Shown piece by piece: positions 1 to 64,000 of a stretch of 64,000 nucleotides of DNA. The DNA is from Bacteroidales bacterium (GTDB lineage Bacteria; Bacteroidota; Bacteroidia; Bacteroidales; UBA932), in contig JAKSJP010000012.1 in NCBI GenBank assembly GCA_024398105.1, positions 1 to 64,000 of the forward strand, given 5' to 3'. The notes below the pieces were generated by a model that ran no database searches, was not told where the DNA came from, and saw only the letters and a list, made by a program, of their open reading frames with translations. Made by a program: the position numbers and the translations under genes. How positions within the stretch are numbered: position 1 is the stretch's first letter; each line of letters opens with the position of its first letter.

Positions 1-61
1 ATAAATGTTTAACTAATAAATCGAGAACCATTTTTATTTGGATTTCAACTGGAAAATAGTT

Positions 62-1042
62 ATGAAACTCTTCAGATTTGCTGCTCTTGCTCTTTTGGTA
101 GTGGCCTGCGGCCCTAAGAATGTAGTCCTTGACCCCGAAGTGGAAGTCGGACCTTACACAGTATCCAACATCTCTCCTGGCATCTATCATCTCCAGGACT
201 ACAACACATCCAATCCGGCCGGCGAGGAATTCGACGACGACGGCAACAAGACCCATTTCAACAACTGTTCGGACATGTACCTGCTCATCGGCAATACCGA
301 TGCTCTTCTCGTCGATCTCTCAAACAGGATCAGATGGGCAGACAATGCAGATGAATCACTCCGTTCCATCGTGGCAGAACGCATAGGCGACAAGCCTCTC
401 ACCATTACCTTCACCCATAACCATGGCGACCATACAGGAATGCTCCCTGCATATGTCAATGATCCCGACGTACAGTTCGCTCTTCCACGCAAGGACTTCG
501 AGAATCTGGTCAGCAGGTTCCCTGGTGTCAGATATGAGATGTATGACGACGGCAAGAAGTTCGACCTTGGCGGTCTCAGCCTGACTGCAGTTGAGGTCCC
601 AGGACATACTGCAGGCTCGATGGTGTTTTTCGTGGATGGCCGCGATATCCTGCTCTCAGGCGATGCTATCGGTTCAGGCCATGGAGTCTGGCTCTTCGAT
701 ATCCAGGCATTCAGGAACTATGTGGCCGGCTTCAATAACCTTATCGACTACATTACTGATCCTGTCAACAAGATCAATGCAAAGGCTCTCAAGATTTATG
801 GTGGCCATTACTGGCAGAAAGACTGGTTCCCTGAGCTGGGTGATGATGTCTTCGGTATCAGGTATATCGAAGACATGGAAGAACTGATTCAGCAGGTGAT
901 CTATGGAACTGCTGTGACAGAGCCTTCAAATCTTGACCATCGCACCATCGATACCTATTTCCGCAACGGTCAGGCAATCATCGCCTGGAACGCAGCATTC
1001 GCTGATCAGCTGAGAGAGGAGGACAAGCATCCTCTCAAGTAA
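62..1042 (+). CDS. MBL-fold metallo-hydrolase lipoprotein
   Basis: Predicted exported hydrolase of the metallo-beta-lactamase superfamily. I start it at the ATG at 62 because the protein then opens with a lipoprotein signal (basic MKLFR, hydrophobic stretch, LVVAC with Cys16 as lipidation site); an upstream in-frame start at 38 would bury the signal. The zinc motif THNHGDH is present (H119, H121, D123, H124), followed by the usual later ligands in VPGHTAG, LLSGDA and YGGHYW. Length (326 aa) is normal for a single MBL domain. The fold covers many reactions, so the substrate is unknown; lipidation puts it at the envelope. It converges with the MATE gene, leaving 12 bases between them. Confidence 0.85.
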   Translation: MKLFRFAALALLVVACGPKNVVLDPEVEVGPYTVSNISPGIYHLQDYNTSNPAGEEFDDDGNKTHFNNCSDMYLLIGNTDALLVDLSNRIRWADNADESLRSIVAERIGDKPLTITFTHNHGDHTGMLPAYVNDPDVQFALPRKDFENLVSRFPGVRYEMYDDGKKFDLGGLSLTAVEVPGHTAGSMVFFVDGRDILLSGDAIGSGHGVWLFDIQAFRNYVAGFNNLIDYITDPVNKINAKALKIYGGHYWQKDWFPELGDDVFGIRYIEDMEELIQQVIYGTAVTEPSNLDHRTIDTYFRNGQAIIAWNAAFADQLREEDKHPLK

Positions 1043-1054
1043 TCCAGGTTTCCT

Positions 1055-2434
1055 TTACTGATTCTTCGGCATGGCCGCGCACTTGCGGCGGAAACGGCTG
1101 TGGAACAGGACTGCGGCTACGGTAAGTCCTGCGAACAGGCCGTACCATACTCCCTCAGGACCAAGCCCTAGCTTGAATCCCATCACATATCCCGCAGGAA
1201 TCGCGACTCCGTAGTAGGATATCGCAGCATAGAACATAGGCACTTTCGTGTCCTTGAGACCTCTGAGCGCAGACATGGAGGTCAGCTGTATCGCATCTGA
1301 TACCTGGTAGACGGCAAGGCAGATGATAAGGCTTGAAGCGATTGCGATCACTTCAGGGTCGTTGGTGTACGCGTGTGGCAGTATGCCTCTGAAAATCAGG
1401 CAGAGACCTCCGCATGTACACATATATGCAATTGCCATATGGGTTGCCGCACGTCCCGCCATGAAGGTTTCATGGTACCTTCCGGCACCGTACTGGTGCG
1501 ATACCCTGATGGTCGTCGCAGCTCCGACGCCTGTGGCTATGAGGAATGACAGCTGGCTCAGGTTATGGACTATCTGGTGGGCTGCCAGCTCGGTCTTGCC
1601 CATCCATCCTACCATGATCGCGGCGAAGCTGAACGCAGTGACTTCAAGCAAGCTTGAGAAGGCTATCGGCAATGACAGGCGCAGGATCTCTCCCATACGG
1701 GCGGCCGAGATGCGGACCTTGCCGTCGGTTGCCATGGTCCTGCCGATCCCGAAGGCTTCGGAAGTGTAGGCGCTGAAAGCCTTGGCCGAGAAGAGTATGA
1801 CGACGAAAAGGACAGCGGTGAATACGCGGGAGATCAATGTGGAGAGCGCCGCTCCCTGGACTCCGAGCGCAGGCATTCCGCAGTGTCCGAAGATAAGTAC
1901 CCAGTTAAGGAAGATGTTGAGAAGGTTCGCGACTATGGTGATCCACATCGCGTACCTTGTGTTCCCGACTCCTTCCGCGAAGAAACGCGAAGTGAAGAAG
2001 AACATCATCGGGATGATGGAGAACATATTGATGCTGAAGTACTTCTTTGCATAGACAAGGACTTCAGGGTCCTGTCCCATGCTGGACATCAGCGTCAGTA
2101 CTCCGAGCAGGACAAGGAATACCAGACCATAGGCTATAGAGTTCAGTACGGCTGAGTTCTTCAGATATTCGGCAGCGGCTTTATGCCTGCCCTGTCCTAT
2201 GCTCTGGCCGACAAGGGGTGTGAGACCCTGTGAGAAGCCGATCATCGTGACAAGCGCGATGACGAACAGCGCATTGGCGAACGAGACGCCGGCAAGCTGG
2301 CCCGTACCGACGTGTCCGACCATTATGTTGTCCGCGATCTGGACAAGCACCTGCCCCGCCTGTGTTATCATCACAGGCAGGGCAACTGCCATGTTCCTCT
2401 TATAGTATGGAAGGAATTCCTTGAAATTGTACAT
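1055..2434 (-). CDS. MATE family multidrug/cation efflux transporter
   Basis: Inner-membrane exporter of the MATE family (NorM/DinF-like), which typically expels cationic drugs or metabolites using a Na+ or H+ gradient. The 459-aa length fits and about twelve hydrophobic segments are visible. The N-terminal half carries the typical patterns ALPVMITQAGQ and IADNIMVGHVG, and the second half begins near RLSLPIAFSSLLE, echoing the first as expected for the internal two-fold repeat. It lies upstream of and in the same direction as the S37 peptidase gene (26-base gap), so they may be cotranscribed, though no functional link is evident. Substrate unknown. Confidence 0.92.
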   Translation of the reverse strand: MYNFKEFLPYYKRNMAVALPVMITQAGQVLVQIADNIMVGHVGTGQLAGVSFANALFVIALVTMIGFSQGLTPLVGQSIGQGRHKAAAEYLKNSAVLNSIAYGLVFLVLLGVLTLMSSMGQDPEVLVYAKKYFSINMFSIIPMMFFFTSRFFAEGVGNTRYAMWITIVANLLNIFLNWVLIFGHCGMPALGVQGAALSTLISRVFTAVLFVVILFSAKAFSAYTSEAFGIGRTMATDGKVRISAARMGEILRLSLPIAFSSLLEVTAFSFAAIMVGWMGKTELAAHQIVHNLSQLSFLIATGVGAATTIRVSHQYGAGRYHETFMAGRAATHMAIAYMCTCGGLCLIFRGILPHAYTNDPEVIAIASSLIICLAVYQVSDAIQLTSMSALRGLKDTKVPMFYAAISYYGVAIPAGYVMGFKLGLGPEGVWYGLFAGLTVAAVLFHSRFRRKCAAMPKNQ

Positions 2435-2460
2435 GGTACCTTGTTCCTGGCTGAGGCAGA

Positions 2461-3828
2461 CTATTCGGCGAGCCAGGTCTTCAGGGTCGAGATGATCTCG
2501 CTGCGCCTAGGCTCCTCGAAAGTGTTGATACGTGTAGAGTGGCTTCCGCTCTCCTTGACATAGACCTTCAGGTTCTGCTTCTTCGATGTCTTGAGCCAAG
2601 GTGCGACGCCTGAACATCCCCATGGGTCGATGCCGCCGTAGATGTACATCATCTTAGGGTCGTTCTTCTTGAGGAAGTCCACTACATGTCTGTAGAGGGT
2701 GTCGTCGAACTTGAGATTCTGCTCGTCGCCTCCGAGCATCACGCGGAGAAGGTAGTTCTTGGTGTCCTTGACTGACATGTACTTCCTGAAAGCCTTCATG
2801 TCATATCCGTAGTATCCGAGCTCCTTCGCTGCCATCACATTGAATGAGTAGTAAGGTGTCTGGAGCGCGAAATAGTCCGGGTCGTTGATTCCTATGAAAT
2901 AGCGGAACTTCTGCTCAGCGGTCGCATCCGCCTTAGGAAGAGTGCTGACGCTCGTTCCCCACTGCCACATGGCATAACGGACCTCGAGTACGCAGAGGTC
3001 GTAGATTTCCTCGAGGGGAACTCTGAATACGTAGCCTTTGTCATTGCAGAACTTCTGGAACATAGGGAGATAGACTGACTTGTTCTTCTCAAGCTCCATC
3101 ATGAAGTCCTCGATCTGCTTGCGCTCTGCCGCTGTGCCGACCTGCTTTGAGAGGAATGGCTCATGGCGACCGTCCTCGAGGGCCTTGTTGAGAGGTGCCA
3201 CGTAAGGAACGGAGATGTCTACGTCGTCTGGATAGTATGAACGGTAGAACATGGTGGTCTGACCGCCCTTGCTGATACCTGTGGAGATCCACTTGCCAGG
3301 ATATACAGGCTTGAGCATCTCGACTACATGGTGGAGGTCACAGAGCGAGTTCGCAACGGTGAGGTACTGCCAGTCGCATGCCTCCGGGGTCGATTCTCCG
3401 AAATAACGGTATTCCACGACGATGAGGTTCGTGTCGAAAAGCCTTGAAAGCTCCTCCTGATAGGTCGGGCTCATGGCATAGTCTGCCCAGTACCCTTCAG
3501 TCACTATCACGGTCGGCTTGTCATAGCCTCTGTGGCATACAAACACTCTCTGCTCGAAAGTGCCTGCGTCGGCCTTGCGTGCAGCTGGGTCGGCATACTT
3601 GACATATGTCTGCATGTCAGGCGCCATCTCTCCTGCGGCCTCCGGATTCACCGGTCTGGTGACCTTGAGAAGATACTTCTCAGGGAATACGGATGTCTCG
3701 AGCTTCTGTAAAGAAGAAACACTCTCAATCGCCTTGAGAGTGTTCGCGAGCTTGCTCTGGGCCAGCGCTGAAACTGAAATCAGCGCTGACGCAGTGAGCA
3801 ATATAAGATATCTTGATGCTTTGTACAT
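2461..3828 (-). CDS. Secreted serine tripeptidyl aminopeptidase, peptidase S37 family
   Basis: Predicted exported serine peptidase of the S37 family (Streptomyces PS-10 type tripeptidyl aminopeptidase), an alpha/beta-hydrolase-fold enzyme that removes short peptides from polypeptide N termini. The protein has a signal peptide (ending near SALAQ) and the nucleophile elbow in ISTGISKGGQT, followed by the typical PYVAPLN segment. Plausible acid and base are the Asp of YGGIDPWG and the His of ESGSHSTRI near the C terminus. Length (455 aa) matches the family. It lies 9 bases downstream of the GH43 gene on the same strand, so GH43, peptidase and MATE may form one transcript. The likely role is periplasmic or extracellular peptide nutrition. 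Confidence 0.85.
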   Translation of the reverse strand: MYKASRYLILLTASALISVSALAQSKLANTLKAIESVSSLQKLETSVFPEKYLLKVTRPVNPEAAGEMAPDMQTYVKYADPAARKADAGTFEQRVFVCHRGYDKPTVIVTEGYWADYAMSPTYQEELSRLFDTNLIVVEYRYFGESTPEACDWQYLTVANSLCDLHHVVEMLKPVYPGKWISTGISKGGQTTMFYRSYYPDDVDISVPYVAPLNKALEDGRHEPFLSKQVGTAAERKQIEDFMMELEKNKSVYLPMFQKFCNDKGYVFRVPLEEIYDLCVLEVRYAMWQWGTSVSTLPKADATAEQKFRYFIGINDPDYFALQTPYYSFNVMAAKELGYYGYDMKAFRKYMSVKDTKNYLLRVMLGGDEQNLKFDDTLYRHVVDFLKKNDPKMMYIYGGIDPWGCSGVAPWLKTSKKQNLKVYVKESGSHSTRINTFEEPRRSEIISTLKTWLAE

Positions 3829-3837
3829 ATTGATGTC

Positions 3838-5889
3838 TTAGTTGATGAGGAAGATCTTCTCCTGTCCCTTGTATGTGCAGCGTACCGTAGCACGGCCGTC
3901 GGAGATCTTTGAAACCTTGAAGCTTACGCCAGGATCGTCAGCCTCGACCTTGATGGTAGAGTTGTCGTTCATGCGAGCATAAACCTGGTATCTGTTGGCC
4001 TCGGCATAGCCGTTCTGGTTGGTGAAGCGTACAGGGGTCATGCCTGCAGGCATGATTACCTTCTCACCGTCGACAGTGATAGTCACTGTAGGGACGACTG
4101 GCTTCTCGATCTTCACTGAGTTCGAGCTGAAACCGATGCCCTGGAGGTCGAAGAGGCCTCTTGGACGTGCCTGGCGGTTGTTCTGAGGTCTGCCAGGGAA
4201 CTGAGGAACCTGGATCTCAGGACCGTCGGCAACGAGATAGATGGCGTGCTTTCCGGCAAGTCCTTCGACTGCCTTCGCAACGTCGGCTGTGAGGTGGAGA
4301 GCCTTGCCCTGCTGTCCTGCTGCAACCTCGATCACTGCGATCTCCTTGCCGTTCCATGTGCTGTTTGCATAAGGTCCGTCAAGCATCACGTGTATCTTGA
4401 ATGCGTTTGCTGAACCAGGGGTGAGGAAGAGGTCGATCTTGGTGCCGTTACCCTTCTCGGCGCCCTTGAATGCCTTGACACCCTTGCTGTCTGCAGCAAG
4501 ACCGCCGAAACCGAAGTACTTGAAGCCGACGATGCCGCCGTTGGTCACACCTGCCACGTCCATCTGGTTGTCCCAGTTGTCCCATGTGTCCTGCATCCAG
4601 TCATTGCCTGTAAGGTAGCATGCGTAACCTGCAGAATAGTACTTGTATGGGTCGAGACCGTAGATCTGGAAACCCTCTGAGGTGACCTCAGCACCGGTGT
4701 ACTCCATTCCGTTTGAAGCCTTTGCAGTCCACTTCTCGCCGGGTGCGTATGGATCGTAACCTGTGATGCGTACCTCGCCGCCCTTGGCTACAGGCTTCTC
4801 ATCCCATTCTACCTTCACTGGAGCTACGGTAGCCTGGCGTGCATATCCGAATCCACGTGGTGGACGATGGTAGAATACATACCACTGGCCGTTGATCTCA
4901 AGGAGTGAGCCGTGGGTGTTGTGGGCTGCGTTTGCTGTCATGAGCTCGGAACCGTCCTCGTTAGGGACTACACCTCTTGAGTCGACAAGGACGCCACCTG
5001 AACGCCAAGGACCGAGAGGGCTGTCTCCGAATGCATAGCGGAGGGCGGAGTTGGTGCTGCCCAGGCCGTAGTCAGGTCCTGAGTAGCCTGAGAATACCAT
5101 GACGTACTTGTTGCCGATCTGACGGATTGAAGATGCCTCGAAGAAGTTGAATGCACCTGGATCCTGGTCAGGGAAGAGGCTAGGGTACTTTGTTCCCTCC
5201 GGGTCACGGATGACGCCGTATCTTGCAGAAGCAGGGATGAAGTAGTCGCGTACCTCTGTGCCTGGACGCTGGCTGTACATTGTGTTCTGGTCAAGCTCGA
5301 TGGCTGTAGAGTGCTGGAATCCGTAGTATGCGTATGCGCGGAAACCCTTCTTGTAGTCAGGATCCTTCTTGTTGTTCACTGGCTCGATGAAGATCGAAGG
5401 GTCGAAGTCGATGCAGCTTCCAGGAAGACAGCCGAGACCGTCTGCGGTGGCGTTTACAGGAACGAAAGGTCCGTCAGGACGGTCGCTCTTGGCAACCATT
5501 CCGAGTCTGCCAGCACCACGGCTGTGAGGATAGAGGTAGTATGTCCTCTTGCCTGTCTCACGGTCATTTACCTCCACGAGGTCTGGAGCATACATGATGT
5601 CCCACTGGCCGTTAATGAAGTACTTGAAGATAGAGCCTTCGTCTGTCCACTGGCTGAGGTCCTCTACAGGAGCTGACCACATTCTTACGTCCGGACCGCA
5701 GTACTGAGTGTAAGCGAGGTCGTGTGAGCCGATGATGTAGGCTCTGTAGTGTCCTGGGTTGTCAGGATCTTCGAAGACCTTAGGTTCTCCGTCCGGGATG
5801 TGCTCCCAAAGCGGGAGGTAAGGGTTCTGTGCCGAGAGCGAAAGAGACGCTGTCAGTGCGGCACCGAGAATGAGAAGTGTTTTTTTCAT
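3838..5889 (-). CDS. Glycoside hydrolase family 43 with C-terminal carbohydrate-binding region
   Basis: Secreted five-bladed beta-propeller glycosidase. GH43 members are mostly alpha-L-arabinofuranosidases, beta-xylosidases and related hemicellulases. The start is set at the ATG at 5889, which gives a clean signal peptide (MKKTLLILGAALTASLSLSAQ); longer versions run into the divergent acetyltransferase gene. Catalytic-site-like features are PKVFEDPDNPGHYRAY near residues 30-45, YAPDLVEVND, and FFEASSIRQIGNKYVMVFSG, whose Glu is the likely acid. Residues about 420-570 look like a CBM6-type jelly roll, and a further all-beta domain ends the 683-aa protein. A TATATTTG box on the minus strand (5927-5934) fits as its promoter. 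The exact linkage cleaved is not predictable here. Confidence 0.85.
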   Translation of the reverse strand: MKKTLLILGAALTASLSLSAQNPYLPLWEHIPDGEPKVFEDPDNPGHYRAYIIGSHDLAYTQYCGPDVRMWSAPVEDLSQWTDEGSIFKYFINGQWDIMYAPDLVEVNDRETGKRTYYLYPHSRGAGRLGMVAKSDRPDGPFVPVNATADGLGCLPGSCIDFDPSIFIEPVNNKKDPDYKKGFRAYAYYGFQHSTAIELDQNTMYSQRPGTEVRDYFIPASARYGVIRDPEGTKYPSLFPDQDPGAFNFFEASSIRQIGNKYVMVFSGYSGPDYGLGSTNSALRYAFGDSPLGPWRSGGVLVDSRGVVPNEDGSELMTANAAHNTHGSLLEINGQWYVFYHRPPRGFGYARQATVAPVKVEWDEKPVAKGGEVRITGYDPYAPGEKWTAKASNGMEYTGAEVTSEGFQIYGLDPYKYYSAGYACYLTGNDWMQDTWDNWDNQMDVAGVTNGGIVGFKYFGFGGLAADSKGVKAFKGAEKGNGTKIDLFLTPGSANAFKIHVMLDGPYANSTWNGKEIAVIEVAAGQQGKALHLTADVAKAVEGLAGKHAIYLVADGPEIQVPQFPGRPQNNRQARPRGLFDLQGIGFSSNSVKIEKPVVPTVTITVDGEKVIMPAGMTPVRFTNQNGYAEANRYQVYARMNDNSTIKVEADDPGVSFKVSKISDGRATVRCTYKGQEKIFLIN

Positions 5890-5926
5890 GTGTGATATGA
5901 GTGTTATTATATTTTCTCGTGTAATA

Positions 5927-5963
5927 CAAATATAGTCAATTCGTTCGGAATCACTATATTTGG
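5927..5963. promoter_or_regulatory. Back-to-back promoter boxes between GH43 and GNAT genes
   Basis: The minus strand carries TATATTTG at 5927-5934, pointing to the GH43 gene. The plus strand carries TATATTTG at about 5956-5963, pointing to the acetyltransferase start. Both match the Bacteroidetes -7 box TAnnTTTG. No convincing TTG -33 element was found for either. Confidence 0.55.
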
Positions 5964-5979
5964 ACAAAATATTATTCAG

Positions 5980-6486
5980 GTGAACAATACAGAAATATCG
6001 ATACGTCCTGCCCGCATGGAGGACCTTGACCGTCTGATGGAGATCTTCGAGAAGGCGAAAAGTTTCATGCGTTCGGTGGGCAACTATGGTCAGTGGGTCA
6101 ACGGCTATCCCCAGAAAGAAATGATAGCCAGCGAGATAGAGTCCGGCCACTGCTATGTCTGCGAGACAGAGGACCATGGTACCTGCGCGACCTTCTGCAT
6201 GATCGCAGGGGACGACCCTACATATTCCTATATCGAAGGATCATGGCTCTCCGACCAGCCGTATGTCACCATCCACAGGCTCGGCTCCGATGGCCGCGTC
6301 AAGGGAATCGGCAAGGCATGCTTCGACTTCGCCATGGCCCAGGGAGTCAATGTCCGCGTCGATACCCATGCCGACAACAAGCCTATGCAGAATCTGGTGA
6401 CAGGCTACGGATTCAGTTACTGCGGAGTGATCTACCTTGAGAACGGCGACCCCAGGCTTGCTTATGAGATATTGAACGGCAGGTGA
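5980..6486 (+). CDS. GNAT family N-acetyltransferase
   Basis: A 168-aa protein of the GCN5-related N-acetyltransferase fold, transferring an acetyl group from acetyl-CoA to an amine. The N-terminal ISIRPARMEDLDRLMEIFEKA is the typical first strand and helix. The acetyl-CoA pyrophosphate-binding loop appears as GRVKGIGKACFDFA, and the C-terminal DTHADNKPMQNLVTGYGF matches the conserved N-x-x-M-x-x-x-x-x-x-x-G-F pattern. The start is a GTG preceded by a -7-like box 16-25 bases upstream, so the leader is very short; the internal ATG (Met13) is the alternative. Substrate unknown. Confidence 0.85.
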   Translation: MNNTEISIRPARMEDLDRLMEIFEKAKSFMRSVGNYGQWVNGYPQKEMIASEIESGHCYVCETEDHGTCATFCMIAGDDPTYSYIEGSWLSDQPYVTIHRLGSDGRVKGIGKACFDFAMAQGVNVRVDTHADNKPMQNLVTGYGFSYCGVIYLENGDPRLAYEILNGR

Positions 6487-6489
6487 TCC

Positions 6490-6861
6490 TTACTTGGCTG
6501 CCACGGCGCTGCCGAGCAACACGGCAAGGAGGCCGAGGGCTACGCTGCCTCCGACGTACAGGGCCAGGGTACCCCAGTTCCCGTTCTGGGCCATGGATAC
6601 GCTCTCGTTGCAGAATGTCGAGAATGTGGTGAACCCGCCGCAGAGACCTGTCGTGAGAAGGAGGCACCAGTCACTCGATGTGCTTGAATACTTTGCGAAA
6701 AGTCCATAGAGCAGCCCGATGAGGAAGCAGCCTATGATGTTGACGCAGAAAGTGCCGAAAGGAAATCCTTCGCTTACGGGTTTCATCAGCTGGGATGTCA
6801 GATATCGGAGCGCTCCTCCGGCGAAACTTCCTGCTCCTACTATTATCAATGACCGTAACAT
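6490..6861 (-). CDS. crcB: Fluoride channel/exporter CrcB (Fluc)
   Basis: Small integral membrane protein of the CrcB/Fluc family, forming a dimeric fluoride-selective channel that protects against cytoplasmic fluoride. At 123 aa with four hydrophobic helices it has the right size. Family signatures are GGALRYLTSQLM near the N terminus, GTFCVNIIGCFLIG with the conserved Asn, and GLCGGFTTFSTFCNE with the phenylalanine-rich pore segment. It lies 10 bases downstream of the AraC gene on the same strand and converges on the acetyltransferase gene with a 3-base gap. I did not recognise a fluoride riboswitch upstream. Confidence 0.95.
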   Translation of the reverse strand: MLRSLIIVGAGSFAGGALRYLTSQLMKPVSEGFPFGTFCVNIIGCFLIGLLYGLFAKYSSTSSDWCLLLTTGLCGGFTTFSTFCNESVSMAQNGNWGTLALYVGGSVALGLLAVLLGSAVAAK

Positions 6862-6871
6862 GGCTTGGATA

Positions 6872-7732
6872 CTATGATTTGAACGACTCCCTGTATTCCT
6901 GAGGAGTCATGCCTGTAGCTTTCTTGAATGTCCTGATGAAGTAGGAATTGTCGTCGTAGCCCAGTACAAGTGAAATCTCTTTTACCGGATTGTTGCTCGT
7001 GGCAAGCATGACCATGGCCCTCTCCATCTTCAGCTTTGTGATGTAGACGTTAGGCGTCATTCCCATCTCCTTCTTGAAGAGACGGATGAAGTGCTCGTTT
7101 GAAAGCGAGCATTTCTCTGCAAGCTCGTCCACCATTATCTTGGAGTCAGTGTTCTTCCTGATGTGATTCAGTGCTGCCTGGATCCTGTTGTCGTTTGCGT
7201 GTGGCCTCTGTCTGGCCTCTTCCAGGAACCTTCCGGTGAGGATGTACAATATTCCTTTTGACTCTATCTTGGTCGTGAGGCTTTTCATCTTGTTCATCCT
7301 GATGCTCTGGATCAAGGTCGGCTGATTGTCATATGATTCAGGATTGGACTGAGGCAGTTTCGTGCCTGGATTCAGCTCGCATAGTCTCAAGAACATATTC
7401 AGATCGTACTTTCCCGGTCTTATGAAATGAGGGAATTCGAATTCTTCGAAGATGCGGTTAGGTGACAGACCGTCCTCATATACATGTATATAATAGTGTT
7501 CAAAGTGCGAGTCACAGTGATTGCTGTGCCTGACGAACGATGGGACGATATACATATTGCCGGGGGTCAGGGTGACTTTCTCGTGATCGAAGATGATCTC
7601 AGCTGTGCCTTTGGTGACGTAATACAATCGGGTGAATGGACTGCATACATCCTTCCAGTTCCAGTCTCCGTCATGTATGGCGTAACCGGCGTTAAGAACT
7701 ATGAGGTTCAGATTCTCGATTGATTTGTTCAT
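6872..7732 (-). CDS. AraC family transcriptional regulator
   Basis: A 286-aa one-component regulator: an N-terminal cupin-like sensing domain (HEKVTLTPGNMYIVPSFVRH near residues 50-70) followed by a C-terminal double helix-turn-helix (HIRKNTDSKIMVDELAEKCSLS, then ISLVLGYDDNSYFIRTFKKATGMTP, the classic AraC signature). It is transcribed divergently from the aldo/keto reductase, permease and SusC/SusD cluster across a 165-bp gap. This is the usual position for a local regulator, so I infer that it senses a sugar or sugar acid and controls that cluster. It overlaps no other gene and is followed closely by crcB, probably by chance. Confidence 0.9.
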   Translation of the reverse strand: MNKSIENLNLIVLNAGYAIHDGDWNWKDVCSPFTRLYYVTKGTAEIIFDHEKVTLTPGNMYIVPSFVRHSNHCDSHFEHYYIHVYEDGLSPNRIFEEFEFPHFIRPGKYDLNMFLRLCELNPGTKLPQSNPESYDNQPTLIQSIRMNKMKSLTTKIESKGILYILTGRFLEEARQRPHANDNRIQAALNHIRKNTDSKIMVDELAEKCSLSNEHFIRLFKKEMGMTPNVYITKLKMERAMVMLATSNNPVKEISLVLGYDDNSYFIRTFKKATGMTPQEYRESFKS

Positions 7733-7897
7733 ATTGCATTATTCCGCTATTGCGGTGCATTATATTGATTATTTCTGACCTTTTGGGCGTGATATCAATT
7801 TTGTCCTATTTCTTGACTGCATATTTTGAGCCTGAGAGAAATAATAGTCACAATTTTGATAACACTGATTACTAATACTAAAACAAACATATCGGAG
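7733..7897. promoter_or_regulatory. Divergent regulatory region, AraC gene / sugar cluster
   Basis: 165-bp gap between the divergent AraC regulator and aldo/keto reductase genes. It contains a small inverted repeat CCGC-TATT-GCGG (7746-7757) flanked by two GCATTAT-like direct repeats, plausible as a regulator site. No clear -7 box was assigned. Confidence 0.35.
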
Positions 7898-8830
7898 ATG
7901 AAATTCAACAAACTTGGAAATACGGGGTTATCCGTCTCTGAACTTTCGTTCGGAGCTTCTTCACTCGGAGGTGTTTTCCATTCAATCAAGGAGAATGAAG
8001 CAATAGAGGCTGTCTTCACAGCCATCGACTGTGGCATCAATTTCATAGATGTATCTCCTTACTATGGCCATTACAAAGCTGAAACCGTACTCGGCAAGGC
8101 TCTCAAGGACATTCCAAGGGACAAGTATTATCTTTCTACCAAGGTAGGCCGTTATGGAAAGGACGGAGTGAATACCTGGGATTATTCAGCGGCGCGTGCA
8201 AAGGCCAGTGTCTATGAGAGCATGGACCGCCTCAACATCGACCATATCGACATCATCAACGTCCATGACATCGAGTTCGCGGATCTCAGGCAGGTTGCGG
8301 AGGAGACAGTACCAGCGCTCGCAGAGCTCAAGAAGGAGGGTGTCGTAAGCCATGTCGGCATCACTGATCTCCAGCCGGAGAATCTCAAGTGGGTCATCGA
8401 GCATGTCGAGCCAGGCACCATCGAGTCTGTCCTCAACTTCTGCCATTACTCACTCAATGATACATTGCTGACCGAGTACCTCGACTTCTTCGAGGCCAAC
8501 AACATCGGTGTCATCAACGCATCTCCTCTTTCAATGGGTCTTCTTTCTTCAAGAGGCATTCCTGACTGGCATCCTGCACCGAAGCCGCTCGTAGAGGCAT
8601 GTGCAGCAGCTGCCAGGTACTGCACTGACAAGGGCTATCCTATCGAGAAGCTTGCAGTCCAGTTCGCAGTCAGCAACCCTCGCATCGCAGCGACACTCTT
8701 CAGCTCTGCAAATCCTGTGAACGTGAAGAAGAACGTCGAGTTTGTGGAAAGCCCTATCGACTGGGAGCTCGTCAAGGAGGTCCAGGCCGTCATCGGCGAC
8801 CAGATGGGAGTACGTTGGAACAATTCATAA
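7898..8830 (+). CDS. Aldo/keto reductase, L-galactose (L-fucose) dehydrogenase-like
   Basis: NAD(P)-dependent (alpha/beta)8-barrel oxidoreductase. Starting at the ATG at 7898 gives 310 aa beginning with the standard strand MKFNKLGNTGLSVSELSFG. AKR catalytic residues are visible: D51 and Y56 in FIDVSPYYG, K82 in STKVGRYG, H123 in NVHDIEF. The landmarks SPYYG, HDIEF, CHYSLND, ASPLSMGLLSSRG and WHPAP match my memory of plant L-galactose 1-dehydrogenase closely. Bacterial relatives oxidise L-fucose, L-galactose and D-arabinose to their lactones. A FucP-type permease and an L-galactonate-dehydrogenase-like enzyme nearby support an L-galactose role. L-fucose remains the alternative, but no L-fuconate dehydratase is in the window. 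Confidence 0.85.
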   Translation: MKFNKLGNTGLSVSELSFGASSLGGVFHSIKENEAIEAVFTAIDCGINFIDVSPYYGHYKAETVLGKALKDIPRDKYYLSTKVGRYGKDGVNTWDYSAARAKASVYESMDRLNIDHIDIINVHDIEFADLRQVAEETVPALAELKKEGVVSHVGITDLQPENLKWVIEHVEPGTIESVLNFCHYSLNDTLLTEYLDFFEANNIGVINASPLSMGLLSSRGIPDWHPAPKPLVEACAAAARYCTDKGYPIEKLAVQFAVSNPRIAATLFSSANPVNVKKNVEFVESPIDWELVKEVQAVIGDQMGVRWNNS

Positions 8831-8849
8831 ACTTTGAGATCTTTCAGTT

Positions 8850-10097
8850 ATGTCAAAGCAGAACAACAGACTTGCTCTTGGAATAGTATTCTCACTCTTT
8901 TTCCTTTGGGCTATAAGCAGCAATCTTCTTCCGACGATGATCCGTCAGATGATGAAGACCTGTGAACTCAATACTTTCGTTGCATCCTTCACCGAGAGCG
9001 CGTATTGGCTGGCATATTTCATCTGCCCGATTCCGATCGCCATGTTCACCAAGAGATACAACTACAAGGCCGGAATCATCCTTGGCCTTGCTCTTGCTGC
9101 TTTCGGATGCTTCATGTTCTTCCCGGCTTCGGCTGTGAAGTCATACCCGTTCTACCTTGCGATCTTCTTCGTCATCGCAACGGGAATGTGCTTCCTCGAG
9201 ACAGTCGCAAATCCATATGTGACTTCTCTCGGCGATCCTGCCACAGCTCCTAGAAGACTCAACCTAGCGCAGGCATTCAACGGACTCGGCGCATTCATCG
9301 CCGCGATGTTCCTCAGCAAGCTCGTCCTCAGCGGACAGAGCTTCACCAGAGAGACTCTCCCTGCTTCCTACCCGGGTGGCTGGGAAGGATATATCCAGTC
9401 AGAGGCCAATGCGATGAAGCTTCCTTACCTCATCCTTGGTCTCGTACTCCTTGCAGCTGCGGTAGTGTTCGTGCTTACACATATCCCTAAGACCCAGGAC
9501 GAGATCGACCAGAAGGCAGATGAGAAGCTCATCGACTTCAGCGTCCTCAGAAGGTCACATCTCCGCAAGGGTGTGATTGCACAGTTCTTCTACAATGGAG
9601 GACAGACCGCGATCAACAGCCTCTTCCTCGTATATTGCTGCACATATGCAGGCATCGAGGAGTCTACGGCTACCACATTCTTCGGACTCTATATGCTCTG
9701 CTTCCTTGTCGGAAGATGGGTCGGAACCCTCCTTATGGGCAAGTTCCGTCCTCAGGATATGCTTACAGTCTACGCGATTGCGAACATCCTTCTCTGCATC
9801 GTCGTAGTATGCTTCGGAGGAATGGTAGGCCTTTATGCAATGATGGCAATCTCATTCTTCATGTCAATCATGTATCCGACCCAGTTCTCGCTTGCGCTTG
9901 ACGGACTTGGAGAGAAGACAAAGAGCGGATCAGCTTTCCTTGTCATGGCAATCGTCGGCAATGCATGTCTTCCACAGCTGACAGCCTTCGTCATGAACAG
10001 CAATCCGAACATCTACCATATCGCCTACCTGATCCCTATGGTATGCTTTGCAGTATGCGCATATTATGGCTGGAAGGGACATGTGGTAAAGGACTGA
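8850..10097 (+). CDS. MFS sugar permease, FucP (L-fucose:H+ symporter) family
   Basis: Twelve-helix major facilitator of the FucP type, 415 aa. It shows the family's N-terminal FFLWAISSNLLPTMIRQ, the segment MCFLETVANPYVTSLGDP shared by fucose/glucose-galactose permeases, and NLAQAFNGLGAFIAA. E. coli FucP is known to carry L-fucose, L-galactose and D-arabinose, exactly the substrates expected for the dehydrogenase encoded 19 bases upstream. The two genes are surely cotranscribed, and SusC/SusD follow after 54 bases. I infer import of the monosaccharide released in the periplasm. Glucose or galactose transport is the main alternative, since this family includes such members. Confidence 0.85.
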   Translation: MSKQNNRLALGIVFSLFFLWAISSNLLPTMIRQMMKTCELNTFVASFTESAYWLAYFICPIPIAMFTKRYNYKAGIILGLALAAFGCFMFFPASAVKSYPFYLAIFFVIATGMCFLETVANPYVTSLGDPATAPRRLNLAQAFNGLGAFIAAMFLSKLVLSGQSFTRETLPASYPGGWEGYIQSEANAMKLPYLILGLVLLAAAVVFVLTHIPKTQDEIDQKADEKLIDFSVLRRSHLRKGVIAQFFYNGGQTAINSLFLVYCCTYAGIEESTATTFFGLYMLCFLVGRWVGTLLMGKFRPQDMLTVYAIANILLCIVVVCFGGMVGLYAMMAISFFMSIMYPTQFSLALDGLGEKTKSGSAFLVMAIVGNACLPQLTAFVMNSNPNIYHIAYLIPMVCFAVCAYYGWKGHVVKD

Positions 10098-10151
10098 TCC
10101 TGTCTTGAATATGAAATTACATAAATACATTATTATTAACCATTAATCATC

Positions 10152-13100
10152 ATGAGGAAAAATCTTCTATTTTTTGCTATGGCATTCTTAATGGTATGCC
10201 AGACCGCTTTTGCGCAGCAAAGGACTATTTCCGGAGTCGTTACTGATGAGAACAACGAGCCTTTGATGGGTGTCGGTGTAATTCTTCAGGGCAACGCTTC
10301 AGTTGGTACGATTACAGAGCTGGATGGTAAGTATACCCTCTCAGTTCCTGCTAATGGTGCAGTCCTTGAGTTCTCATGCCTTGGTTACACTTCAAAGACT
10401 GTCGCAGTCGCTCAGTCTAATGTAATCAATGTACAGCTTACTTTCGACAACCTCCAGCTCGATGAGACAGTCGTTGTCGGTTACGGTACACACAAGAAGG
10501 AGACCTTGACAGGTTCCATCGTAAGTGTAAAGGGTGACGATATCGCAAAGAGCCCTTCACCAAACGTGGGTTCTTCACTCGAGGGCCGTCTTCCTGGTCT
10601 TATCGTAAACCAGCGTTCTGGCCAGCCAGGTAAGGATGATCCAAGCATCCAGGTCCGTGGTTTCGGTACATTCGGTAACTCTTCACCTCTTTACATCATC
10701 GACGGTGTAGAGCGTAGCGACATGACCCGTCTCAACCCAGATGATATCGAGAGCATCACCGTCCTCAAGGACGCTTCTGCAGCGATCTACGGTGCACGTG
10801 CGGCTAACGGTGTAATCCTCGTTACCACAAAGAAGGGTCAGGAAGGCCAGACAAGATTCTCAGTTGACTTCAGCACCTCATTCTCAAGACCTACCAAGGT
10901 CCCTGAGATGCTTGATGCTGCTACATATGCTGAGGTTTACAATGAAGGTGACTGGGACAGAAAGGGCAGACCTGAGAACTACAATCCTATCATCCCTCTC
11001 TCAGACATCGAGAAGTACAGGAATGGTTCAGATCCAGTCCTCTATCCTAACACAGACTGGCTCGCTGAGACTCTCCGTCCATTCTCACTCTCTACACGTA
11101 CAAGCTTCCAGGCAGCTGGTGGTACCAAGAACGTACGTTACCTCCTCTCATTCGGTGCAAGAACCCAGGGTCCAGGTTACGTGAACATGGACGAGGAATA
11201 CAACCAGTATACCTTCCGTTCAAACGTTGAGGTTGACTTCAGCAAGAACCTCACAGTCGGTGCAAACATCAGTGCAATCATCAGCGACGAGACTCACTCT
11301 AACATCGCTAATGTCACAAACTTCACCAACATCCTTATCGCTGACCCAAGACTCGTAGCAGTATATCCTAACGGACTTATCGCTCCAGGTCGTCTTGGTG
11401 AGAACCCTCTCCTCATCAACCAGAGAGGTTATGACAAGACTTGGAAGTCTCCTGTATATTCTACATTCACAGCTACTTACAAGATTCCATGGGTGAAGGG
11501 CCTCAAGCTTGATGCTTCATTCAACTATGACTTCTCAAATACCAAGAACAAGGTATTCAAGCTCCCTTACCAGTACCATGAGTACAACGTCGTAACAGGT
11601 GAGTACGATCTCAAGCAGGGTACAGGTCAGAAGACTGTAGAGCTTACTGATACATATTCAAACCGTACCAATGTGCTTTACAACTTCCGTATCTCTTATG
11701 ACAGAACCTTCGGCGAGCACCATGTAGCAGCTATGCTCGGTCAGGAGCAGCAGATCGTTTCTAACTCTAGCGTCAATGCCTGGAGACAGAACTTCATCTC
11801 TACTACAATCGACGAGCTCAACGTAGGTAGCAACGCAGCTGAGGACAAGAACAACGGTGGTAGCTCTTCAAAGACTTCACGTAACAACTACTTCGGCCGT
11901 GTAAACTACGACTACAACTCTAAGTACCTCTTCGAGGGTATCTTCAGATATGACGGTTCTTACAAGTTCCCTAAGACAAGCCGCTACGGTTTCTTCCCTG
12001 CAGCTTCACTCGGATGGCGTATCTCTGAGGAGCCTTTCATCAAGGACAATGTAGATTTCATCAATCAGCTCAAGCTCCGTGCATCTCTCGGTCAGACCGG
12101 TAACGATGCAGTTTCAGCTGACCAGTGGATGCAGGCTTACTCATTCAGCGGTAACCATGTATTCGGAACATCTACAAACTCAGGTATGACTCCTGGTACC
12201 ATGCCTAACCCTAACATCACATGGGAGAAGAGTACAAAGTACGACCTCGGTGTTGATGCTACTCTCTGGAACGGTCTTCTCGGTGCCGAGATCACAGTCT
12301 TCAAGGAGCACAGAACAGACATTCTTACCAAGAGAAATCTCTCTATCCCTCAGACCTTCGGTTTCTCAGCTCTTCCTAACGAGAACATCGGTGAGGTTGA
12401 GAACCATGGTTTCGAGATTGTCCTCACACACCGCAACAAGGTCGGTGACTTCAACTACAGCCTCTCAGGTAACATCTCTTACGCTAAGAACAGCATCATC
12501 TTCATGGATGAGACTCCTAACGTAGAGGAGTACCAGAACCAGACCGGTCACCCTGTAAACGCAGGTCTTTACTACAAGGCAGACGGTATCTTCCACACTC
12601 AGGCAGAACTTGACGCTTATCCTCACCACAAGAACACACATGTCGGTGACCCTAAGATCATTGACCTCAACGACGACGGTGTAATCGATTCTAACGACCG
12701 TTACCGTTTCGACTACACTTCTACTCCTAGAACTGTATTCGGACTCAACTTCTCGCTCAGTTATAAGAACTTCGACCTCAGCGGTCTCATCCAGGGTCAG
12801 ACAGACGCTTACAACTACGACAGCGACTTCACACACATCGGTGTTTCAGACTATAGCAACGGTTTCGTAGCACGTGCCAAGGATCGTTGGACTGTTGACA
12901 ATCCAAACGGTACCATGCCAAGAGCGGACAGCTACACTCCAGGTAACTCTACATTCTTCCTCTATGACGCTACATTCATCCGTCTCAAGAGCCTCGAGTT
13001 GGGTTACTCAATCCCTAAGTCTTTCATGAACAAGATCGGTCTTGACTCATGCAGATTCTATGTAAGCGGCTTCAACCTCCTTACCTGGGCTAAGGAAATC

Positions 13101-13187
13101 AAGTGGTGTGACCCTGAGCTCAGCGGCTCTTCACTCTACTATCCTCAGCAGCGTGTGATCAACCTTGGTGTAAGAGTTCAGTTCTAA
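10152..13187 (+). CDS. SusC-like TonB-dependent outer-membrane glycan receptor
   Basis: Outer-membrane beta-barrel transporter of the SusC/RagA family, 1011 aa. In order: signal peptide ending at AFAQ, a carboxypeptidase-regulatory-like domain (ISGVVTDENNEPLMGVGV, about residues 24-100), the plug beginning with the TonB-box region DETVVVGYGTHKKETLTGS, the conserved SGQPGKDDPSIQVRGFGTFGN and AAIYGARAANGVILVTTKKG, then the barrel ending in an aromatic Phe (VRVQF). It works with the SusD-like lipoprotein encoded 19 bases downstream to bind and import oligosaccharides. Codons here and in susD look strongly biased towards a narrow set, suggesting high expression. The glycan is not readable directly; context suggests a pectin- or L-galactose-containing polymer. 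Confidence 0.95.
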   Translation: MRKNLLFFAMAFLMVCQTAFAQQRTISGVVTDENNEPLMGVGVILQGNASVGTITELDGKYTLSVPANGAVLEFSCLGYTSKTVAVAQSNVINVQLTFDNLQLDETVVVGYGTHKKETLTGSIVSVKGDDIAKSPSPNVGSSLEGRLPGLIVNQRSGQPGKDDPSIQVRGFGTFGNSSPLYIIDGVERSDMTRLNPDDIESITVLKDASAAIYGARAANGVILVTTKKGQEGQTRFSVDFSTSFSRPTKVPEMLDAATYAEVYNEGDWDRKGRPENYNPIIPLSDIEKYRNGSDPVLYPNTDWLAETLRPFSLSTRTSFQAAGGTKNVRYLLSFGARTQGPGYVNMDEEYNQYTFRSNVEVDFSKNLTVGANISAIISDETHSNIANVTNFTNILIADPRLVAVYPNGLIAPGRLGENPLLINQRGYDKTWKSPVYSTFTATYKIPWVKGLKLDASFNYDFSNTKNKVFKLPYQYHEYNVVTGEYDLKQGTGQKTVELTDTYSNRTNVLYNFRISYDRTFGEHHVAAMLGQEQQIVSNSSVNAWRQNFISTTIDELNVGSNAAEDKNNGGSSSKTSRNNYFGRVNYDYNSKYLFEGIFRYDGSYKFPKTSRYGFFPAASLGWRISEEPFIKDNVDFINQLKLRASLGQTGNDAVSADQWMQAYSFSGNHVFGTSTNSGMTPGTMPNPNITWEKSTKYDLGVDATLWNGLLGAEITVFKEHRTDILTKRNLSIPQTFGFSALPNENIGEVENHGFEIVLTHRNKVGDFNYSLSGNISYAKNSIIFMDETPNVEEYQNQTGHPVNAGLYYKADGIFHTQAELDAYPHHKNTHVGDPKIIDLNDDGVIDSNDRYRFDYTSTPRTVFGLNFSLSYKNFDLSGLIQGQTDAYNYDSDFTHIGVSDYSNGFVARAKDRWTVDNPNGTMPRADSYTPGNSTFFLYDATFIRLKSLELGYSIPKSFMNKIGLDSCRFYVSGFNLLTWAKEIKWCDPELSGSSLYYPQQRVINLGVRVQF

Positions 13188-13206
13188 TTTTTTATCAGAC
13201 AAGAAT

Positions 13207-14898
13207 ATGAAAAAGATATTTGCAATCATTATTTCAGTCCTTGCGTTATCGTCTTGCAGCGACAAGATCCTCGATATCGTACCAAAGGATAAGATTTCCG
13301 ATTCTGCAGTATGGAGCGACCCAGGTTTGATCAGAGCTTATCATACATCACTCTATAATGCAATTCCTCATGGATTCACAATCGATTTCATGGGTAAGAC
13401 AACCGACGAGATCACAACAGTGAACTCAGGTAGCTCACCAACCATCGCAAGAGGTACTCTTACTCCTGACAACGTCAGCAATGTAGCTTCTACACAGTGG
13501 CATGGTGGCTGCGGTCTCAACATCTGGGAGCGTTCATACCAGTATATCTATAGAATCAACTTCTTCCTCGAGCAGATGGCAACAACTTCTGTACAGATGG
13601 AAGACAAGGACAAGCTTGTCGCTGAGGCTAGATTCCTCCGTGCATGGATCTATTTCTGCCTCATCGAGCGTTATGCTGACGTTCCTCTCGTAACTGAGAC
13701 ATTCGAGCTCGGTTCAGACCATACTTTCTCTCTCACTCCATTCGAGGAGATCGAGTCTTTCATCGAGAAGGAGATTGCTGACGTAATGCCACTTCTTCCT
13801 AAGACTATCGCAACAACTGATTCTAACTTCGGTCGTGCAACACAGGCTGTCTGCCAGGCTCTCCTCAGCAGAATGTACCTTTACGCTGCATCTCCTCTCT
13901 TCAATGAGAAGAACGACAGATCAAGGTGGACCAAGGCTTACGATGCAACCAAGAAGTTCATCGAGACTTACACAGAGTACTCTCTCTATCCTAGCTACCG
14001 TGAGCTCTTCAACCAGCCTAGCGGTTCAGCTAACAGCGAGATCATCTATGCTCAGAACTTCACTTCTACCAGCAGCCATCAGTTCCCAATCAACAACATC
14101 GGCCGTCGTTACGGTGGTTACGGTGGATGGTGGGGCAGCGCCGGCGTAGCTATGGAGCTTGTCAACGACTATGACATGGCTAACGGTGAGCCTGCTTTCA
14201 TCTGGAACGGCAACGAGAAGTCAATCAACCCTAAGGCAGGTTATGATCCTCAGAACCCATATGCAAACAGAGACCCACGTCTTGCTGCAACAGTTCTTTA
14301 CCAGGGTTCAGTATTCCACGGCAACGTATTCGAGGCTTGGATCGCTGAGGATGGTGAGACATGGGGCTACGACCACTACAAGCAGTCAGGTGATAACCCT
14401 ACTTCAGGTATGCAGATCAGAAAGTTCATGCCAGAGGAGCAGGAACTTAACTGGCAGGAGAAGTACACCAACCCTTGGATCTTCTTCCGTCTGGGTGAGA
14501 TCTACCTCAACATGGCTGAGGCTGCATTCGAGACAGGTAATGAGCCTGAGTGCCGCGAGTACATCAACAAGGTACGTGCACGTGCAGGCATGCCAGGTCT
14601 TGGCGATGATGTAACAGGCGAGGCTCTTAGAGCACGTCTCTACAACGAGCGTCGTATCGAGCTCGTATTCGAGGATCATCGTTACTTCGACGTTCGTCGT
14701 TGGAAGATCGCTGATGACGTACTCAACCGCAAGGGTCACGGTATCAAGATCATCAAGAAGGCTGACGGTACTCTCGAGTACTCAGAGGAGCAGATCTGGG
14801 ATAGAGCATTCGATCCTAAGATGTATCTCCTTCCTATCCAAACTCAGGAGATCCTCAAGAACAATGGAACTCTCCAGCAGACAAGAACTTGGAGATAG
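13207..14898 (+). CDS. SusD/RagB family outer-membrane glycan-binding lipoprotein
   Basis: Surface lipoprotein partner of SusC, 563 aa. The lipoprotein signal is short (MKKIFAIIISVLALSSCSDK, Cys17). SusD landmarks are AVWSDPGLIRAYHTSLYNAI near residue 38, the TPR-like helices with EARFLRAWIYFCLIERYADVPL, YLNMAEAAFETG with VRARAGMPGL, and the C-terminal NERRIELVFEDHRYFDVRRWK. It forms the lid over the SusC barrel. A perfect 12-bp-stem hairpin follows the stop (14918-14945), probably ending most transcripts here. Confidence 0.95.
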   Translation: MKKIFAIIISVLALSSCSDKILDIVPKDKISDSAVWSDPGLIRAYHTSLYNAIPHGFTIDFMGKTTDEITTVNSGSSPTIARGTLTPDNVSNVASTQWHGGCGLNIWERSYQYIYRINFFLEQMATTSVQMEDKDKLVAEARFLRAWIYFCLIERYADVPLVTETFELGSDHTFSLTPFEEIESFIEKEIADVMPLLPKTIATTDSNFGRATQAVCQALLSRMYLYAASPLFNEKNDRSRWTKAYDATKKFIETYTEYSLYPSYRELFNQPSGSANSEIIYAQNFTSTSSHQFPINNIGRRYGGYGGWWGSAGVAMELVNDYDMANGEPAFIWNGNEKSINPKAGYDPQNPYANRDPRLAATVLYQGSVFHGNVFEAWIAEDGETWGYDHYKQSGDNPTSGMQIRKFMPEEQELNWQEKYTNPWIFFRLGEIYLNMAEAAFETGNEPECREYINKVRARAGMPGLGDDVTGEALRARLYNERRIELVFEDHRYFDVRRWKIADDVLNRKGHGIKIIKKADGTLEYSEEQIWDRAFDPKMYLLPIQTQEILKNNGTLQQTRTWR

Positions 14899-14917
14899 TC
14901 TATAATTAGTTTTCATC

Positions 14918-14945
14918 GTGCTGTGGCTGGCAACAGCCACAGCAC
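14918..14945 (+). terminator. Intrinsic terminator or attenuator after susD
   Basis: Perfect hairpin: GTGCTGTGGCTG (14918-14929), GCAA loop, CAGCCACAGCAC (14934-14945), followed by TTTATTTT. It ends only 12 bases before the dehydrogenase ATG at 14958, leaving no room for a downstream promoter, so it probably acts as a partial terminator that lowers expression of the next gene relative to susCD. Confidence 0.85.
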
Positions 14946-14957
14946 TTTATTTTAGTT

Positions 14958-15950
14958 ATGAAAGCAGTTCAGATAACAGAACCCGGAAAGGTATCAGTAG
15001 TGGATATCCCTTATGTCGAGCCATCAGAGAACGAGGTTCAGATCAAGTTGTGCTATGTAGGTTTCTGCGGAAGCGACCTCAGCACTTTCAGGGGTGGAAA
15101 CGCTATGGTCAAGTATCCTCGAATCCCAGGTCACGAGATCGGTGCAGTCGTTGAGAAAATCGGCAGTGCCGTGCCTTCTGGCCGTTTCGAGATCGGACAG
15201 GTAGTAACCGTCAATCCTTATACGAATTGCGGACATTGCGCATCTTGCCGCAGAGGCAGGGTCAACGCATGTGAGAACAATGAGACTCTTGGCGTACAGC
15301 GTGATGGCGCCATGCGTGAGTATATCAATCTCCCTTGGGAGAAGCTCATCCCTTGCGGAAGCGTTTCCCTCAGGGATTCAGCTCTCATCGAGCCTATGAG
15401 CGTGGGCTTCCATGCTGTATCGCGCGGACAGGTTACAGCTGATGACGTTGTGATGGTCATCGGATGTGGCATGGTCGGTCTCGGTGCCGTGGCAGGAGCT
15501 CTCAGAAGAGGTGCGACAGTCATCGCGGCTGACCTTGACGACGAGAAGCTTGAGATTGCGCGTTCTCTTGGTGTACAGCATACCTACAACACTTCTACCG
15601 AGTGGGCAGGTCTCCCAGATCCAGATGTAGTGATCGAGGCAGTCGGTGCTGTGCCTACATACCGCCTTGCGGTCGAAAGAGTCGCTTTCACCGGCAGGAT
15701 CGTCTGCATCGGCTATGCGAAGACAGATGTCCCTCTTCCTACCAATCTCTTCGTAAAGAAGGAGCTCGACGTAAGAGGAACCCGCAATGCGGATCCTGTT
15801 GACTTCGAGAATGTGATCGAGTATATCAGCGGACATCCTGTAGAGCAGTTCATCTCTAAGGAGATCGTCCCTGAGGAGGCTCAGGAGACCATGGATGCAT
15901 GGTCTGCCAATCCAGGAGGATATTTCAGGATCCTTACCCGTTTCGAGTAG
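14958..15950 (+). CDS. Zinc-dependent MDR dehydrogenase, L-galactonate 5-dehydrogenase-like
   Basis: Medium-chain alcohol dehydrogenase, 330 aa. Catalytic zinc ligands: C37 (GFCGSD), H59/E60 (PGHEIG) and E145 (ALIEP). The structural zinc site has four cysteines, C91, C94, C97 and C105. The NAD loop is GCGMVG (169-174). The patterns GVQRDGAMREY, ALIEPMSVGFHAVSRG and KKELDVRGTRNADPVDF resemble E. coli LgoD/YjjN, which oxidises L-galactonate to D-tagaturonate. That product is the substrate of UxaB, encoded 3 kb downstream, so the context supports this reaction. Other polyol or aldonate substrates cannot be excluded. The gene converges on uxaA across a long hairpin. Confidence 0.8.
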   Translation: MKAVQITEPGKVSVVDIPYVEPSENEVQIKLCYVGFCGSDLSTFRGGNAMVKYPRIPGHEIGAVVEKIGSAVPSGRFEIGQVVTVNPYTNCGHCASCRRGRVNACENNETLGVQRDGAMREYINLPWEKLIPCGSVSLRDSALIEPMSVGFHAVSRGQVTADDVVMVIGCGMVGLGAVAGALRRGATVIAADLDDEKLEIARSLGVQHTYNTSTEWAGLPDPDVVIEAVGAVPTYRLAVERVAFTGRIVCIGYAKTDVPLPTNLFVKKELDVRGTRNADPVDFENVIEYISGHPVEQFISKEIVPEEAQETMDAWSANPGGYFRILTRFE

Positions 15951-15966
15951 GAAAGAAATAGACATA

Positions 15967-16044
15967 AAAGCCGGAAGGCATCTGAATACAGGGCGACATT
16001 TTCCCAAGTTCCTTGGAGCCCTGTGTCAGATGCCTTCCGGCTTT
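15967..16044. terminator. Long bidirectional terminator hairpin
   Basis: Stem of about 27 bp with one bulge: 15967-15994 begins AAAGCCGGAAGGCATCTGA and pairs with 16018-16044, which ends in TCAGATGCCTTCCGGCTTT. A smaller hairpin (CCAAG/CTTGG) sits in the loop. It has A-rich and T-rich outer flanks, so it can stop both the plus-strand dehydrogenase transcript and the minus-strand uxaA transcript. Confidence 0.9.
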
Positions 16045-16072
16045 CTCTCTATGTCTTAGATCTCAACGGCGT

Positions 16073-17566
16073 CTAAAGAGTCACGCCTGTCTTGAAGATG
16101 GCGATTTCGCGCCATTCGTTCTTCTCGTTGTTTACTTCCTCGCCGCTTGCCACGCTGAGAACGTAGTCGATGAAACGGCTGGATACGGTCTCCATAGGCT
16201 CGTCCTCTGCCAGTACCCCTGCATTGAAGTCAATCCAGTTTGGCTTGGAGCTGGCAAGCCTTGAATTGGTGCTGATCTTCATTGTCGGAACAAAACTTCC
16301 GAACGGAGTACCACGGCCTGTGGTGAAGAGTACCATCTGGCATCCGGAAGCCGCGAGAGCCGTCGAAGCCACGAGGTCGTTTCCTGGTGCGCTCAGAAGG
16401 TTAAGTCCTTTTGTGTCAATTCTCTGTCCGTAGCCAAGAACGTCTCTTACCAGGCTCTTTCCGCACTTCTGCGTGCAGCCCAGGGACTTCTCCTCGAGAG
16501 TGGAGATGCCACCTGCCTTGTTGCCCGGAGAAGGGTTCTCATAGACAGGCTGGTCGTTCTTCATGAAGTATGACTTGAAGTCATTGATCAGGCTTACTGT
16601 CTTGTCGAAAGTCTTCTCGTCCTGGCATCTGTTCATAAGAATCGTCTCCGCTCCGAACATCTCCGGCACCTCGGTCAGGACAGTCGTTCCGCCCTGAGCC
16701 ACAATCCAGTCTGAGAATACACCCAGAAGAGGGTTCGCGGTGATTCCGCTGAGTCCGTCAGAGCCGCCGCACTTGAGTCCGACTTTCAGCTCAGAGACAG
16801 GAATCTCGGTCCTTTCGTCCTTTGAACATACATCGAAGATCTCGCGCATCTTCTCCAGTCCGACAGCGATCTCGTCACCGTCTATCTTCTGGACCTCGAT
16901 GCTCTTGACCCTTGTCTCGTCTACCTGGCCGAGAAGCTCCTTGAATGCGCTGAGCTGGTTGTTCTCACAGCCGAGGGATACGATCAGTACTCCGCCTGCA
17001 TTCGGATGATGCACCATGTCCGCGAGGACGTTACGGGTGTTCTGATGGTCGTCTCCAAGCTGCGAGCATCCATAGTTGTGCGGGAATGCCACGATTGCGT
17101 CCACGGACCCCATCTTCCCTGCCACCTCCTTGTTGAAACGCTTGGCGATGGTCTCGGCGATTCCGTTGACACAGCCCACGGTAGGGATGACCCACATCTG
17201 GTTCCTGATGCCGACGTTGCCGCTGCTGCGGCGGAAGCCACGGAAGGTACGCTGGACCATGGTACCATGATCCTCGGCCTGGGCCGCGTCCACCGGTTCG
17301 TAACGGTAGTCGAGCAGACCCTCGAGGTTTGTCTTTATGCACTGGTGGTCTATCCTGCTTCCTTCGGCGATCTCGCGTGTCACGTGGCCGATAGGAAAGC
17401 CGTACTTGATCACATTGCTGCCTTCTGGCATCGATGTCAGAGCGATCTTGTGCCCGGCAGGGATGTCTTCAATAAGTGTCGTGCCGTAGACGACCTCGCC
17501 CTTCTGCAGGTCAGTGAGTGCTACGGCTACGTTGTCTGAAGGGTTGATCCTGATGAACTTAGCCAT
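16073..17566 (-). CDS. uxaA: Altronate dehydratase
   Basis: Converts D-altronate to 2-keto-3-deoxy-D-gluconate (KDG) in the hexuronate pathway; it is an iron- or manganese-dependent cytoplasmic enzyme. The 497-aa protein has the N-terminal SAF domain (FIRINPSDNVAVALTDLQKG through about residue 85) and the long C-terminal dehydratase domain with VGIRNQMWVIPTVGCVNG, HNYGCSQLGDDHQNT, GLKCGGSDGLSGITANP and TTGRGTPFGS. Conserved cysteines in PTVGCV, NYGCSQ and LKCGGSD are candidate metal ligands. It lies 10 bases after uxaC on the same strand. D-altronate comes from the divergently encoded UxaB. Confidence 0.95.
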   Translation of the reverse strand: MAKFIRINPSDNVAVALTDLQKGEVVYGTTLIEDIPAGHKIALTSMPEGSNVIKYGFPIGHVTREIAEGSRIDHQCIKTNLEGLLDYRYEPVDAAQAEDHGTMVQRTFRGFRRSSGNVGIRNQMWVIPTVGCVNGIAETIAKRFNKEVAGKMGSVDAIVAFPHNYGCSQLGDDHQNTRNVLADMVHHPNAGGVLIVSLGCENNQLSAFKELLGQVDETRVKSIEVQKIDGDEIAVGLEKMREIFDVCSKDERTEIPVSELKVGLKCGGSDGLSGITANPLLGVFSDWIVAQGGTTVLTEVPEMFGAETILMNRCQDEKTFDKTVSLINDFKSYFMKNDQPVYENPSPGNKAGGISTLEEKSLGCTQKCGKSLVRDVLGYGQRIDTKGLNLLSAPGNDLVASTALAASGCQMVLFTTGRGTPFGSFVPTMKISTNSRLASSKPNWIDFNAGVLAEDEPMETVSSRFIDYVLSVASGEEVNNEKNEWREIAIFKTGVTL

Positions 17567-17576
17567 CTTTCAAATC

Positions 17577-18980
17577 TTAGAAATTGAAATAGTTCTTTGC
17601 GTTGTAGTATGAGATGTCCTTGACCATCTGGCTGATTCTCTCCATCTCGCCCGAAGGAAGCTTACCGTTCTCGATATCAGCTCCGATCAGGTCGCAGAGT
17701 ATACGTCGGAAATATTCGTGACGGGTGTAGCTGACGAAGCTGCGCGAATCGGTGAGCATGCCCACGAAGCGCGGGAGCAGTCCGAGTACAGAAAGTGCGT
17801 TCATCTGCTTGCGCATTCCGTCTTCCTGGTCGAGGAACCACCATCCCGACCCGTACTGCATCTTGCCCGGAATGCTGCCGTCGTTGAAGTTGTAAGCCAT
17901 GGTGATGACTGTCTCGACGTCTTTCGGATTGAGACAGTAGAGTATGGTCTTAGCGAGCTTGCCCTCGCTGTCGAGCCTGTCGAAGAAGCGGTTTCCGGCC
18001 TCGGCGCACTGAAGGTCGAGGATCGAGTCTGTACCTGCGTCAGGTCCGAAGCTTCTCATCAGACTGCTGCGGTTGTTCCTGATCACACCCATGTGGAACT
18101 GCTGAGCCCATCCTGACTCTGCATCCATGACTGCGAGGTCGTGCAATCCGGCGCTGCGGAATTTCTCAAGTTCCTCTGCATCAGGAGCCTGTCCTGACAT
18201 TACCTTGCTGAAGATCGCCTCTATCTCGCTTTCAGTATAGTCGGCGGCGTGGAAAGTGTCGAGTCCGTGGTCCGAGAGCCTGCAGCCCGCCATCTCGAAA
18301 TAGAGGTGGCGTTTCCTCAGGGCCTCGACCATGTCGGAGTATGTCCTGATCTCCATGTCCGCAGCCTCGCCGAGCTTCTCGACATAGTCCTTGTACGCGG
18401 CTGGATTTTCAATCGCTATGGCCTTGTCAGGACGCCATGTAGGCAGCACCTTCGTGCCGAACGGTTCCTCGGCGATCTTCTTGTGCCAGCGCAGGTCGTC
18501 GACCGGGTCGTCGGTGGTGCAGATGGCCTCCACGTTGAACTTGCGGATAAGTCCTTTCGCGCTGAACCCTGGCTGTGCGAGCATGCTGTTGCATTCCTCG
18601 AAAATCTCCCTGGCGGTGGCAGGGGAGAGGGTCTTTTCGATTCCGAAGGTTCTCATGAGCTCGATGTGGGTCCAATGGTAGAGAGGGTTCCTCATCGTGT
18701 AAGGCACCGTCTCTGCCCACTTCTCGAATTTCTCCCAGGCCGGAGCGTCTCCGGTAACGTACTTCTCTGCTACGCCGTTTGCCCTGAGCGCACGCCACTT
18801 GTAGTGGTCGCCGCTGAGCCAGAGATCGGAGATGTCCCTGAAGCGGATATCCTCCGCTATCTGCTGAGGGTTGAGGTGACAGTGGTAATCAATGATAGGA
18901 AGGCCTTCGGCATTCTCGTGGTAAAGAGATCTCGCTGCCTCGTTGGTGAGCATGAAATCGTCGTGGATGAATCTGGACAT
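17577..18980 (-). CDS. uxaC: Glucuronate/galacturonate isomerase
   Basis: Uronate isomerase of the amidohydrolase superfamily: D-galacturonate to D-tagaturonate and D-glucuronate to D-fructuronate. The 467-aa length is standard. Signatures are FMLTNEAARSLYHENAEGLPIIDYHCHLNP with the metal-binding HxH, AICTTDDPVDDLRWHKKI, HFEMAGCRLSDHG-like text near the middle, and SRSFVSYTRHEYFRRILCDLIG near the end. It is the first gene of a minus-strand pair with uxaA and is transcribed divergently from uxaB. D-tagaturonate is the point where the proposed L-galactose branch would join. Confidence 0.96.
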   Translation of the reverse strand: MSRFIHDDFMLTNEAARSLYHENAEGLPIIDYHCHLNPQQIAEDIRFRDISDLWLSGDHYKWRALRANGVAEKYVTGDAPAWEKFEKWAETVPYTMRNPLYHWTHIELMRTFGIEKTLSPATAREIFEECNSMLAQPGFSAKGLIRKFNVEAICTTDDPVDDLRWHKKIAEEPFGTKVLPTWRPDKAIAIENPAAYKDYVEKLGEAADMEIRTYSDMVEALRKRHLYFEMAGCRLSDHGLDTFHAADYTESEIEAIFSKVMSGQAPDAEELEKFRSAGLHDLAVMDAESGWAQQFHMGVIRNNRSSLMRSFGPDAGTDSILDLQCAEAGNRFFDRLDSEGKLAKTILYCLNPKDVETVITMAYNFNDGSIPGKMQYGSGWWFLDQEDGMRKQMNALSVLGLLPRFVGMLTDSRSFVSYTRHEYFRRILCDLIGADIENGKLPSGEMERISQMVKDISYYNAKNYFNF

Positions 18981-19039
18981 AGTTATCGTAATGCTTTTTT
19001 GTCGTGTGAATGAACAAATCTAATTATTTTTTCGCCGTA

Positions 19040-19059
19040 TTCCGTGTACGAGCACGGAA
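19040..19059. promoter_or_regulatory. Palindromic operator candidate between uxaC and uxaB
   Basis: Perfect inverted repeat TTCCGTG-TACGAG-CACGGAA, centred in the 133-bp gap between divergent uxaC and uxaB. The two-fold symmetry and position suit a dimeric repressor controlling both operons. No cognate regulator is encoded next to it. Confidence 0.6.
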
Positions 19060-19113
19060 AAATTGTTAATTTTGAAGATATTATAAAAATTGTCAATAAT
19101 AACACAGAGAAAT

Positions 19114-20553
19114 ATGGAACAGCTTAACAGAACAACGGCGGCAAGACCGGACAACCGTGTTGAGAAGATAATACAGTTCGGAGAAGGAAACTTCCTCAGG
19201 GCATTCATTGACTGGATCATCTGGAAGACAGACCAGAAGACTGATTTCAATGCTTCTGTAGTCGTCATCCAGCCTATCGACAGGGGACTCGTGGACGTGC
19301 TCAACGAGCAGGAGGGACTCTATCACCTCAACCTTCAGGGTATCGACGAGGGCAAGGCAGTCGACTCAGTGGAGATGATCGACGTGATCAGCCGTGGAAT
19401 CAATCCTTACAGGGATTTCGAGGACTATCTCCGTCTTGCGGAGCAGCCTGAGATCCGTTTCGTGATCTCCAACACGACAGAGGCCGGCATCGCTTTCGAC
19501 CCTGCATGCAAGTTCGAGGACAAGCCTGCGCTCTCATATCCTGGCAAGCTCGTCCAGCTTCTGTACCATCGCTTCGAGACATTCAAGGGCGACATGGGCA
19601 AGGGACTCATCATCTTCCCATGCGAGCTCATCTTCGAGAACGGAAAGCATCTCAAGGAGTGCATCCGTCAGTATATCCAGCTCTGGAACCTCGGCGAGGA
19701 GTTCTCGCAGTGGTTCGAGAACGCCTGCGGAGTCTACAGCACTCTCGTAGACCGTATCGTTCCTGGCTATCCGAAGGATACGGCAGACCAGCTCAAGGAA
19801 AGGACAGGCTTCGACGACAAGCTTCTCGACAAGGCTGAGATCTTCCATCTCTGGGTCATCGAGGCTCCACAGGAGATCGCCGATGAATTCCCTGCAGACA
19901 AGGCCGGACTCCATGTCCTCTTCGTTCCTTCAGAGGCTCCTTACCATGAGCGTAAGGTGACCCTCCTCAACGGTCCTCATACCGTCCTCAGCCCTGTGGG
20001 CTACCTCAGCGGCCTCAACACGGTACGCGAGTGCTGCGAGGACGAGGTCGTAGGAAAGTTCGTCAACAAGGTGATGTACGAGGAACTCATGGAGACCCTC
20101 AATCTTCCTAAGGATGAACTCAGGAAGTTCGCCGACGACGTGAAGGACCGCTTCGTGAACCCATATGTGAAGCACTTCGTGACCAGCATCATGCTCAACT
20201 CGTTCCCTAAGTTCCGCACCCGCGACCTTCCTGGAATCAAGACCTATCTCGAGCGCAAGGGCGAGCTCCCTCAGGGCCTCGTCTTCGGTCTCGCAGCGAT
20301 CGCGACCTACTACAAGGGCGGAAAGAGGGGAGAGGACGAGATCGTTCCTAACGACGATCCTAGGATCATGGCAACCCTCGAGGGCCTGTGGTCTGCCGGA
20401 AACTTCCGTACTGTCGCTGAGGGCGTCCTCGCAGACGAGTTCATCTGGGGCGAGAACCTCAACCTCATCCCTGGCCTTACCGACCTTCTCGAGAAGGACC
20501 TCAGGCTCATCGCCGACAAGGGCATGAAGGCCGCTGTCGCTACAATTCTGTAA
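19114..20553 (+). CDS. uxaB: Tagaturonate reductase (altronate oxidoreductase)
   Basis: NADH-dependent reduction of D-tagaturonate to D-altronate, by a long-chain mannitol-dehydrogenase-family enzyme. The ATG at 19114 gives 479 aa; the upstream in-frame TTG at 19090 would add only eight unconserved residues. The Rossmann start KIIQFGEGNFLRAFIDW is characteristic (G-x-G-x-F-x-R), followed by FVISNTTEAGI, FPCELIFENGKHLKECI and VTLLNGPHTVLSPVGYLSGL, with the catalytic Lys in the ERKVTLLNG region. It starts a run of closely spaced plus-strand genes (uxaB, kdgK, aldolase, exuT). A palindromic operator candidate lies about 55 bases upstream. Confidence 0.95.
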   Translation: MEQLNRTTAARPDNRVEKIIQFGEGNFLRAFIDWIIWKTDQKTDFNASVVVIQPIDRGLVDVLNEQEGLYHLNLQGIDEGKAVDSVEMIDVISRGINPYRDFEDYLRLAEQPEIRFVISNTTEAGIAFDPACKFEDKPALSYPGKLVQLLYHRFETFKGDMGKGLIIFPCELIFENGKHLKECIRQYIQLWNLGEEFSQWFENACGVYSTLVDRIVPGYPKDTADQLKERTGFDDKLLDKAEIFHLWVIEAPQEIADEFPADKAGLHVLFVPSEAPYHERKVTLLNGPHTVLSPVGYLSGLNTVRECCEDEVVGKFVNKVMYEELMETLNLPKDELRKFADDVKDRFVNPYVKHFVTSIMLNSFPKFRTRDLPGIKTYLERKGELPQGLVFGLAAIATYYKGGKRGEDEIVPNDDPRIMATLEGLWSAGNFRTVAEGVLADEFIWGENLNLIPGLTDLLEKDLRLIADKGMKAAVATIL

Positions 20554-20606
20554 ATTGCCCTGGAACAGGGTACCATGAAACCGGAAATAAAGAAAAAGAA
20601 TATAAA

Positions 20607-21632
20607 ATGGCAAAAATCATCACATTCGGAGAAGTAATGCTCCGACTCAGCCCAGAAGGACAGGACCGTTTCGTCCAGTCAGAGGCTCTCCGTATCATCC
20701 CAGGCGGCGGCGAGGCAAATGTCGCTGTCAGCCTTGCAAACTATGGCCATGATGCATATTTCGTGTCAAAGCTCCCTGCCCACGAGATCGGACAGATCGC
20801 TGTGAACGGACTCCGTCGCTATGGAGTGAAGACTGACTATATCACACGTGGCGGTGACAGGATCGGTCTCTATTACTGCGAGACAGGTGCTTCAATGCGC
20901 CCTTCAAAGGTCATCTATGACCGCGCACATTCAGCTATCGCCGAGGCGGATCCTAGGGATTTCGATTTCGACGCTATCATGGAAGGTGCAAGCTGGTTCC
21001 ACTGGTCAGGCATCACTCCTGCCATCTCGGACAAGGCCGCTGAGCTTACAAAGCTCGCATGCCAGGCTGCAAAGCGCCATGGCGTCATCGTGTCTGTGGA
21101 CCTCAACTTCCGCAAGAAGCTCTGGACTTCAGAGAAGGCCATCTCGATCATGCGTCCTCTCATGGAGTATGTGGACGTCTGCATCGGAAACGAGGAGGAT
21201 GCAGAGCTCTGTCTCGGCTTCAAGCCTGAGGCTGACGTAGAAGGCGGCGAGACCAACGCTGCAGGCTACGAGGGAATCTTCCGTCAGATGAAGGAGCAGT
21301 TCGGCTTCAAGTATGTCGTGTCTACCCTCCGCGAGTCATTCTCTGCTACACACAACGGCTGGAAGGCTCTCATCTATGACGGCAATGAGTTCTACCAGAG
21401 CAAGCGCTACGACATCAACCCTATCATCGACAGAGTGGGTGGCGGCGATTCATTCTCAGGCGGTCTCATCCACGGAATGCTCAAGTATCCTGACAACCAG
21501 GGCGCTGCTCTTGAGTTCGCAGTCGCTGCATCGGCGCTCAAGCATACTATCAACGGCGATTTCAACCAGGTAAGCGAGGCAGAGGTACTTGCTCTCGCAG
21601 GTGGAAGTGCAAACGGAAGAGTACAGCGCTAG
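20607..21632 (+). CDS. kdgK: 2-keto-3-deoxygluconate kinase (PfkB family)
   Basis: ATP-dependent phosphorylation of KDG to KDPG. A 341-aa ribokinase/PfkB-fold protein: N-terminal ITFGEVMLRLSPEG, the GGGEANVAVSLANYG sugar-binding motif near residue 33, and the C-terminal PfkB signature with the catalytic Asp in DRVGGGDSFSGGLIHGML. The insertion RSMRPS-like segment (GASMRPSKVIYDR) is typical of KDG kinases. It lies 53 bases after uxaB and 38 before the aldolase, as expected for the same pathway. Confidence 0.93.
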   Translation: MAKIITFGEVMLRLSPEGQDRFVQSEALRIIPGGGEANVAVSLANYGHDAYFVSKLPAHEIGQIAVNGLRRYGVKTDYITRGGDRIGLYYCETGASMRPSKVIYDRAHSAIAEADPRDFDFDAIMEGASWFHWSGITPAISDKAAELTKLACQAAKRHGVIVSVDLNFRKKLWTSEKAISIMRPLMEYVDVCIGNEEDAELCLGFKPEADVEGGETNAAGYEGIFRQMKEQFGFKYVVSTLRESFSATHNGWKALIYDGNEFYQSKRYDINPIIDRVGGGDSFSGGLIHGMLKYPDNQGAALEFAVAASALKHTINGDFNQVSEAEVLALAGGSANGRVQR

Positions 21633-21670
21633 CAGAAGCTGTACGTGTAATTTAATCTGGCATTATCAGT

Positions 21671-22336
21671 ATGGCAAAGTATACTAAGCTCCAGGTCATC
21701 CAGACCATGAAGGAGACCGGAATGGTCCCAGTATTCTATAACGGCGACGTCGAGATCTCGAAGCAGGTCCTCAAGGCTTGCTACGAAGGTGGCGTACGTG
21801 CATTCGAGTTCACAAACCGCGGCGATTTCGCGCAGGAAGTATTCGGCGAGCTCGTCAAGTTCGCAAACAAGGAGCTCCCGGGAATGATCGTGGGAGTCGG
21901 CTCAGTAGTGGATCCTGCGACGGCAGCCCTCTACATCCAGCTCGGTGCGAACTTCGTGGTAGGTCCGCTCTTCAACCCTGCAATCGCCCCGATCTGCAAC
22001 CGCAGGCTCATCCCTTACTGCCCAGGCTGCGGCAGCGTCTCTGAGGTAGGCGCGGCCCAGGAGGCAGGATGCGACCTCTGCAAGGTGTTCCCTGGCGATG
22101 TCCTCGGACCTAAGTTCGTCAAGGGTCTCAGGGCTCCTATGCCATGGAGCCAGATCATGGTGACCGGTGGTGTGAAGCCTGAGAAGGAGAACCTCGCAGG
22201 CTGGTTCGGCGCAGGTGTCACCTGTGTCGGAATGGGATCTAACCTCTTCCCTAAGGACGTGATCGCAGCAGGCGAGTGGTCAAAGATCACCGAACTCTGC
22301 CGCGGAGCGCTTGACATCATCGCAGAAGTGAGATAA
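21671..22336 (+). CDS. eda: KDPG/KHG aldolase
   Basis: Class I aldolase cleaving 2-keto-3-deoxy-6-phosphogluconate to pyruvate and glyceraldehyde 3-phosphate, the last step of the hexuronate route. The 221-aa TIM barrel shows [70 protein letters not shown], and the Schiff-base Lys in [19 protein letters not shown], with VTGGVKPE binding phosphate. Slightly longer than E. coli Eda, as is common in Bacteroidetes. It sits between kdgK and exuT. Confidence 0.94.
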
Positions 22337-22362
22337 ATTCTTTAACAATAACCACATACCGA

Positions 22363-23808
22363 ATGGATACACAGAAAAAACTGATGACAAACTGGAGATG
22401 GTGGATATGCAGCCTTCTCTTCGTGGCGACTACCGTCAACTATCTTGACAGGCAGGTCTTGTCGCTGACAGCAAAGGAATTCATCTATCCTGACTTCCAC
22501 TGGACCGATGCCAACTATGGTATCATTACCTCATACTTCTCTCTCTTCTATGCGTTCTGTACCCTTTTCGTCGGCAAGTTCGTCGACTGGATCGGCACCA
22601 AGAAGGGATATCTCATCGCTATCGGACTCTGGAGCACAGCAGCATGTCTTCATGCCCTCTGCGGTGTCGCTACCCAGTGGGTCCATGGCTATGAGAGCCT
22701 CGAGGCGATGCGCATGGTCGAGGACGGAACAGCTGCGGCTACAGCCATCGCCAGCACCGGTGTGTGGTTCTTCCTCTGCTGCCGAGCACTTCTCGGACTT
22801 GGAGAGAGCGGAAACTTCCCTGCAGCGATCAAGGTGACTGCAGAGTATTTCCCTAAGAAAGACCGTGCATTCGCTACTTCTATCTTCAACTCAGGTGCGT
22901 CTGTAGGTGCTCTCGTGGCTCCGCTCGTGATCCCGCCGCTTGCAAAGGCATTGGGCTGGGAATGGGCGTTCATCATCATCGGTGCCCTCGGATTCATCTG
23001 GATCGGATTCTTCGTCAAGTGGTATGAGAAGCCGGAAGTCTCAAAGCATGTCAACGAGGCTGAGCTTGAGTACATCCACCAGGACGACGCGGACTTCGTC
23101 GTGGCAGAGGCAAAGCCTGCCCAGGAGAAGTCAGTATCCTTCCTCCGTTGCCTTACATTCAAGCAGACATGGAGCTTCTGCGCCGGCAAGTTCTTCTCTG
23201 ACGGTGTGTGGTGGTTCATGCTTTTCTGGGCTCCTGCATATTTCCAGGATGTCTATGGCTACAAGGCGTCGTCAGGAAAGGGAATGCTCCTTATCATGAC
23301 ACTCTACTTCATCGTGACATTCCTCTCGATCGCTCTCTGCAAGCTTCCGAACTACTTCGTGGACAAGAAGGGCATGGAGATCTACTCAGGCCGTATGCGC
23401 GCGATGTTCCTCATCGCCCTCATTCCGCTCGTAGGACTCCTTGCACAGCCACTCGGCGCTTATTCAGCATGGTGGCCTGCAATCATCATCGGTCTTGTAG
23501 GAGCGGGACATCAGGCATGGTCTGCGAACATCTTCTCGACTATCGGTGACATGTTCCCTAAGAGTGCCGTCGCTACTATCGTAGGTATCGGAACCATGGC
23601 TGGTGGTATCAGCTCATTCCTCATCAACAGACTCTCCGGCAAGTTCTTCGTCTATGCGGAGGGACTCGGCAGCGAGTTCTCGTTCATGGGATTCGAAGGT
23701 AAGCCTGCAGCTTATTTCATCGTCTTCTGCGTGTGTGCAGTCTGCTACCTTCTCGGCTGGACCATCATGAAGGCGCTCGTACCTAAGTACAAGCCAATCG
23801 AAGATTAA
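22363..23808 (+). CDS. exuT: Hexuronate transporter, MFS, ExuT family
   Basis: Inner-membrane H+-coupled permease of the anion:cation symporter branch, which carries D-galacturonate, D-glucuronate and related acids. The 481-aa protein has about twelve hydrophobic segments, the family start RWWICSLLFVATTVNYLDRQVLS, LLGLGESGNFPAAIKVTAEYFPKKDRA and FNSGASVGALVAPLVIP. Its place after uxaB-kdgK-eda (26 bases) fits uptake of the pathway substrate. Its stop overlaps the next start (TAATG at 23806-23810), indicating translational coupling with the NUDIX gene. L-galactonate or tagaturonate uptake would also fit. Confidence 0.92.
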   Translation: MDTQKKLMTNWRWWICSLLFVATTVNYLDRQVLSLTAKEFIYPDFHWTDANYGIITSYFSLFYAFCTLFVGKFVDWIGTKKGYLIAIGLWSTAACLHALCGVATQWVHGYESLEAMRMVEDGTAAATAIASTGVWFFLCCRALLGLGESGNFPAAIKVTAEYFPKKDRAFATSIFNSGASVGALVAPLVIPPLAKALGWEWAFIIIGALGFIWIGFFVKWYEKPEVSKHVNEAELEYIHQDDADFVVAEAKPAQEKSVSFLRCLTFKQTWSFCAGKFFSDGVWWFMLFWAPAYFQDVYGYKASSGKGMLLIMTLYFIVTFLSIALCKLPNYFVDKKGMEIYSGRMRAMFLIALIPLVGLLAQPLGAYSAWWPAIIIGLVGAGHQAWSANIFSTIGDMFPKSAVATIVGIGTMAGGISSFLINRLSGKFFVYAEGLGSEFSFMGFEGKPAAYFIVFCVCAVCYLLGWTIMKALVPKYKPIED

Positions 23809-24395
23809 TGGAACTTATCTATCCTCCATATCTCGCTCCGCTCTATCCTCTTCCTAATGTAGATACTCCAGAGGTGGAGATAAAGCGGGGCGAAGAGATC
23901 TTTCCGGTCGTGGAGCCCAACGGGCTGGTCATCGGCCGGATGTCTCGTTCTTATGCCCACAGCGGATGCATGGTGCTTCACCCGGTGATCCACCTCCATC
24001 TGATCAACCGCAAAGGTGAACTCTACCTGCAGAAAAGGTCGATGAAGAAAAACCTTCTCCCAGGTTACTGGGATACTGCCGTAGGCGGCCATATCAGCTA
24101 TGGCGAGGCGGTCCTCGAAGCCCTCTACAGAGAGGCATCGGAGGAACTCGGCCTGACTGAGTTCAATCCCGTGCCGGTCATGGCATACACTTTCCAGAAT
24201 CCTCGTGAGAAAGAAATCGCCGCAGTCTTTGCTGCTATAGGAGATTTCGAGCCTGTCCCTGACAGGGATGAGGTCGATGAGGGACGATGGTTCAGTTTCA
24301 AGGAAATACGCTCGATGATAGGCAAGGATGTCCTGACACCGAACTTCGAGAGCGAGTTCCTCAAGATCTACAAGCAGCTCCAGGCTCTGCTATAA
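23808..24395 (+). CDS. NUDIX hydrolase
   Basis: A 195-aa nucleotide-diphosphate hydrolase-fold protein. An N-terminal strand region precedes the Nudix domain, and the Nudix box is GGHISYGEAVLEALYREASEELGL (about residues 85-108), with REASEEL as its REx2EExGx core. Before it, LINRKGELYLQKRSMKKNLLPGYWDTA resembles isopentenyl-diphosphate isomerase and related Nudix enzymes, but the active-site set of that enzyme is not complete to my reading. It is coupled to exuT by a one-base overlap and lies 15 bases before the GT2 gene. Substrate unknown. Confidence 0.88.
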   Translation: MELIYPPYLAPLYPLPNVDTPEVEIKRGEEIFPVVEPNGLVIGRMSRSYAHSGCMVLHPVIHLHLINRKGELYLQKRSMKKNLLPGYWDTAVGGHISYGEAVLEALYREASEELGLTEFNPVPVMAYTFQNPREKEIAAVFAAIGDFEPVPDRDEVDEGRWFSFKEIRSMIGKDVLTPNFESEFLKIYKQLQALL

Positions 24396-24410
24396 AGTAA
24401 TTCTGAAGAT

Positions 24411-25730
24411 ATGACAGTCAATCTACCTTTCCTGACATCAGCGAAGGCCCTTTCGGACCTTGCCGCAACAATCGAAGGTGATTATTTCATCGCATATATA
24501 GGCAACAACAGTATAGTCCCTGGCCAGAACATGGAACAGAGGCTCACCCAGGTTGCCCTCTGGTCCGGTGCTGACATGGTCTATGCGGACCACTACGACC
24601 TGCATGTTGCGGAGGACGGCTCGACAAAGCGTGTCGCACATCCTCTGATCGATTGCCAGGACGGCGCGCTCAGGGACGACTTTGATTTCGGTCAGGTCGT
24701 GCTCTATCGTACCGAGGCATTCCTGGAGGCCGTGGCCAAGATGGACCAGTCCCTGGTGTGGGGAGCGCTCTACGACCTCAGGCTCCGTCTCGGAAAGAAA
24801 GTCAGGGTCAACGAATACCTCTATTCGTCGACCGTGTCTGACATGAGGGCTTCCGGCGAGAAGCAGTTTGACTATGTCAACCCTCGCAACAGGGAAGTGC
24901 AGATCGAGATGGAAAAGATCTGTACGGAACATCTTAGGCGCATAGGTGCATGGCTTCCTGAAAGGGAAGGAGTTCCTGCGCTGTCCGATGCTGATTTCCC
25001 TTGTGAGGCATCTGTGATCATCCCGGTGTTCAACAGGGTGCGCACCGTGGCAGACGCCGTCAGGAGTGCACTTTCACAGACAACGGATTTCCAGTACAAT
25101 GTCATAGTTGTCGACAACCATTCCACAGACGGTACGACCGAGCTGCTTGACGCGATCGATGACCCTCGTCTTGTCCATGTCATCCCTCAGAGGAACGATC
25201 TTGGAATCGGCGGTTGCTGGAACCTTGGCGTCGACGATCCTCGCTGCGGACGCTATGCTGTCCAGCTCGACAGCGACGATGTCTACAGCGGACCTGACAC
25301 TCTCCAGAAAGTCATAGACAAGTTCAGGGAGGAGAAGGCTGCCATGGTCATCGGCTCATATCTGATGACCGATTTCAATATGGACACTATTCCTCCGGGA
25401 ATAATAGACCACAAGGAATGGACGGCGGAGAACGGCCACAACAACGCGCTTCGCATCAATGGCCTCGGAGCTCCGAGAGCCTTCGACGTCGCTCTCCTGC
25501 GTACGATCGGCTTCCCGAACGTCAGCTATGGAGAGGACTATGCAGTCGGACTTAGGCTCTGCAGGGAATACCGTATCTCAAGGGTATGGGAACCTCTCTA
25601 CTGCTGCAGGCGCTGGGAAGGCAATTCTGACGCAGCGCTCAGCATCGAGAAGGTCAATGCCAACAATGTCTATAAGGACAGGATCAGGACCTGGGAACTC
25701 GAGGCGAGGATAGCCATGAACAAGGCGTAG
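24411..25730 (+). CDS. Family 2 glycosyltransferase
   Basis: Cytoplasmic GT-A fold sugar transferase, 439 aa. The GT2 core lies in the C-terminal two thirds: [22 protein letters not shown] (about residue 200), [13 protein letters not shown], the metal-binding DxD-like VQLDSDDVY, and the acceptor-side [13 protein letters not shown] with the ED catalytic pair. The first 190 residues also resemble a divergent GT2 half ([37 protein letters not shown]), so the protein may be a tandem in which only the second half keeps the full motif. One base separates it from the HIT-SpoIID fusion gene. Donor and acceptor unknown. Confidence 0.82.
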
Positions 25731-25731
25731 G

Positions 25732-27990
25732 ATGAAGGAATCACGGATAATAGCGAAATTCATCAGCGACCAGCTTTCGCAGTGGCCGCTGGCTTCTGCC
25801 AACTTCCGCTCCCTCAAGTCTGTCCAGACGAAGGAACTGGAAGTCGGAGGGCTCAAGGTACGTCTGCAGCACAATCCCGGGAGAATACGCTCCACTGCAG
25901 CCAAGGTCGATTCGGCCTCACTCAAGGCTCGCAAGTGCTTCCTCTGCGCAGAGAACAGGCCTTCGGAGCAGAAATTCCTCCGATTCGAAGGACGAAAAGG
26001 CCGTAAGTATGAGATACTTCTCAACCCATATCCTATCTTCCCGTCACATCTGACGATCGCGTGCGCATCCCACACTGAGCAGTCAATCTGGAAAAGGTAT
26101 GTGGACATGATGGACCTTGCCCACCACTATACAGACTACACTATCTTCTACAACGGTCCACGCTGCGGAGCTTCCGCGCCTGACCATCTCCACTTCCAGG
26201 CCTGTCCACGCGGCCAGATGCCTCTGGAGGCTGAGATAGACCGTCTTCTGGATATGGAAGAATCCCAGGACCTGGAGTTCCTCACCAACGTCCAGGAGGC
26301 CCAGCTCTACAGATACAGAAATTTCACAAGAGGCGTGTTCGTGCTGCGCGCAAGGACCTCCAAGTCCATGGCAAAGCTCTTCTACCGCCTTCTTGAATGT
26401 GCACACATCCCGGAAGGGGAGAGGGAACCTATGTTCAACCTCCTTACCTGGTACAAGTGTCGCACCGCAGGTGCGGAACGTCCTGCAGGCAATACGCATG
26501 GTCTTGCTCCGTTCGAATACAGGGCGATAGTCCTGTTCCGCGAGAACCACCGTCCACACCACTTCTTCAGTGAAGGCCCGGACCATCTTACCATCAGCCC
26601 AGGCTGTGCCGACATGGCAGGCCTCTTCATCATCCCAGATCCCGAGGACTATGCCAAGCTCGACTCGAAGCTGCTTGCTGAGGTGCTGGATGAGGTATCG
26701 ATCTCAAAGGATGGCGAGGAAGACATAGTATGGAGACTCACCAGAACCCAGCCTGAGATACAGGTGGGCATCATGTCCGGAGATGAGATCGCCTTCGAGA
26801 TGATCTCTGATGGCGCAGGGGTCCAGAAAGTCTCATATCGCGACGGAAAGATTGACTACAACGGAACTCTCTTTGACGAACTGCTTTTTGATTCAGTCAC
26901 GATGTCGACCTTGTTCGCAGAGCCAAGTTTCATACTCTACGGCGTTACAATAGGCGTCAACTTCCACTGGGAAAGGAAACAGACCCAGAAGTTCGCAGGT
27001 TCGCTGAAATTCATAGTTGACGGCGACAAGGTCGTGGCTGTCAATGTGATAGGCGTCGAGGACTATCTGCTGAGCGTCATCTCGTCGGAGATGAAGGCCT
27101 CGGCGACTCTTGAGTTCCTGAAGGCCCATGCTGTCATCTCGCGTTCATGGGTGATGTCCCAGATCGCGCACAGGCAGTCGGAAAGGTACCATGGTACCGA
27201 AACCCCTCAGCCGGAGGCCATCAAGGACGGCGTAGTCGACATCGTCAAATGGTTCGACCATGAAGACCATACGAAGTTCGATGTCTGCGCCGACGACCAT
27301 TGCCAGCGCTACCAGGGACTGACCATGGCCGTAGGCGGGAATGTCCGCAAAGCCATCGACCAGACCTGGGGGGAAGTCCTGACAAGCGGAGGCGAGATAT
27401 GCGACGCACGCTTCTCGAAGTGCTGCGGCGGAATCATGGAGGAATTCTCCGCATGCTGGGAGGACAAGGACTATCCATATCTGCAGGCCATCCCTGATAC
27501 TCCGGGGAACGAGCCAGGCGGCAAGGATTTCTGCAATACATCGGACGAGGGCATCCTCAGCCAGGTACTCAATGACTACGACCTTGAGACCAAGGATTTC
27601 TACAGGTGGACGACCCGCTACAACAGGGCGGTCCTCGCAGACCTTATCACCCGTCGCTCAGGATACGAGATAGGCGAGCTGAAGGCTCTGACACCTCTTG
27701 AAAGAGGAAAGTCAGGCAGGATAACAAGGCTCCGAATCGAAGGAAGCAAGCTTACCATGAACGTAGGCAAGGAACTGATGATCAGGAAGTTCCTGTCGGA
27801 GTCGCATCTTAAGAGCTCGGCCTTTGACGTCCGTTACGAAGGAGATGACGTCATCCTCGAAGGAAAGGGCTGGGGACACGGAGTCGGACTCTGCCAGATA
27901 GGCGCCGCCGTGATGTCCTACAATGGCTATGGATACAAGGAGATACTCCTGCACTATTATCCGGGAACTGTAATAGAAAAGAGATGTTAA
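25732..27990 (+). CDS. Fusion of HIT/GalT-like (DUF4922) domain with SpoIID/LytB domain
   Basis: A 752-aa two-module protein. The first ~340 residues look like a galactose-1-phosphate uridylyltransferase/HIT-type nucleotide-sugar enzyme: a Cys pair in KCFLCAENRP (about residue 70), NPYPIFPSHLTIA, and an active-site-like PDHLHFQ near residue 153. From about residue 400 the protein is a SpoIID/LytB domain (GVEDYLLSVISSEM, AHAVISRSW, and GWGHGVGLCQIGA near residue 712); SpoIID is a lytic transglycosylase for peptide-free peptidoglycan strands. No signal peptide is seen, which is odd for a wall enzyme. Its stop overlaps the AmpG-like start by 7 bases, so the two are coupled. Function of the combination is unknown. 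Confidence 0.8.
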   Translation: MKESRIIAKFISDQLSQWPLASANFRSLKSVQTKELEVGGLKVRLQHNPGRIRSTAAKVDSASLKARKCFLCAENRPSEQKFLRFEGRKGRKYEILLNPYPIFPSHLTIACASHTEQSIWKRYVDMMDLAHHYTDYTIFYNGPRCGASAPDHLHFQACPRGQMPLEAEIDRLLDMEESQDLEFLTNVQEAQLYRYRNFTRGVFVLRARTSKSMAKLFYRLLECAHIPEGEREPMFNLLTWYKCRTAGAERPAGNTHGLAPFEYRAIVLFRENHRPHHFFSEGPDHLTISPGCADMAGLFIIPDPEDYAKLDSKLLAEVLDEVSISKDGEEDIVWRLTRTQPEIQVGIMSGDEIAFEMISDGAGVQKVSYRDGKIDYNGTLFDELLFDSVTMSTLFAEPSFILYGVTIGVNFHWERKQTQKFAGSLKFIVDGDKVVAVNVIGVEDYLLSVISSEMKASATLEFLKAHAVISRSWVMSQIAHRQSERYHGTETPQPEAIKDGVVDIVKWFDHEDHTKFDVCADDHCQRYQGLTMAVGGNVRKAIDQTWGEVLTSGGEICDARFSKCCGGIMEEFSACWEDKDYPYLQAIPDTPGNEPGGKDFCNTSDEGILSQVLNDYDLETKDFYRWTTRYNRAVLADLITRRSGYEIGELKALTPLERGKSGRITRLRIEGSKLTMNVGKELMIRKFLSESHLKSSAFDVRYEGDDVILEGKGWGHGVGLCQIGAAVMSYNGYGYKEILLHYYPGTVIEKRC

Positions 27991-29267
27991 AGAAAACAAG
28001 TGCGAATCCGTGGGCATGGGTCCCGTCGGTGTACATATTCGAAGGTCTTCCTAACGCGATAGTCAACACGGTGTCACTCATCGTGTTCAAGAACATGGGA
28101 ATGCCGAACGACAAGCTTACGCTCTATACTTCGCTCCTGTCGTTCCCATGGATACTCAAGATCGTGCTCAGCCCGTTCGTCGACTCGGTCAGCAGGAAAA
28201 GGACATGGACCGTCGTGATGCAGATGATGATGGTCGTCTGTACCTGCCTTCTCGGACTTACCCTCCCGAAGGGCTCGCTAAGCCTTATACTCGTGCTGTT
28301 CCTGGTGACGGCGTTCTCGTCTTCGATCCATGACATAGCCGCAGACGGCTTCTACATGCTCGGCCTTGACGAACACCGCCAGTCGCTTTTCGTCGGCGTC
28401 CGCAACACCTTCTTCCGCCTGGCTCTCCTGTGCGGACAGGGCCTGCTCGCAATCATCGCCGGCGTTTTCCAGAACCATGGCCAGGACGCCGTAGGTTCAT
28501 GGTCAGTGACACTCGTAGGCTGTTCTGCAGTGATGGCGCTGGTCGCTTTCTGGGACATGGTGTCGATGCCTCGCCCTGCAGCTGATGCTCCAAGGGAAGG
28601 CAAGGGAGTCAAGGCTACGCTGCTTGAGCTCGCCGAGCTTTTCAGGTCTTTCGTGGCGAAGAAGGAATTCCTTCTTGCGCTCTTCTTCCTGCTGCTCTAC
28701 CGCCTTCCCGAGGCATTCTCGATAAAGATGCTGATTCCTTTCCTCAAAGACGCAAGGGAAGTCGGAGGACTGGCGATGGGAGACGTGCAGGTCGGTCTGG
28801 CCAACGGTACCATAGGCGTGATCGCCCTTCTTCTCGGCGGTATACTCGGCGGAATAGCCGGAGGCAGGTGGGGCCTTAAGAAATGCCTGATCCCTATGGC
28901 GCTCAGTCTTGCTCTCCCGTGCGTGGTGTACCTCTATCTCAGCCTTGTCCAGCCTATGGGCGTGCTGCCGGTCTACCTCTGCATAGCTGTCGACCAGTTC
29001 GGATACGGTTTCGGATTCACTGCATACACCCTATATATGCTATATTACTCACGAGGAAAGTTCCAGACCTCGCACTATGCGTTCTGTACCGTCCTCATGA
29101 CTTTCAGCATGATGCTCCCTGGCCTCGTAGCCGGCAAGATCCAGATGGCGATAGGCTATCCTGCATTCTTTGCCATGGTCATGGTATGCTGCCTTGTGAC
29201 CGTAGCAGTCACATTATTGATAAGAAGAATAATCCCTGAAGGATATGGAAAGAAAGATACTCAGTAG
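27984..29267 (+). CDS. MFS permease, AmpG-like (muropeptide/amino sugar)
   Basis: A 427-aa membrane protein with about twelve helices and an AmpG-like N terminus (PSVYIFEGLPNAIVNTVSLIVFKNMG, then KIVLSPFVDSVSRKRTW as the loop 2-3 basic motif). AmpG proteins import anhydro-muropeptides, and related Bacteroidetes permeases bring in free MurNAc. Position supports the role: it is translationally coupled to the SpoIID fusion upstream and overlaps namZ by 23 bases downstream. Substrate could be MurNAc, anhMurNAc or a disaccharide. Confidence 0.8.
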   Translation: MLKKTSANPWAWVPSVYIFEGLPNAIVNTVSLIVFKNMGMPNDKLTLYTSLLSFPWILKIVLSPFVDSVSRKRTWTVVMQMMMVVCTCLLGLTLPKGSLSLILVLFLVTAFSSSIHDIAADGFYMLGLDEHRQSLFVGVRNTFFRLALLCGQGLLAIIAGVFQNHGQDAVGSWSVTLVGCSAVMALVAFWDMVSMPRPAADAPREGKGVKATLLELAELFRSFVAKKEFLLALFFLLLYRLPEAFSIKMLIPFLKDAREVGGLAMGDVQVGLANGTIGVIALLLGGILGGIAGGRWGLKKCLIPMALSLALPCVVYLYLSLVQPMGVLPVYLCIAVDQFGYGFGFTAYTLYMLYYSRGKFQTSHYAFCTVLMTFSMMLPGLVAGKIQMAIGYPAFFAMVMVCCLVTVAVTLLIRRIIPEGYGKKDTQ

Positions 29268-30654
29268 AATACTCATAGTCACCGCGTTGCTGGTCCTCTT
29301 CCCAGGCCAGGCCTCAGCCCAGTTCTGGAAGAAGATATTCAAGGGCAGGGCACCGCGTGTCCAGACCGTCTACGTCCATGATACTGTATATGTCGACCGT
29401 GTGGAGACCGTCGAGAAGGCTGTCCTCGTCGAGAAGATCGTGGAGAAGGAAGTGCCTGTGGACAGACCTGTGGTGAAGCCCGGCATCGAGGTCCTCCGTG
29501 ACTCAGGCTTCAAGGGTCTCAAGGGCAAGAGGGTAGGCCTCGTCACCAATCCCAGCGGCGTCGACCATGCTCTGAAGTCGACCATCGATATCCTGTTCGA
29601 GGCTCCTGATGTCAATCTTGTCGCGCTTTTCGGTCCCGAGCACGGTGTCCGCGGAGATGCCTATGCGGGCGATGAGGTGTCCGACTCAAAGGACTCCAAG
29701 ACCGGCCTTCCAGTCTATTCGATCTACGGCTCGTACAGGGAACCGTCCCAGAAGATGCTCGAGGGAATCGACATCATGGTATATGATATCCAGGATGTCG
29801 GAACCCGCTCATATACCTTCATCAGCTCGCTCGGCCTGGTGATGAGGGCCTGTGCAAAGAAGGGTATCGAGGTGATGGTCCTTGACCGACCTAACCCTCT
29901 TGGCGGCAACAAGATAGAAGGCAGCTACGTCGAGCCTGGCTTCTTCTCGTTCGTCAGCCAGTTCAGGATTCCTTATGTCTATGGACTGACGGTAGGCGAG
30001 TTCGCGCAGATGATCAACGAGGAGGGCATGAACCGTGGCCAGAAAGGCAACGAGGATCATCTCAGATGCTCTCTTACGGTCATCCCTATGGAGGGATGGA
30101 CCCGCGACATGCTCTACACCGACACCGGTCTCCCATGGATACTTCCGTCTCCGAACATCCCTTATCCTCAGTCCGCAGTCAACTATCCATCGTCCGGTAT
30201 CTGCGGCGAGCTCAGCGGCTACCTCAACATCGGAATCGGCTACAATCTTCCTTTCGGAACCTTCGCGGCTGAGTGGATCGACGCCGACGCTCTGCTTGCA
30301 AAGCTCCAGAGCTACCATCTCCCGGGAGTCGACTTCAGACCTATACACTACAAGCCGTTCTACGGAGGAATGGCCAACAAGCTCCTCCACGGCGTCCAGT
30401 TTTCATATACGGATTACGAGGCCGCACACATCAGCCTGACCCAGTTCTATGTCATGCAGGCGGTCAATGAACTTTATCCGAAGCACAACCCGTTCGCGAA
30501 CAAGGACCGCAACGACATGCTCGATAAGGTTTGTGGTACGGATTATGTAAGAACTACATTTGCAGAGAGACTGAAAGTCTCTGACATCATCGACTGGTGG
30601 ACAAAAGACGAGTCGGATTTCAGAGAGCTCTCCGCCCGTTACCATATCTATTAA
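29245..30654 (+). CDS. namZ: NamZ-type exo-beta-N-acetylmuramidase (DUF1343, GH171)
   Basis: Exported enzyme of the DUF1343 family, known from B. subtilis NamZ to release MurNAc from the non-reducing end of peptide-free peptidoglycan. The 469-aa protein has a signal peptide ending PGQASAQ, then a charged Val/Glu/Lys-rich linker (residues ~50-80), then the domain: GKRVGLVTNPSGVDH, VALFGPEHGVRGDAYAG, DIMVYDIQDVGTRSYTFISS and VLDRPNPLGG. The Glu of GPEHG is a plausible catalytic residue. It overlaps the permease gene, so release and uptake of amino sugar are coexpressed. No murQ or murK is in this window. Confidence 0.9.
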   Translation: MERKILSRILIVTALLVLFPGQASAQFWKKIFKGRAPRVQTVYVHDTVYVDRVETVEKAVLVEKIVEKEVPVDRPVVKPGIEVLRDSGFKGLKGKRVGLVTNPSGVDHALKSTIDILFEAPDVNLVALFGPEHGVRGDAYAGDEVSDSKDSKTGLPVYSIYGSYREPSQKMLEGIDIMVYDIQDVGTRSYTFISSLGLVMRACAKKGIEVMVLDRPNPLGGNKIEGSYVEPGFFSFVSQFRIPYVYGLTVGEFAQMINEEGMNRGQKGNEDHLRCSLTVIPMEGWTRDMLYTDTGLPWILPSPNIPYPQSAVNYPSSGICGELSGYLNIGIGYNLPFGTFAAEWIDADALLAKLQSYHLPGVDFRPIHYKPFYGGMANKLLHGVQFSYTDYEAAHISLTQFYVMQAVNELYPKHNPFANKDRNDMLDKVCGTDYVRTTFAERLKVSDIIDWWTKDESDFRELSARYHIY

Positions 30655-30670
30655 CTAAACAACCGTATAT

Positions 30671-32506
30671 ATGAGAAACTTGACAAACAGACTTCTTGCA
30701 GCGCTCCTCGCCGCATCGACCGTCTGCTTCAGTGCTGACCTCAACGCTCAGACCAGAAGCACCGCCGGCTCCCAGAGCCGTTCGACCAGTTCTTCACGCT
30801 CGTCCGGTTCCCAGACCAGCTCATCGCGCTCTACGAGCTCTCAGAACCGTTCGACCTCTGGAAGCACCGCTTCCAGATCGTCTTCGGGCTCTTCGGCTTC
30901 GCGTCCGTCATCTTCAAGCTCAGCAAGCAGATCGTCCGGTTCCTCAGCGAACCGCTCTTCCAGCGCATCTGTCAGTCGCCCTTCCAGCTCGACCGCCAGC
31001 CGCTCAAGCAGCTACGGCTCTTCAGCCGGTCGTTCAAGCAGTTCAACTGCCAGCCGTTCAAGCAGCTACGGCTCATCAAGCAACGATCAGGTCCGTCGCT
31101 CAAGCAGCGCTGCCGCTTCTTCAACCAGCCGCTCAAGCAGTTCGACTGCCAGTCGCTCTTCAGCGCCAGGCAACAACACTCAGGTCAGAAGGCCTACGAC
31201 CACATCAGGCTACAGCAATGGCTCAACCACCAGCAGACAGTCAAGCTCAACTGCCAGCCGCTCAAGCAGCTACGGCACATCAGGCAATGACCAGGCCCGC
31301 AGGTCCAGCAGCACTGTCAACCGTTCATCTGGCTCTGCAAGCTCAGTTAACCGTTCATCTGGCTCTGCAAGCTCAGTTAATCGTTCATCTGGCTCTGCAA
31401 GCGCTCCTGGCAATCAGGTCAGAAGGTCTACGACCACTTCAGGCACAAGCTCAGGCAGGTCATCTGCTACAGCCGCTCCTGGCCAGACCAGACGTGTTGC
31501 GGGTGCACCTGCGACCAGCAATTCAATAGGCACAGGTTCAGAATCAGGCGTACGTCGTGCTACTTCGGCCAGCGCAAACCGAAGCACAGCATCTGCTGCG
31601 CCACAGGGAACCGTACGTTCAGCTACTGCGCAGAACAGCGTGTCAAGACAGGGTCTCGGCTCAGCCAAGGAGCAGAATGACAGGAACGTGGGACCTTCTA
31701 AGGACAGAGACGTCAACGACCGCTTCGTGGACAACAACTCTCACAACAACCACTATTATGACGACCACAGGATGGACGGCCATAATATCATGAGAGTCCA
31801 CCCAAGGGAGAGAGACTTCATCGTGCACGAACATATCGGCAGCTTCTGGGGACATAATCCTCACTACTTCGGCTACCGCGTCCACGTTCTTCCTCCACGC
31901 TATACCAGAGTCAGATACTATGGTATCGACTACTTCCGCTACGGCAACGTCTACTACAGGGCTCATGGTGGCTACTATGTAGTCTGCAGGCCTCCTTTCG
32001 GAGTCGTGATCGACGAGATCCTCCACGACATCGCATGGCATCACGTACGCTTCGCATACTATCCAAGTGTATACAGGACCTATACAGGCTTTGATACATA
32101 CAGCAGGTATATCGACGAGCAGAACAGGCAGATCGCGCGCAACAATGCGATCCTCGCCCAGCAGAACAGCCAGATCGCTATGAATCTTAACTCTGCAGAC
32201 AGGTCTTACGAGATCGCGAATGCCCTCGGACTTGCACAGAGCTATGCATATGCAGATCAGGAATACTTCTACTCAGATGGAGTGTTCTATATCGAGAAGG
32301 ATGGCAGGTACCAGACAATCGTCCCTCCTGCAGGAGCACTTGTCGAGGAACTTCCTGATGACTACGACACTATCACTCTCGGAAACGCAGAGTACTACAG
32401 GGTCGACGACACAGTCTACAGGACAACCCTCGTCGACGGTCATCCTTACCTTGAGGTCCTTGGCCAGATGTATGGCAACCTCGCTAGACAGAATTCACTC
32501 TTCTAG
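30671..32506 (+). CDS. Exported serine-rich low-complexity protein with DUF6515-like C terminus
   Basis: A 611-aa protein with a signal peptide (cleavage near DLNAQ). Residues about 25-330 are almost wholly Ser, Arg, Thr, Ala, Gly and Asn, in repeats such as SRSSSYGSS and VNRSSGSASS, giving a basic, disordered segment. From about residue 370 there is a Tyr/His-rich folded region (HVLPPRYTRVRYYGIDYFRYG, VYYRAHGGYYVV) resembling the DUF6515 family, and a final segment with two copies of a FYxxxGVFYI/EYYRVDDTVYR-like motif. Function unknown; a wall- or envelope-associated role is a guess. It follows namZ by 16 bases and ends at a strong terminator. Confidence 0.8.
   Translation: MRNLTNRLLAALLAASTVCFSADLNAQTRSTAGSQSRSTSSSRSSGSQTSSSRSTSSQNRSTSGSTASRSSSGSSASRPSSSSSASRSSGSSANRSSSASVSRPSSSTASRSSSYGSSAGRSSSSTASRSSSYGSSSNDQVRRSSSAAASSTSRSSSSTASRSSAPGNNTQVRRPTTTSGYSNGSTTSRQSSSTASRSSSYGTSGNDQARRSSSTVNRSSGSASSVNRSSGSASSVNRSSGSASAPGNQVRRSTTTSGTSSGRSSATAAPGQTRRVAGAPATSNSIGTGSESGVRRATSASANRSTASAAPQGTVRSATAQNSVSRQGLGSAKEQNDRNVGPSKDRDVNDRFVDNNSHNNHYYDDHRMDGHNIMRVHPRERDFIVHEHIGSFWGHNPHYFGYRVHVLPPRYTRVRYYGIDYFRYGNVYYRAHGGYYVVCRPPFGVVIDEILHDIAWHHVRFAYYPSVYRTYTGFDTYSRYIDEQNRQIARNNAILAQQNSQIAMNLNSADRSYEIANALGLAQSYAYADQEYFYSDGVFYIEKDGRYQTIVPPAGALVEELPDDYDTITLGNAEYYRVDDTVYRTTLVDGHPYLEVLGQMYGNLARQNSLF
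31317..31406 (+). repeat. Three 30-bp in-frame tandem repeats
   Basis: Three near-identical 30-bp units, each encoding VNRSSGSAS(S/A), inside the serine-rich gene. Differences are single synonymous changes (gtc/gtt, aac/aat), which points to recent duplication. Confidence 0.85.
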
Positions 32507-32517
32507 GAAGGATAAAT

Positions 32518-32559
32518 GAAACAGTAAAGCGGACCCATCCGGGTCCGCTTTACTGTTTC
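32518..32559 (+). terminator. Strong terminator, 19-bp perfect stem
   Basis: GAAACAGTAAAGCGGACCC (32518-32536), ATCC loop, then the exact complement (32541-32559). It lies 11 bases after the serine-rich gene. A degenerate copy of its right arm follows at 32562-32583. Confidence 0.88.
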
Positions 32560-32600
32560 CCAGGGTCCGCTTCACTGCTTTCCGCAGTTTCTCTATCCCC

Positions 32601-32887
32601 GAGACCTGGTGCGGAGATATGCTTTCTGCCGGTGCGGGGTTGGGTTGCCTGCCCCCGGTCTCGTCATTTTTCCGAGACCTGGTGCGGAGATATGCTTTCT
32701 GCCGGTGCGGGGTTGGGCTGCCTGCCCCCGGTCTCGTCGTTTTTCCGAGACCTGGTGCGGAGATGTGTCCTCTGCCGGTGCGTGGTTGGGCTGCCTGCCC
32801 CCGGTCTCGTCGTTTTTCTGAGACCTGGTGCGGAGATATGCTTTCTGCCGGTGCGGGGTTGGGTTGCCTGCCCCCGGTCCCGTCCAA
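32601..32887. repeat. Four tandem copies of a 73-bp unit
   Basis: Units start at 32601, 32674, 32747 and 32820 with an exact 73-bp period and only a few substitutions; the fourth diverges at its end. Each begins GAGACC and carries GGTCTC about 60 bases later, so each can fold on a 6-bp stem, and each has a G-rich core (GGTGCGGGGTTGGG) and a T-run before the next unit. Since 73 is not a multiple of three and the unit has few stops, several spurious open frames run through on both strands. It lies between the serine-rich gene and murI; no gene is supported here. Confidence 0.92.
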
Positions 32888-32953
32888 TCAGGTGGGATGG
32901 GCAACTTACTCTTTGAGGCTCACAGGCTGACAGTTATCTATGGATATGTCAAC

Positions 32954-33796
32954 CTATCTTCTAGGATAAATCAGATTGAAAAGATTCTCGAGCGCCTTAG
33001 GGTCGCCTGAGGACATGAGCTTGACGGCGGGTCTCTTCGGGGACCCGTTCTCGTTTCCCCTGCTGAGGGCGATGCCGTCCTTGCGCATGACGTCGGTAAG
33101 GTGTCTTGCCACGGCCGGAGCGGGGTCGATGAAGCGGATCCCGCGAGGAGCAAGCTTCTGCATGGTCTCAACGAGGAAAGGGTAGTGCGTGCAGCCGAGG
33201 ACGATCGTGTCGGCACCATGGTCCAGAAGCGGCTGGAGGCTTTCCCTGACGACTGATTCGGCCTCTTCTCCGGAAAGCTGTCCTTTCTCGACCAGCTCGA
33301 CGAATCCCTTGCCGACATGCTCGCAGATCTGGCAGTTGTCCTCGAAGTTGCCCTTGGTGTTAAGGTACTTGGATCCTTTCAGGGTGCCGGCTGTGGCGAG
33401 GACACCGATCACTCCGGTCTTCGTCCCGAGGGCCGCAGGCTTGACTGCCGGTTCCATGCCTATGAAGCTGATATGGTCATGGTGCCCGCCGCTGAGGGCA
33501 AGTACCCGTTCGCGGACGGCCGGATCACCCGGGTCGGAGTAGTCTTTGCGCAGCGTCGCTATCGCGGCCGCCGTGGCTGTATTGCATGCGACGACTATGA
33601 TGTCGGCACCTTGGCGGATAAGGTCTTCGGAGATCGTTCGGCACCTGTCCTGGATATACTCGGCGGTCTTGTCGCCGTATGGACAGAAGGCGCTGTCGGC
33701 GAAATAGAGGTACTTTTCGTTGGGCAGGATGTCGAATATGGCGCGGAGGACAGAAAGTCCGCCGAGTCCAGAGTCGAATATGCCGATAGTTGCCAC
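32954..33796 (-). CDS. murI: Glutamate racemase
   Basis: Makes D-glutamate for peptidoglycan from L-glutamate. The start is placed at GTG 33796 (VATIGIFDSGLGG, 280 aa); an ATG at 33874 would run 23 bases into prfB, whereas a minus-strand TATATTTG box at 33819-33826 gives a transcript starting near 33812. Catalytic cysteines are in VACNTATAAA and LGCTHYPFL, with FIDPAP after them. Signature FDSGLGGLSVL and ADSAFCPYGDK are complete. Divergent from prfB; the 73-bp repeat array lies downstream. Confidence 0.93.
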   Translation of the reverse strand: MATIGIFDSGLGGLSVLRAIFDILPNEKYLYFADSAFCPYGDKTAEYIQDRCRTISEDLIRQGADIIVVACNTATAAAIATLRKDYSDPGDPAVRERVLALSGGHHDHISFIGMEPAVKPAALGTKTGVIGVLATAGTLKGSKYLNTKGNFEDNCQICEHVGKGFVELVEKGQLSGEEAESVVRESLQPLLDHGADTIVLGCTHYPFLVETMQKLAPRGIRFIDPAPAVARHLTDVMRKDGIALSRGNENGSPKRPAVKLMSSGDPKALENLFNLIYPRR

Positions 33797-33818
33797 TGTT
33801 TGCCGTCTTATTGTCCTA

Positions 33819-33846
33819 CAAATATAAGAAATCTTCAGTATATTTG
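33819..33846. promoter_or_regulatory. Divergent -7 boxes of murI and prfB
   Basis: Minus-strand TATATTTG at 33819-33826 faces murI. Plus-strand TATATTTG at 33839-33846 faces prfB. Only 12 bases lie between them. Both match the Bacteroidetes -7 consensus and they decide the start codons of the two genes. Confidence 0.7.
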
Positions 33847-33851
33847 TGGAT

Positions 33852-34958
<1,107 letters not shown>

Positions 34959-34981
34959 ACAAACAAAAAATATCATACAAA

Positions 34982-36607
34982 ATGGCAGAATTCAGATATG
35001 CACCGATGTTTCAGCTTGGCGAAGACAAGACTGAATACTACAAGATCCCTGGTTCAGAGCAGTATGTCTCTACAGGTGATTTCGAGGGCAACAAGATCCT
35101 CAAGATCCAGAAGGAAGGTCTCACAGTGATGGCGAACACCGCTTTCCGTGACGTCAGCTTCCTCCTCCGCCGCTCACACAACGAGCAGGTAGCGAAGATC
35201 CTCGCAGACCCTGAGGCTAGCGCAAACGACAAGTACGTTGCACTTACCTTCCTCCGCAACGCAGAGGTCGCAGCAAAGGGCAAGCTTCCTCTCTGTCAGG
35301 ATACAGGTACCGCTATCATCCACGGCGAGAAGGGCCAGCACGTATGGACCGGCTTCTGTGATGAGGAGGCTCTGTCACTCGGTGTCTACAAGACATATAC
35401 AGAGGAGAATCTCCGCTATTCACAGAACGCACCTCTCGACATGTACAACGAGGTCAACACAAAGTGCAACCTCCCTGCACAGATCGACATCGAGGCAGCT
35501 GAGGGCATGGAGTACCGTTTCCTTTGCGTCACAAAGGGTGGTGGCTCTGCAAACAAGACATATCTCTACCAGGAGACAAAGGCACGTATCCAGAACCCTG
35601 GCACACTCGTTCCTTTCCTCGTAGCAAAGATGAAGACTCTCGGTACAGCCGCTTGTCCTCCTTACCACATCGCCATCGTAGTCGGTGGTACTTCAGCTGA
35701 GAAGAACCTCCTCACAGTGAAGCTCGCTTCGACACACTACTATGACGAGCTCCCTACCACAGGAGACGAGACAGGACGCGCATTCCGCGACATCGAGCTC
35801 GAGAAGCAGCTCCTCGAAGAGACCCACAAGATCGGCCTCGGCGCACAGTTCGGCGGCAAGTACATGGCACATGACATCCGCGTCGTACGTCTCCCACGCC
35901 ACGGTGCAAGCTGCCCTATCGGTCTCGGTGTAAGCTGCTCTGCAGACCGTAACATCAAGACAAAGATCAATGAGGACGGTATCTGGATCGAGAAGATGGA
36001 CGACAAGCCATACGAGCTCATCCCAGAGGAGCTCCGCAACGCAGGCGAGAGCGGAGCAGTCGAGATCGACCTCAACCAGCCTATGTCAGAGGTATGCAAG
36101 ATCCTCACAAACTACCCTGTAGGTACCCGCCTCAACCTCAAGGGCACCATCATCGTAGGCCGTGACATCGCTCACGCAAAGCTCAAGGCCCGTCTCGACG
36201 CAGGCGAGGGCATGCCTCAGTACATGAAGGACCATCCTATCTACTACGCAGGCCCTGCAAAGACTCCTGCCGGAATGGCATGTGGTTCAATGGGACCTAC
36301 AACAGCAGGCCGTATGGACCCATACGTAGACGAGTTCCAGGACAACGGCGGCTCTATGATCATGCTTGCCAAGGGTAACCGCAGCCAGGCTGTGACCGAC
36401 GCATGTAAGAAGCATGGCGGTTTCTACCTCGGTTCAATCGGCGGTCCTGCTGCGATCCTCGCACAGAACAACATCAAGAGCATCGAGTGCGTAGAGTACC
36501 CTGAGCTCGGAATGGAGGCAATCTGGAAGATCGAAGTAGAGGACTTCCCTGCATTCATCCTCGTTGACGACAAGGGCAACGACTTCTTCAAGACCATCGG
36601 TCTTTAA
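34982..36607 (+). CDS. fumA: Fumarate hydratase, class I (iron-sulfur)
   Basis: Interconverts fumarate and L-malate with an oxygen-labile [4Fe-4S] cluster. The 541-aa protein has the N-terminal alpha domain and C-terminal beta domain in one chain. Conserved cysteines expected to hold the cluster are in [28 protein letters not shown] and [16 protein letters not shown]. The beta-domain active-site text [33 protein letters not shown] is intact when read as its conserved blocks. Codon use resembles that of susC, suggesting strong expression. It follows prfB by 23 bases and precedes serB. Confidence 0.95.
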
Positions 36608-36631
36608 TAAACCTATACCAGTTCCTTCATC

Positions 36632-37864
36632 ATGGATCTCAGAGACAACGAAATCATTCAGGTGAACATCTCAGGTGACGACAAACCTGGACTTGTGCTT
36701 GCCTTTTCAGAAATCCTCGCATCATACGATGCGTTCATACTTGACATCGGCCAGGCGAACATCCATCAGTCGCTCACCTTGGGAATCCTTTTCAGCACCA
36801 CTCGTGACAAGTCGGGATTCATCATGAAGGACCTGCTCTTCAAGGCGTCGGAACTCGGCGTGTCGGTAAGGTTCACTCCGATCGACACCGAGCACTACAA
36901 CCAGTGGGTCGCACGCCAGGGCAGAAACCGTTACATCATCACTCTGCTGGGCCGTACCATAACGGCTCAGCAGATCACTGATGTGACATCGGTGATCTAC
37001 CGCTTCGGACTCAACATCGATGCCATCAAGCGTCTGACCGGACGAATCCCGCTTCAGGAGGAGACCGGAAAGATCAGGTCTTCGATCGAGTTCTCGGTCC
37101 GTGGATCGCTTACGCACGAACAGAGGTCTGAGCTTCAGGCAGAGCTTGTCCACAACATGTCCGAAGGAGTGGACGTGTCTTTCCAGAGGGACAACATCTA
37201 CCGCAGAAGCCGCCGTCTCATCTGTTTCGATATGGATTCCACTCTCATCCATACCGAGTGTATCGATGAACTTGCCGACAGGGCAGGAGTGGGCGAGCAG
37301 GTGAGAGCCATCACAGAAAGCGCGATGCGTGGCGAGATAGACTTCATTGAAAGCTTCACCAGGCGTGTGGCCCTCCTCAAGGGACTCGACGAGTCAGTCA
37401 TGGAGGAGATCGCGCGCAACCTTCCTCTCAACGAAGGACTCGAGCGTATGATGACCATCCTCAAGAGAGTCGGTTACAAGACAGCCATCCTGTCCGGAGG
37501 ATTCACATATTTCGGAAAGTATCTCCAGCAGAAGTTCGGCTTCGACTATGTCTATGCCAATGAACTGGAGGTAGAGGACGGAAAGCTTACCGGAAGGTAC
37601 AGAGGAGAAGTGGTGGACGGACGCAGGAAGGCTGAGCTTCTCAGGCTTCTCTGCCAGGTCGAGCACATCGACCTCGAGCAGGCCGTGGCTGTAGGCGACG
37701 GCGCGAACGACCTTCCTATGCTGGGTCTCGCAGGCCTCGGAATCGCTTACCATGCGAAGCCGAAGGTGAAGGCCAATGCCAAACAGTCGATATCGAGCAT
37801 CGGTCTCGACGGAATACTTTATTTCCTCGGCCTCAAGGACTCACAGATAGAGGCGAACATCTAG
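36632..37864 (+). CDS. serB: Phosphoserine phosphatase with N-terminal ACT domains
   Basis: Last step of serine synthesis: O-phospho-L-serine to serine. The 410-aa protein has two ACT-like modules (IIQVNISGDDKPGLVLAFSEIL and RYIITLLGRTITAQQITDVTSVI, residues 1-170) and a HAD phosphatase domain with the nucleophile motif CFDMDSTLIHTECIDELA (about residue 205), SGGFTYFGKYLQ (motif II) and VGDGANDLPML (motif IV). ACT domains usually bind an amino acid, so feedback control by serine is plausible. Confidence 0.94.
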   Translation: MDLRDNEIIQVNISGDDKPGLVLAFSEILASYDAFILDIGQANIHQSLTLGILFSTTRDKSGFIMKDLLFKASELGVSVRFTPIDTEHYNQWVARQGRNRYIITLLGRTITAQQITDVTSVIYRFGLNIDAIKRLTGRIPLQEETGKIRSSIEFSVRGSLTHEQRSELQAELVHNMSEGVDVSFQRDNIYRRSRRLICFDMDSTLIHTECIDELADRAGVGEQVRAITESAMRGEIDFIESFTRRVALLKGLDESVMEEIARNLPLNEGLERMMTILKRVGYKTAILSGGFTYFGKYLQQKFGFDYVYANELEVEDGKLTGRYRGEVVDGRRKAELLRLLCQVEHIDLEQAVAVGDGANDLPMLGLAGLGIAYHAKPKVKANAKQSISSIGLDGILYFLGLKDSQIEANI

Positions 37865-37876
37865 AACGAAGGCACC

Positions 37877-38062
37877 ATGGACCATCTTCCACTCAACGAC
37901 ATCCCGATGCTTGTGTCGTCGATAAATTTTCTCCTCCGCGACGAGGAGTTCGACAATCTCGACCAGATCTGCGACTGCTATGGTGTCGAGCGTGGGGAAA
38001 TTGACAGGATACTCGCTTCGGCGGGATTCGCATATTCAGAAACTTTGAACAAAATCAGATAG
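37877..38062 (+). CDS. Small DUF4250 family protein
   Basis: A 61-aa protein with the DUF4250 pattern: LPLNDIPMLVSSINFLLRDEEFDNLDQICDCYGVERGEIDRILASAGFAYS. It looks like a small helical protein with a helix-turn-helix-like middle. It sits 12 bases after serB and 3 before the Na/Pi cotransporter gene, so it is within an operon. Function unknown. Confidence 0.8.
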   Translation: MDHLPLNDIPMLVSSINFLLRDEEFDNLDQICDCYGVERGEIDRILASAGFAYSETLNKIR

Positions 38063-38065
38063 ACA

Positions 38066-39760
38066 ATGGGTACGACAGCTGTTTTTTCTGCCATCCTTAC
38101 TCTACTTGCAGGAATCGGTATCTTCCTGATCGCCTGCCAGATGATGAGCTCGAATCTTGAGTCTGCAAGTTCGAACAAGCTCAAGTCACTCTTCGCAAAA
38201 GCGTCGAAAAGCAAGCTTCTCGGAGTAGGTATCGGTACTGTCGGCACCGCTGCGATCCAGAGCTCCGGTGCGACCACCGTGATGACCATCGGTTTCGTGA
38301 ATGCCGGTATCATCTCGCTCGTCCAGGCTGCGACCATCATCTACGGTGCAAACATCGGTACGACCGTGACCGCACAGATCGTCGCCCTCGGTATGTTCGG
38401 CGGTGCGAACTCAATCTCGACCACCGTCATCTTCTCGGCGTTCGCGGGTATCGGAGCGTTCATCTCTCTCTTCTCCAAGAAGGCAAGCCTCAAGACCATA
38501 GGCGGAATCCTCACAGGTTTCGGTATGCTCTTCGTCGGACTCTCGCTCATGAGCGGTTCCATGTCTGATTTCGCTGCCCTTGACGGTGTGAAGGTATTCC
38601 TTGCAAAGATCGGCAACCCTATACTGCTTGTGCTTCTCGGAGCTGTGTTCACGGCGATCATCCAGAGTTCATCGGTCATGACCTCTATCGCCCTTGCTAT
38701 GGTAGTCAGCGGCCTTATCACCCTTGACCAGGGTATATTCCTTACCATGGGTTCCAACATCGGATCCTGCGTCGTCGCAGTCATCGCCGGTATGACCAGT
38801 GGCAAGAACGCGAAGAGAACCGCCTTCATCCACTTGATCTTCAACTGCTCCGGTGTCATAGTGTTCCTTATCCTCGGTGCCTTCCTCGGACTGTTCTCGG
38901 GCGGTTCACTCACATTCGGATCAATCTCTGACAAGCTCTTCCCAGGTGCGCCTCAGACCCAGCTGGCTATGTTCCATACAATCTTCAATGTATTGACCGT
39001 AGCGTTCATGCTGCCTCTCACCAATGCACTTGTAGCCCTTGTATGCAAGATCGTCCCTGACGGATCGTCTAAGGAAGATCCGGACCAGATGCACCTTCGC
39101 TATGTCGACGACAACCTCCTCAGGACTCCTCCTGTGGCTGTCGAGATGACCAAGCGCGAGATCATCGCGATGTCAGAGCTTGCGATGGACAACTTCGACA
39201 GGGCACTCTCGATAGTGACAACTCTCGACCTTTCTGAGATTGATCTCTTCAGCAGGAACGAGGAACAGCTGAACTTCATCAACCGTTCGCTCGTGAACTT
39301 TGTCGTAAAGCTCTCAGAGAAGAAGGGACTCAGCGAGAAGGACCACATCTATCTTACGACTACCTTCCGCACTGTCCGTGACCTCGAAAGAATCGGTGAC
39401 TATGCTGAGAACATCATCGAGTATGCTGAGAACCTCAAGGAAAGCAACCAGCATTTCTCAGACGACGCCCTCTATGAGATCAGCCAGCTCAAGATACTCG
39501 TACACAACCTCTACGACAGCGTGATGCTTGCATACAATGATGAGAGCTTCATCGCTCTCGGCGATGCGAACAGGATCGAGGAGGAGATTGACGACTATAC
39601 AAAGGTCATGGAGGACAACCATATCATCCGTCTTTCAAACGGTATCTGTACCCCTACGACCGGAGCCCAGTATCTGTCACTCTCTACCAACGTCGAGCGT
39701 ATCGGAGACCACCTCATCAACGTGGCAAAGAGTATCCGCAGCTTCGCGAACAAGTCATAG
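38066..39760 (+). CDS. Na+/phosphate cotransporter with C-terminal PhoU-like domain
   Basis: NptA/PNaS-type inner-membrane transporter, 564 aa. The two inverted Na/Pi repeats carry the paired motifs GTAAIQSSGATTVMTIGFVNAG (about residue 57) and FTAIIQSSSVMTSIALAMVVSG (about residue 198), whose QSS triplets bind substrate. Residues about 340-560 are soluble and helical, PhoU-like (RTVRDLERIGDYAENIIEYAENL and TNVERIGDHLINVAKSI). It may import or export phosphate; bacterial members with PhoU tails are often not under classical Pho control. Confidence 0.92.
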   Translation: MGTTAVFSAILTLLAGIGIFLIACQMMSSNLESASSNKLKSLFAKASKSKLLGVGIGTVGTAAIQSSGATTVMTIGFVNAGIISLVQAATIIYGANIGTTVTAQIVALGMFGGANSISTTVIFSAFAGIGAFISLFSKKASLKTIGGILTGFGMLFVGLSLMSGSMSDFAALDGVKVFLAKIGNPILLVLLGAVFTAIIQSSSVMTSIALAMVVSGLITLDQGIFLTMGSNIGSCVVAVIAGMTSGKNAKRTAFIHLIFNCSGVIVFLILGAFLGLFSGGSLTFGSISDKLFPGAPQTQLAMFHTIFNVLTVAFMLPLTNALVALVCKIVPDGSSKEDPDQMHLRYVDDNLLRTPPVAVEMTKREIIAMSELAMDNFDRALSIVTTLDLSEIDLFSRNEEQLNFINRSLVNFVVKLSEKKGLSEKDHIYLTTTFRTVRDLERIGDYAENIIEYAENLKESNQHFSDDALYEISQLKILVHNLYDSVMLAYNDESFIALGDANRIEEEIDDYTKVMEDNHIIRLSNGICTPTTGAQYLSLSTNVERIGDHLINVAKSIRSFANKS

Positions 39761-39766
39761 CGTCCT

Positions 39767-40627
39767 ATGCTTTCCCTTGACAAGGAATTCCTTTCCCCTT
39801 TGCTCAGACATAGGGAGAATGACTCCCACAAGGGAAACTACGGGCATCTGCTTCTTGTCTGCGGCTGCGAGACTATGCCTGGAGCGGCTGTCCTTGCGAC
39901 TGATGCCGCACTCCATTCCGGCTGCGGTCTGGTGACCCTCCATTCGACCCGCAATGCAGCAGTAGCTGCAGTGACGGCCTGTCCTTCGGCTATGCTGTCG
40001 ATCGACCCGCAGGATTGTCTCTCAAGCATTCCTGACAATCTTCAGAAATATACCGCGATAGCGGCAGGACCGGGACTTGGCCGCGACCCGCGCACCGTCA
40101 ATGCCTTGGCAGGACTGATGTCCAAGGCCTCCGGTCTGGGTATTCCTATGGTCCTTGATGCCGATGCTCTGAATATCATTTCCGAGAATCCGGATCTTAT
40201 GTCCATGGTACCCCGTGGCAGCGTCATGACCCCGCATCTTGGCGAACTCCGTCGCCTTGGCGGCGATGCCGTCCAGCTCAGCCGCGCAAGCGGCTGCGTG
40301 GTCGTCCAGAAGGGCTACGGAAGCCGGATCTTCGTGCCGGCGGACGGGCAGGGGAGCATGGACATAGAGCAAGACGGTGTCAAAGCCTATGCGAATACTA
40401 CAGGCAATCCCGGAATGGCTAAAGGCGGCAGCGGCGACGTCCTGACCGGACTTGTCGGAGGCCTTCTTGCCAGAGGCTATAGTGCCGACATCGCGGCTAT
40501 GCTCGGAGTATGGATTCATGGCTATGCCGGTGATGTGCTGAGCGCAGAGTGTACACAAGAAAGCTACAGCAGCGCTGACCTTGTGGGAAAGCTCTGCTGC
40601 GGCTTCAAAGTTCTGTATGGAGAGTAG
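39767..40627 (+). CDS. nnrD: ADP-dependent NAD(P)H-hydrate dehydratase
   Basis: Repairs damaged hydrated NAD(P)H using ADP. The 286-aa ribokinase-like domain has KGNYGHLLLVCG near the N terminus, AGPGLGRDPRTV, VLDADALNIIS, MTPHLGELRRL and the active-site GNPGMAKGGSGDVLTGLVGGLLA with its catalytic Asp. The NnrE epimerase half, fused in many bacteria, is absent, so epimerase activity must come from elsewhere. It lies 6 bases after the Na/Pi gene and converges on the purine phosphorylase gene (6-base gap). Confidence 0.92.
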   Translation: MLSLDKEFLSPLLRHRENDSHKGNYGHLLLVCGCETMPGAAVLATDAALHSGCGLVTLHSTRNAAVAAVTACPSAMLSIDPQDCLSSIPDNLQKYTAIAAGPGLGRDPRTVNALAGLMSKASGLGIPMVLDADALNIISENPDLMSMVPRGSVMTPHLGELRRLGGDAVQLSRASGCVVVQKGYGSRIFVPADGQGSMDIEQDGVKAYANTTGNPGMAKGGSGDVLTGLVGGLLARGYSADIAAMLGVWIHGYAGDVLSAECTQESYSSADLVGKLCCGFKVLYGE

Positions 40628-40633
40628 CTGTCT

Positions 40634-41452
40634 CTAGTTCTGGAGAAGTGCCATGAAGATTGCTATCATCTTCTTTGAGGCTTTCTGGGCGGCGACGATC
40701 ACTTCCTGCTCGTCGGTTCCGTTCTCTTCCGATCCTTCGCGATAGACGTCAGTTATCACTGACATTCCGAAAACACGCATTCCGCAGTGTCTGGCTACGA
40801 TTGCCTCAGGCACTGTCGACATGCCGACTGCATCGCCACCGATGCGCTTGAGGAAACGGTACTCTGCCGGAGTCTCGTAGCTCGGACCAGTGAGGGCTAC
40901 ATATACGCCTTTCTTGACTTCGATCCCGAGCTCCGCGGCCGCTTTCTCGGCCTGGGCCGTCATCTGGAGGTCGTAAGGCCTGGTCATGTCAGGGAAACGC
41001 GGTCCGAATTCATCGAGGTTAGGTCCGATGAGCGGATTAGGGGTAAGTCCGATGTGGTCGGTGATGATCATCAGGTCTCCCACTTCGAAACCATCCTGCA
41101 TTCCGCCGGCAGCGTTCGAGACGAACAGATTCTTCACTCCTATCACCGACATCACACGTACGGGTAGGGTGACCATGGACATGTCATAGCCTTCGTAGAA
41201 GTGGAAACGTCCCTGCATGGCTATTACTTCGCGTCCGGCAAGCTTGCCGACGATGAAGTTTCCCTTATGGCCGATCGCGGTGGATACCGGGAAACCGGGG
41301 ATCTCGCTGTAAGGAATGACGAGGGCATCCTCGATCTGGTCGGCCAGGTCACCGAGCCCGCTTCCGAGGATTATGCCTGTGTCAGGCTTCCTGTCTCCCA
41401 TCCTGCCGCTCAGATATGTAGCGGCGTCTTTTATCAAAACAGATATGTCCAT
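40634..41452 (-). CDS. punA: Purine nucleoside phosphorylase
   Basis: Trimeric-type PNP: phosphorolysis of purine (deoxy)nucleosides to base and ribose 1-phosphate. The 272-aa protein carries [17 protein letters not shown], the substrate loop [49 protein letters not shown], and [43 protein letters not shown]. It lies 25 bases after the lipase-like gene on the same strand, with no obvious functional tie. Confidence 0.95.
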
Positions 41453-41477
41453 GGTATAGAATTGCTGATTAATTATC

Positions 41478-42743
41478 CTAGAACAGCTGTCCGATGAGGC
41501 CTGGGATGATGTTGAGTCCCATCTCCTCCATGAAGAAGAAGGCTCCTGTCACGCGGTGTGCAGGCGAGAGAAGCGCCCACTTGACCTCACTTACATTGCC
41601 GTCCTTGAGGCTGTCGTATGCGTGGATAGCGAGCTCCTTAGGTACGATCTCGTCCTTTGCGGAGTGGAGGAGAGTGACCTTTGCTGATGGAAGCCATCCT
41701 GTAGTCGCGTCACCCATCGCGAGGCATGCGTCCACTGCCTGACGGATAGCGGAGTCCTTGTCGAAGTACTCAGGAACTACCATCTGAGAGTAGAGCTTTG
41801 TGCCGTATGCGGACTCGATGAACTCGTTGAGCTCGTCGATGGTGTACTGCTTTGAACGGATCCTGTCGATGATGCCGGTTGCGAGGAATTCCTCTCTGAG
41901 AATGTCAGAAAGCTCGATTCCGTCCATGATCTCAGGATATGCGGTCTTGAATCCGAGAAGTGTGAGAGGAAGGATTGCCGGATATACGCAGTCGTCCTGC
42001 TCGAAATAGAGGTCGAAGAGGAGAGGCATGCTGTAGCAACCGCCGCCGCATGCGGTCTTCCTGAGGTTGAGCTTTGCCTGGTCCTGTGCTGAAAGACCGG
42101 TCTCGATGTACTTCTGGACTGCGAGAGCGACACCGCCGCCCTGTGAGTAGCCGTAGTTCTCAAGATAGTATCCACCCTTCATCTTGATGCCTCTCTTGCC
42201 ATTGATGTAGTCGATTGCAGCGAGGACTGCGTCGGTGCTCTGGCGAGCCTGGACGTCGAGGCAGAGGTAAGGATGGTCGTTTCCTACAGAGACTCCGAAG
42301 CCTTCGTAGTCAGGGCATACGACGAGAGCGTCCTCAAGGGCCTTTGCAAGGGCGATAGGGTTCTTCTCGTATGGAGATTCAGCCTGTGAGCAGATTGTAG
42401 GATGGTTGTCGAGTACGATGAACTTAGGGTCATGGTACTTTGTAAGGATGCCTTCCGGGTAAGCGAGCTTCATTGAGAGAGTCACAGGCTCGCCATGGCC
42501 GTTCACGCTCTGGTAGGTGAGACGTGTGATCTCATAGCTGAGGGCGGCACACTTTGTCTGAGGATTGACCTCGATACCCTCGAAGAGGGCTGCGAAGTCT
42601 TCTGCAGAATAGAGGTTTGAGTCGACGAGGTCGACATCTTCAGTCGATGGCTGAGGTACCGGGACCTCGCTGACGGTGCTTTTCTGGCACGAAAGAACTG
42701 CTGCTGAAAGAATGAGCGCAGTGAAAAATCTAAGAGTCTTCAT
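41478..42743 (-). CDS. Secreted alpha/beta hydrolase (lipase-like) lipoprotein
   Basis: A 421-aa exported serine hydrolase. The N terminus is a lipoprotein signal ([17 protein letters not shown], Cys19). The nucleophile elbow is [11 protein letters not shown], preceded by [11 protein letters not shown]. Late [13 protein letters not shown] and [12 protein letters not shown] hold a candidate Asp and His. The layout (long N-terminal region, YDSLKDG near the end) is that of secreted lipase-like proteins common in Bacteroidales. A minus-strand TATCTTTG box at 42787-42794 fits as its promoter. True substrate unknown. Confidence 0.8.
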
Positions 42744-42835
42744 CTATTTGTATGAATTAATTGTTACTGAAAGTTACCTGTATTCCCAAAGATAGGGAAA
42801 AAAGTGATAACTTTACTGTTATACAGATTAATTAT

Positions 42836-43546
42836 ATGAATATGCTGAAAGAACGTATCCTTGCCTCTGCCGACCCATCACAGGTTGCCGGACTTTCCCG
42901 TTTTTTCAAATGTGGACCTGGACAGTACGGGGAGGGGGACAAGTTCCTTGGCATCAAGGTACCCCTCACCCGCGCCATCGTCAAGGAATGCTGGCAGAAG
43001 ACGGAATTCCCGGAACTGGAGGAATGCATCGGAAGCGAGTACCATGAACTCAGGCTTGCCTCGCTCCTGACCCTTGTCGAGATCTTCTCTCATGCCAAGA
43101 AGGACCAGGTACTCCGTCAGCGCTGCATCGACTTCTATCTGTCCCATACTTCCTATATAAATAACTGGGACCTTGTCGACCTCAGCTGCTATCCGCTGCT
43201 GGGGGAGTGGCTGAAGGATAAGGACAGGACTCTCCTCTATGAGCTTGCCCGCAGCGGAAAGACTATCTGGGAAAGAAGGATAGGAATGGTCAGCACGATG
43301 CAGCTTGTCCGGGCAGGGGAACTGGACGATACTTATGCGATAGCTGACATCTTCCTCGGGGAAGAGAAACTGCATGACCTGTTGCAGAAGGCGGTAGGAT
43401 GGCTGCTTCGGGAGGCTGGAAAACGGGATCCTCAGAGGCTGAAGGACTGGCTTGGACCTCGTGTCTCAGGCATGCCCCGCACTATGCTCCGATACGCGAT
43501 TGAGAAATTTCCGGAGGAGGAAAGACAATATTTTATGGCAAAGTAG
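42836..43546 (+). CDS. DNA alkylation repair protein, AlkD-like HEAT-repeat family
   Basis: A 236-aa all-helical protein of the AlkC/AlkD type, which excises bulky or positively charged alkyl-purines without base flipping. I start at the ATG at 42836 (MNMLKERILASAD). Typical features are GEGDKFLGIKVPLTRAIVKEC, YHELRLASLLTLVEIF, INNWDLVDLSCYPLLGEWL and WERRIGMVSTMQLVR, in the order seen in AlkD homologues. It stands alone between divergent and terminator-bounded neighbours and ends in a clear intrinsic terminator. Confidence 0.88.
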   Translation: MNMLKERILASADPSQVAGLSRFFKCGPGQYGEGDKFLGIKVPLTRAIVKECWQKTEFPELEECIGSEYHELRLASLLTLVEIFSHAKKDQVLRQRCIDFYLSHTSYINNWDLVDLSCYPLLGEWLKDKDRTLLYELARSGKTIWERRIGMVSTMQLVRAGELDDTYAIADIFLGEEKLHDLLQKAVGWLLREAGKRDPQRLKDWLGPRVSGMPRTMLRYAIEKFPEEERQYFMAK

Positions 43547-43551
43547 CCGTC

Positions 43552-43577
43552 AGAGAGCCTTTCAGGGCTCTCTTTTT
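43552..43577 (+). terminator. Intrinsic terminator after alkD-like gene
   Basis: AGAGAGCC (43552-43559), loop, GGCTCTCT (43566-43573), then a run of T. Confidence 0.88.
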
Positions 43578-43631
43578 GTCATTAAGGTATTCTATGGATA
43601 GAAAATATTTTGAAAAATTTACATCCTTGTG

Positions 43632-43662
43632 TTGCAAGGTACTAAATTTTGACATATATTTG
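43632..43662 (+). promoter_or_regulatory. Promoter of the PspC-PadR-PspC operon
   Basis: TTG at 43632-43634 and TATATTTG at 43655-43662, 20 bases apart, matching the Bacteroidetes -33/-7 pattern. The first gene starts 43 bases downstream. Confidence 0.7.
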
Positions 43663-43705
43663 CAGTGTTGAAAGAAATATACAGAACAATAGAATAGCTT
43701 GAATT

Positions 43706-44287
43706 ATGAAAACTACAATCAGCGCTGCAGTCGGCGGCTACAACTTCATCTTTGACAACGACGCATTCTCAAGGTTGTCAGACTACCTGGACAAGTTCAG
43801 GAAGGCTCTTGATCCGATCGGAGCACAGGAGGTGATGGATGAACTCGAAATGAGAATCGCGGATCTCCTTAAGGAGCGCCTTGGTGGCAAGGAGGTAGTG
43901 GATGTCCAGATGGCAGACTCTATCATCTCGCAGCTCGGCCTCCCTGGGGGAGAGCAGTATCAGGGTAACAGGGAGTCTTCGCATAAGGGCGAAGCACCTA
44001 AGTTCGAGTTCTCTTTCGGACGTCCTGGACGTATCATGAGAGACCCTGACGACAGAAGGCTCGGTGGAGTATGCTCAGGTCTTGCGTACTACTTCAACAT
44101 CGACGTGACCCTCGTGCGCATACTCTTCCTCCTCGCACTCATCATGGGAACAGCAGGCTTCTGGATCTACATCATTCTCTGGATCATCGTGCCTGAGGCA
44201 CGTACAGCAGCCGAGAAATGCGAGCTTCGCGGACTCGAGGCAAATGCAGAGAACATCCGCCGTTTCACCTCAACTTCAAACAAGTAA
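43706..44287 (+). CDS. PspC domain membrane protein (small)
   Basis: A 193-aa protein. Its first ~90 residues form a soluble module (GGYNFIFDNDAFSRLSDYLDKFRKAL through MADSIISQLG), and residues about 110-175 are the PspC domain (RIMRDPDDRRLGGVCSGLAYYFNIDVTLVRILFLLALIMG, then FWIYIILWIIVPEA). PspC proteins sense or stabilise the inner membrane under stress. The soluble module is shared with the larger PspC protein two genes downstream, so the two are paralogues. First gene of a three-gene operon with PadR. Confidence 0.88.
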   Translation: MKTTISAAVGGYNFIFDNDAFSRLSDYLDKFRKALDPIGAQEVMDELEMRIADLLKERLGGKEVVDVQMADSIISQLGLPGGEQYQGNRESSHKGEAPKFEFSFGRPGRIMRDPDDRRLGGVCSGLAYYFNIDVTLVRILFLLALIMGTAGFWIYIILWIIVPEARTAAEKCELRGLEANAENIRRFTSTSNK

Positions 44288-44290
44288 ACT

Positions 44291-44650
44291 ATGGAACAGA
44301 ACAATCTCGTCGAGAACAACAGGACCCAGATGCGAAGGGGAGTCCTGGAGTACAGCATCCTTCTCGTGCTCAAGGCCGGCGAAGGCTACACATCTTCAAT
44401 CATCTCAAGGCTCAAGGCGGTCGACATAATCGTAGTCGAAGGTACTCTCTACCCGATGCTCATCCGTCTCAAGAACCAGGGCCTTCTAACCTATCGCTGG
44501 GAGGAATCGCCTCAGGGCCCTCCTCGCAAGTACTATACGCTGACAGAAAAGGGCGCCCAGCAGCTCCGCGAACTTGACCAGGCATGGATGGACCTCGTAA
44601 GGTCAGTCGAAGCCATCCGTACCATTCCTGAACACCTTCTTATCGGATAG
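44291..44650 (+). CDS. PadR family transcriptional regulator
   Basis: A 119-aa winged-helix repressor. It has RRGVLEYSILLVLKAGEGYTSSIISRLKAVDIIVVEGTLYPMLIRLKNQGLLTYRWEESPQGPPRKYYTLTEKGAQQLREL read as its conserved blocks: the TLYPML helix and PRKYYTLTEKG wing are diagnostic. It sits between two PspC genes with 3-base gaps, so it is surely cotranscribed and probably represses its own operon. Confidence 0.93.
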   Translation: MEQNNLVENNRTQMRRGVLEYSILLVLKAGEGYTSSIISRLKAVDIIVVEGTLYPMLIRLKNQGLLTYRWEESPQGPPRKYYTLTEKGAQQLRELDQAWMDLVRSVEAIRTIPEHLLIG

Positions 44651-44653
44651 ACT

Positions 44654-45718
44654 ATGAAAAAGACAAGCAACATCAGCCTGGGAGGCTATGCATTCGTCAT
44701 TGAGGACGACGCACTCGAGGCATTGAAAAGGTATATCGACAAAGTCCGTACAAGCTCATCGGAAGACGTGCGTGAGGAACTTGTCGCAGACATCGAGGAA
44801 AGACTCGCCGAGCTCTTCATCGAGAAGAGCGGAAAGGGAGTCGTCATAGACATAAAGACAGTCGACAGCGCAGCCGCCAGGATCGGAATCCCGGAAGACG
44901 GCCCGGCGGAGGACCATGGTACCGTAAATGACGGCCGGTCAAGTGGTAACCAAGGGACTGATTTCCTTAAGAAGAAGCTTTTCAGGGACGTCGACGACCG
45001 CATCATAGGCGGCGTGATGGCGGGCATCTCCAAGTGGAGCGGAGTCGACCTGATCGTGCTCAGACTGGTCACGGCGATCATCTTCGCCTCGACTTTCTTC
45101 GGCCATAACCAACATACCCACCGCTTCGGTCTTGGGATGCTCTTCCTCTATATACTTCTCTGGGTGATCGTTCCTGCTCCAAAGACCGTCGAGGACAAGT
45201 GCAGGGCACAGGGCAAGCCTATCAACTACGATGATTTCAAGCTTAGGGCCGAGAATTTCAAGGATTCTGTCGTGGAGACTGCGAAGGAAGCACGTACGGC
45301 TCCGTTCTTCAATGCACTCGGCCGTGCAGTCGCTGCAATAGTGGGAGTAATCTTCATCATTGTGGGAATGGCTGTCTCGATAAGCGCCTTGGTGGCTGCG
45401 ATCTCAGTACCGTCCGGTTTCGCGGACATACACTGGATCATCAGGGACCCACATGTGTACGATATACTTACTGCGTGCACCGCAAGTCCGGTCATCATAT
45501 GGACGGCGATCGGAGCGGTTGCAGTGCTGGGAATATCATTCCTCTATTCCGGTGTGATGACGGCGTTTGCCCTCAAGGAGCCGAAGTGGCATCCTGGGCT
45601 TCTTATATTCCTTCTCTGGATAGGATTGGTGATTACCTGCGTGGTGTTCGCAGCTAAGGAGTTTGCCTTCTCGGTACCTTGGGTATTTGCAATGTGTATG
45701 CCATCCAGAATGTCATGA
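44654..45718 (+). CDS. PspC domain membrane protein (large)
   Basis: A 354-aa paralogue of the small PspC protein. The soluble N-terminal module (ISLGGYAFVIEDDALEALKRYIDKVR) is followed by a PspC domain (LFRDVDDRIIGGVMAGISKWSGVDLIVLRLVTAIIFAS, then FLYILLWVIVPAPK) and about four more membrane segments. The last ~20 codons run antisense through the end of the neighbouring exporter gene, and the final residues (MCMPSRMS) look unselected, so the natural stop may have been lost. Confidence 0.85.
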   Translation: MKKTSNISLGGYAFVIEDDALEALKRYIDKVRTSSSEDVREELVADIEERLAELFIEKSGKGVVIDIKTVDSAAARIGIPEDGPAEDHGTVNDGRSSGNQGTDFLKKKLFRDVDDRIIGGVMAGISKWSGVDLIVLRLVTAIIFASTFFGHNQHTHRFGLGMLFLYILLWVIVPAPKTVEDKCRAQGKPINYDDFKLRAENFKDSVVETAKEARTAPFFNALGRAVAAIVGVIFIIVGMAVSISALVAAISVPSGFADIHWIIRDPHVYDILTACTASPVIIWTAIGAVAVLGISFLYSGVMTAFALKEPKWHPGLLIFLLWIGLVITCVVFAAKEFAFSVPWVFAMCMPSRMS

Positions 45719-46844
45719 CGGCGCATGCGATGTAGATGACTCCTGTAGTCACCATCGCATCGCCAAGACTCACCAGAGGGGTGATTGCAAATCCGAATAC
45801 ATAGGTACATACGCCAAGAAGCGCAGCGGCGGCACCGGCGTGCATGCGGCCAAGGTCCAATGTGAGGGCCGGAGTGCTGGCGAAGCAGAGACCGCAGCTG
45901 AACACCTGCAGGAGAGTGCAGGCTTCATAGATCCAGACAGAGCCTCCGCAGATAAGTGTGACCGCGATAGCCGTGCTCAGTACAAGAAGAGCGCAGCTCG
46001 CGATGAAGGTACATCTTGCCGGAGTCCGGAACTTCATCGACAATGCAGAAGCGACACCGACTGTAGTCGCATTGACAGCAAAGAAGATACTGTATCCTGT
46101 CGCTGAGAAACCGTAGTGGTTCTGGATGATGAACGGGGAAGAGGCGAGATATGAGAAGAAGACTCCGTGGAGAAAGCCGTACTGCAGGATGCCCTGGACG
46201 TAGGGCTTGTTATGGAGCAGCTCCCTGAAGGCTTCCATGGACTTCCTGAATCCTCCTTCCGTTCTTTTCTCTACAGGCAGGGATTCACTGATGTTGAAGC
46301 AGCAGATCGTCAGTATTGTTCCGATGAGGAACAGCACTGCAAAGATCCCTTGCCAGCCGACAGTGTCGGTGAGTACACCTCCGATGACGGGGGCGGAGAC
46401 CGGAGCGATTCCGTTGACTGCGCCGATGATCGCCATCATCTTTGCCAGTTCCTTGCCTGAATAGAGGTCTGTGGCAATCGAGCGGCTCAGGACTATGCCT
46501 CCTGAACCGCCGATACCTTGGAGAAGACGCATAGCAATAAGAAAGCCTATGCTCTTAGAGAATATGCATCCTATACATGAAATAAGAAAGATTCCCAATG
46601 AGACCAGAGTGAGCAGACGTCTGCCATGACGGTCGCTGAGCGGTCCCCAGACTGCCTGTCCGACCGCAAGGCCGAGCATACATGCCGACAGACTGATCTG
46701 GACCATGGACGCATTCGTGCCGAGATCCTCCTGCAGTTTCGGGAAGGCAGGAAGGTACATGTCGGTGAGGAACGGTCCGAAACCGAACAGCATTCCCAGG
46801 AATACTACCAGGAATATGCCGTAGGATCTGCTGCCGGTCTTCAT
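45654..46844 (-). CDS. MFS drug exporter, Bcr/CflA family
   Basis: A 396-aa twelve-helix H+ antiporter. The family signatures FGPFLTDMYLPAFPKLQEDLG and WGPLSDRHGRRLLTLVSLGIFL are complete, with LLQGIGGSGGIVLSRSIATDLY marking the motif C region. Members export bicyclomycin, chloramphenicol, sulfonamides or peptides. Its 3' end overlaps the large PspC gene by 65 bases in antiparallel. It lies 21 bases downstream of the esterase gene on the same strand. Confidence 0.92.
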   Translation of the reverse strand: MKTGSRSYGIFLVVFLGMLFGFGPFLTDMYLPAFPKLQEDLGTNASMVQISLSACMLGLAVGQAVWGPLSDRHGRRLLTLVSLGIFLISCIGCIFSKSIGFLIAMRLLQGIGGSGGIVLSRSIATDLYSGKELAKMMAIIGAVNGIAPVSAPVIGGVLTDTVGWQGIFAVLFLIGTILTICCFNISESLPVEKRTEGGFRKSMEAFRELLHNKPYVQGILQYGFLHGVFFSYLASSPFIIQNHYGFSATGYSIFFAVNATTVGVASALSMKFRTPARCTFIASCALLVLSTAIAVTLICGGSVWIYEACTLLQVFSCGLCFASTPALTLDLGRMHAGAAAALLGVCTYVFGFAITPLVSLGDAMVTTGVIYIACAVMTFWMAYTLQIPKVPRRQTP

Positions 46845-46865
46845 CTCAGAGGGTACGTTCTGTTG

Positions 46866-48047
46866 TTACTTCTTCCAGAGATTAGGAAGGAAACGCTCGT
46901 AGAGGAGGTGCCTCCATGTCGACCAGTCGTGGCCGGCGATACCTGTGCAGTAGTACTCGTACTCGATGCCGTGCTTGTCAAGAGCATCGCGGAATCCCTT
47001 CACGCGTACATTGAATGCGCCTTTCTCCTCTGCACCTCCCTGACCTACGAAAAGATAGTCAACCTTGTCGTTGGCCTTAGGATCGTTGAGGAATGTTGCG
47101 AGAGAAGTCTCCTCAGGCTTGTTGTCACCTGCGCTGAGCACGCCGAAGTTGGCGAAGAGGTCAAGAGAGTTGAGACCTACGAACATTGTGTGGCGACCAC
47201 CCATTGAAAGGCCTGAGATAGCACGGCCGTGAGGGTTGGCGATGGTCTTGTAGTGGCTGTCGATGAAAGGAATGATGGCCTCGCGGTACTCTCTCTCCAT
47301 GATGTCGAAGGTGAGGTCGGCATGCTGTGGATGGTTGCGGTGTACCACCTGGTTGTTGACGATCGCGATGATCATTGGCTCAGCCTTGCCTTCAGCGATG
47401 AGGTTGTCCATGATGAAGTTGACACGGCCGTCGTACATCCAGTTGTTTGGGAGCTCGCCGCTGCCGCCCATGAGGTAGAGTACAGGATACTTCTTCTTAG
47501 GGTTGTACTGAGGAGGGGTGTAGACATAGATGTCACGCATGCCCTTTGTGACAGGGCTGTAGTAGAACTCGCGTGAGACCTTGCCATGGGCCACGCCTTC
47601 CTTGGCGTCGTACCACATAGGCTCACTGCCGTGGATGATGAGCTCGCTGTAAGGAGGCATCGCTGTGAATGATGCGTAGGTGTTGTTAGGGTCGGCCATG
47701 CTGACACCGTCCACTACGAGGTTGTACTGGTACATGTCGACAGGAAGAGGACCGATGGTGAGTGTCCAGATGCCGTCCTCGCCCTTTGTGAAAGGAATGC
47801 GGCCCTGTACGCCCATCACTGTCGTCATAGCGCCTGAGAGGGCTACTGACTCTGCCTTAGGAGCCCTGAGGCGGAAGGTGACTGTATGGTCGTCGTGTAC
47901 GTCCGGAGAATTGAGGTTGGCGCTGAAAGGAATGAGTCCTTCAGTGTCCTTCTGAGGATTGTGGCTGAGGTTGATGTTCGACTGCTGTGCTGCTGCCGGC
48001 AGAGCGAAGAGCAGCGCAAGCGCCGCTGTTGAAAGTAACTTGTTCAT
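46866..48047 (-). CDS. Exported esterase with N-terminal E-set domain (feruloyl esterase-like)
   Basis: A 393-aa secreted hydrolase. After a signal peptide (ALLFALPAAAQQ) comes an E-set/CBM48-like domain (VTFRLRAPKAESVALSG to about residue 110) and then an esterase-D-type alpha/beta-hydrolase: YVYTPPQYNPKKKYPVLYLMGGSGE, nucleophile GLSMGG in GRAISGLSMGGRHTMF, and the catalytic His in GIAGHDWSTWRHLLYE. Related enzymes remove ferulate or acetate from xylan or other plant glycans. Third gene of a possible operon with the acetyl-xylan-esterase-like gene upstream (20-base gap). Confidence 0.87.
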   Translation of the reverse strand: MNKLLSTAALALLFALPAAAQQSNINLSHNPQKDTEGLIPFSANLNSPDVHDDHTVTFRLRAPKAESVALSGAMTTVMGVQGRIPFTKGEDGIWTLTIGPLPVDMYQYNLVVDGVSMADPNNTYASFTAMPPYSELIIHGSEPMWYDAKEGVAHGKVSREFYYSPVTKGMRDIYVYTPPQYNPKKKYPVLYLMGGSGELPNNWMYDGRVNFIMDNLIAEGKAEPMIIAIVNNQVVHRNHPQHADLTFDIMEREYREAIIPFIDSHYKTIANPHGRAISGLSMGGRHTMFVGLNSLDLFANFGVLSAGDNKPEETSLATFLNDPKANDKVDYLFVGQGGAEEKGAFNVRVKGFRDALDKHGIEYEYYCTGIAGHDWSTWRHLLYERFLPNLWKK

Positions 48048-48067
48048 ATCAATGAAAGTTTTTGTGG

Positions 48068-49072
48068 TTATTTTTCCTTAGGGAAGAGCGTACGGAGTAC
48101 GAATGTCTGGATCGCAGAGGCGGCCTCTGGTCCGAGGTTGCCGTGAGGAGCTCTGTCGTTGAGCAGGAGCTGAGCCTCTGTCCCGGCGTCATACAACGCC
48201 TGATACATCTTGATCGCCTGTGCGGACGGAACTCTCATGTCTCTCTGTCCGTTGATGATGAGTACAGGCGGGTCGTCCGGTGTTACGTGGTAGAGAGGGC
48301 TGCCGGACTTTACGAGAGCGTACTGCTCAGGGAACCTGGCAGGATTTGCGGTGACTGTGCCGAGGTTGCATTCCGCTGTGGTCAGTCCGAAGAGCTGAGA
48401 TCGGCTCGAATTAGGTGCTTCCACCAGTTCATATACCTGCGCGTCCGTACGTCCGAGGTCAGGGCGGGCATAGAGGTCTGCCGCGAGGGTCAGGAAGTCA
48501 GTCATTCCATAGCAGTCCACGCATCCGATGACATTGCTGTCCACTTCTGTGTTTCCACCTATGTTTCCTTCCATGGCCTCCTCACCGTTGGATACGGCTG
48601 CGAGCAGCGCCAGCTGCGAGCCGGCTGATTCTCCCATGGTCATGATGCGGGACGGGTCGATTCCGTAGGTGGCGGCGTTCGCCTTAAGGTATCGGATGGC
48701 GGCCTTGACGTCATGGATCTGGGCAGGGAAGATGCCTTCGTTGGAGAAACGGTATGTCGCCGCTGCGATCGTGACGCCCTTCCCGCGAAGCTCCATGATC
48801 GCCTTGATCTGCTCTGATCCTGCGGCCTCGAGGTTGTTGTCTCCGGATACCCATGCACCGCCATGGACGAACAGGACGACTGGCTGAGGGTCCTCTCCAC
48901 AACCTTTCCAGATATTGATGTTCAGGCTCTTGGCTCCGCCGTCGAGGGTAGGGGCCTGGGCGAATTCCACATTATGGAACACTGCAGGTTCAATGTCCTG
49001 CTGTACGTTCTGTCCGCATGAGGCCAGCATCGCCGCTGAGACCATCATCGCGATCATCTGCTTATTTTTCAT
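48068..49072 (-). CDS. Alpha/beta hydrolase lipoprotein, acetyl esterase-like
   Basis: A 334-aa lipoprotein (MKNKQMIAMMVSAAMLASCGQ, lipobox LASC). The hormone-sensitive-lipase-type oxyanion motif HGGAWVSGD and nucleophile GESAGSQLA are present, with late NGQRDMRVP and RAPHGNLG supplying Asp and His. Such enzymes deacetylate xylan or hydrolyse small esters. The ATG at 49072 is preferred because it starts the signal. A minus-strand TATATAT-type box, read TATATTTG at 49105-49112, fits as promoter for this and the next gene. Confidence 0.85.
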   Translation of the reverse strand: MKNKQMIAMMVSAAMLASCGQNVQQDIEPAVFHNVEFAQAPTLDGGAKSLNINIWKGCGEDPQPVVLFVHGGAWVSGDNNLEAAGSEQIKAIMELRGKGVTIAAATYRFSNEGIFPAQIHDVKAAIRYLKANAATYGIDPSRIMTMGESAGSQLALLAAVSNGEEAMEGNIGGNTEVDSNVIGCVDCYGMTDFLTLAADLYARPDLGRTDAQVYELVEAPNSSRSQLFGLTTAECNLGTVTANPARFPEQYALVKSGSPLYHVTPDDPPVLIINGQRDMRVPSAQAIKMYQALYDAGTEAQLLLNDRAPHGNLGPEAASAIQTFVLRTLFPKEK

Positions 49073-49233
49073 CGTAATCAATTGTTTTGATCGGTCTTAC
49101 TAATCAAATATATGTATTATTTTTATAATACACATATAATCACTCTCTTATCATGATAACCATTTTCTCACGCTTTACAGTCTCTGCGTCAGCAACATCA
49201 AGCCTCACATGTAGTCAGGCATGTACATAAAAG

Positions 49234-49264
49234 AAGACCGGCCATCTCTGACCGGTCTTTTTTA
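49234..49264. terminator. Intrinsic terminator after esterase gene
   Basis: AAGACCGG (49234-49241), 10-base loop, CCGGTCTT (49252-49259), followed on the plus strand by TTTTTA and on the minus strand by a T-rich stretch. It lies downstream of the 49282-50490 gene. Confidence 0.82.
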
Positions 49265-49281
49265 TTCATATTCTTCGAAGA

Positions 49282-50505
<1,224 letters not shown>

Positions 50506-50599
50506 TTATTTATGTGAATGTGTGTCTATAGTATCACAAATATAATAACAATCTTTAAATAATGCTTACCTTTGGCCTGGAATCAATCTTCAACTGAAT

Positions 50600-52639
50600 A
50601 TGCAATGGATCAATATTCCTCTGGCGCTTATCGCAGTCTGGCTCACATGGGAGCTGTCAGCTGACGACAGACGCCGAAAGGACAGGAATAACGAAAGATA
50701 TAATGTCCTGATAGCAGCAGGCATCTATATATCCGGACTTATACTGTATCTGATAGGATTCAATTACGAAGGTTCACAGCACAACGTCGTCGCTCTTGTC
50801 GGGCGTTCGATGCTTTCGGCGCTCGAGATGTTCGTCTCGCATTCCGACCTTATCGAGGTCAGTCCGGAGTGCAAGGAGAACTTCGTGTACATGGCAGTCT
50901 TCTCGCTGGTTCATTTCCTTGCGGTCTTCGTGAACATCAGCCTGCTCTTCAATATCATCGGCTTCCAGTCTTCCGCTTTCAGGAAAGTCCGCGGATGGCT
51001 GAAGAGCAATGTGAAGAGAAATCTCTATGTGTTCGTCGGAGAGGGTGACGCAACCATGCTCCTCACGGCAGACATCAGAAAGAATGATCCTCAGGCGTGG
51101 ATCGTCTGGGTACGTAATTTCGAGAAGGCGGAAGACAGCCATCTCTCGCTGAGCGGAGTACTCTCGCGTGTGTCTTACCGTCGCGAGCTGGTCGAAGAGG
51201 CTGACGAAGTCGGAGCCGTTCTGCTTCGCAGCCGTATGTCAGTGCTCAACGCCGCCAAGACCTACGATCTCAAGTCTGTGATGAAGGATCTCGGTCTGTC
51301 CAACCTTGAGAGACTGCTGCAGAACACTGAGACGGCCAATCTTTTCTTCATCTCTGACGATATAGAGAAGAACATGGCCAGGACGCAGATGTTCAGCGGA
51401 ATAAGGACCTCGAAACAGATCCATATCTTCTGCCATGCCTGCAGGAATGAGCTTAACATCGCGCTTGAGAATCCTCAGGCCAAGCCTGATGAGAACGGAT
51501 ATCCTCCGAAGGTCACCTTGGTCGACAGCGCCTATATGTCGATGATGAAGCTGATGGAGACCCCTATGCAGTCTCCTCTCTCAGTGGCCGGATATGCTGC
51601 CGACGGAAGTGTAGACAAGCCGTTCACCAGTCTCGTCGTGGGATTCGGCAACTATGGACGCGAGGCAGTCAGGTTCCTTCATGAATATGCATGCTTCACA
51701 GCGCCTGACGGCTCCCGTACAAAGCATGAATGTACGGTAGTGGACTCGAAGATGGACAGCATTGCAGGTCCGTTCTTCATCCAGAGCCCTGCTTTGCGCA
51801 CGAATCCAGACTACAGGTTCTGTCAGTGCAATGCCGGTTCAGTCGAATTCTGGGACATCGTCGCCGGGATGGCTGACCGACTCAACTATGCTGTCGTTGC
51901 CATGGACGATGACATGCTGAATCTGCGCACCGCCGTTGAAATCTACAATCAGGTAAGCAAGGCACGTGGCAATGACATGCGTGACTTCATGATCCTCACC
52001 CGATGCTACAATCCTTCAAACGGCCAGTACGTGACCAGCGTCATAGACTTCTATAATACCCTCAATGCAAGTTCAGGAGGCCGGATCGTGGCCTTCGGAC
52101 GCAAGAAGGACATATTCAGCTATGACGTACTTTTCAACAGCATGGTCAGCAAGGGACTGGAACCGTTCTACAGGACCTGCCTGCAGCGTGTAGGCCGTGT
52201 TGCGCAGGTATTCGACCTAGGTCAGGTCAAGGACATGCAGCAGCTGTCTGAAGTCAGACGCTTCCTGTCCCAGCTTGTATCTCATTGTCTCCACATCCCG
52301 TCGACCCTGTATGTCGCAGGAGTCAGGGGAGCGGACGGATGGTTCAGTCAGCAGGACGTAGCGCTTATCAACCGCTTCGTGGATATGCTGGAGAGCAAGA
52401 AGTCCTCAGGAAGCGGCATAAGCTATGAGTCTGCCGATCAGGTCACTAACCGCCTGATGTACAATATGGCCAGGACGGAATACCACAGATGGAAAGCATT
52501 CCTGGACTGCGGTGGCTACACTCCTGTCCCTGGAATGACGGAAGAAAAGTACAGGCAGTACTTCTACGCCGCTATCGAGACCGCTTTCCTCGTCGCCCAG
52601 ATGGCAATCAAGGAAAGCAATAAGACACCAAAGGAATAA
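50600..52639 (+). CDS. Unrecognised membrane protein with two RCK/Rossmann-like domains
   Basis: A 679-aa protein I cannot place in a named family. It has about three membrane segments near the N terminus (residues ~1-18, 38-56 and 93-120), then two nucleotide-binding-like modules: one from about residue 138 (RNLYVFVGEGDATMLLTADI) and one from about 343 (FTSLVVGFGNYGREAVRFLHEY, a G-x-G-x-x-G loop). Two such modules after few helices recall RCK-gated ion channels such as CASTOR/BK, but I see no TVGYG-type filter. A TACCTTTG box at 50567-50574 could be its -7 element. It is followed by the FKBP gene after 25 bases. Confidence 0.7.
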   Translation: MQWINIPLALIAVWLTWELSADDRRRKDRNNERYNVLIAAGIYISGLILYLIGFNYEGSQHNVVALVGRSMLSALEMFVSHSDLIEVSPECKENFVYMAVFSLVHFLAVFVNISLLFNIIGFQSSAFRKVRGWLKSNVKRNLYVFVGEGDATMLLTADIRKNDPQAWIVWVRNFEKAEDSHLSLSGVLSRVSYRRELVEEADEVGAVLLRSRMSVLNAAKTYDLKSVMKDLGLSNLERLLQNTETANLFFISDDIEKNMARTQMFSGIRTSKQIHIFCHACRNELNIALENPQAKPDENGYPPKVTLVDSAYMSMMKLMETPMQSPLSVAGYAADGSVDKPFTSLVVGFGNYGREAVRFLHEYACFTAPDGSRTKHECTVVDSKMDSIAGPFFIQSPALRTNPDYRFCQCNAGSVEFWDIVAGMADRLNYAVVAMDDDMLNLRTAVEIYNQVSKARGNDMRDFMILTRCYNPSNGQYVTSVIDFYNTLNASSGGRIVAFGRKKDIFSYDVLFNSMVSKGLEPFYRTCLQRVGRVAQVFDLGQVKDMQQLSEVRRFLSQLVSHCLHIPSTLYVAGVRGADGWFSQQDVALINRFVDMLESKKSSGSGISYESADQVTNRLMYNMARTEYHRWKAFLDCGGYTPVPGMTEEKYRQYFYAAIETAFLVAQMAIKESNKTPKE

Positions 52640-52664
52640 TCACAATTCAAAGTTTACAGAAAAG

Positions 52665-53129
52665 ATGTACAGATATATTTTTCTTATCATGGCGATTGCC
52701 GGAGGCTTGTTCTTCCTTTCATCATGTACCAAGGACAGCCCTGAGGAGAATCTGAAGAAAGGTGAGGAATACCTCGCTGCAAATGCCAAGCGTGAGGGTG
52801 TAGTCACGACAGACTCCGGCCTCCAGTACGAAGTCCTTCAGGAGGGCAGGGAAGGAGGCAGGAGCCCGAAGTCATCCGACATGGTACTCTGCGATTACAC
52901 AGGGTATTTCATCAATGGAAAGAAATTCGACTCAAGCAAGGGAACCCCTGTCGCATTCCCTCTGAACGGAGTGATCCTGGGATGGACGGAAGGCCTTCAG
53001 TACATGAAGGAAGGTGCGAAATATCGCTTCGTGATACCTTATTACCTGGCTTACGGACCAGGTGGCTATGCGTCCATCCCACCTTACTCAACCTTGATCT
53101 TCGAGGTTGAGCTGGTAAAGGTCCTGTAG
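52665..53129 (+). CDS. FKBP-type peptidyl-prolyl isomerase lipoprotein
   Basis: A 154-aa lipoprotein (signal ending LFFLSSCTKD, Cys21). A short linker (PEENLKKGEEYLAANAKREGV) precedes a single FKBP domain: SGLQYEVLQEGREGGRSPKSSDMVLCDYTGYFINGKKFDSS, GVILGWTEGLQYMKEGAKYRFVIPYYLAYG and IPPYSTLIFEVELVKVL, seen as separate conserved blocks. It would assist folding of envelope proteins. Its stop codon is directly adjacent to that of the convergent fimbrillin-like gene. Confidence 0.93.
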   Translation: MYRYIFLIMAIAGGLFFLSSCTKDSPEENLKKGEEYLAANAKREGVVTTDSGLQYEVLQEGREGGRSPKSSDMVLCDYTGYFINGKKFDSSKGTPVAFPLNGVILGWTEGLQYMKEGAKYRFVIPYYLAYGPGGYASIPPYSTLIFEVELVKVL

Positions 53130-55271
53130 CTAGAAGATCACTGGACGGATCGGACGTGCGAAACGCTTGCTGGCGGCATTGGTGTTGTTCATCTGTGCAC
53201 CTGTGCGATTGTCGTCTTGCAATCCGGACCAGTCCCATCGGTTCTTCGCAATCCAGATCTGGAGCCTGTAGGCATTGTTCGTGTTTGAAGGATCCTCTGC
53301 ACAGGTGTGCGTGGAGAACTTCATGATATTGGCTGCGATATTGACATCCAGTTCCTTTTTCAGCCTGTCGTCATCGCCCGTTGCATCTATGCTTGAGTAC
53401 TCAGGTGCAAAATAGCCGTTGGGCGTCATCTTGATAGTCGAACTCGTTCCCGCAACGTCGTTAAGCTGCATGGCGTTAGGAAGGAATGCATAGAGGTCCT
53501 GGTCCTCGAAGGCAGGCTGCTCGGTCGTTCCCAGCCAGAAACCAAGACTCGCCGCCATGCCTGTTACGTCCGTGCCGTTCTTCTGGGCCTTCTCGAGCAC
53601 CTTCGGATCATGCGAACCCGGTGCCTGGTGCATCGTCCTGGAGTCTTTAGGAGTGTAGTAGTAATATCCGAGCTTAGCCTCGTTGTGGCACTGCTCCTTC
53701 GCGCGTGCAAGCACACGGTCGACCTCAGCCTTTGTCAGAAGTGAGAACACACCTGCCTTCCCGTTGACAGAAACCAGCGATGCGACGTCCTTGTAGTTGC
53801 TCTTCAGGATCTTGACGCCGTCCCAGTTGGTGTTGTCTGAATCGACATGTGCCGCCTGGGTCGGGTCAATGCTACCCCATACGAAGTACTCGCCGAAATC
53901 TGACGCCTGTCCTCCTGGACCTGCATATTCTCCCTGATTCTCATAGATGCCATATGACCATGGACCGTTCTCATCTTCCCTCTGTGCGTAGACAAGTCCA
54001 GGAGCGAAGGTCACACCTACACCCTCGATCGTGATGGCGCTGGCCGTGGCGACCTTGTCCTTGTCAAGGCTTATGGTAAGAGGAATGACGTTGCCAGGAG
54101 CCATGGAACTGTTCTTGATCTTATAGGTCTTGGCCGTCTGGTACATGTGGCTGTTGGTGTAGGCTGAGACCCTCAGGGGGCAAGGCTCTCCGCTCTCAGC
54201 TGCGATAGGCTTCGAGGCAACAGAGAAATATCCTACCACGAAGTAGCCATCGCCGTATTGCCATGATCTCAGACGGTTGGTCGCAGTCGTGTTCGTGAGA
54301 GAAGGGTCAAAGCTGTGGAAATCGATCCTGATGTATGGGTTCTTCTCACTGTCCTCTATAGCGTCGGTCGCATAGACGTTCGGAACAGCTCCGTTCTTGT
54401 CGTCGTAATCATGGGTGGCTATGTCCGGCAGGTCAGGGTGCATTCGGAAATATCTGTAGAAGATAGGTCTGCCATCGTCGTTCTTCAGAGTCAGGGCCAG
54501 AGGGAACTCGCGGGTGCTGCTCTTGTCGCGTATGAAATAGTCCTTGTGGAAGAATACCTGGAGACGTATGATGGTGCTGACATGCTTCATGACTATCGGT
54601 TCCGGTGTGAAATCCTGGTTCTCCTCCTTGACGTTCGCGCAGATGATCGCGTTCTCATTGCCGTCCTTGTCGTACTGGAGATGCACGAAAGCGTCCGCTA
54701 CCATATACTCATGCTCCTTCAGGCAGTCAAGCGTGCCGTCCTGTCCTTCGAACTCGATGCGGGTCTGGTTGCGAAGGATCTGGCCGTCCTTGTATGCGAA
54801 CGGGAATCCGGATGCCTTTTCGAAGACGTGCTCGGAAATAGGGAACGACAGCGCACGCTGGTCGCCATCCGAGTCACCCATGACGAAATCGCCATGGACG
54901 ATCACGAACTTCTCGCCCTCTTTCAGGTTCTGGAAGTTGGCTGTGCCTTCGAAGACAACAGAGGCTCCGCTTTCCGTGGCGGTCAGCACGGCCATCTCGG
55001 TGATGCTTCCTTGCTCAGGCCAACGTATGGCTACGACCTTGTCGCCCTCGTCCCATGTGGCCGAGAACAGATCTTCGCCGGTGATGCCTCCGACCGGATC
55101 GATGGCGTCGTTGTATGACACCTTTGTCTGCGGAAGACCGACAGACATTGAGATCCAGATTGATGGACTGCTTTCGCCAGGTGTGGGTTGATCTGGCTCA
55201 GTCTGGTTCCTGTCGCACGAGATTACTGCAAATGCGACAGCCAGGATGGGGAAAAGAATTCTCTTGATCAT
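53130..55271 (-). CDS. Fimbrillin-like surface lipoprotein
   Basis: A 713-aa lipoprotein (FPILAVAFAVISCDRN, Cys19). The N-terminal half has the features of Bacteroidales fimbrillin/Mfa-like proteins (VGLPQTKVSYND, ATWDEGDKVVAIRW, FENLKEGE-like segment and long beta-rich stretches). The C-terminal half (from about residue 410: ITIEGVGVTFAPGLVYAQ, GPWSYGIYENQG, YFVWGSIDP, GYYYYTPKDSRT, GFWLGTTEQ and YRLQIWIAKNRW) resembles the Fibrobacter-type paralogous domain. It could be a pilus tip or surface adhesin. A short gene lies 12 bases upstream in the same direction. Fold-level call only. Confidence 0.78.
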   Translation of the reverse strand: MIKRILFPILAVAFAVISCDRNQTEPDQPTPGESSPSIWISMSVGLPQTKVSYNDAIDPVGGITGEDLFSATWDEGDKVVAIRWPEQGSITEMAVLTATESGASVVFEGTANFQNLKEGEKFVIVHGDFVMGDSDGDQRALSFPISEHVFEKASGFPFAYKDGQILRNQTRIEFEGQDGTLDCLKEHEYMVADAFVHLQYDKDGNENAIICANVKEENQDFTPEPIVMKHVSTIIRLQVFFHKDYFIRDKSSTREFPLALTLKNDDGRPIFYRYFRMHPDLPDIATHDYDDKNGAVPNVYATDAIEDSEKNPYIRIDFHSFDPSLTNTTATNRLRSWQYGDGYFVVGYFSVASKPIAAESGEPCPLRVSAYTNSHMYQTAKTYKIKNSSMAPGNVIPLTISLDKDKVATASAITIEGVGVTFAPGLVYAQREDENGPWSYGIYENQGEYAGPGGQASDFGEYFVWGSIDPTQAAHVDSDNTNWDGVKILKSNYKDVASLVSVNGKAGVFSLLTKAEVDRVLARAKEQCHNEAKLGYYYYTPKDSRTMHQAPGSHDPKVLEKAQKNGTDVTGMAASLGFWLGTTEQPAFEDQDLYAFLPNAMQLNDVAGTSSTIKMTPNGYFAPEYSSIDATGDDDRLKKELDVNIAANIMKFSTHTCAEDPSNTNNAYRLQIWIAKNRWDWSGLQDDNRTGAQMNNTNAASKRFARPIRPVIF

Positions 55272-55283
55272 GGTAACCGCATT

Positions 55284-55448
55284 CTAGAAATCATTGTAAT
55301 CAGAGTCGTTGTCGACGGAATAGGAACCTATTCCGAGAACACTTTGGCTTTGTTCGCCGCTGATCATCAGCGGTAGTTGATTGGATAAGATGATTGATTT
55401 GGTCGTCGGAGCGACATATTGCTCCAGACCCCTAGGGTAAACAGACAT
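55284..55448 (-). CDS. Small protein encoded upstream of the fimbrillin-like gene
   Basis: A 54-aa product (MSVYPRGLEQYVAPTTKSI start) that has no signal peptide and ends in an acidic DNDSDYNDF. Small genes of this sort, with a Y-x-x-P-x-T motif and acidic tail, commonly precede surface-lipoprotein genes in Bacteroidales. The ATG at 55448 is chosen because a minus-strand TACTTTTG box at 55482-55489 puts the transcript start between it and the longer alternative at 55499. Function unknown. Confidence 0.6.
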   Translation of the reverse strand: MSVYPRGLEQYVAPTTKSIILSNQLPLMISGEQSQSVLGIGSYSVDNDSDYNDF

Positions 55449-55583
55449 AGTGAAAGATGTTAAACAAAAGTTTTCAGCGCTCAAAAGTACTATGTTCAAT
55501 GAAAATGTGCAAGAAAAACGGCTTCTAAGTGCACAAAATAGGGCAGCCCCGAAAGAAACTGCCCTTCTTTTATGTGAAATTTG
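55449..55583 (-). promoter_or_regulatory. Upstream region of fimbrillin operon
   Basis: Contains TACTTTTG on the minus strand (55482-55489), a match to the -7 consensus, with a 27-base leader to the mini-gene start. Nothing else recognised. Confidence 0.5.
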
Positions 55584-55850
55584 CTATTTCTTAAGCCAGT
55601 GCTCCTTGAGCCAGGTCCGGACAGGAATGTCGTAGAGCTTGAGTGATGCCCATGCTACCATGATGGCAAGGAGAGCAGTCGTCAACGCTACGAATGCATG
55701 CGTGCCGACTGGGGAGTCGAGATGACGCTGAGCCCATGACATGTGCATGTAGAGGATAGGGTAGTGTGTGATGTATAGAGGGAAGGAAATCTCTCCCATG
55801 AACCTGCATATTTTTGAACTAATTTTATTATATTTGGATTGTAAACATAG
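55584..55850 (-). pseudogene. C-terminal fragment of an acyltransferase-3 gene
   Basis: Translates to KISSKICRFMGEISFPLYI and onwards to TWLKEHWLKK, closely matching the last ~85 residues of the intact acyltransferase encoded just upstream (MSSLCRFCGEISFPLYI, ending RKWLKKNWC). The homology stops near 55850, where an in-frame stop appears, so the N-terminal four fifths are missing. It is a remnant of a duplicated copy. An ATG at 55799 could still start a 71-aa peptide with two membrane segments, but it lacks the active-site half. Confidence 0.85.
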
Positions 55851-55907
55851 TTACTTTATCTGGCTAAAGATACATCTTTTCTCCCATAAGCCTATAGCCC
55901 CCGATAT

Positions 55908-55929
55908 GATTACGGGAGTAAAAGTATCG
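55908..55929 (+). repeat. 22-bp direct repeat, left copy
   Basis: GATTACGGGAGTAAAAGTATCG; 20 of 22 positions match the right copy at 58171-58192. The pair flanks the intact acyltransferase and AraC genes. Confidence 0.6.
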
Positions 55930-55982
55930 AGGACAAAAGAATCAACTCACCGAGTACCACTCAATGTACCCATGTAAAGGCC

Positions 55983-57122
55983 TCAGCACCAATTTTTCTT
56001 CAGCCATTTGCGTACAGGCTCATCATACAACCTCAGCGCAGCATAAGAAACAAAGAGGGCTATCATGAAGGTTCCGATGGCAACTATGACATGGATTGAT
56101 GTTGGAAGTTCAGGGTGGTTCTGTGCCCATGCATGCTGGATGAAGACAAATGGATAATGTGTGATGTAAAGTGGAAACGAAATCTCCCCACAGAATCGGC
56201 ATAGGCTCGACATTTTCTTTCCTGATATCCTGCTGCCTGCAGCAACCGATACTATCAAAGGCATGACCAGCAGAATCATCACGCTGTTGAAAAGTCCTTC
56301 TGCCATCATGTCATACCCACCAAGGAACGGCACATTGAACAATACGACGATAGCAAGGGAGCACCATAAGAATGCATTCTTTACGCTGACAGTCCATCCC
56401 ATCCTTGAAATGAGCAGACCAGCCAGGAATGGATAGGCAAGCCTCGTGAAACCCAGGTATACTCCCTGTCCCGTGAGAGACCATCCTCCGAGAATGGCAT
56501 TCGGAGTCTCATAGCCATCCAGCATTCCGAAAATATTCATGTCCATGGCAACGTCAAGGGTGAGAAAAGCTGCCATGATCATAAGTATGGCGATTGCGAT
56601 CTTCGGAAGTTTTCTAAGAATGAATGCGTATATGATATTTGCGAGGTATTCGTACATCAGAGTCCATGTCGGACCGTTCAGAGCCGAGACCTCTCCCGTT
56701 CCGCGGATATCCATGCACGGCAGCAACGGCAGCATCAGCATGTTGATCAGCATCACTATGAGCAGCTGTCCGGCGCCCGTGTCCTTGACAAGAGGAAAAT
56801 CAGCACAGTCCTGGAAGTAGAAGCATATGACTCCGATGAGGACACCGAAAATGACCATGGGATGAAGTCTGGTCAGCCTGCGCTTGAAGAAGGACCAGGT
56901 GCTCATCCTGTCCCATCGGTCGTCGTACGCATATCCGATTACGAAACCGGAAAGGGCGAAGAAGAAATCTACGGCAAGATACCCATGGTTGACCATGGCA
57001 TCAGCATAGCTTGTCATATATACCTCACATAGATGATATGCCACGACCATGAGAGCAGCCACGCCTCTCAGACCGTCCAATATCTCATATCTTGGCTTTG
57101 ATTCAATATAAGAACTCATCAT
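55983..57122 (-). CDS. Acyltransferase family 3 membrane protein
   Basis: A 379-aa integral membrane O-acyltransferase of the OafA/NodX type, transferring acetyl or similar groups to surface sugars. The N-terminal YEILDGLRGVAALMVVAYHL carries the family's RGVAAL...H motif, followed by AVDFFFALSGFVIGYAYDDR and FFKRRLTRLHPM, and about ten hydrophobic segments. The tail SFPLYITHYPFVFIQHAW is also typical. An adjacent fragment (55584-55850) derives from a related copy. Divergent from the AraC-type regulator. Acceptor unknown. Confidence 0.9.
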   Translation of the reverse strand: MMSSYIESKPRYEILDGLRGVAALMVVAYHLCEVYMTSYADAMVNHGYLAVDFFFALSGFVIGYAYDDRWDRMSTWSFFKRRLTRLHPMVIFGVLIGVICFYFQDCADFPLVKDTGAGQLLIVMLINMLMLPLLPCMDIRGTGEVSALNGPTWTLMYEYLANIIYAFILRKLPKIAIAILMIMAAFLTLDVAMDMNIFGMLDGYETPNAILGGWSLTGQGVYLGFTRLAYPFLAGLLISRMGWTVSVKNAFLWCSLAIVVLFNVPFLGGYDMMAEGLFNSVMILLVMPLIVSVAAGSRISGKKMSSLCRFCGEISFPLYITHYPFVFIQHAWAQNHPELPTSIHVIVAIGTFMIALFVSYAALRLYDEPVRKWLKKNWC

Positions 57123-57190
57123 TGCTTCCGTCTTTTCGTGATATGCAAAAGTAATTGTTCCGGCACGATAGCTATTGATGAATATTGAAT

Positions 57191-57198
57191 TATATTTG
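57191..57198 (+). promoter_or_regulatory. -7 box of AraC-type regulator gene
   Basis: TATATTTG; it lies inside the longest possible reading frame, so the start must be the ATG at 57214, 16 bases downstream. Confidence 0.65.
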
Positions 57199-57213
57199 TC
57201 TAAAATTCACGTT

Positions 57214-58074
57214 ATGAAAAATGTCGTCTGCTACGAACATGTGGTGATCCCGGATGGATGTTCCTTTCTTGCGCGCTATGACCAGGAAGCCACGATTGAG
57301 ACTTTGGAACTTCACGTCCATCCGGAATTCGAGTTTCAGTTCACCTTCAGTGGATATGGGATCAGGACAATCGGGGACATCAGCGAACCTTTCAAGGAGA
57401 TGGAAGTCCTTCTCATACCTGGAGGCATACCTCACAACTGGGTCTATAAGAATCCGAAAGTCGTAAGGATCCAGGAGTACAGTGTGCAGTTCCCTATCGA
57501 AATCGTGACTACCGTCCTGACCGCCTTCCCTGAAATGAAAGGTGTCGTATCTTTCTTCAGCGGACTTGATCACGCTGTTGAGATAAGAGGAGAGGAAGCG
57601 GCTCGTATATCATCGTTAATGATCTGCATGATTTCAATGGATCCTGAGGATAGGCTCCTCTCGTTGCTGCAGATGCTTGTCACCGCTTATAAATGCTTGG
57701 ATAAACGCAACATTTCTCATGACCTTGTCATTCAGGACGAGACTTCTTCCTTTAACAAGATACATAAAGTCCTCGGATATATGGAAGATCACTTGTCGGA
57801 GTCATTGAGCCTTGAGAAGGTCGCCGGTGTTTTCTGTATGAGCAAGACAGCTTTCTGCAACTTTTTCAAGCGCAAGGCTGGCAAGACTTTCATCTTTGCT
57901 CTCAACGAGATGAGAATAAACAGATCATGCATGATGCTGACGGGAAATCCGGAAATGTCAATCGCACAGATTGCCTATTCGGTCGGCTACTGTTCTCCTG
58001 CGCATTTCAGCAGAATCTTCAAGCACTTCAGAGGCACTTCTCCCAGCGACTACCGAGTCAGACTGCGGAGGTGA
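57214..58074 (+). CDS. AraC family transcriptional regulator
   Basis: A 286-aa regulator. N-terminal cupin (LELHVHPEFEFQFTFSGYGIRTIGD with HVHPEFE, and EVLLIPGGIPHNW) and C-terminal double helix-turn-helix (YMEDHLSESLSLEKVAGVFCMSKTAFCNFFKRKAGKTF; IAQIAYSVGYCSPAHFSRIFKHFRGTSPSDYR). The start is fixed by the promoter box at 57191-57198; the in-frame ATG at 57175 lies before it. Transcribed divergently from the acyltransferase gene, its most likely target. Confidence 0.9.
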   Translation: MKNVVCYEHVVIPDGCSFLARYDQEATIETLELHVHPEFEFQFTFSGYGIRTIGDISEPFKEMEVLLIPGGIPHNWVYKNPKVVRIQEYSVQFPIEIVTTVLTAFPEMKGVVSFFSGLDHAVEIRGEEAARISSLMICMISMDPEDRLLSLLQMLVTAYKCLDKRNISHDLVIQDETSSFNKIHKVLGYMEDHLSESLSLEKVAGVFCMSKTAFCNFFKRKAGKTFIFALNEMRINRSCMMLTGNPEMSIAQIAYSVGYCSPAHFSRIFKHFRGTSPSDYRVRLRR

Positions 58075-58170
58075 TCAGGATTCTGAATCTCTATGAATCA
58101 ACCATGGTCTTTTACAACCATATCATTGGGCTATTTCGGTGATTCAAAAAAATAGTTTGTTGGCGGAAAA

Positions 58171-58192
58171 GATTATGGGAGTAAAAGCATCG
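58171..58192 (+). repeat. 22-bp direct repeat, right copy
   Basis: GATTATGGGAGTAAAAGCATCG; partner of 55908-55929. Confidence 0.6.
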
Positions 58193-58231
58193 CATTCAAA
58201 TGAGATAATCTTAGGAGTTGATTTTACGAGG

Positions 58232-58810
58232 TTAACACGTTGGCTTGCTTCGTCGCCTATTCTTGACAACACTGACAATCAACCAGATAAGTGCTACTGA
58301 AAGAACAACTGGTGTGCCATAGACAAACAGAAATCCGATCCCGAAAATCAAATAAATCGTTATCATATCCTCCTTGTTACCCTCTGTTGAGAAAGACCCG
58401 ATATGATTCCCAGGAGACAATGCCGATGTTTGATCGTCAAAATAAATGGTCAGTCCACCAGATGGCGAGAACACAACAGAGTCGGCCAGTTCAAGCGGCA
58501 GTGATTTGTAGACTATATTGTCATCATTCAGTCTGTCCACATGTAGATAGATATGGGTGTTATCTGTAGAATAGGTACCCCATACGATGTCATTGAAATG
58601 ACCTACAAACTCCGTTGAATTGAATTGGCATGCGAATTTTCCTTCTTCGCCAAAACTGAGAGTAATCCGCTCACATGTTATGTAATTACCACTAAAGGAC
58701 TTTTGAAGTCTCGGATCTTCAGATCTGCCAATCCTCTCCGACCTCGTGCAGGAAACAAGAACAGAAAGAATGAATGCAAGCGGCAATATCAGTCTTCTCA
58801 ATTTGATCAT
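58232..58810 (-). CDS. Hypothetical lipoprotein with C-terminal membrane helix
   Basis: A 192-aa protein with a lipoprotein signal (ILPLAFILSVLVSCTRS, lipobox LVSC) and a beta-rich domain (GNYITCERITLSFGEEGKFACQF, WGTYSTDNTHIYLHVDRL). Near the C terminus is a long hydrophobic segment (MITIYLIFGIGFLFVYGTP, then VLSVALIWLIVSVV) before a basic tail. A lipoprotein that is also membrane-spanning is unusual. A TATTTTTG box on the minus strand at 58841-58848 may be its promoter. No family recognised. Confidence 0.75.
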   Translation of the reverse strand: MIKLRRLILPLAFILSVLVSCTRSERIGRSEDPRLQKSFSGNYITCERITLSFGEEGKFACQFNSTEFVGHFNDIVWGTYSTDNTHIYLHVDRLNDDNIVYKSLPLELADSVVFSPSGGLTIYFDDQTSALSPGNHIGSFSTEGNKEDMITIYLIFGIGFLFVYGTPVVLSVALIWLIVSVVKNRRRSKPTC

Positions 58811-58960
58811 ATAAATACAAGCCTAAACTGATTGTTTATGCAAAAATAGCAAACATCTCCCGTATGTTTATTCACAGACGGAAAAACATACCGCCAAAAC
58901 AGATTGAGTTCCAGGTATGAACTCTGTCAGAAGCCCTGTTTGGTTTCGTGGATAGAAGTT

Positions 58961-59118
58961 GCGGGCGATTGGCGGAGAGTAGCGACGATGGCCGCATCAG
59001 CGGCCCGCCCGACGCCGGTCTGCTGAGCAGACATAAGGCCAAAGGGCGCGGGGTATAATAGGGGCAGAGCCCCTAGGCATATAGGTGCGGGCTGCGAGCG
59101 AAGCGAAGCATATCGCCC
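58961..59118. other. Structured intergenic element with nested hairpins
   Basis: The 374-bp gap 58811-59184 holds a compact element with several perfect inverted repeats: GGCCGC-ATCA-GCGGCC (58990-59005), GTCTGCT-G-AGCAGAC (59018-59032), GGGGC-AGA-GCCCC (59061-59073), and outer arms GGGCGAT (58963-58969) and ATCGCCC (59112-59118) that could close the whole into a multibranch fold. An open frame on the minus strand (58927-59139) covers it but looks like a by-product. It may be a dispersed repeat or a structured RNA; I cannot tell which. Confidence 0.55.
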
Positions 59119-59120
59119 GT

Positions 59121-59159
59121 ACAGAAAAAGCCCAGCCATTTCGGCTGAGCTTTTTCTGT
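59121..59159 (-). terminator. Terminator of the toxin-antitoxin operon
   Basis: ACAGAAAAAGCCCAGCC (59121-59137), loop ATTTC, GGCTGAGCTTTTTCTGT (59143-59159): a 17-bp stem with one mismatch, 25 bases after the antitoxin stop, with A/T-rich base for termination in either direction. Confidence 0.8.
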
Positions 59160-59184
59160 GCGTGATCGTTGACAGATTTCGATC

Positions 59185-59592
59185 CTACTTGGAAGACTTG
59201 ACTGATTTTGACGAACTGCCATAAGCAGGCGTATCAACATCCGAAAGATAACCGCTGACATTGTGCGGTTGCAACGCGTATGTCATGGGTTTAACTATTT
59301 CAAAGCGGAGTCCAAGAGCTTCGATGATTCTCAAAAATGTACTGGCTCCCGGTTCAATTTGTCCTTTCTCGATTCGGGAGATATATGATTTGTTTGCGCC
59401 TATTTTTTCAGCAAGTTCTGCCTGAGTCATGGATTCCTGCCTTCTGGACTCTAGAATCAGTTGCCCTACACAATAGTTGTACGCTTCTTTTCTAAATTCA
59501 CTCCTCGATTCAGTACCAACGGCACCGAACCTTTCGTTCATCATCACATCGATATCGATAATATTACTTTCCCTTCTCTGCATAATACTCAA
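59185..59592 (-). CDS. XRE-family antitoxin (HigA-like)
   Basis: A 135-aa protein whose central helix-turn-helix (SMTQAELAEKIGANKSYISRIEKGQIEPGASTFLRIIEALG) is a clear XRE domain. It is encoded after a RelE/HigB-like toxin and overlaps it by 29 bases, the typical HigBA order (toxin first). Such antitoxins bind the toxin and repress the operon. Confidence 0.9.
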   Translation of the reverse strand: MSIMQRRESNIIDIDVMMNERFGAVGTESRSEFRKEAYNYCVGQLILESRRQESMTQAELAEKIGANKSYISRIEKGQIEPGASTFLRIIEALGLRFEIVKPMTYALQPHNVSGYLSDVDTPAYGSSSKSVKSSK

Positions 59593-59896
59593 TCTTTAAC
59601 TTTTTAGCCTGTTCTATCTCTTTTCTGGGCGTCTTTTGCGATTTCTTCTGGAAGCCATTGAAAAGTAGAACTATATTACCTTCATCAAAAATAAAAAAGA
59701 CCCTGAAAATATTACCACTGTGCTCTGCACGAAGTTCGTAAATACCATCCTCAACATGTTTGACAAACTTGGTGCTCAGCCTTTCCTGCATCTTCAGCAT
59801 ATCAATAACATAGAACACCTTTCTCGCCTCAGCTACACTGATGGAAGTGATGAAATCAGTAAAATAGCTCTTGTATGCACGAATCTTCCTCTCCAT
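59564..59896 (-). CDS. RelE/HigB-family toxin
   Basis: A 110-aa protein of the RelE/ParE superfamily (phage Gp49/HigB-like). Conserved features are FVKHVEDGIYELRAEHSGNIFRVFFIFDEGNIVLLFNGFQKKSQKTPRKEIEQAKKLKIEYYA, seen in order: IYELR, RVFF, LLFNGFQKKSQKTP and the basic C terminus. Members are ribosome-dependent mRNA endonucleases. Upstream, TATCTTTG at 59901-59908 (minus strand) lies almost against the ATG, so the transcript is nearly leaderless. Confidence 0.9.
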   Translation of the reverse strand: MERKIRAYKSYFTDFITSISVAEARKVFYVIDMLKMQERLSTKFVKHVEDGIYELRAEHSGNIFRVFFIFDEGNIVLLFNGFQKKSQKTPRKEIEQAKKLKIEYYAEKGK

Positions 59897-59900
59897 AGTG

Positions 59901-59931
59901 CAAAGATAGGCAAAGTTTCATCATCTTACAA
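59901..59931 (-). promoter_or_regulatory. Promoter of toxin-antitoxin operon
   Basis: On the minus strand, TTG (59929-59931) and TATCTTTG (59901-59908) with 20 bases between. The box ends 4 bases before the toxin start codon. Confidence 0.65.
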
Positions 59932-60188
59932 CTGATGACGCAATATGTTTAATGAAAGTGTAATAGTAAACATTTGTACTCGTACAGACTCTGGTCGAGC
60001 TCTTTTGAATTGGTATAATCTGGAGAAAGAGCAAAAAAACAGATGACCATCAAAATCTCCCTCTTTTACGGTATAGAACTCTCTTGGAATCAATAATAAG
60101 CATAATAGCCGAGGGCTTGCGCCGCAAGCCGATCGAGGCTCTTCGCCTTAGCACAAAACGAGCCGGGCACAAATGTGGAATTTCCTCT

Positions 60189-60522
60189 CGAAAGTGAGCC
60201 ACCTGTCCAATCGAAACTGAGCCACTTGTCCTACGGAAAGTGAGCCACTCGTCCAGGACATGGAAAAATTAAGTGGAAATAAGCACCAGAATATACGTCT
60301 GACGCATCACATAGACTAATGCCAAATCAAGCCTATACAGGCCTGTATGGCAGCGAAAAAGAAGAACCGATCACTGACCCACAGTGACCGGTTCTTTCAT
60401 TTATAACTCGGCATTAAAAACGCCTTTTTTTGCTGTTTTATTTCTTCATCTCCGCAGTCCTTTTGCTCATTTCGCCGCAGTCCCAAACACCGTTTTCCAA
60501 CGACTGTCAAAGTGGCTCAATT
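60189..60522. mobile_element. IS21-like element relic (terminal repeats, no transposase)
   Basis: Three direct repeats with an exact 23-bp period lie at 60189-60208, 60212-60231 and 60235-60254; the core is GAAAGTGAGCCAC followed by (C/T)(T/C)GTCC. An inverted copy of the core (GTGGCTCA, 60512-60519, within GTCAAAGTGGCTCAATTT) marks the other end. Multiple such end repeats in this form are typical of IS21-family elements, whose transposase genes lie between them. Here only about 250 bp remain between the ends, containing a hairpin (60362-60397) and no gene. The surrounding 59.9-60.7 kb gap holds no other gene that I can support. Confidence 0.55.
60362..60397 (+). terminator. Hairpin inside IS-like relic
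   Basis: AAGAACCGATCACTG (60362-60376) pairs, with one mismatch, with CAGTGACCGGTTCTT (60382-60396), followed by a few T. Confidence 0.7.
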
Positions 60523-60633
60523 TGCATTGGATTTTCCACCTGTATATATTCCATTTTTTCCACCTCGTATTTCATTATACGAATTGAAAAGTAAAGAAAA
60601 TGGACTCCCTATTTGACATAATGTAAAGCATAC

Positions 60634-60663
60634 TTGTCATAATGAAAATTATACTTATCTTTG
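60634..60663 (+). promoter_or_regulatory. Promoter of membrane protein/XRE pair
   Basis: TTG at 60634-60636 and TATCTTTG at 60656-60663, 19 bases apart. It leaves the GTG at 60668 too close, so the ATG at 60689 is the likely start. Confidence 0.7.
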
Positions 60664-60688
60664 TGCTGTGAATATAAATATCTATGCT

Positions 60689-61156
60689 ATGAACAAAAAT
60701 TACTTGCTTCCTCACAAATTCAAGAAGATCGGCATTTGGTCGTTCTTTCCTTTTTTTGCATTATGCTTTTGGCTACTATTCTTTGGTGAGTTAGACTGCA
60801 ATATCTTGAAATGGCCAGCTGTCGCCATATGCACTGATAGCCTAAATGCTACACAATGGTTTACGGTTGTAACAAATGACCCAATCAATGAATTTGCGAT
60901 GTTCGGCCTGCTCATCTCCCTATGCTTCACTGCCTTGTCTAAGGAAAAGGATGAGGATGAGATGACTGGTTTGATTCGCATGCAGTCTTTTGTTTGGAGT
61001 TTCTGGGTAACTGCCGCTGTGCTTGCATTTGGCATAATCTTTATCTACGATATTGCTTTCATGTTATTCTCATTTGCGGCAGTATATGTAGTATTCTTAC
61101 TCTACATTGTCAAATTCAATCTGGCTATGCGCTCTATCAGGAGGGAAGGGAAATGA
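60689..61156 (+). CDS. Hypothetical four-helix membrane protein
   Basis: A 155-aa protein with about four hydrophobic segments (GIWSFFPFFALCFWLLFF; EFAMFGLLISLCFTAL; MQSFVWSFWVTAAVLAFGIIFIYDI; and FMLFSFAAVYVVFLLYIV). Its stop overlaps the start of a small XRE regulator (ATGA at 61153-61156). Membrane protein plus tiny XRE regulator is a recurrent pair in many bacteria. No known family fits. The surrounding DNA is AT-rich and flanked by mobile-element remains, suggesting horizontal transfer. Confidence 0.7.
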   Translation: MNKNYLLPHKFKKIGIWSFFPFFALCFWLLFFGELDCNILKWPAVAICTDSLNATQWFTVVTNDPINEFAMFGLLISLCFTALSKEKDEDEMTGLIRMQSFVWSFWVTAAVLAFGIIFIYDIAFMLFSFAAVYVVFLLYIVKFNLAMRSIRREGK

Positions 61157-61353
61157 AGAACATAATTCGCGTTGAGCGTGCGATCCTTGATATTACACAA
61201 CAGGAACTTGCTGTGTCCGTCGGCGTTAGCAGGCAGACGATAAATTCCATAGAGTCTGGAAAATATGTTCCATCTACCATTCTGGCACTCAAGATTGCCA
61301 GGTATTTCAATAAGCCGGTGGAACATATATTCTCTCTCGAAGATTCGGATTAA
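61153..61353 (+). CDS. Small XRE-family helix-turn-helix regulator
   Basis: A 66-aa protein that is nearly all DNA-binding domain: RVERAILDITQQELAVSVGVSRQTINSIESGKYVPSTILALKIARYF then NKPVEHIFSLED. The start at 61153 gives the standard form (MKNIIRVERA), overlapping the previous stop by 4 bases. It probably controls the membrane protein gene. Followed by a strong terminator. Confidence 0.92.
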   Translation: MKNIIRVERAILDITQQELAVSVGVSRQTINSIESGKYVPSTILALKIARYFNKPVEHIFSLEDSD

Positions 61354-61377
61354 CTTAAGATAACGGAGTTGAATTCT

Positions 61378-61411
61378 ACGCCCAAGTTTATCGCTTGGGC
61401 GTTTTTTTTTG
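61378..61411 (+). terminator. Intrinsic terminator after XRE gene
   Basis: ACGCCCAAG (61378-61386), loop, CTTGGGCGT (61394-61402), then eight or nine T. Confidence 0.92.
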
Positions 61412-61458
61412 AGCATGGTGCCTGCTTGATACTACCATTGTTGAATTATGGAAAATAG

Positions 61459-61488
61459 TTGCGTAGCTAAAAAAAATAGCTATATTTG
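61459..61488 (+). promoter_or_regulatory. Promoter and candidate BlaI operator, module 1
   Basis: TTG at 61459-61461 and TATATTTG at 61481-61488 with 19 bases between. Inside this spacer lies an inverted repeat TAGCTA-N7-TAGCTA (61464-61482), positioned to block RNA polymerase. Confidence 0.68.
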
Positions 61489-61509
61489 CGGAAACAAGAA
61501 TTCAAGAGT

Positions 61510-61875
61510 ATGAAAAAGCTGACAAAGAAAGAGGAAGTGATCATGAATCTCTTCTGGGAGAAAGGACCGCTTTTCGTGAGAGAGCTTCGCGAACTATATG
61601 CAGATCCCAAACCTCATTTTTCCACATTGTCCACGCAGGTCAGGACCCTGCAGGACGAGGGCTTCATCGACCATAAGGCATATGGACCTACATATCAGTA
61701 TTTCGCCAAGGTGTCTCGGGAGGAGTATACCCAGCGTTCATTGATCGGACTCATCGACAAGTATTTCAACAATTCCTATCTCAATGCCGTCTCTGCACTC
61801 GTAAAGGAAGAGAAGATTTCGGTGGATCAGCTGAAAGATCTTATCGAACTCATTGAAAAAGGAGAACAGAAATGA
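61510..61875 (+). CDS. BlaI/MecI-type repressor (module 1)
   Basis: A 121-aa winged-helix repressor of the BlaI/MecI/CopY family. MKKLTKKEEVIMNLFWEKGPLFVRELRELY and PHFSTLSTQVRTLQDEGFIDHKAYG form the helix-turn-helix and recognition helix; the C terminus is the dimerisation helix. The ATG at 61510 is used because a longer frame begins inside the -7 box. Its stop overlaps the M56 gene start (ATGA). Confidence 0.94.
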   Translation: MKKLTKKEEVIMNLFWEKGPLFVRELRELYADPKPHFSTLSTQVRTLQDEGFIDHKAYGPTYQYFAKVSREEYTQRSLIGLIDKYFNNSYLNAVSALVKEEKISVDQLKDLIELIEKGEQK

Positions 61876-63347
61876 CGAACTTTCTGATATACGAGGGGAA
61901 GGTGGCAGTCGTGCTGCTTGTCTTCTATCTGTTTTATCGCTTCCTTTTGAAGAAAGAGACCTTTCACCGATTCAACAGGGTCGTCCTGGTCGGGACGGCA
62001 GTCCTGTCCTTCCTCCTGCCTCTATGTGTCATCACCATTCACCGTCCTGCACAGATGGAGAGTATCGTCATAACGCCGGAAATCGGCGCTCCTGTGGATG
62101 TCCCTGCTCTTGTCGAGAGTGGTGTGCCGTGGTGGCCGATGGCGCTTGCCGCACTTTTCTGGATCGGTGTCGCCGTTGCCCTAATGAGGGTTGCAGTGTC
62201 AATTCTGAATGTAATGAAGATTGTCCGCCGCGGCAAGGTCATGCAGGAAGACGGCTGCAGTATAGTGGTCACGGAAGATAATGTCGACCCTTTCAGCTGG
62301 ATGCATTACGTAGTCCTTTCGAGGCGTGATTGGGAAAGCGACCACTCTTCTATCCTTGTCCACGAGAAGGCGCACATCAAGTCCGGTCACTCGCTAGAGT
62401 TGCTGATAGTCGACGTCCTGTCATCATTCCAGTGGTTCAATCCCGCTGTCTGGATGCTCAGGATGGACCTTCAGGAACTCCATGAGTACGAAGCGGACGA
62501 TGCTGTGCTCCGTTCCGGCACCGATATCAAGGAATATCAATATCTATTATTGAGAAAGGCCGTCAGCAAAAGCGGCTACTCAGTTGCGAACAGTTTCAAC
62601 CACAGTATACTTAAAAACAGAATCACCATGATGACGAAATCGAAATCTCCTCTTTCAAGAGGACTGCGTGTTCTTTACATGCTCCCGCTCGTGTGTCTAT
62701 GTCTAGGACTGCAGGCGCATACAGTCATTGATCCAAGTACTTACAGTAATGGTGGATCTACCCCTGTCGCTGGTGTTGACAAGGCCAATCAATCTAGCCC
62801 ATTGTTAATTCTGCGCCAGCCATCGGGCGAGGAAAAAGAACTCACAAAAGAGGAGTATGACAAGCTTGACCAAAGCCGTATCAGCAAAGTCGAAGTGCTT
62901 AATCAGGATGTCGCCAAGGAAAAATATGGAGACAGGGCTGCTCAAGGTGCCGTAGTCTTCTACATGAAGAGACCTCAGGATCTGGATGAAATAATCGTCA
63001 TCAGTTACAGAGATCAGAACAATGATGAAAAAAATCCATCCTATCTTGCTACTGCCGACACGATGCCTTCTTTCCAGGGAGAAGGTATGCAGGAATTCTC
63101 AAAGTGGCTGAACATGAGAATCGCCCGTCCAAAGGGCTGCAGTCATACCGGCAAATTAATAGTGTCCTTCGTCGTTGACAGAGATGGTTCTGTCAAGGAC
63201 ATAACTGTGGATCAGGGTGTATGCGAGGAACTTGACAATCTCGTCGTTTCTCTCATCAAACAATCACCTGAATGGGCTCCGGCAACGATCGGCGGCAAGC
63301 CTGAGCCTCAGCGCCTGACAATCCCGATAACATTCCAGATGAGGTAA
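61872..63347 (+). CDS. BlaR1-type M56 metallopeptidase with TonB-like C terminus
   Basis: Membrane sensor-protease that normally cleaves BlaI/MecI to release repression. The 491-aa protein has membrane helices (VVLLVFYLFYRFLLKKETFHRFNR; PWWPMALAALFWIGVAV), the zinc motif HEKAH in SSILVHEKAHIKSGHS, and LFQWFNPAVWMLRMDLQELHEYEADD-type text (FQWFNPAVW, EADDAVL) after it. In place of a beta-lactam sensor domain it ends with a TonB-C-terminal-like domain (FQGEGMQEFSKWL, VSFVVDRDGSVKDITV). Such chimeras are typical in Bacteroidetes. The signal is unknown. Confidence 0.93.
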   Translation: MTNFLIYEGKVAVVLLVFYLFYRFLLKKETFHRFNRVVLVGTAVLSFLLPLCVITIHRPAQMESIVITPEIGAPVDVPALVESGVPWWPMALAALFWIGVAVALMRVAVSILNVMKIVRRGKVMQEDGCSIVVTEDNVDPFSWMHYVVLSRRDWESDHSSILVHEKAHIKSGHSLELLIVDVLSSFQWFNPAVWMLRMDLQELHEYEADDAVLRSGTDIKEYQYLLLRKAVSKSGYSVANSFNHSILKNRITMMTKSKSPLSRGLRVLYMLPLVCLCLGLQAHTVIDPSTYSNGGSTPVAGVDKANQSSPLLILRQPSGEEKELTKEEYDKLDQSRISKVEVLNQDVAKEKYGDRAAQGAVVFYMKRPQDLDEIIVISYRDQNNDEKNPSYLATADTMPSFQGEGMQEFSKWLNMRIARPKGCSHTGKLIVSFVVDRDGSVKDITVDQGVCEELDNLVVSLIKQSPEWAPATIGGKPEPQRLTIPITFQMR

Positions 63348-63361
63348 TGCGTTCTTTTCTA

Positions 63362-63392
63362 AGCCCGGGCATAGTGCTTGGGCTTTGTTTTT
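63362..63392 (+). terminator. Terminator after module 1
   Basis: AAGCCC(GGGCA) and (TGCTT)GGGCTT pair across a short loop with two mismatches near the tip, followed by TTTGTTTTTT. Confidence 0.7.
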
Positions 63393-63455
63393 TACTATAT
63401 TTCTTAGTAAAAGTCCTAAAAATATTAGGAGTTACAAAAATATTGTCTATCTTTG
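63392..63455 (+). promoter_or_regulatory. Promoter and candidate BlaI operators, module 2
   Basis: Two inverted repeats: TTACTA-N7-TAGTAA (63392-63410), with the same 6-7-6 layout as module 1, and TCCTAA-N5-TTAGGA (63414-63430), which overlaps the -33 region. A -7 box TATCTTTG follows at 63448-63455. Confidence 0.62.
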
Positions 63456-63476
63456 TGATGTTTGAAACACGCAGAT

Positions 63477-63842
63477 ATGAAACAGAGACTGACATTCAAG
63501 GAAGAAGAAGTGATGAACATCATCTGGAAGAAGGGTGAGGTATTCATCAGGGATATAGTGGCGGAACTGCCTGAACCGAAGCCAAACTACAATACCGTGG
63601 CAACACAGGTGAAGTTTCTTGAAGAGAAGGGATTCGTGACACGCAGACCTATGGCAAATTCTTTCCAGTATACCCCTGCCATCTCAGAGAGAGAGTACAG
63701 GGGCACGTCTGTGGGAGACCTGGTCACCAAGTATTACAATAATTCCTATTCATATATGGTTTCCCAGTTCGTGGAAGAGGAGAAGATCGACCTTGACGAA
63801 CTGAAGGAACTGATCTCCAAGATAGAAAAAACAAGGAAATGA
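63477..63842 (+). CDS. BlaI/MecI-type repressor (module 2)
   Basis: A 121-aa repressor of the same length as the first (MKQRLTFKEEEVMNIIWKKGEVFIRDIVAEL; NYNTVATQVKFLEEKGFVTRRPM). Start at ATG 63477, 22 bases after the -7 box. Its stop overlaps the start of the next M56 gene (ATGA). Confidence 0.93.
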   Translation: MKQRLTFKEEEVMNIIWKKGEVFIRDIVAELPEPKPNYNTVATQVKFLEEKGFVTRRPMANSFQYTPAISEREYRGTSVGDLVTKYYNNSYSYMVSQFVEEEKIDLDELKELISKIEKTRK

Positions 63843-64000
63843 TTGCTTACTTGATAAGGAGCGGGGCGCTTCTGACGCTCTATTACCTTTTCTTCATTTT
63901 GTTCATGAGGAAGACCACATTCTTCAGGTTCAACAGGATCTTGTTGTTGACTGGCACTGCCTTGTGCATGATCCTGCCGCTTGCAGACCTCTCCTCATTG
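63839..64000 (+). CDS. BlaR1-type M56 peptidase (module 2), truncated by window end
   Basis: Only 54 codons are in the window (MIAYLIRSGALLTLYYLFF start, then KTTFFRFNRILLL and a second helix). The start resembles the other M56 protein's N terminus (LLKKETFHRFNRVVLV). The rest, with the expected HExxH site, lies beyond 64000. Confidence 0.8.
   Translation, partial: MIAYLIRSGALLTLYYLFFILFMRKTTFFRFNRILLLTGTALCMILPLADLSSL

Follow-up and report, generated by a model that had tools for sequence, protein, structure and literature searches.

Gene content of the locus

We analysed a window of 64,000 nucleotides (the whole stretch of DNA under study) from a gut bacterium of the Bacteroidales, whose host is probably a plant-eating animal. 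An ORF check of the window found every gene described in an earlier sequence-only reading, each with an open frame, at the positions collected in Table 1. The genes for an AKR, a FucP-type permease, a SusC/SusD pair and a zinc MDR follow one another on the plus strand, with spacings of 19–59 bases. We use the ATG at 7898 as the start of the AKR gene; the ORF listing instead begins at a TTG at 7826. The genes for UxaA and UxaC lie on the minus strand, and those for UxaB, KdgK, KDPG aldolase and an ExuT-like MFS transporter return to the plus strand.

Table 1. Features of the locus, with window positions and the basis of each assignment
Feature	Position	Strand	Basis
AraC-family regulator, divergent from AKR, likely local regulator	6872..7732	-	HTH_AraC and HTH_18 domains
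AraC–AKR intergenic region, presumed operator and promoter	7733..7897	.	position only
AKR, predicted L-galactose 1-dehydrogenase (to L-galactono-lactone)	7898..8830	+	PDB match 7lh6
FucP-type MFS permease, probable inner-membrane L-galactose importer	8850..10097	+	TIGR00885
SusC-type TonB-dependent outer-membrane transporter	10152..13187	+	Plug and CarbopepD_reg_2
SusD-type surface glycan-binding lipoprotein	13207..14898	+	SusD_RagB, E 2.5e-51
Zinc MDR, predicted L-galactonate 5-dehydrogenase (to D-tagaturonate)	14958..15950	+	zinc ligands, NAD-type Asp, co-occurrence
UxaA, altronate dehydratase	16073..17566	-	57% to E. coli UxaA; GD_AH domains
UxaC, uronate isomerase (D-galacturonate entry)	17577..18980	-	PRK02925; 53% to E. 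coli UxaC
UxaB, tagaturonate reductase	19114..20553	+	PRK03643
PfkB-type kinase, probable 2-keto-3-deoxygluconate kinase (KdgK)	20607..21632	+	NCBIfam KDG-kinase models
KDPG aldolase	21671..22336	+	PRK07114
ExuT-like MFS transporter, probable hexuronate importer	22363..23808	+	TIGR00893; ExuT similarity

The permease passes the FucP model TIGR00885 (336 bits versus a cut-off of 280), fails a second FucP model, PRK10133 (284 versus 427 bits), and is 40% identical to E. coli FucP by blastp. A counterpart of SusC follows the AKR gene in a sister species, G081 (77% identical), others are found in locus L017 (63%) and in Bacteroides ilei L054 (65%), and SusD counterparts are 72% identical in G081 and 56% in B. 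ilei L054. Related AraC genes adjoin AKR or GH95 genes in L120 and L017 (61–62% identical) and in L121 (60%). The AraC protein probably regulates the operon. Comparison of the AraC-flanked related loci yielded no convincing common operator, with no shared stretch of more than 10 bases.

Predicted oxidation of L-galactose and the tagaturonate tail

The AKR very probably acts on L-galactose, as the sequence-only reading had proposed. Its best PDB match is the L-galactose dehydrogenase 7lh6 (E 2e-153; 214 of 310 residues identical, or 69%). The top five PDB matches all carry that name, and the sixth drops to E 4e-30. Comparison with characterised enzymes thus places the AKR in the L-galactose dehydrogenase group among solved structures.

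The MDR has no close solved relative (the best PDB match is RspB, E 6e-40), and it passes no cut-off among the NCBIfam models. Comparison with the characterised E. coli LgoD gave only 29% identity in the alignment and 33% over 273 residues by blastp. Thus, the earlier description of this protein as “LgoD-like” holds at the superfamily level only, and we dropped the assignment as an LgoD orthologue. The proposed role in L-galactonate oxidation nevertheless finds support in the orthologous MDRs paired with AKR genes: identity reaches 70% to MDRs that adjoin both an AKR and a lactonase, and the zinc ligands and NAD-type Asp recur in each of the 75 other aligned sequences (LgoD and those of 74 loci, two of which, L098 and L124, represent one gene). 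Judged from these features, the substrate is very probably L-galactonate.

Between these two steps, the lactone would have to be opened. A genome search with an amidohydrolase-type lactonase query gave no match on the window contig, but a homologue that is 55–58% identical to an operon copy lies on another contig (C40) of the same genome. The previous statement that the lactonase is missing therefore applies to the operon and its contig, and not to the genome. Likewise, given this homologue and the presence of a lactonase with the AKR in most related genomes (see below), the suggested spontaneous hydrolysis is compatible with the data but is not needed as the sole option.

The L-galactose pathway is common in rumen and gut Bacteroidales, and its operon in gut members has the order AKR, amidohydrolase, (FucP), MDR. 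The cultured commensal Bacteroides xylanisolvens XB1A (locus L083) is one of the carriers. Within 7 kb of the AKR gene in the 80 retained loci, a lactonase homologue is present in 66, an MDR in 64 and both in 64, and a FucP of at least 55% identity is found in 22; the 16 loci without a lactonase or MDR nearby are explained partly by contig ends. Among 101 genomes of the genus, the lactonase occurs in 12 of 13 genomes with the AKR versus 1 of 88 without it, and identical counts were obtained for the MDR. A GH95 type discussed below is found in 10 of 13 versus 6 of 88, the latter being six AKR-free genomes that carry it, with an identity limit chosen after viewing the match list. The Fisher values for these comparisons ignore kinship among the 101 genomes.

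Entry at D-tagaturonate, followed by a uxaBA/kdgK/eda tail, is well supported. UxaB (632 bits versus a cut-off of 359 for PRK03643) and the aldolase (372 versus 275 for PRK07114) pass their models, as does UxaC (639 versus 387 for PRK02925). UxaA resembles its E. coli counterpart (Table 1) and scores 304 bits on the galactarate dehydratase model, far under the cut-off of 731. The window thus holds all four proteins leading from D-tagaturonate to central metabolism, with KdgK on weaker evidence: its top three NCBIfam models are all for KDG-kinase, each under its cut-off. The ExuT-like protein scores 183 bits on TIGR00893 (cut-off 395) and is 26% identical to E. coli ExuT.

UxaB is not an obligate partner of the AKR, because it occurs in 6 of 13 genus genomes with the AKR and in 38 of 88 without it (P = 1), so at least one other tail exists besides the one seen here. 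This lack of co-occurrence led to UxaE, which replaces UxaB in the seven AKR carriers that do not have the latter. Both enzymes act on tagaturonate, UxaB as a reductase and UxaE as an epimerase. UxaB together with UxaA is near the AKR in 4 of 80 loci, and UxaE in 3 of 80. A search of the window's own genome gave no match to the UxaE family.

Gene families and gene order, together with the orthologous operons and the co-occurrence data, lead us to predict the substrate of each protein and to conclude with high confidence that the locus combines a Bacteroidales operon for L-galactose catabolism with a hexuronate tail. The genome encodes, away from this locus, a predicted GH95 alpha-L-galactosidase that would free L-galactose from plant glycans, with import by SusC/SusD (as oligosaccharide) and then by the FucP-type permease. 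The AKR would oxidise C1 to give L-galactono-lactone, which the C40 lactonase or spontaneous hydrolysis would open, and the MDR would oxidise C5 to give D-tagaturonate. Reduction by UxaB, dehydration by UxaA, phosphorylation by KdgK and cleavage by KDPG aldolase would then produce pyruvate and glyceraldehyde 3-phosphate. D-Galacturonate could join this tail by way of the ExuT-like carrier and UxaC.

Glycan source and alternative readings

L-Galactose is a rare residue of recalcitrant arabinoxylan side chains and of some other plant glycans, including rhamnogalacturonan II. The statement that no L-galactosidase is seen is true for the window contig, on which a GH95 query had no match; elsewhere in the same genome, GH95 matches occur on contigs C34, C20 and C10. 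For the C34 protein, the closest solved GH95 is 4ufc (1041 versus 659 bits for the next), which is BACOVA_03438, an alpha-L-galactosidase that, according to excerpts of PMC4491172, liberates L-galactose and has no more than trace activity as a fucosidase. The C34 protein aligns a Thr at the C6-contact position. We dropped the Thr/His position as proof of L-galactose specificity, since excerpts of PMC8245568 report that GH95 members can be fucosidases, that this position is not diagnostic, and that one Thr-bearing enzyme is very specific for L-fucose.

Glycosidase genes are not generally enriched near the AKR (2.0 inner versus 2.9 outer per 100 kb, by blastp against 11 reference enzymes only). 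In a post hoc comparison, GH29/GH95 matches number nine within 5 kb of the AKR and none at 5–10 kb (GH29, seven versus zero; GH95, two versus zero), and one of the two GH95 matches is only 25% identical.

This confinement, the naming of FucP after L-fucose and the inclusion of alpha-L-fucosidases in GH29 and GH95 would suit an operon that oxidises L-fucose (6-deoxy-L-galactose) with the help of FucP and fucosidase-family enzymes, with the uxa genes being neighbours by chance. Moreover, searching the genome (92% complete) for the L-fucose isomerase family PF07881 gave no hit, so that the usual isomerase route for L-fucose would be lacking; the same result also counts in favour of the L-galactose reading. 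However, the kinase step requires a C6 hydroxyl, which a 6-deoxy acid does not have. In addition, the AKR groups with L-galactose dehydrogenases, no L-fuconate dehydratase was noticed by eye near the operon, and the closest solved relative of the C34 GH95 releases L-galactose. Given also that the homologue LguA is inactive on L-fucose (PMC12632266), we consider L-fucose oxidation improbable.

AKR-type D-galacturonate reductases are found in fungi and in plants, where partial accounts describe garlic GalUR as one. With UxaC and the ExuT-like carrier adjoining, the AKR might therefore reduce D-galacturonate to L-galactonate for conversion by the MDR to D-tagaturonate, replacing UxaC. This bypass is very improbable: UxaC has its own open frame in the window, the AKR falls in the L-galactose dehydrogenase group, and the lactonase homologue that accompanies it so consistently is useful only if a lactone forms.

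Even if the operon processes L-galactose, the sugar might come from pectin rhamnogalacturonan II, the source preferred in the sequence-only reading, and the adjoining D-galacturonate genes fit this origin. We judge it rather unlikely. The gene company in related loci and nearby esterases are at least equally good pointers to the side chains of complex arabinoxylan, although this comparison is one-sided, as its searches did not extend to rhamnogalacturonan II enzymes. Specifically, the counterpart SusC/SusD of G081 is grouped with GH95, GH2, GH31 and an arabinofuranosidase. In G094, GH31 directly follows AKR–lactonase–MDR, and the window carries a BD-FAE esterase at 48068–49081. Corn-fibre arabinoxylan side chains bear both L-galactose and alpha-xylose, according to excerpts of PMC7176698.

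We speculate, with less than even confidence, that the SusC/SusD pair defines a family of uptake systems specialised in oligosaccharides capped with L-galactose, which in the guts of herbivores would most likely be side chains of complex arabinoxylan. A single regulator would then control both the import of the glycan and the oxidation of the rarest sugar in it, and the front end would be a portable module fitted onto a UxaB or UxaE tail. The operon also suggests a substrate on which a SusC/SusD system of no other assigned function can be tested, and an L-galactose pathway with its own SusC/SusD could serve as a marker for microbes able to finish arabinoxylan side chains.

Comparison with known systems

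Contrary to what the earlier description had implied, the pathway is not novel, given that homologues have been published for Phocaeicola (Bacteroides) vulgatus and Luteolibacter sp. LG18 (PMC12632266). For P. vulgatus, PMC12632266 cites Hobbs 2014 for BVU_0219 and BVU_0222 as the reported dehydrogenases of L-galactose and L-galactonate. As in the window, both dehydrogenases are present and D-tagaturonate forms the junction with hexuronate catabolism. Compared with that published description, the window has SusC/SusD inside the operon and the tail adjacent, and the lactonase homologue lies outside the operon, on C40.

In Luteolibacter LG18, the route was demonstrated with enzymes and knock-outs, the dehydrogenase product found was the acid, and no lactonase is named (PMC12632266). 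The lgu cluster follows the same sequence of L-galactose, L-galactonate, D-tagaturonate, altronate, KDG and KDPG, and there too the genes for the two dehydrogenases and for most of the tail are clustered, with an oppositely oriented regulator. Unlike the window, LG18 also uses L-glucose via the C-4 epimerase LguG, its cluster has no SusC/SusD according to the figure legend, and most of its enzymes are reported to be only remotely similar to BVU_0222 and to the tail enzymes of E. coli (PMC12632266). The E. coli route (LgoD, UxaB, UxaA, KdgK and Eda) shares conversion of L-galactonate to D-tagaturonate and the common tail, but begins at L-galactonate with a dehydrogenase only distantly related to the MDR.

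For glycan processing, the nearest parallel is PUL-XylL of Bacteroides ovatus, where excerpts of PMC4491172 describe the GH95 BACOVA_03438 acting with a GH31 alpha-xylosidase on complex arabinoxylan. The same GH95 and GH31 pairing is seen with the counterpart SusC/SusD of G081, whereas in the window genome both lie on C34, apart from the operon. The chemistry is already known; here it very likely occurs together with an outer-membrane uptake pair of its own and every downstream step. What distinguishes the locus is that SusC/SusD lie within the operon, that the lactonase is detached from it and that the tail adjoins it.

The probable operon and its two predicted dehydrogenases

An ORF check and searches with domain and family models bore out the gene identities and coordinates assigned in the sequence-only reading. 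Contig C4, at whose start the window lies, belongs to a 2.43 Mb genome that is 92% complete. The genes for the aldo-keto reductase predicted to be an L-galactose dehydrogenase (AKR), a FucP-type permease, SusC, SusD and the zinc enzyme predicted to be an L-galactonate 5-dehydrogenase (MDR) are separated by gaps of only 19-59 bases and likely constitute one operon, from which an AraC-type regulator gene diverges. UxaC and UxaA are encoded on the opposite strand to this operon, followed on the plus strand by UxaB, KdgK, the aldolase and an ExuT-like MFS transporter. Herbivore gut bacteria belong to the genus, and the gene layout of contig C116 in genome G020 is the same as that of yak-rumen contig L008.

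Each of the five best PDB matches of the AKR bears the name L-galactose dehydrogenase (E 2e-153 to 9e-78), and the following match has E 4e-30. The protein is identical to 7lh6 at 214 of 310 positions; among the best 80 of at least 578 confirmed relatives found in named genomes, the AKR closest to 7lh6 is that of Bacteroides ilei (81%). Solved relatives of the MDR are distant (RspB, E 6e-40), and its identity to Escherichia coli LgoD is 29-33%. All 75 other alignment rows, LgoD among them, have the same zinc ligands and NAD-type Asp (two rows are the same gene), and the MDR is 70% identical to an MDR of the same genus that is sited between AKR and lactonase genes (locus L097).

Features and their locations (L, loci of other genomes; C40, contig of the same genome)
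Feature	Location	Strand	Remarks
AKR	window 7898-8830	+
MDR	window 14958-15950	+
Three consecutive esterase genes	window 46866-50490	-	family search; middle one BD-FAE, outer two putative
GH43-type gene	window 3838-6177		by eye; no Pfam match at 1e-5
59% identical copy of GH43-type protein	L122:15579-17606		near AKR operon of G024
NamZ-type exo-beta-N-acetylmuramidase	window 29245-30654		within cluster 25732-30654; adjoins MFS transporter and DUF4922/SpoIID fusion protein
Lactonase homologue	C40:7154-8056		Amidohydro_2 protein
AKR-FucP followed by rhaM-type mutarotase	L009:9989-12591; L010:3564-6171; L011:9917-12588		Pfam on L010 copy only
UxaE cluster with 6-phosphogluconate dehydrogenase-like, putative LarA-like and PfkB kinase genes	L010:8641-13614; L188:1265-7484; L189:3935-9093		Pfam on L010 only, others by eye; LarA-like by eye only (no Pfam match at 1e-5 in L010 copy)

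Distribution of the operon and the detached lactonase

In the best 80 of the at least 578 relatives, a lactonase homologue lies no more than 7 kb from the AKR in 66 loci, an MDR in 64 and both together in 64; over the same range, FucP (at least 55% identity) occurs in 22, SusC (at least 50%) in two and SusD in one. Because the order AKR, lactonase, FucP, MDR is frequent elsewhere (e.g., L012, L048 and L083), the window operon represents a variant that lacks the lactonase and includes SusC/SusD. The 16 of these 80 loci without the lactonase-MDR pair are explained partly by short contigs, but they also include L009-L011, L032, L044 and L055, despite about 10 kb being visible on each side. In L009, L010 and L011, which represent a lineage to which some of the AKR's nearest relatives belong, both genes are absent within 7 kb of the AKR, and it is possible that the mutarotase found there acts on L-galactose.

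The genome has a single lactonase homologue, on C40, which shares 58% identity with the Bacteroides xylanisolvens XB1A protein; a further FucP-family gene comes after it. A search of this 92% complete genome for the L-fucose isomerase family (PF07881) gave no match.

Co-occurrence was assessed in 101 genomes of the genus, including this one, of which 54 fall outside the high-quality class. Thirteen carry an AKR orthologue (at least 64% identity; weaker matches were left out). The lactonase occurs in 12 of these versus 1 of the 88 others (Fisher P 1e-13, uncorrected for kinship), and the counts and P value, again ignoring kinship, are the same for the MDR at 56% identity or more, with eight genomes having 29-34% matches excluded. 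G015, the exceptional AKR-less genome, carries the lactonase together with a fragment of the MDR, at the edge of a contig. A near full-length GH95 protein of the type encoded on C34 (at least 48% identity), a putative alpha-L-galactosidase, is present in 10/13 versus 6/88 (P 1e-7, kinship ignored). Including partial matches at this identity, from G003 (AKR-positive) and G041, G045 and G017 (AKR-negative), gives 11/13 versus 9/88 (P 7e-8, likewise).

Two tails from tagaturonate

UxaB is found in 6 of 13 AKR genomes versus 38 of 88 others (P = 1), which counts against a fixed link between AKR and UxaB. Of the 14 genomes that carry AKR, lactonase or both, UxaB is present in G000, G003, G064, G069, G088 and G094, and UxaE (PF16257) in G001, G008, G015, G020, G036, G065 and G081. 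The two are mutually exclusive, with no genome of the 14 carrying both; G024, which is 58% complete, has neither. Near the AKR, UxaB with UxaA occurs in four and UxaE in three of the best 80 of at least 578 loci, where about 0.45 would be expected for each, assuming one copy per 3 Mb genome. The three AKR-adjacent UxaE proteins are 94-100% identical, and their neighbourhoods perhaps reflect a single event. Since UxaE acts on tagaturonate, as UxaB does, both types of neighbour point to the same junction metabolite. Other bacteria also have UxaE, as its Pfam name and a Thermotoga control indicate. The genome examined here also carries UxuB-like and UxuA genes on contig C47.

Possible glycan source and relation to known pathways

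Matches to the SusD of the window at E 1e-100 or better occur in 2 of 151 genomes of the genus, this one and G081. The G081 order is a divergent AraC, AKR, SusC (77%), SusD (72%), GH95, GH2, GH31 and an arabinofuranosidase of the alpha-L-arabinofuranosidase B type, with the lactonase and MDR on separate contigs (its C4 and C1). Locus L017 reads AraC, GH95, AKR and SusC before the contig ends, and the B. ilei locus reads AraC, rhaM-type mutarotase, SusC, SusD, AKR, lactonase, FucP and MDR. Among the papers listed, our search of open-licence literature, SusD-specific in part, found no report of SusC/SusD inside such an operon.

Three GH95 matches are present in the genome studied (C34, 56%; C20, 42%; C10, 25%). 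Alongside the C34 gene, in the same run, lie an unscanned gene, GH31 and a gene that by eye is GH3-like. The C34 product best matches 4ufc (1041 bits; runner-up 659), as does the G081 enzyme (934 versus 672 bits), and the C20 protein is nearly equidistant from 2rdy, 7kmq and 4ufc (568, 558 and 545 bits). PMC4491172 identifies 4ufc as BACOVA_03438, an enzyme that frees L-galactose alone from corn xylan and has trace action on fucosides. The C34 protein carries Thr at the specificity-determining position proposed there. As a marker of L-galactose specificity in GH95, Thr is not diagnostic, judging from PMC8245568.

In corn arabinoxylan, side chains bear L-galactose and alpha-xylose, on which alpha-L-galactosidase, alpha-xylosidase and arabinofuranosidases cooperate (PMC7176698). 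This chemistry, the G081 glycosidases and the BD-FAE esterase in the window favour arabinoxylan as the glycan source for the SusC/SusD system. This evidence is one-sided, as it covers arabinoxylan-type enzymes, and a point against the arabinoxylan reading is that glycosidase density around AKR genes is not raised overall.

The gene content behind the proposal that an oxidative L-galactose pathway feeds the tagaturonate branch of hexuronate catabolism is confirmed, and the interpretation is very probably right in its core; the pathway was already known. We take BVU_0220 to be the lactonase of P. vulgatus. PMC12632266, citing Hobbs 2014, reports BVU_0219 and BVU_0222 as L-galactose and L-galactonate dehydrogenases and places D-tagaturonate among the intermediates of L-galactose breakdown in P. 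vulgatus. It also describes the route in Luteolibacter LG18, as demonstrated with purified enzymes and knock-outs; LguA showed no activity towards L-fucose, and the text examined mentions no lactonase for this strain. What is new is modest: an operon variant with SusC/SusD, a lactonase located away from it, the association with GH95 and a pair of interchangeable tails.
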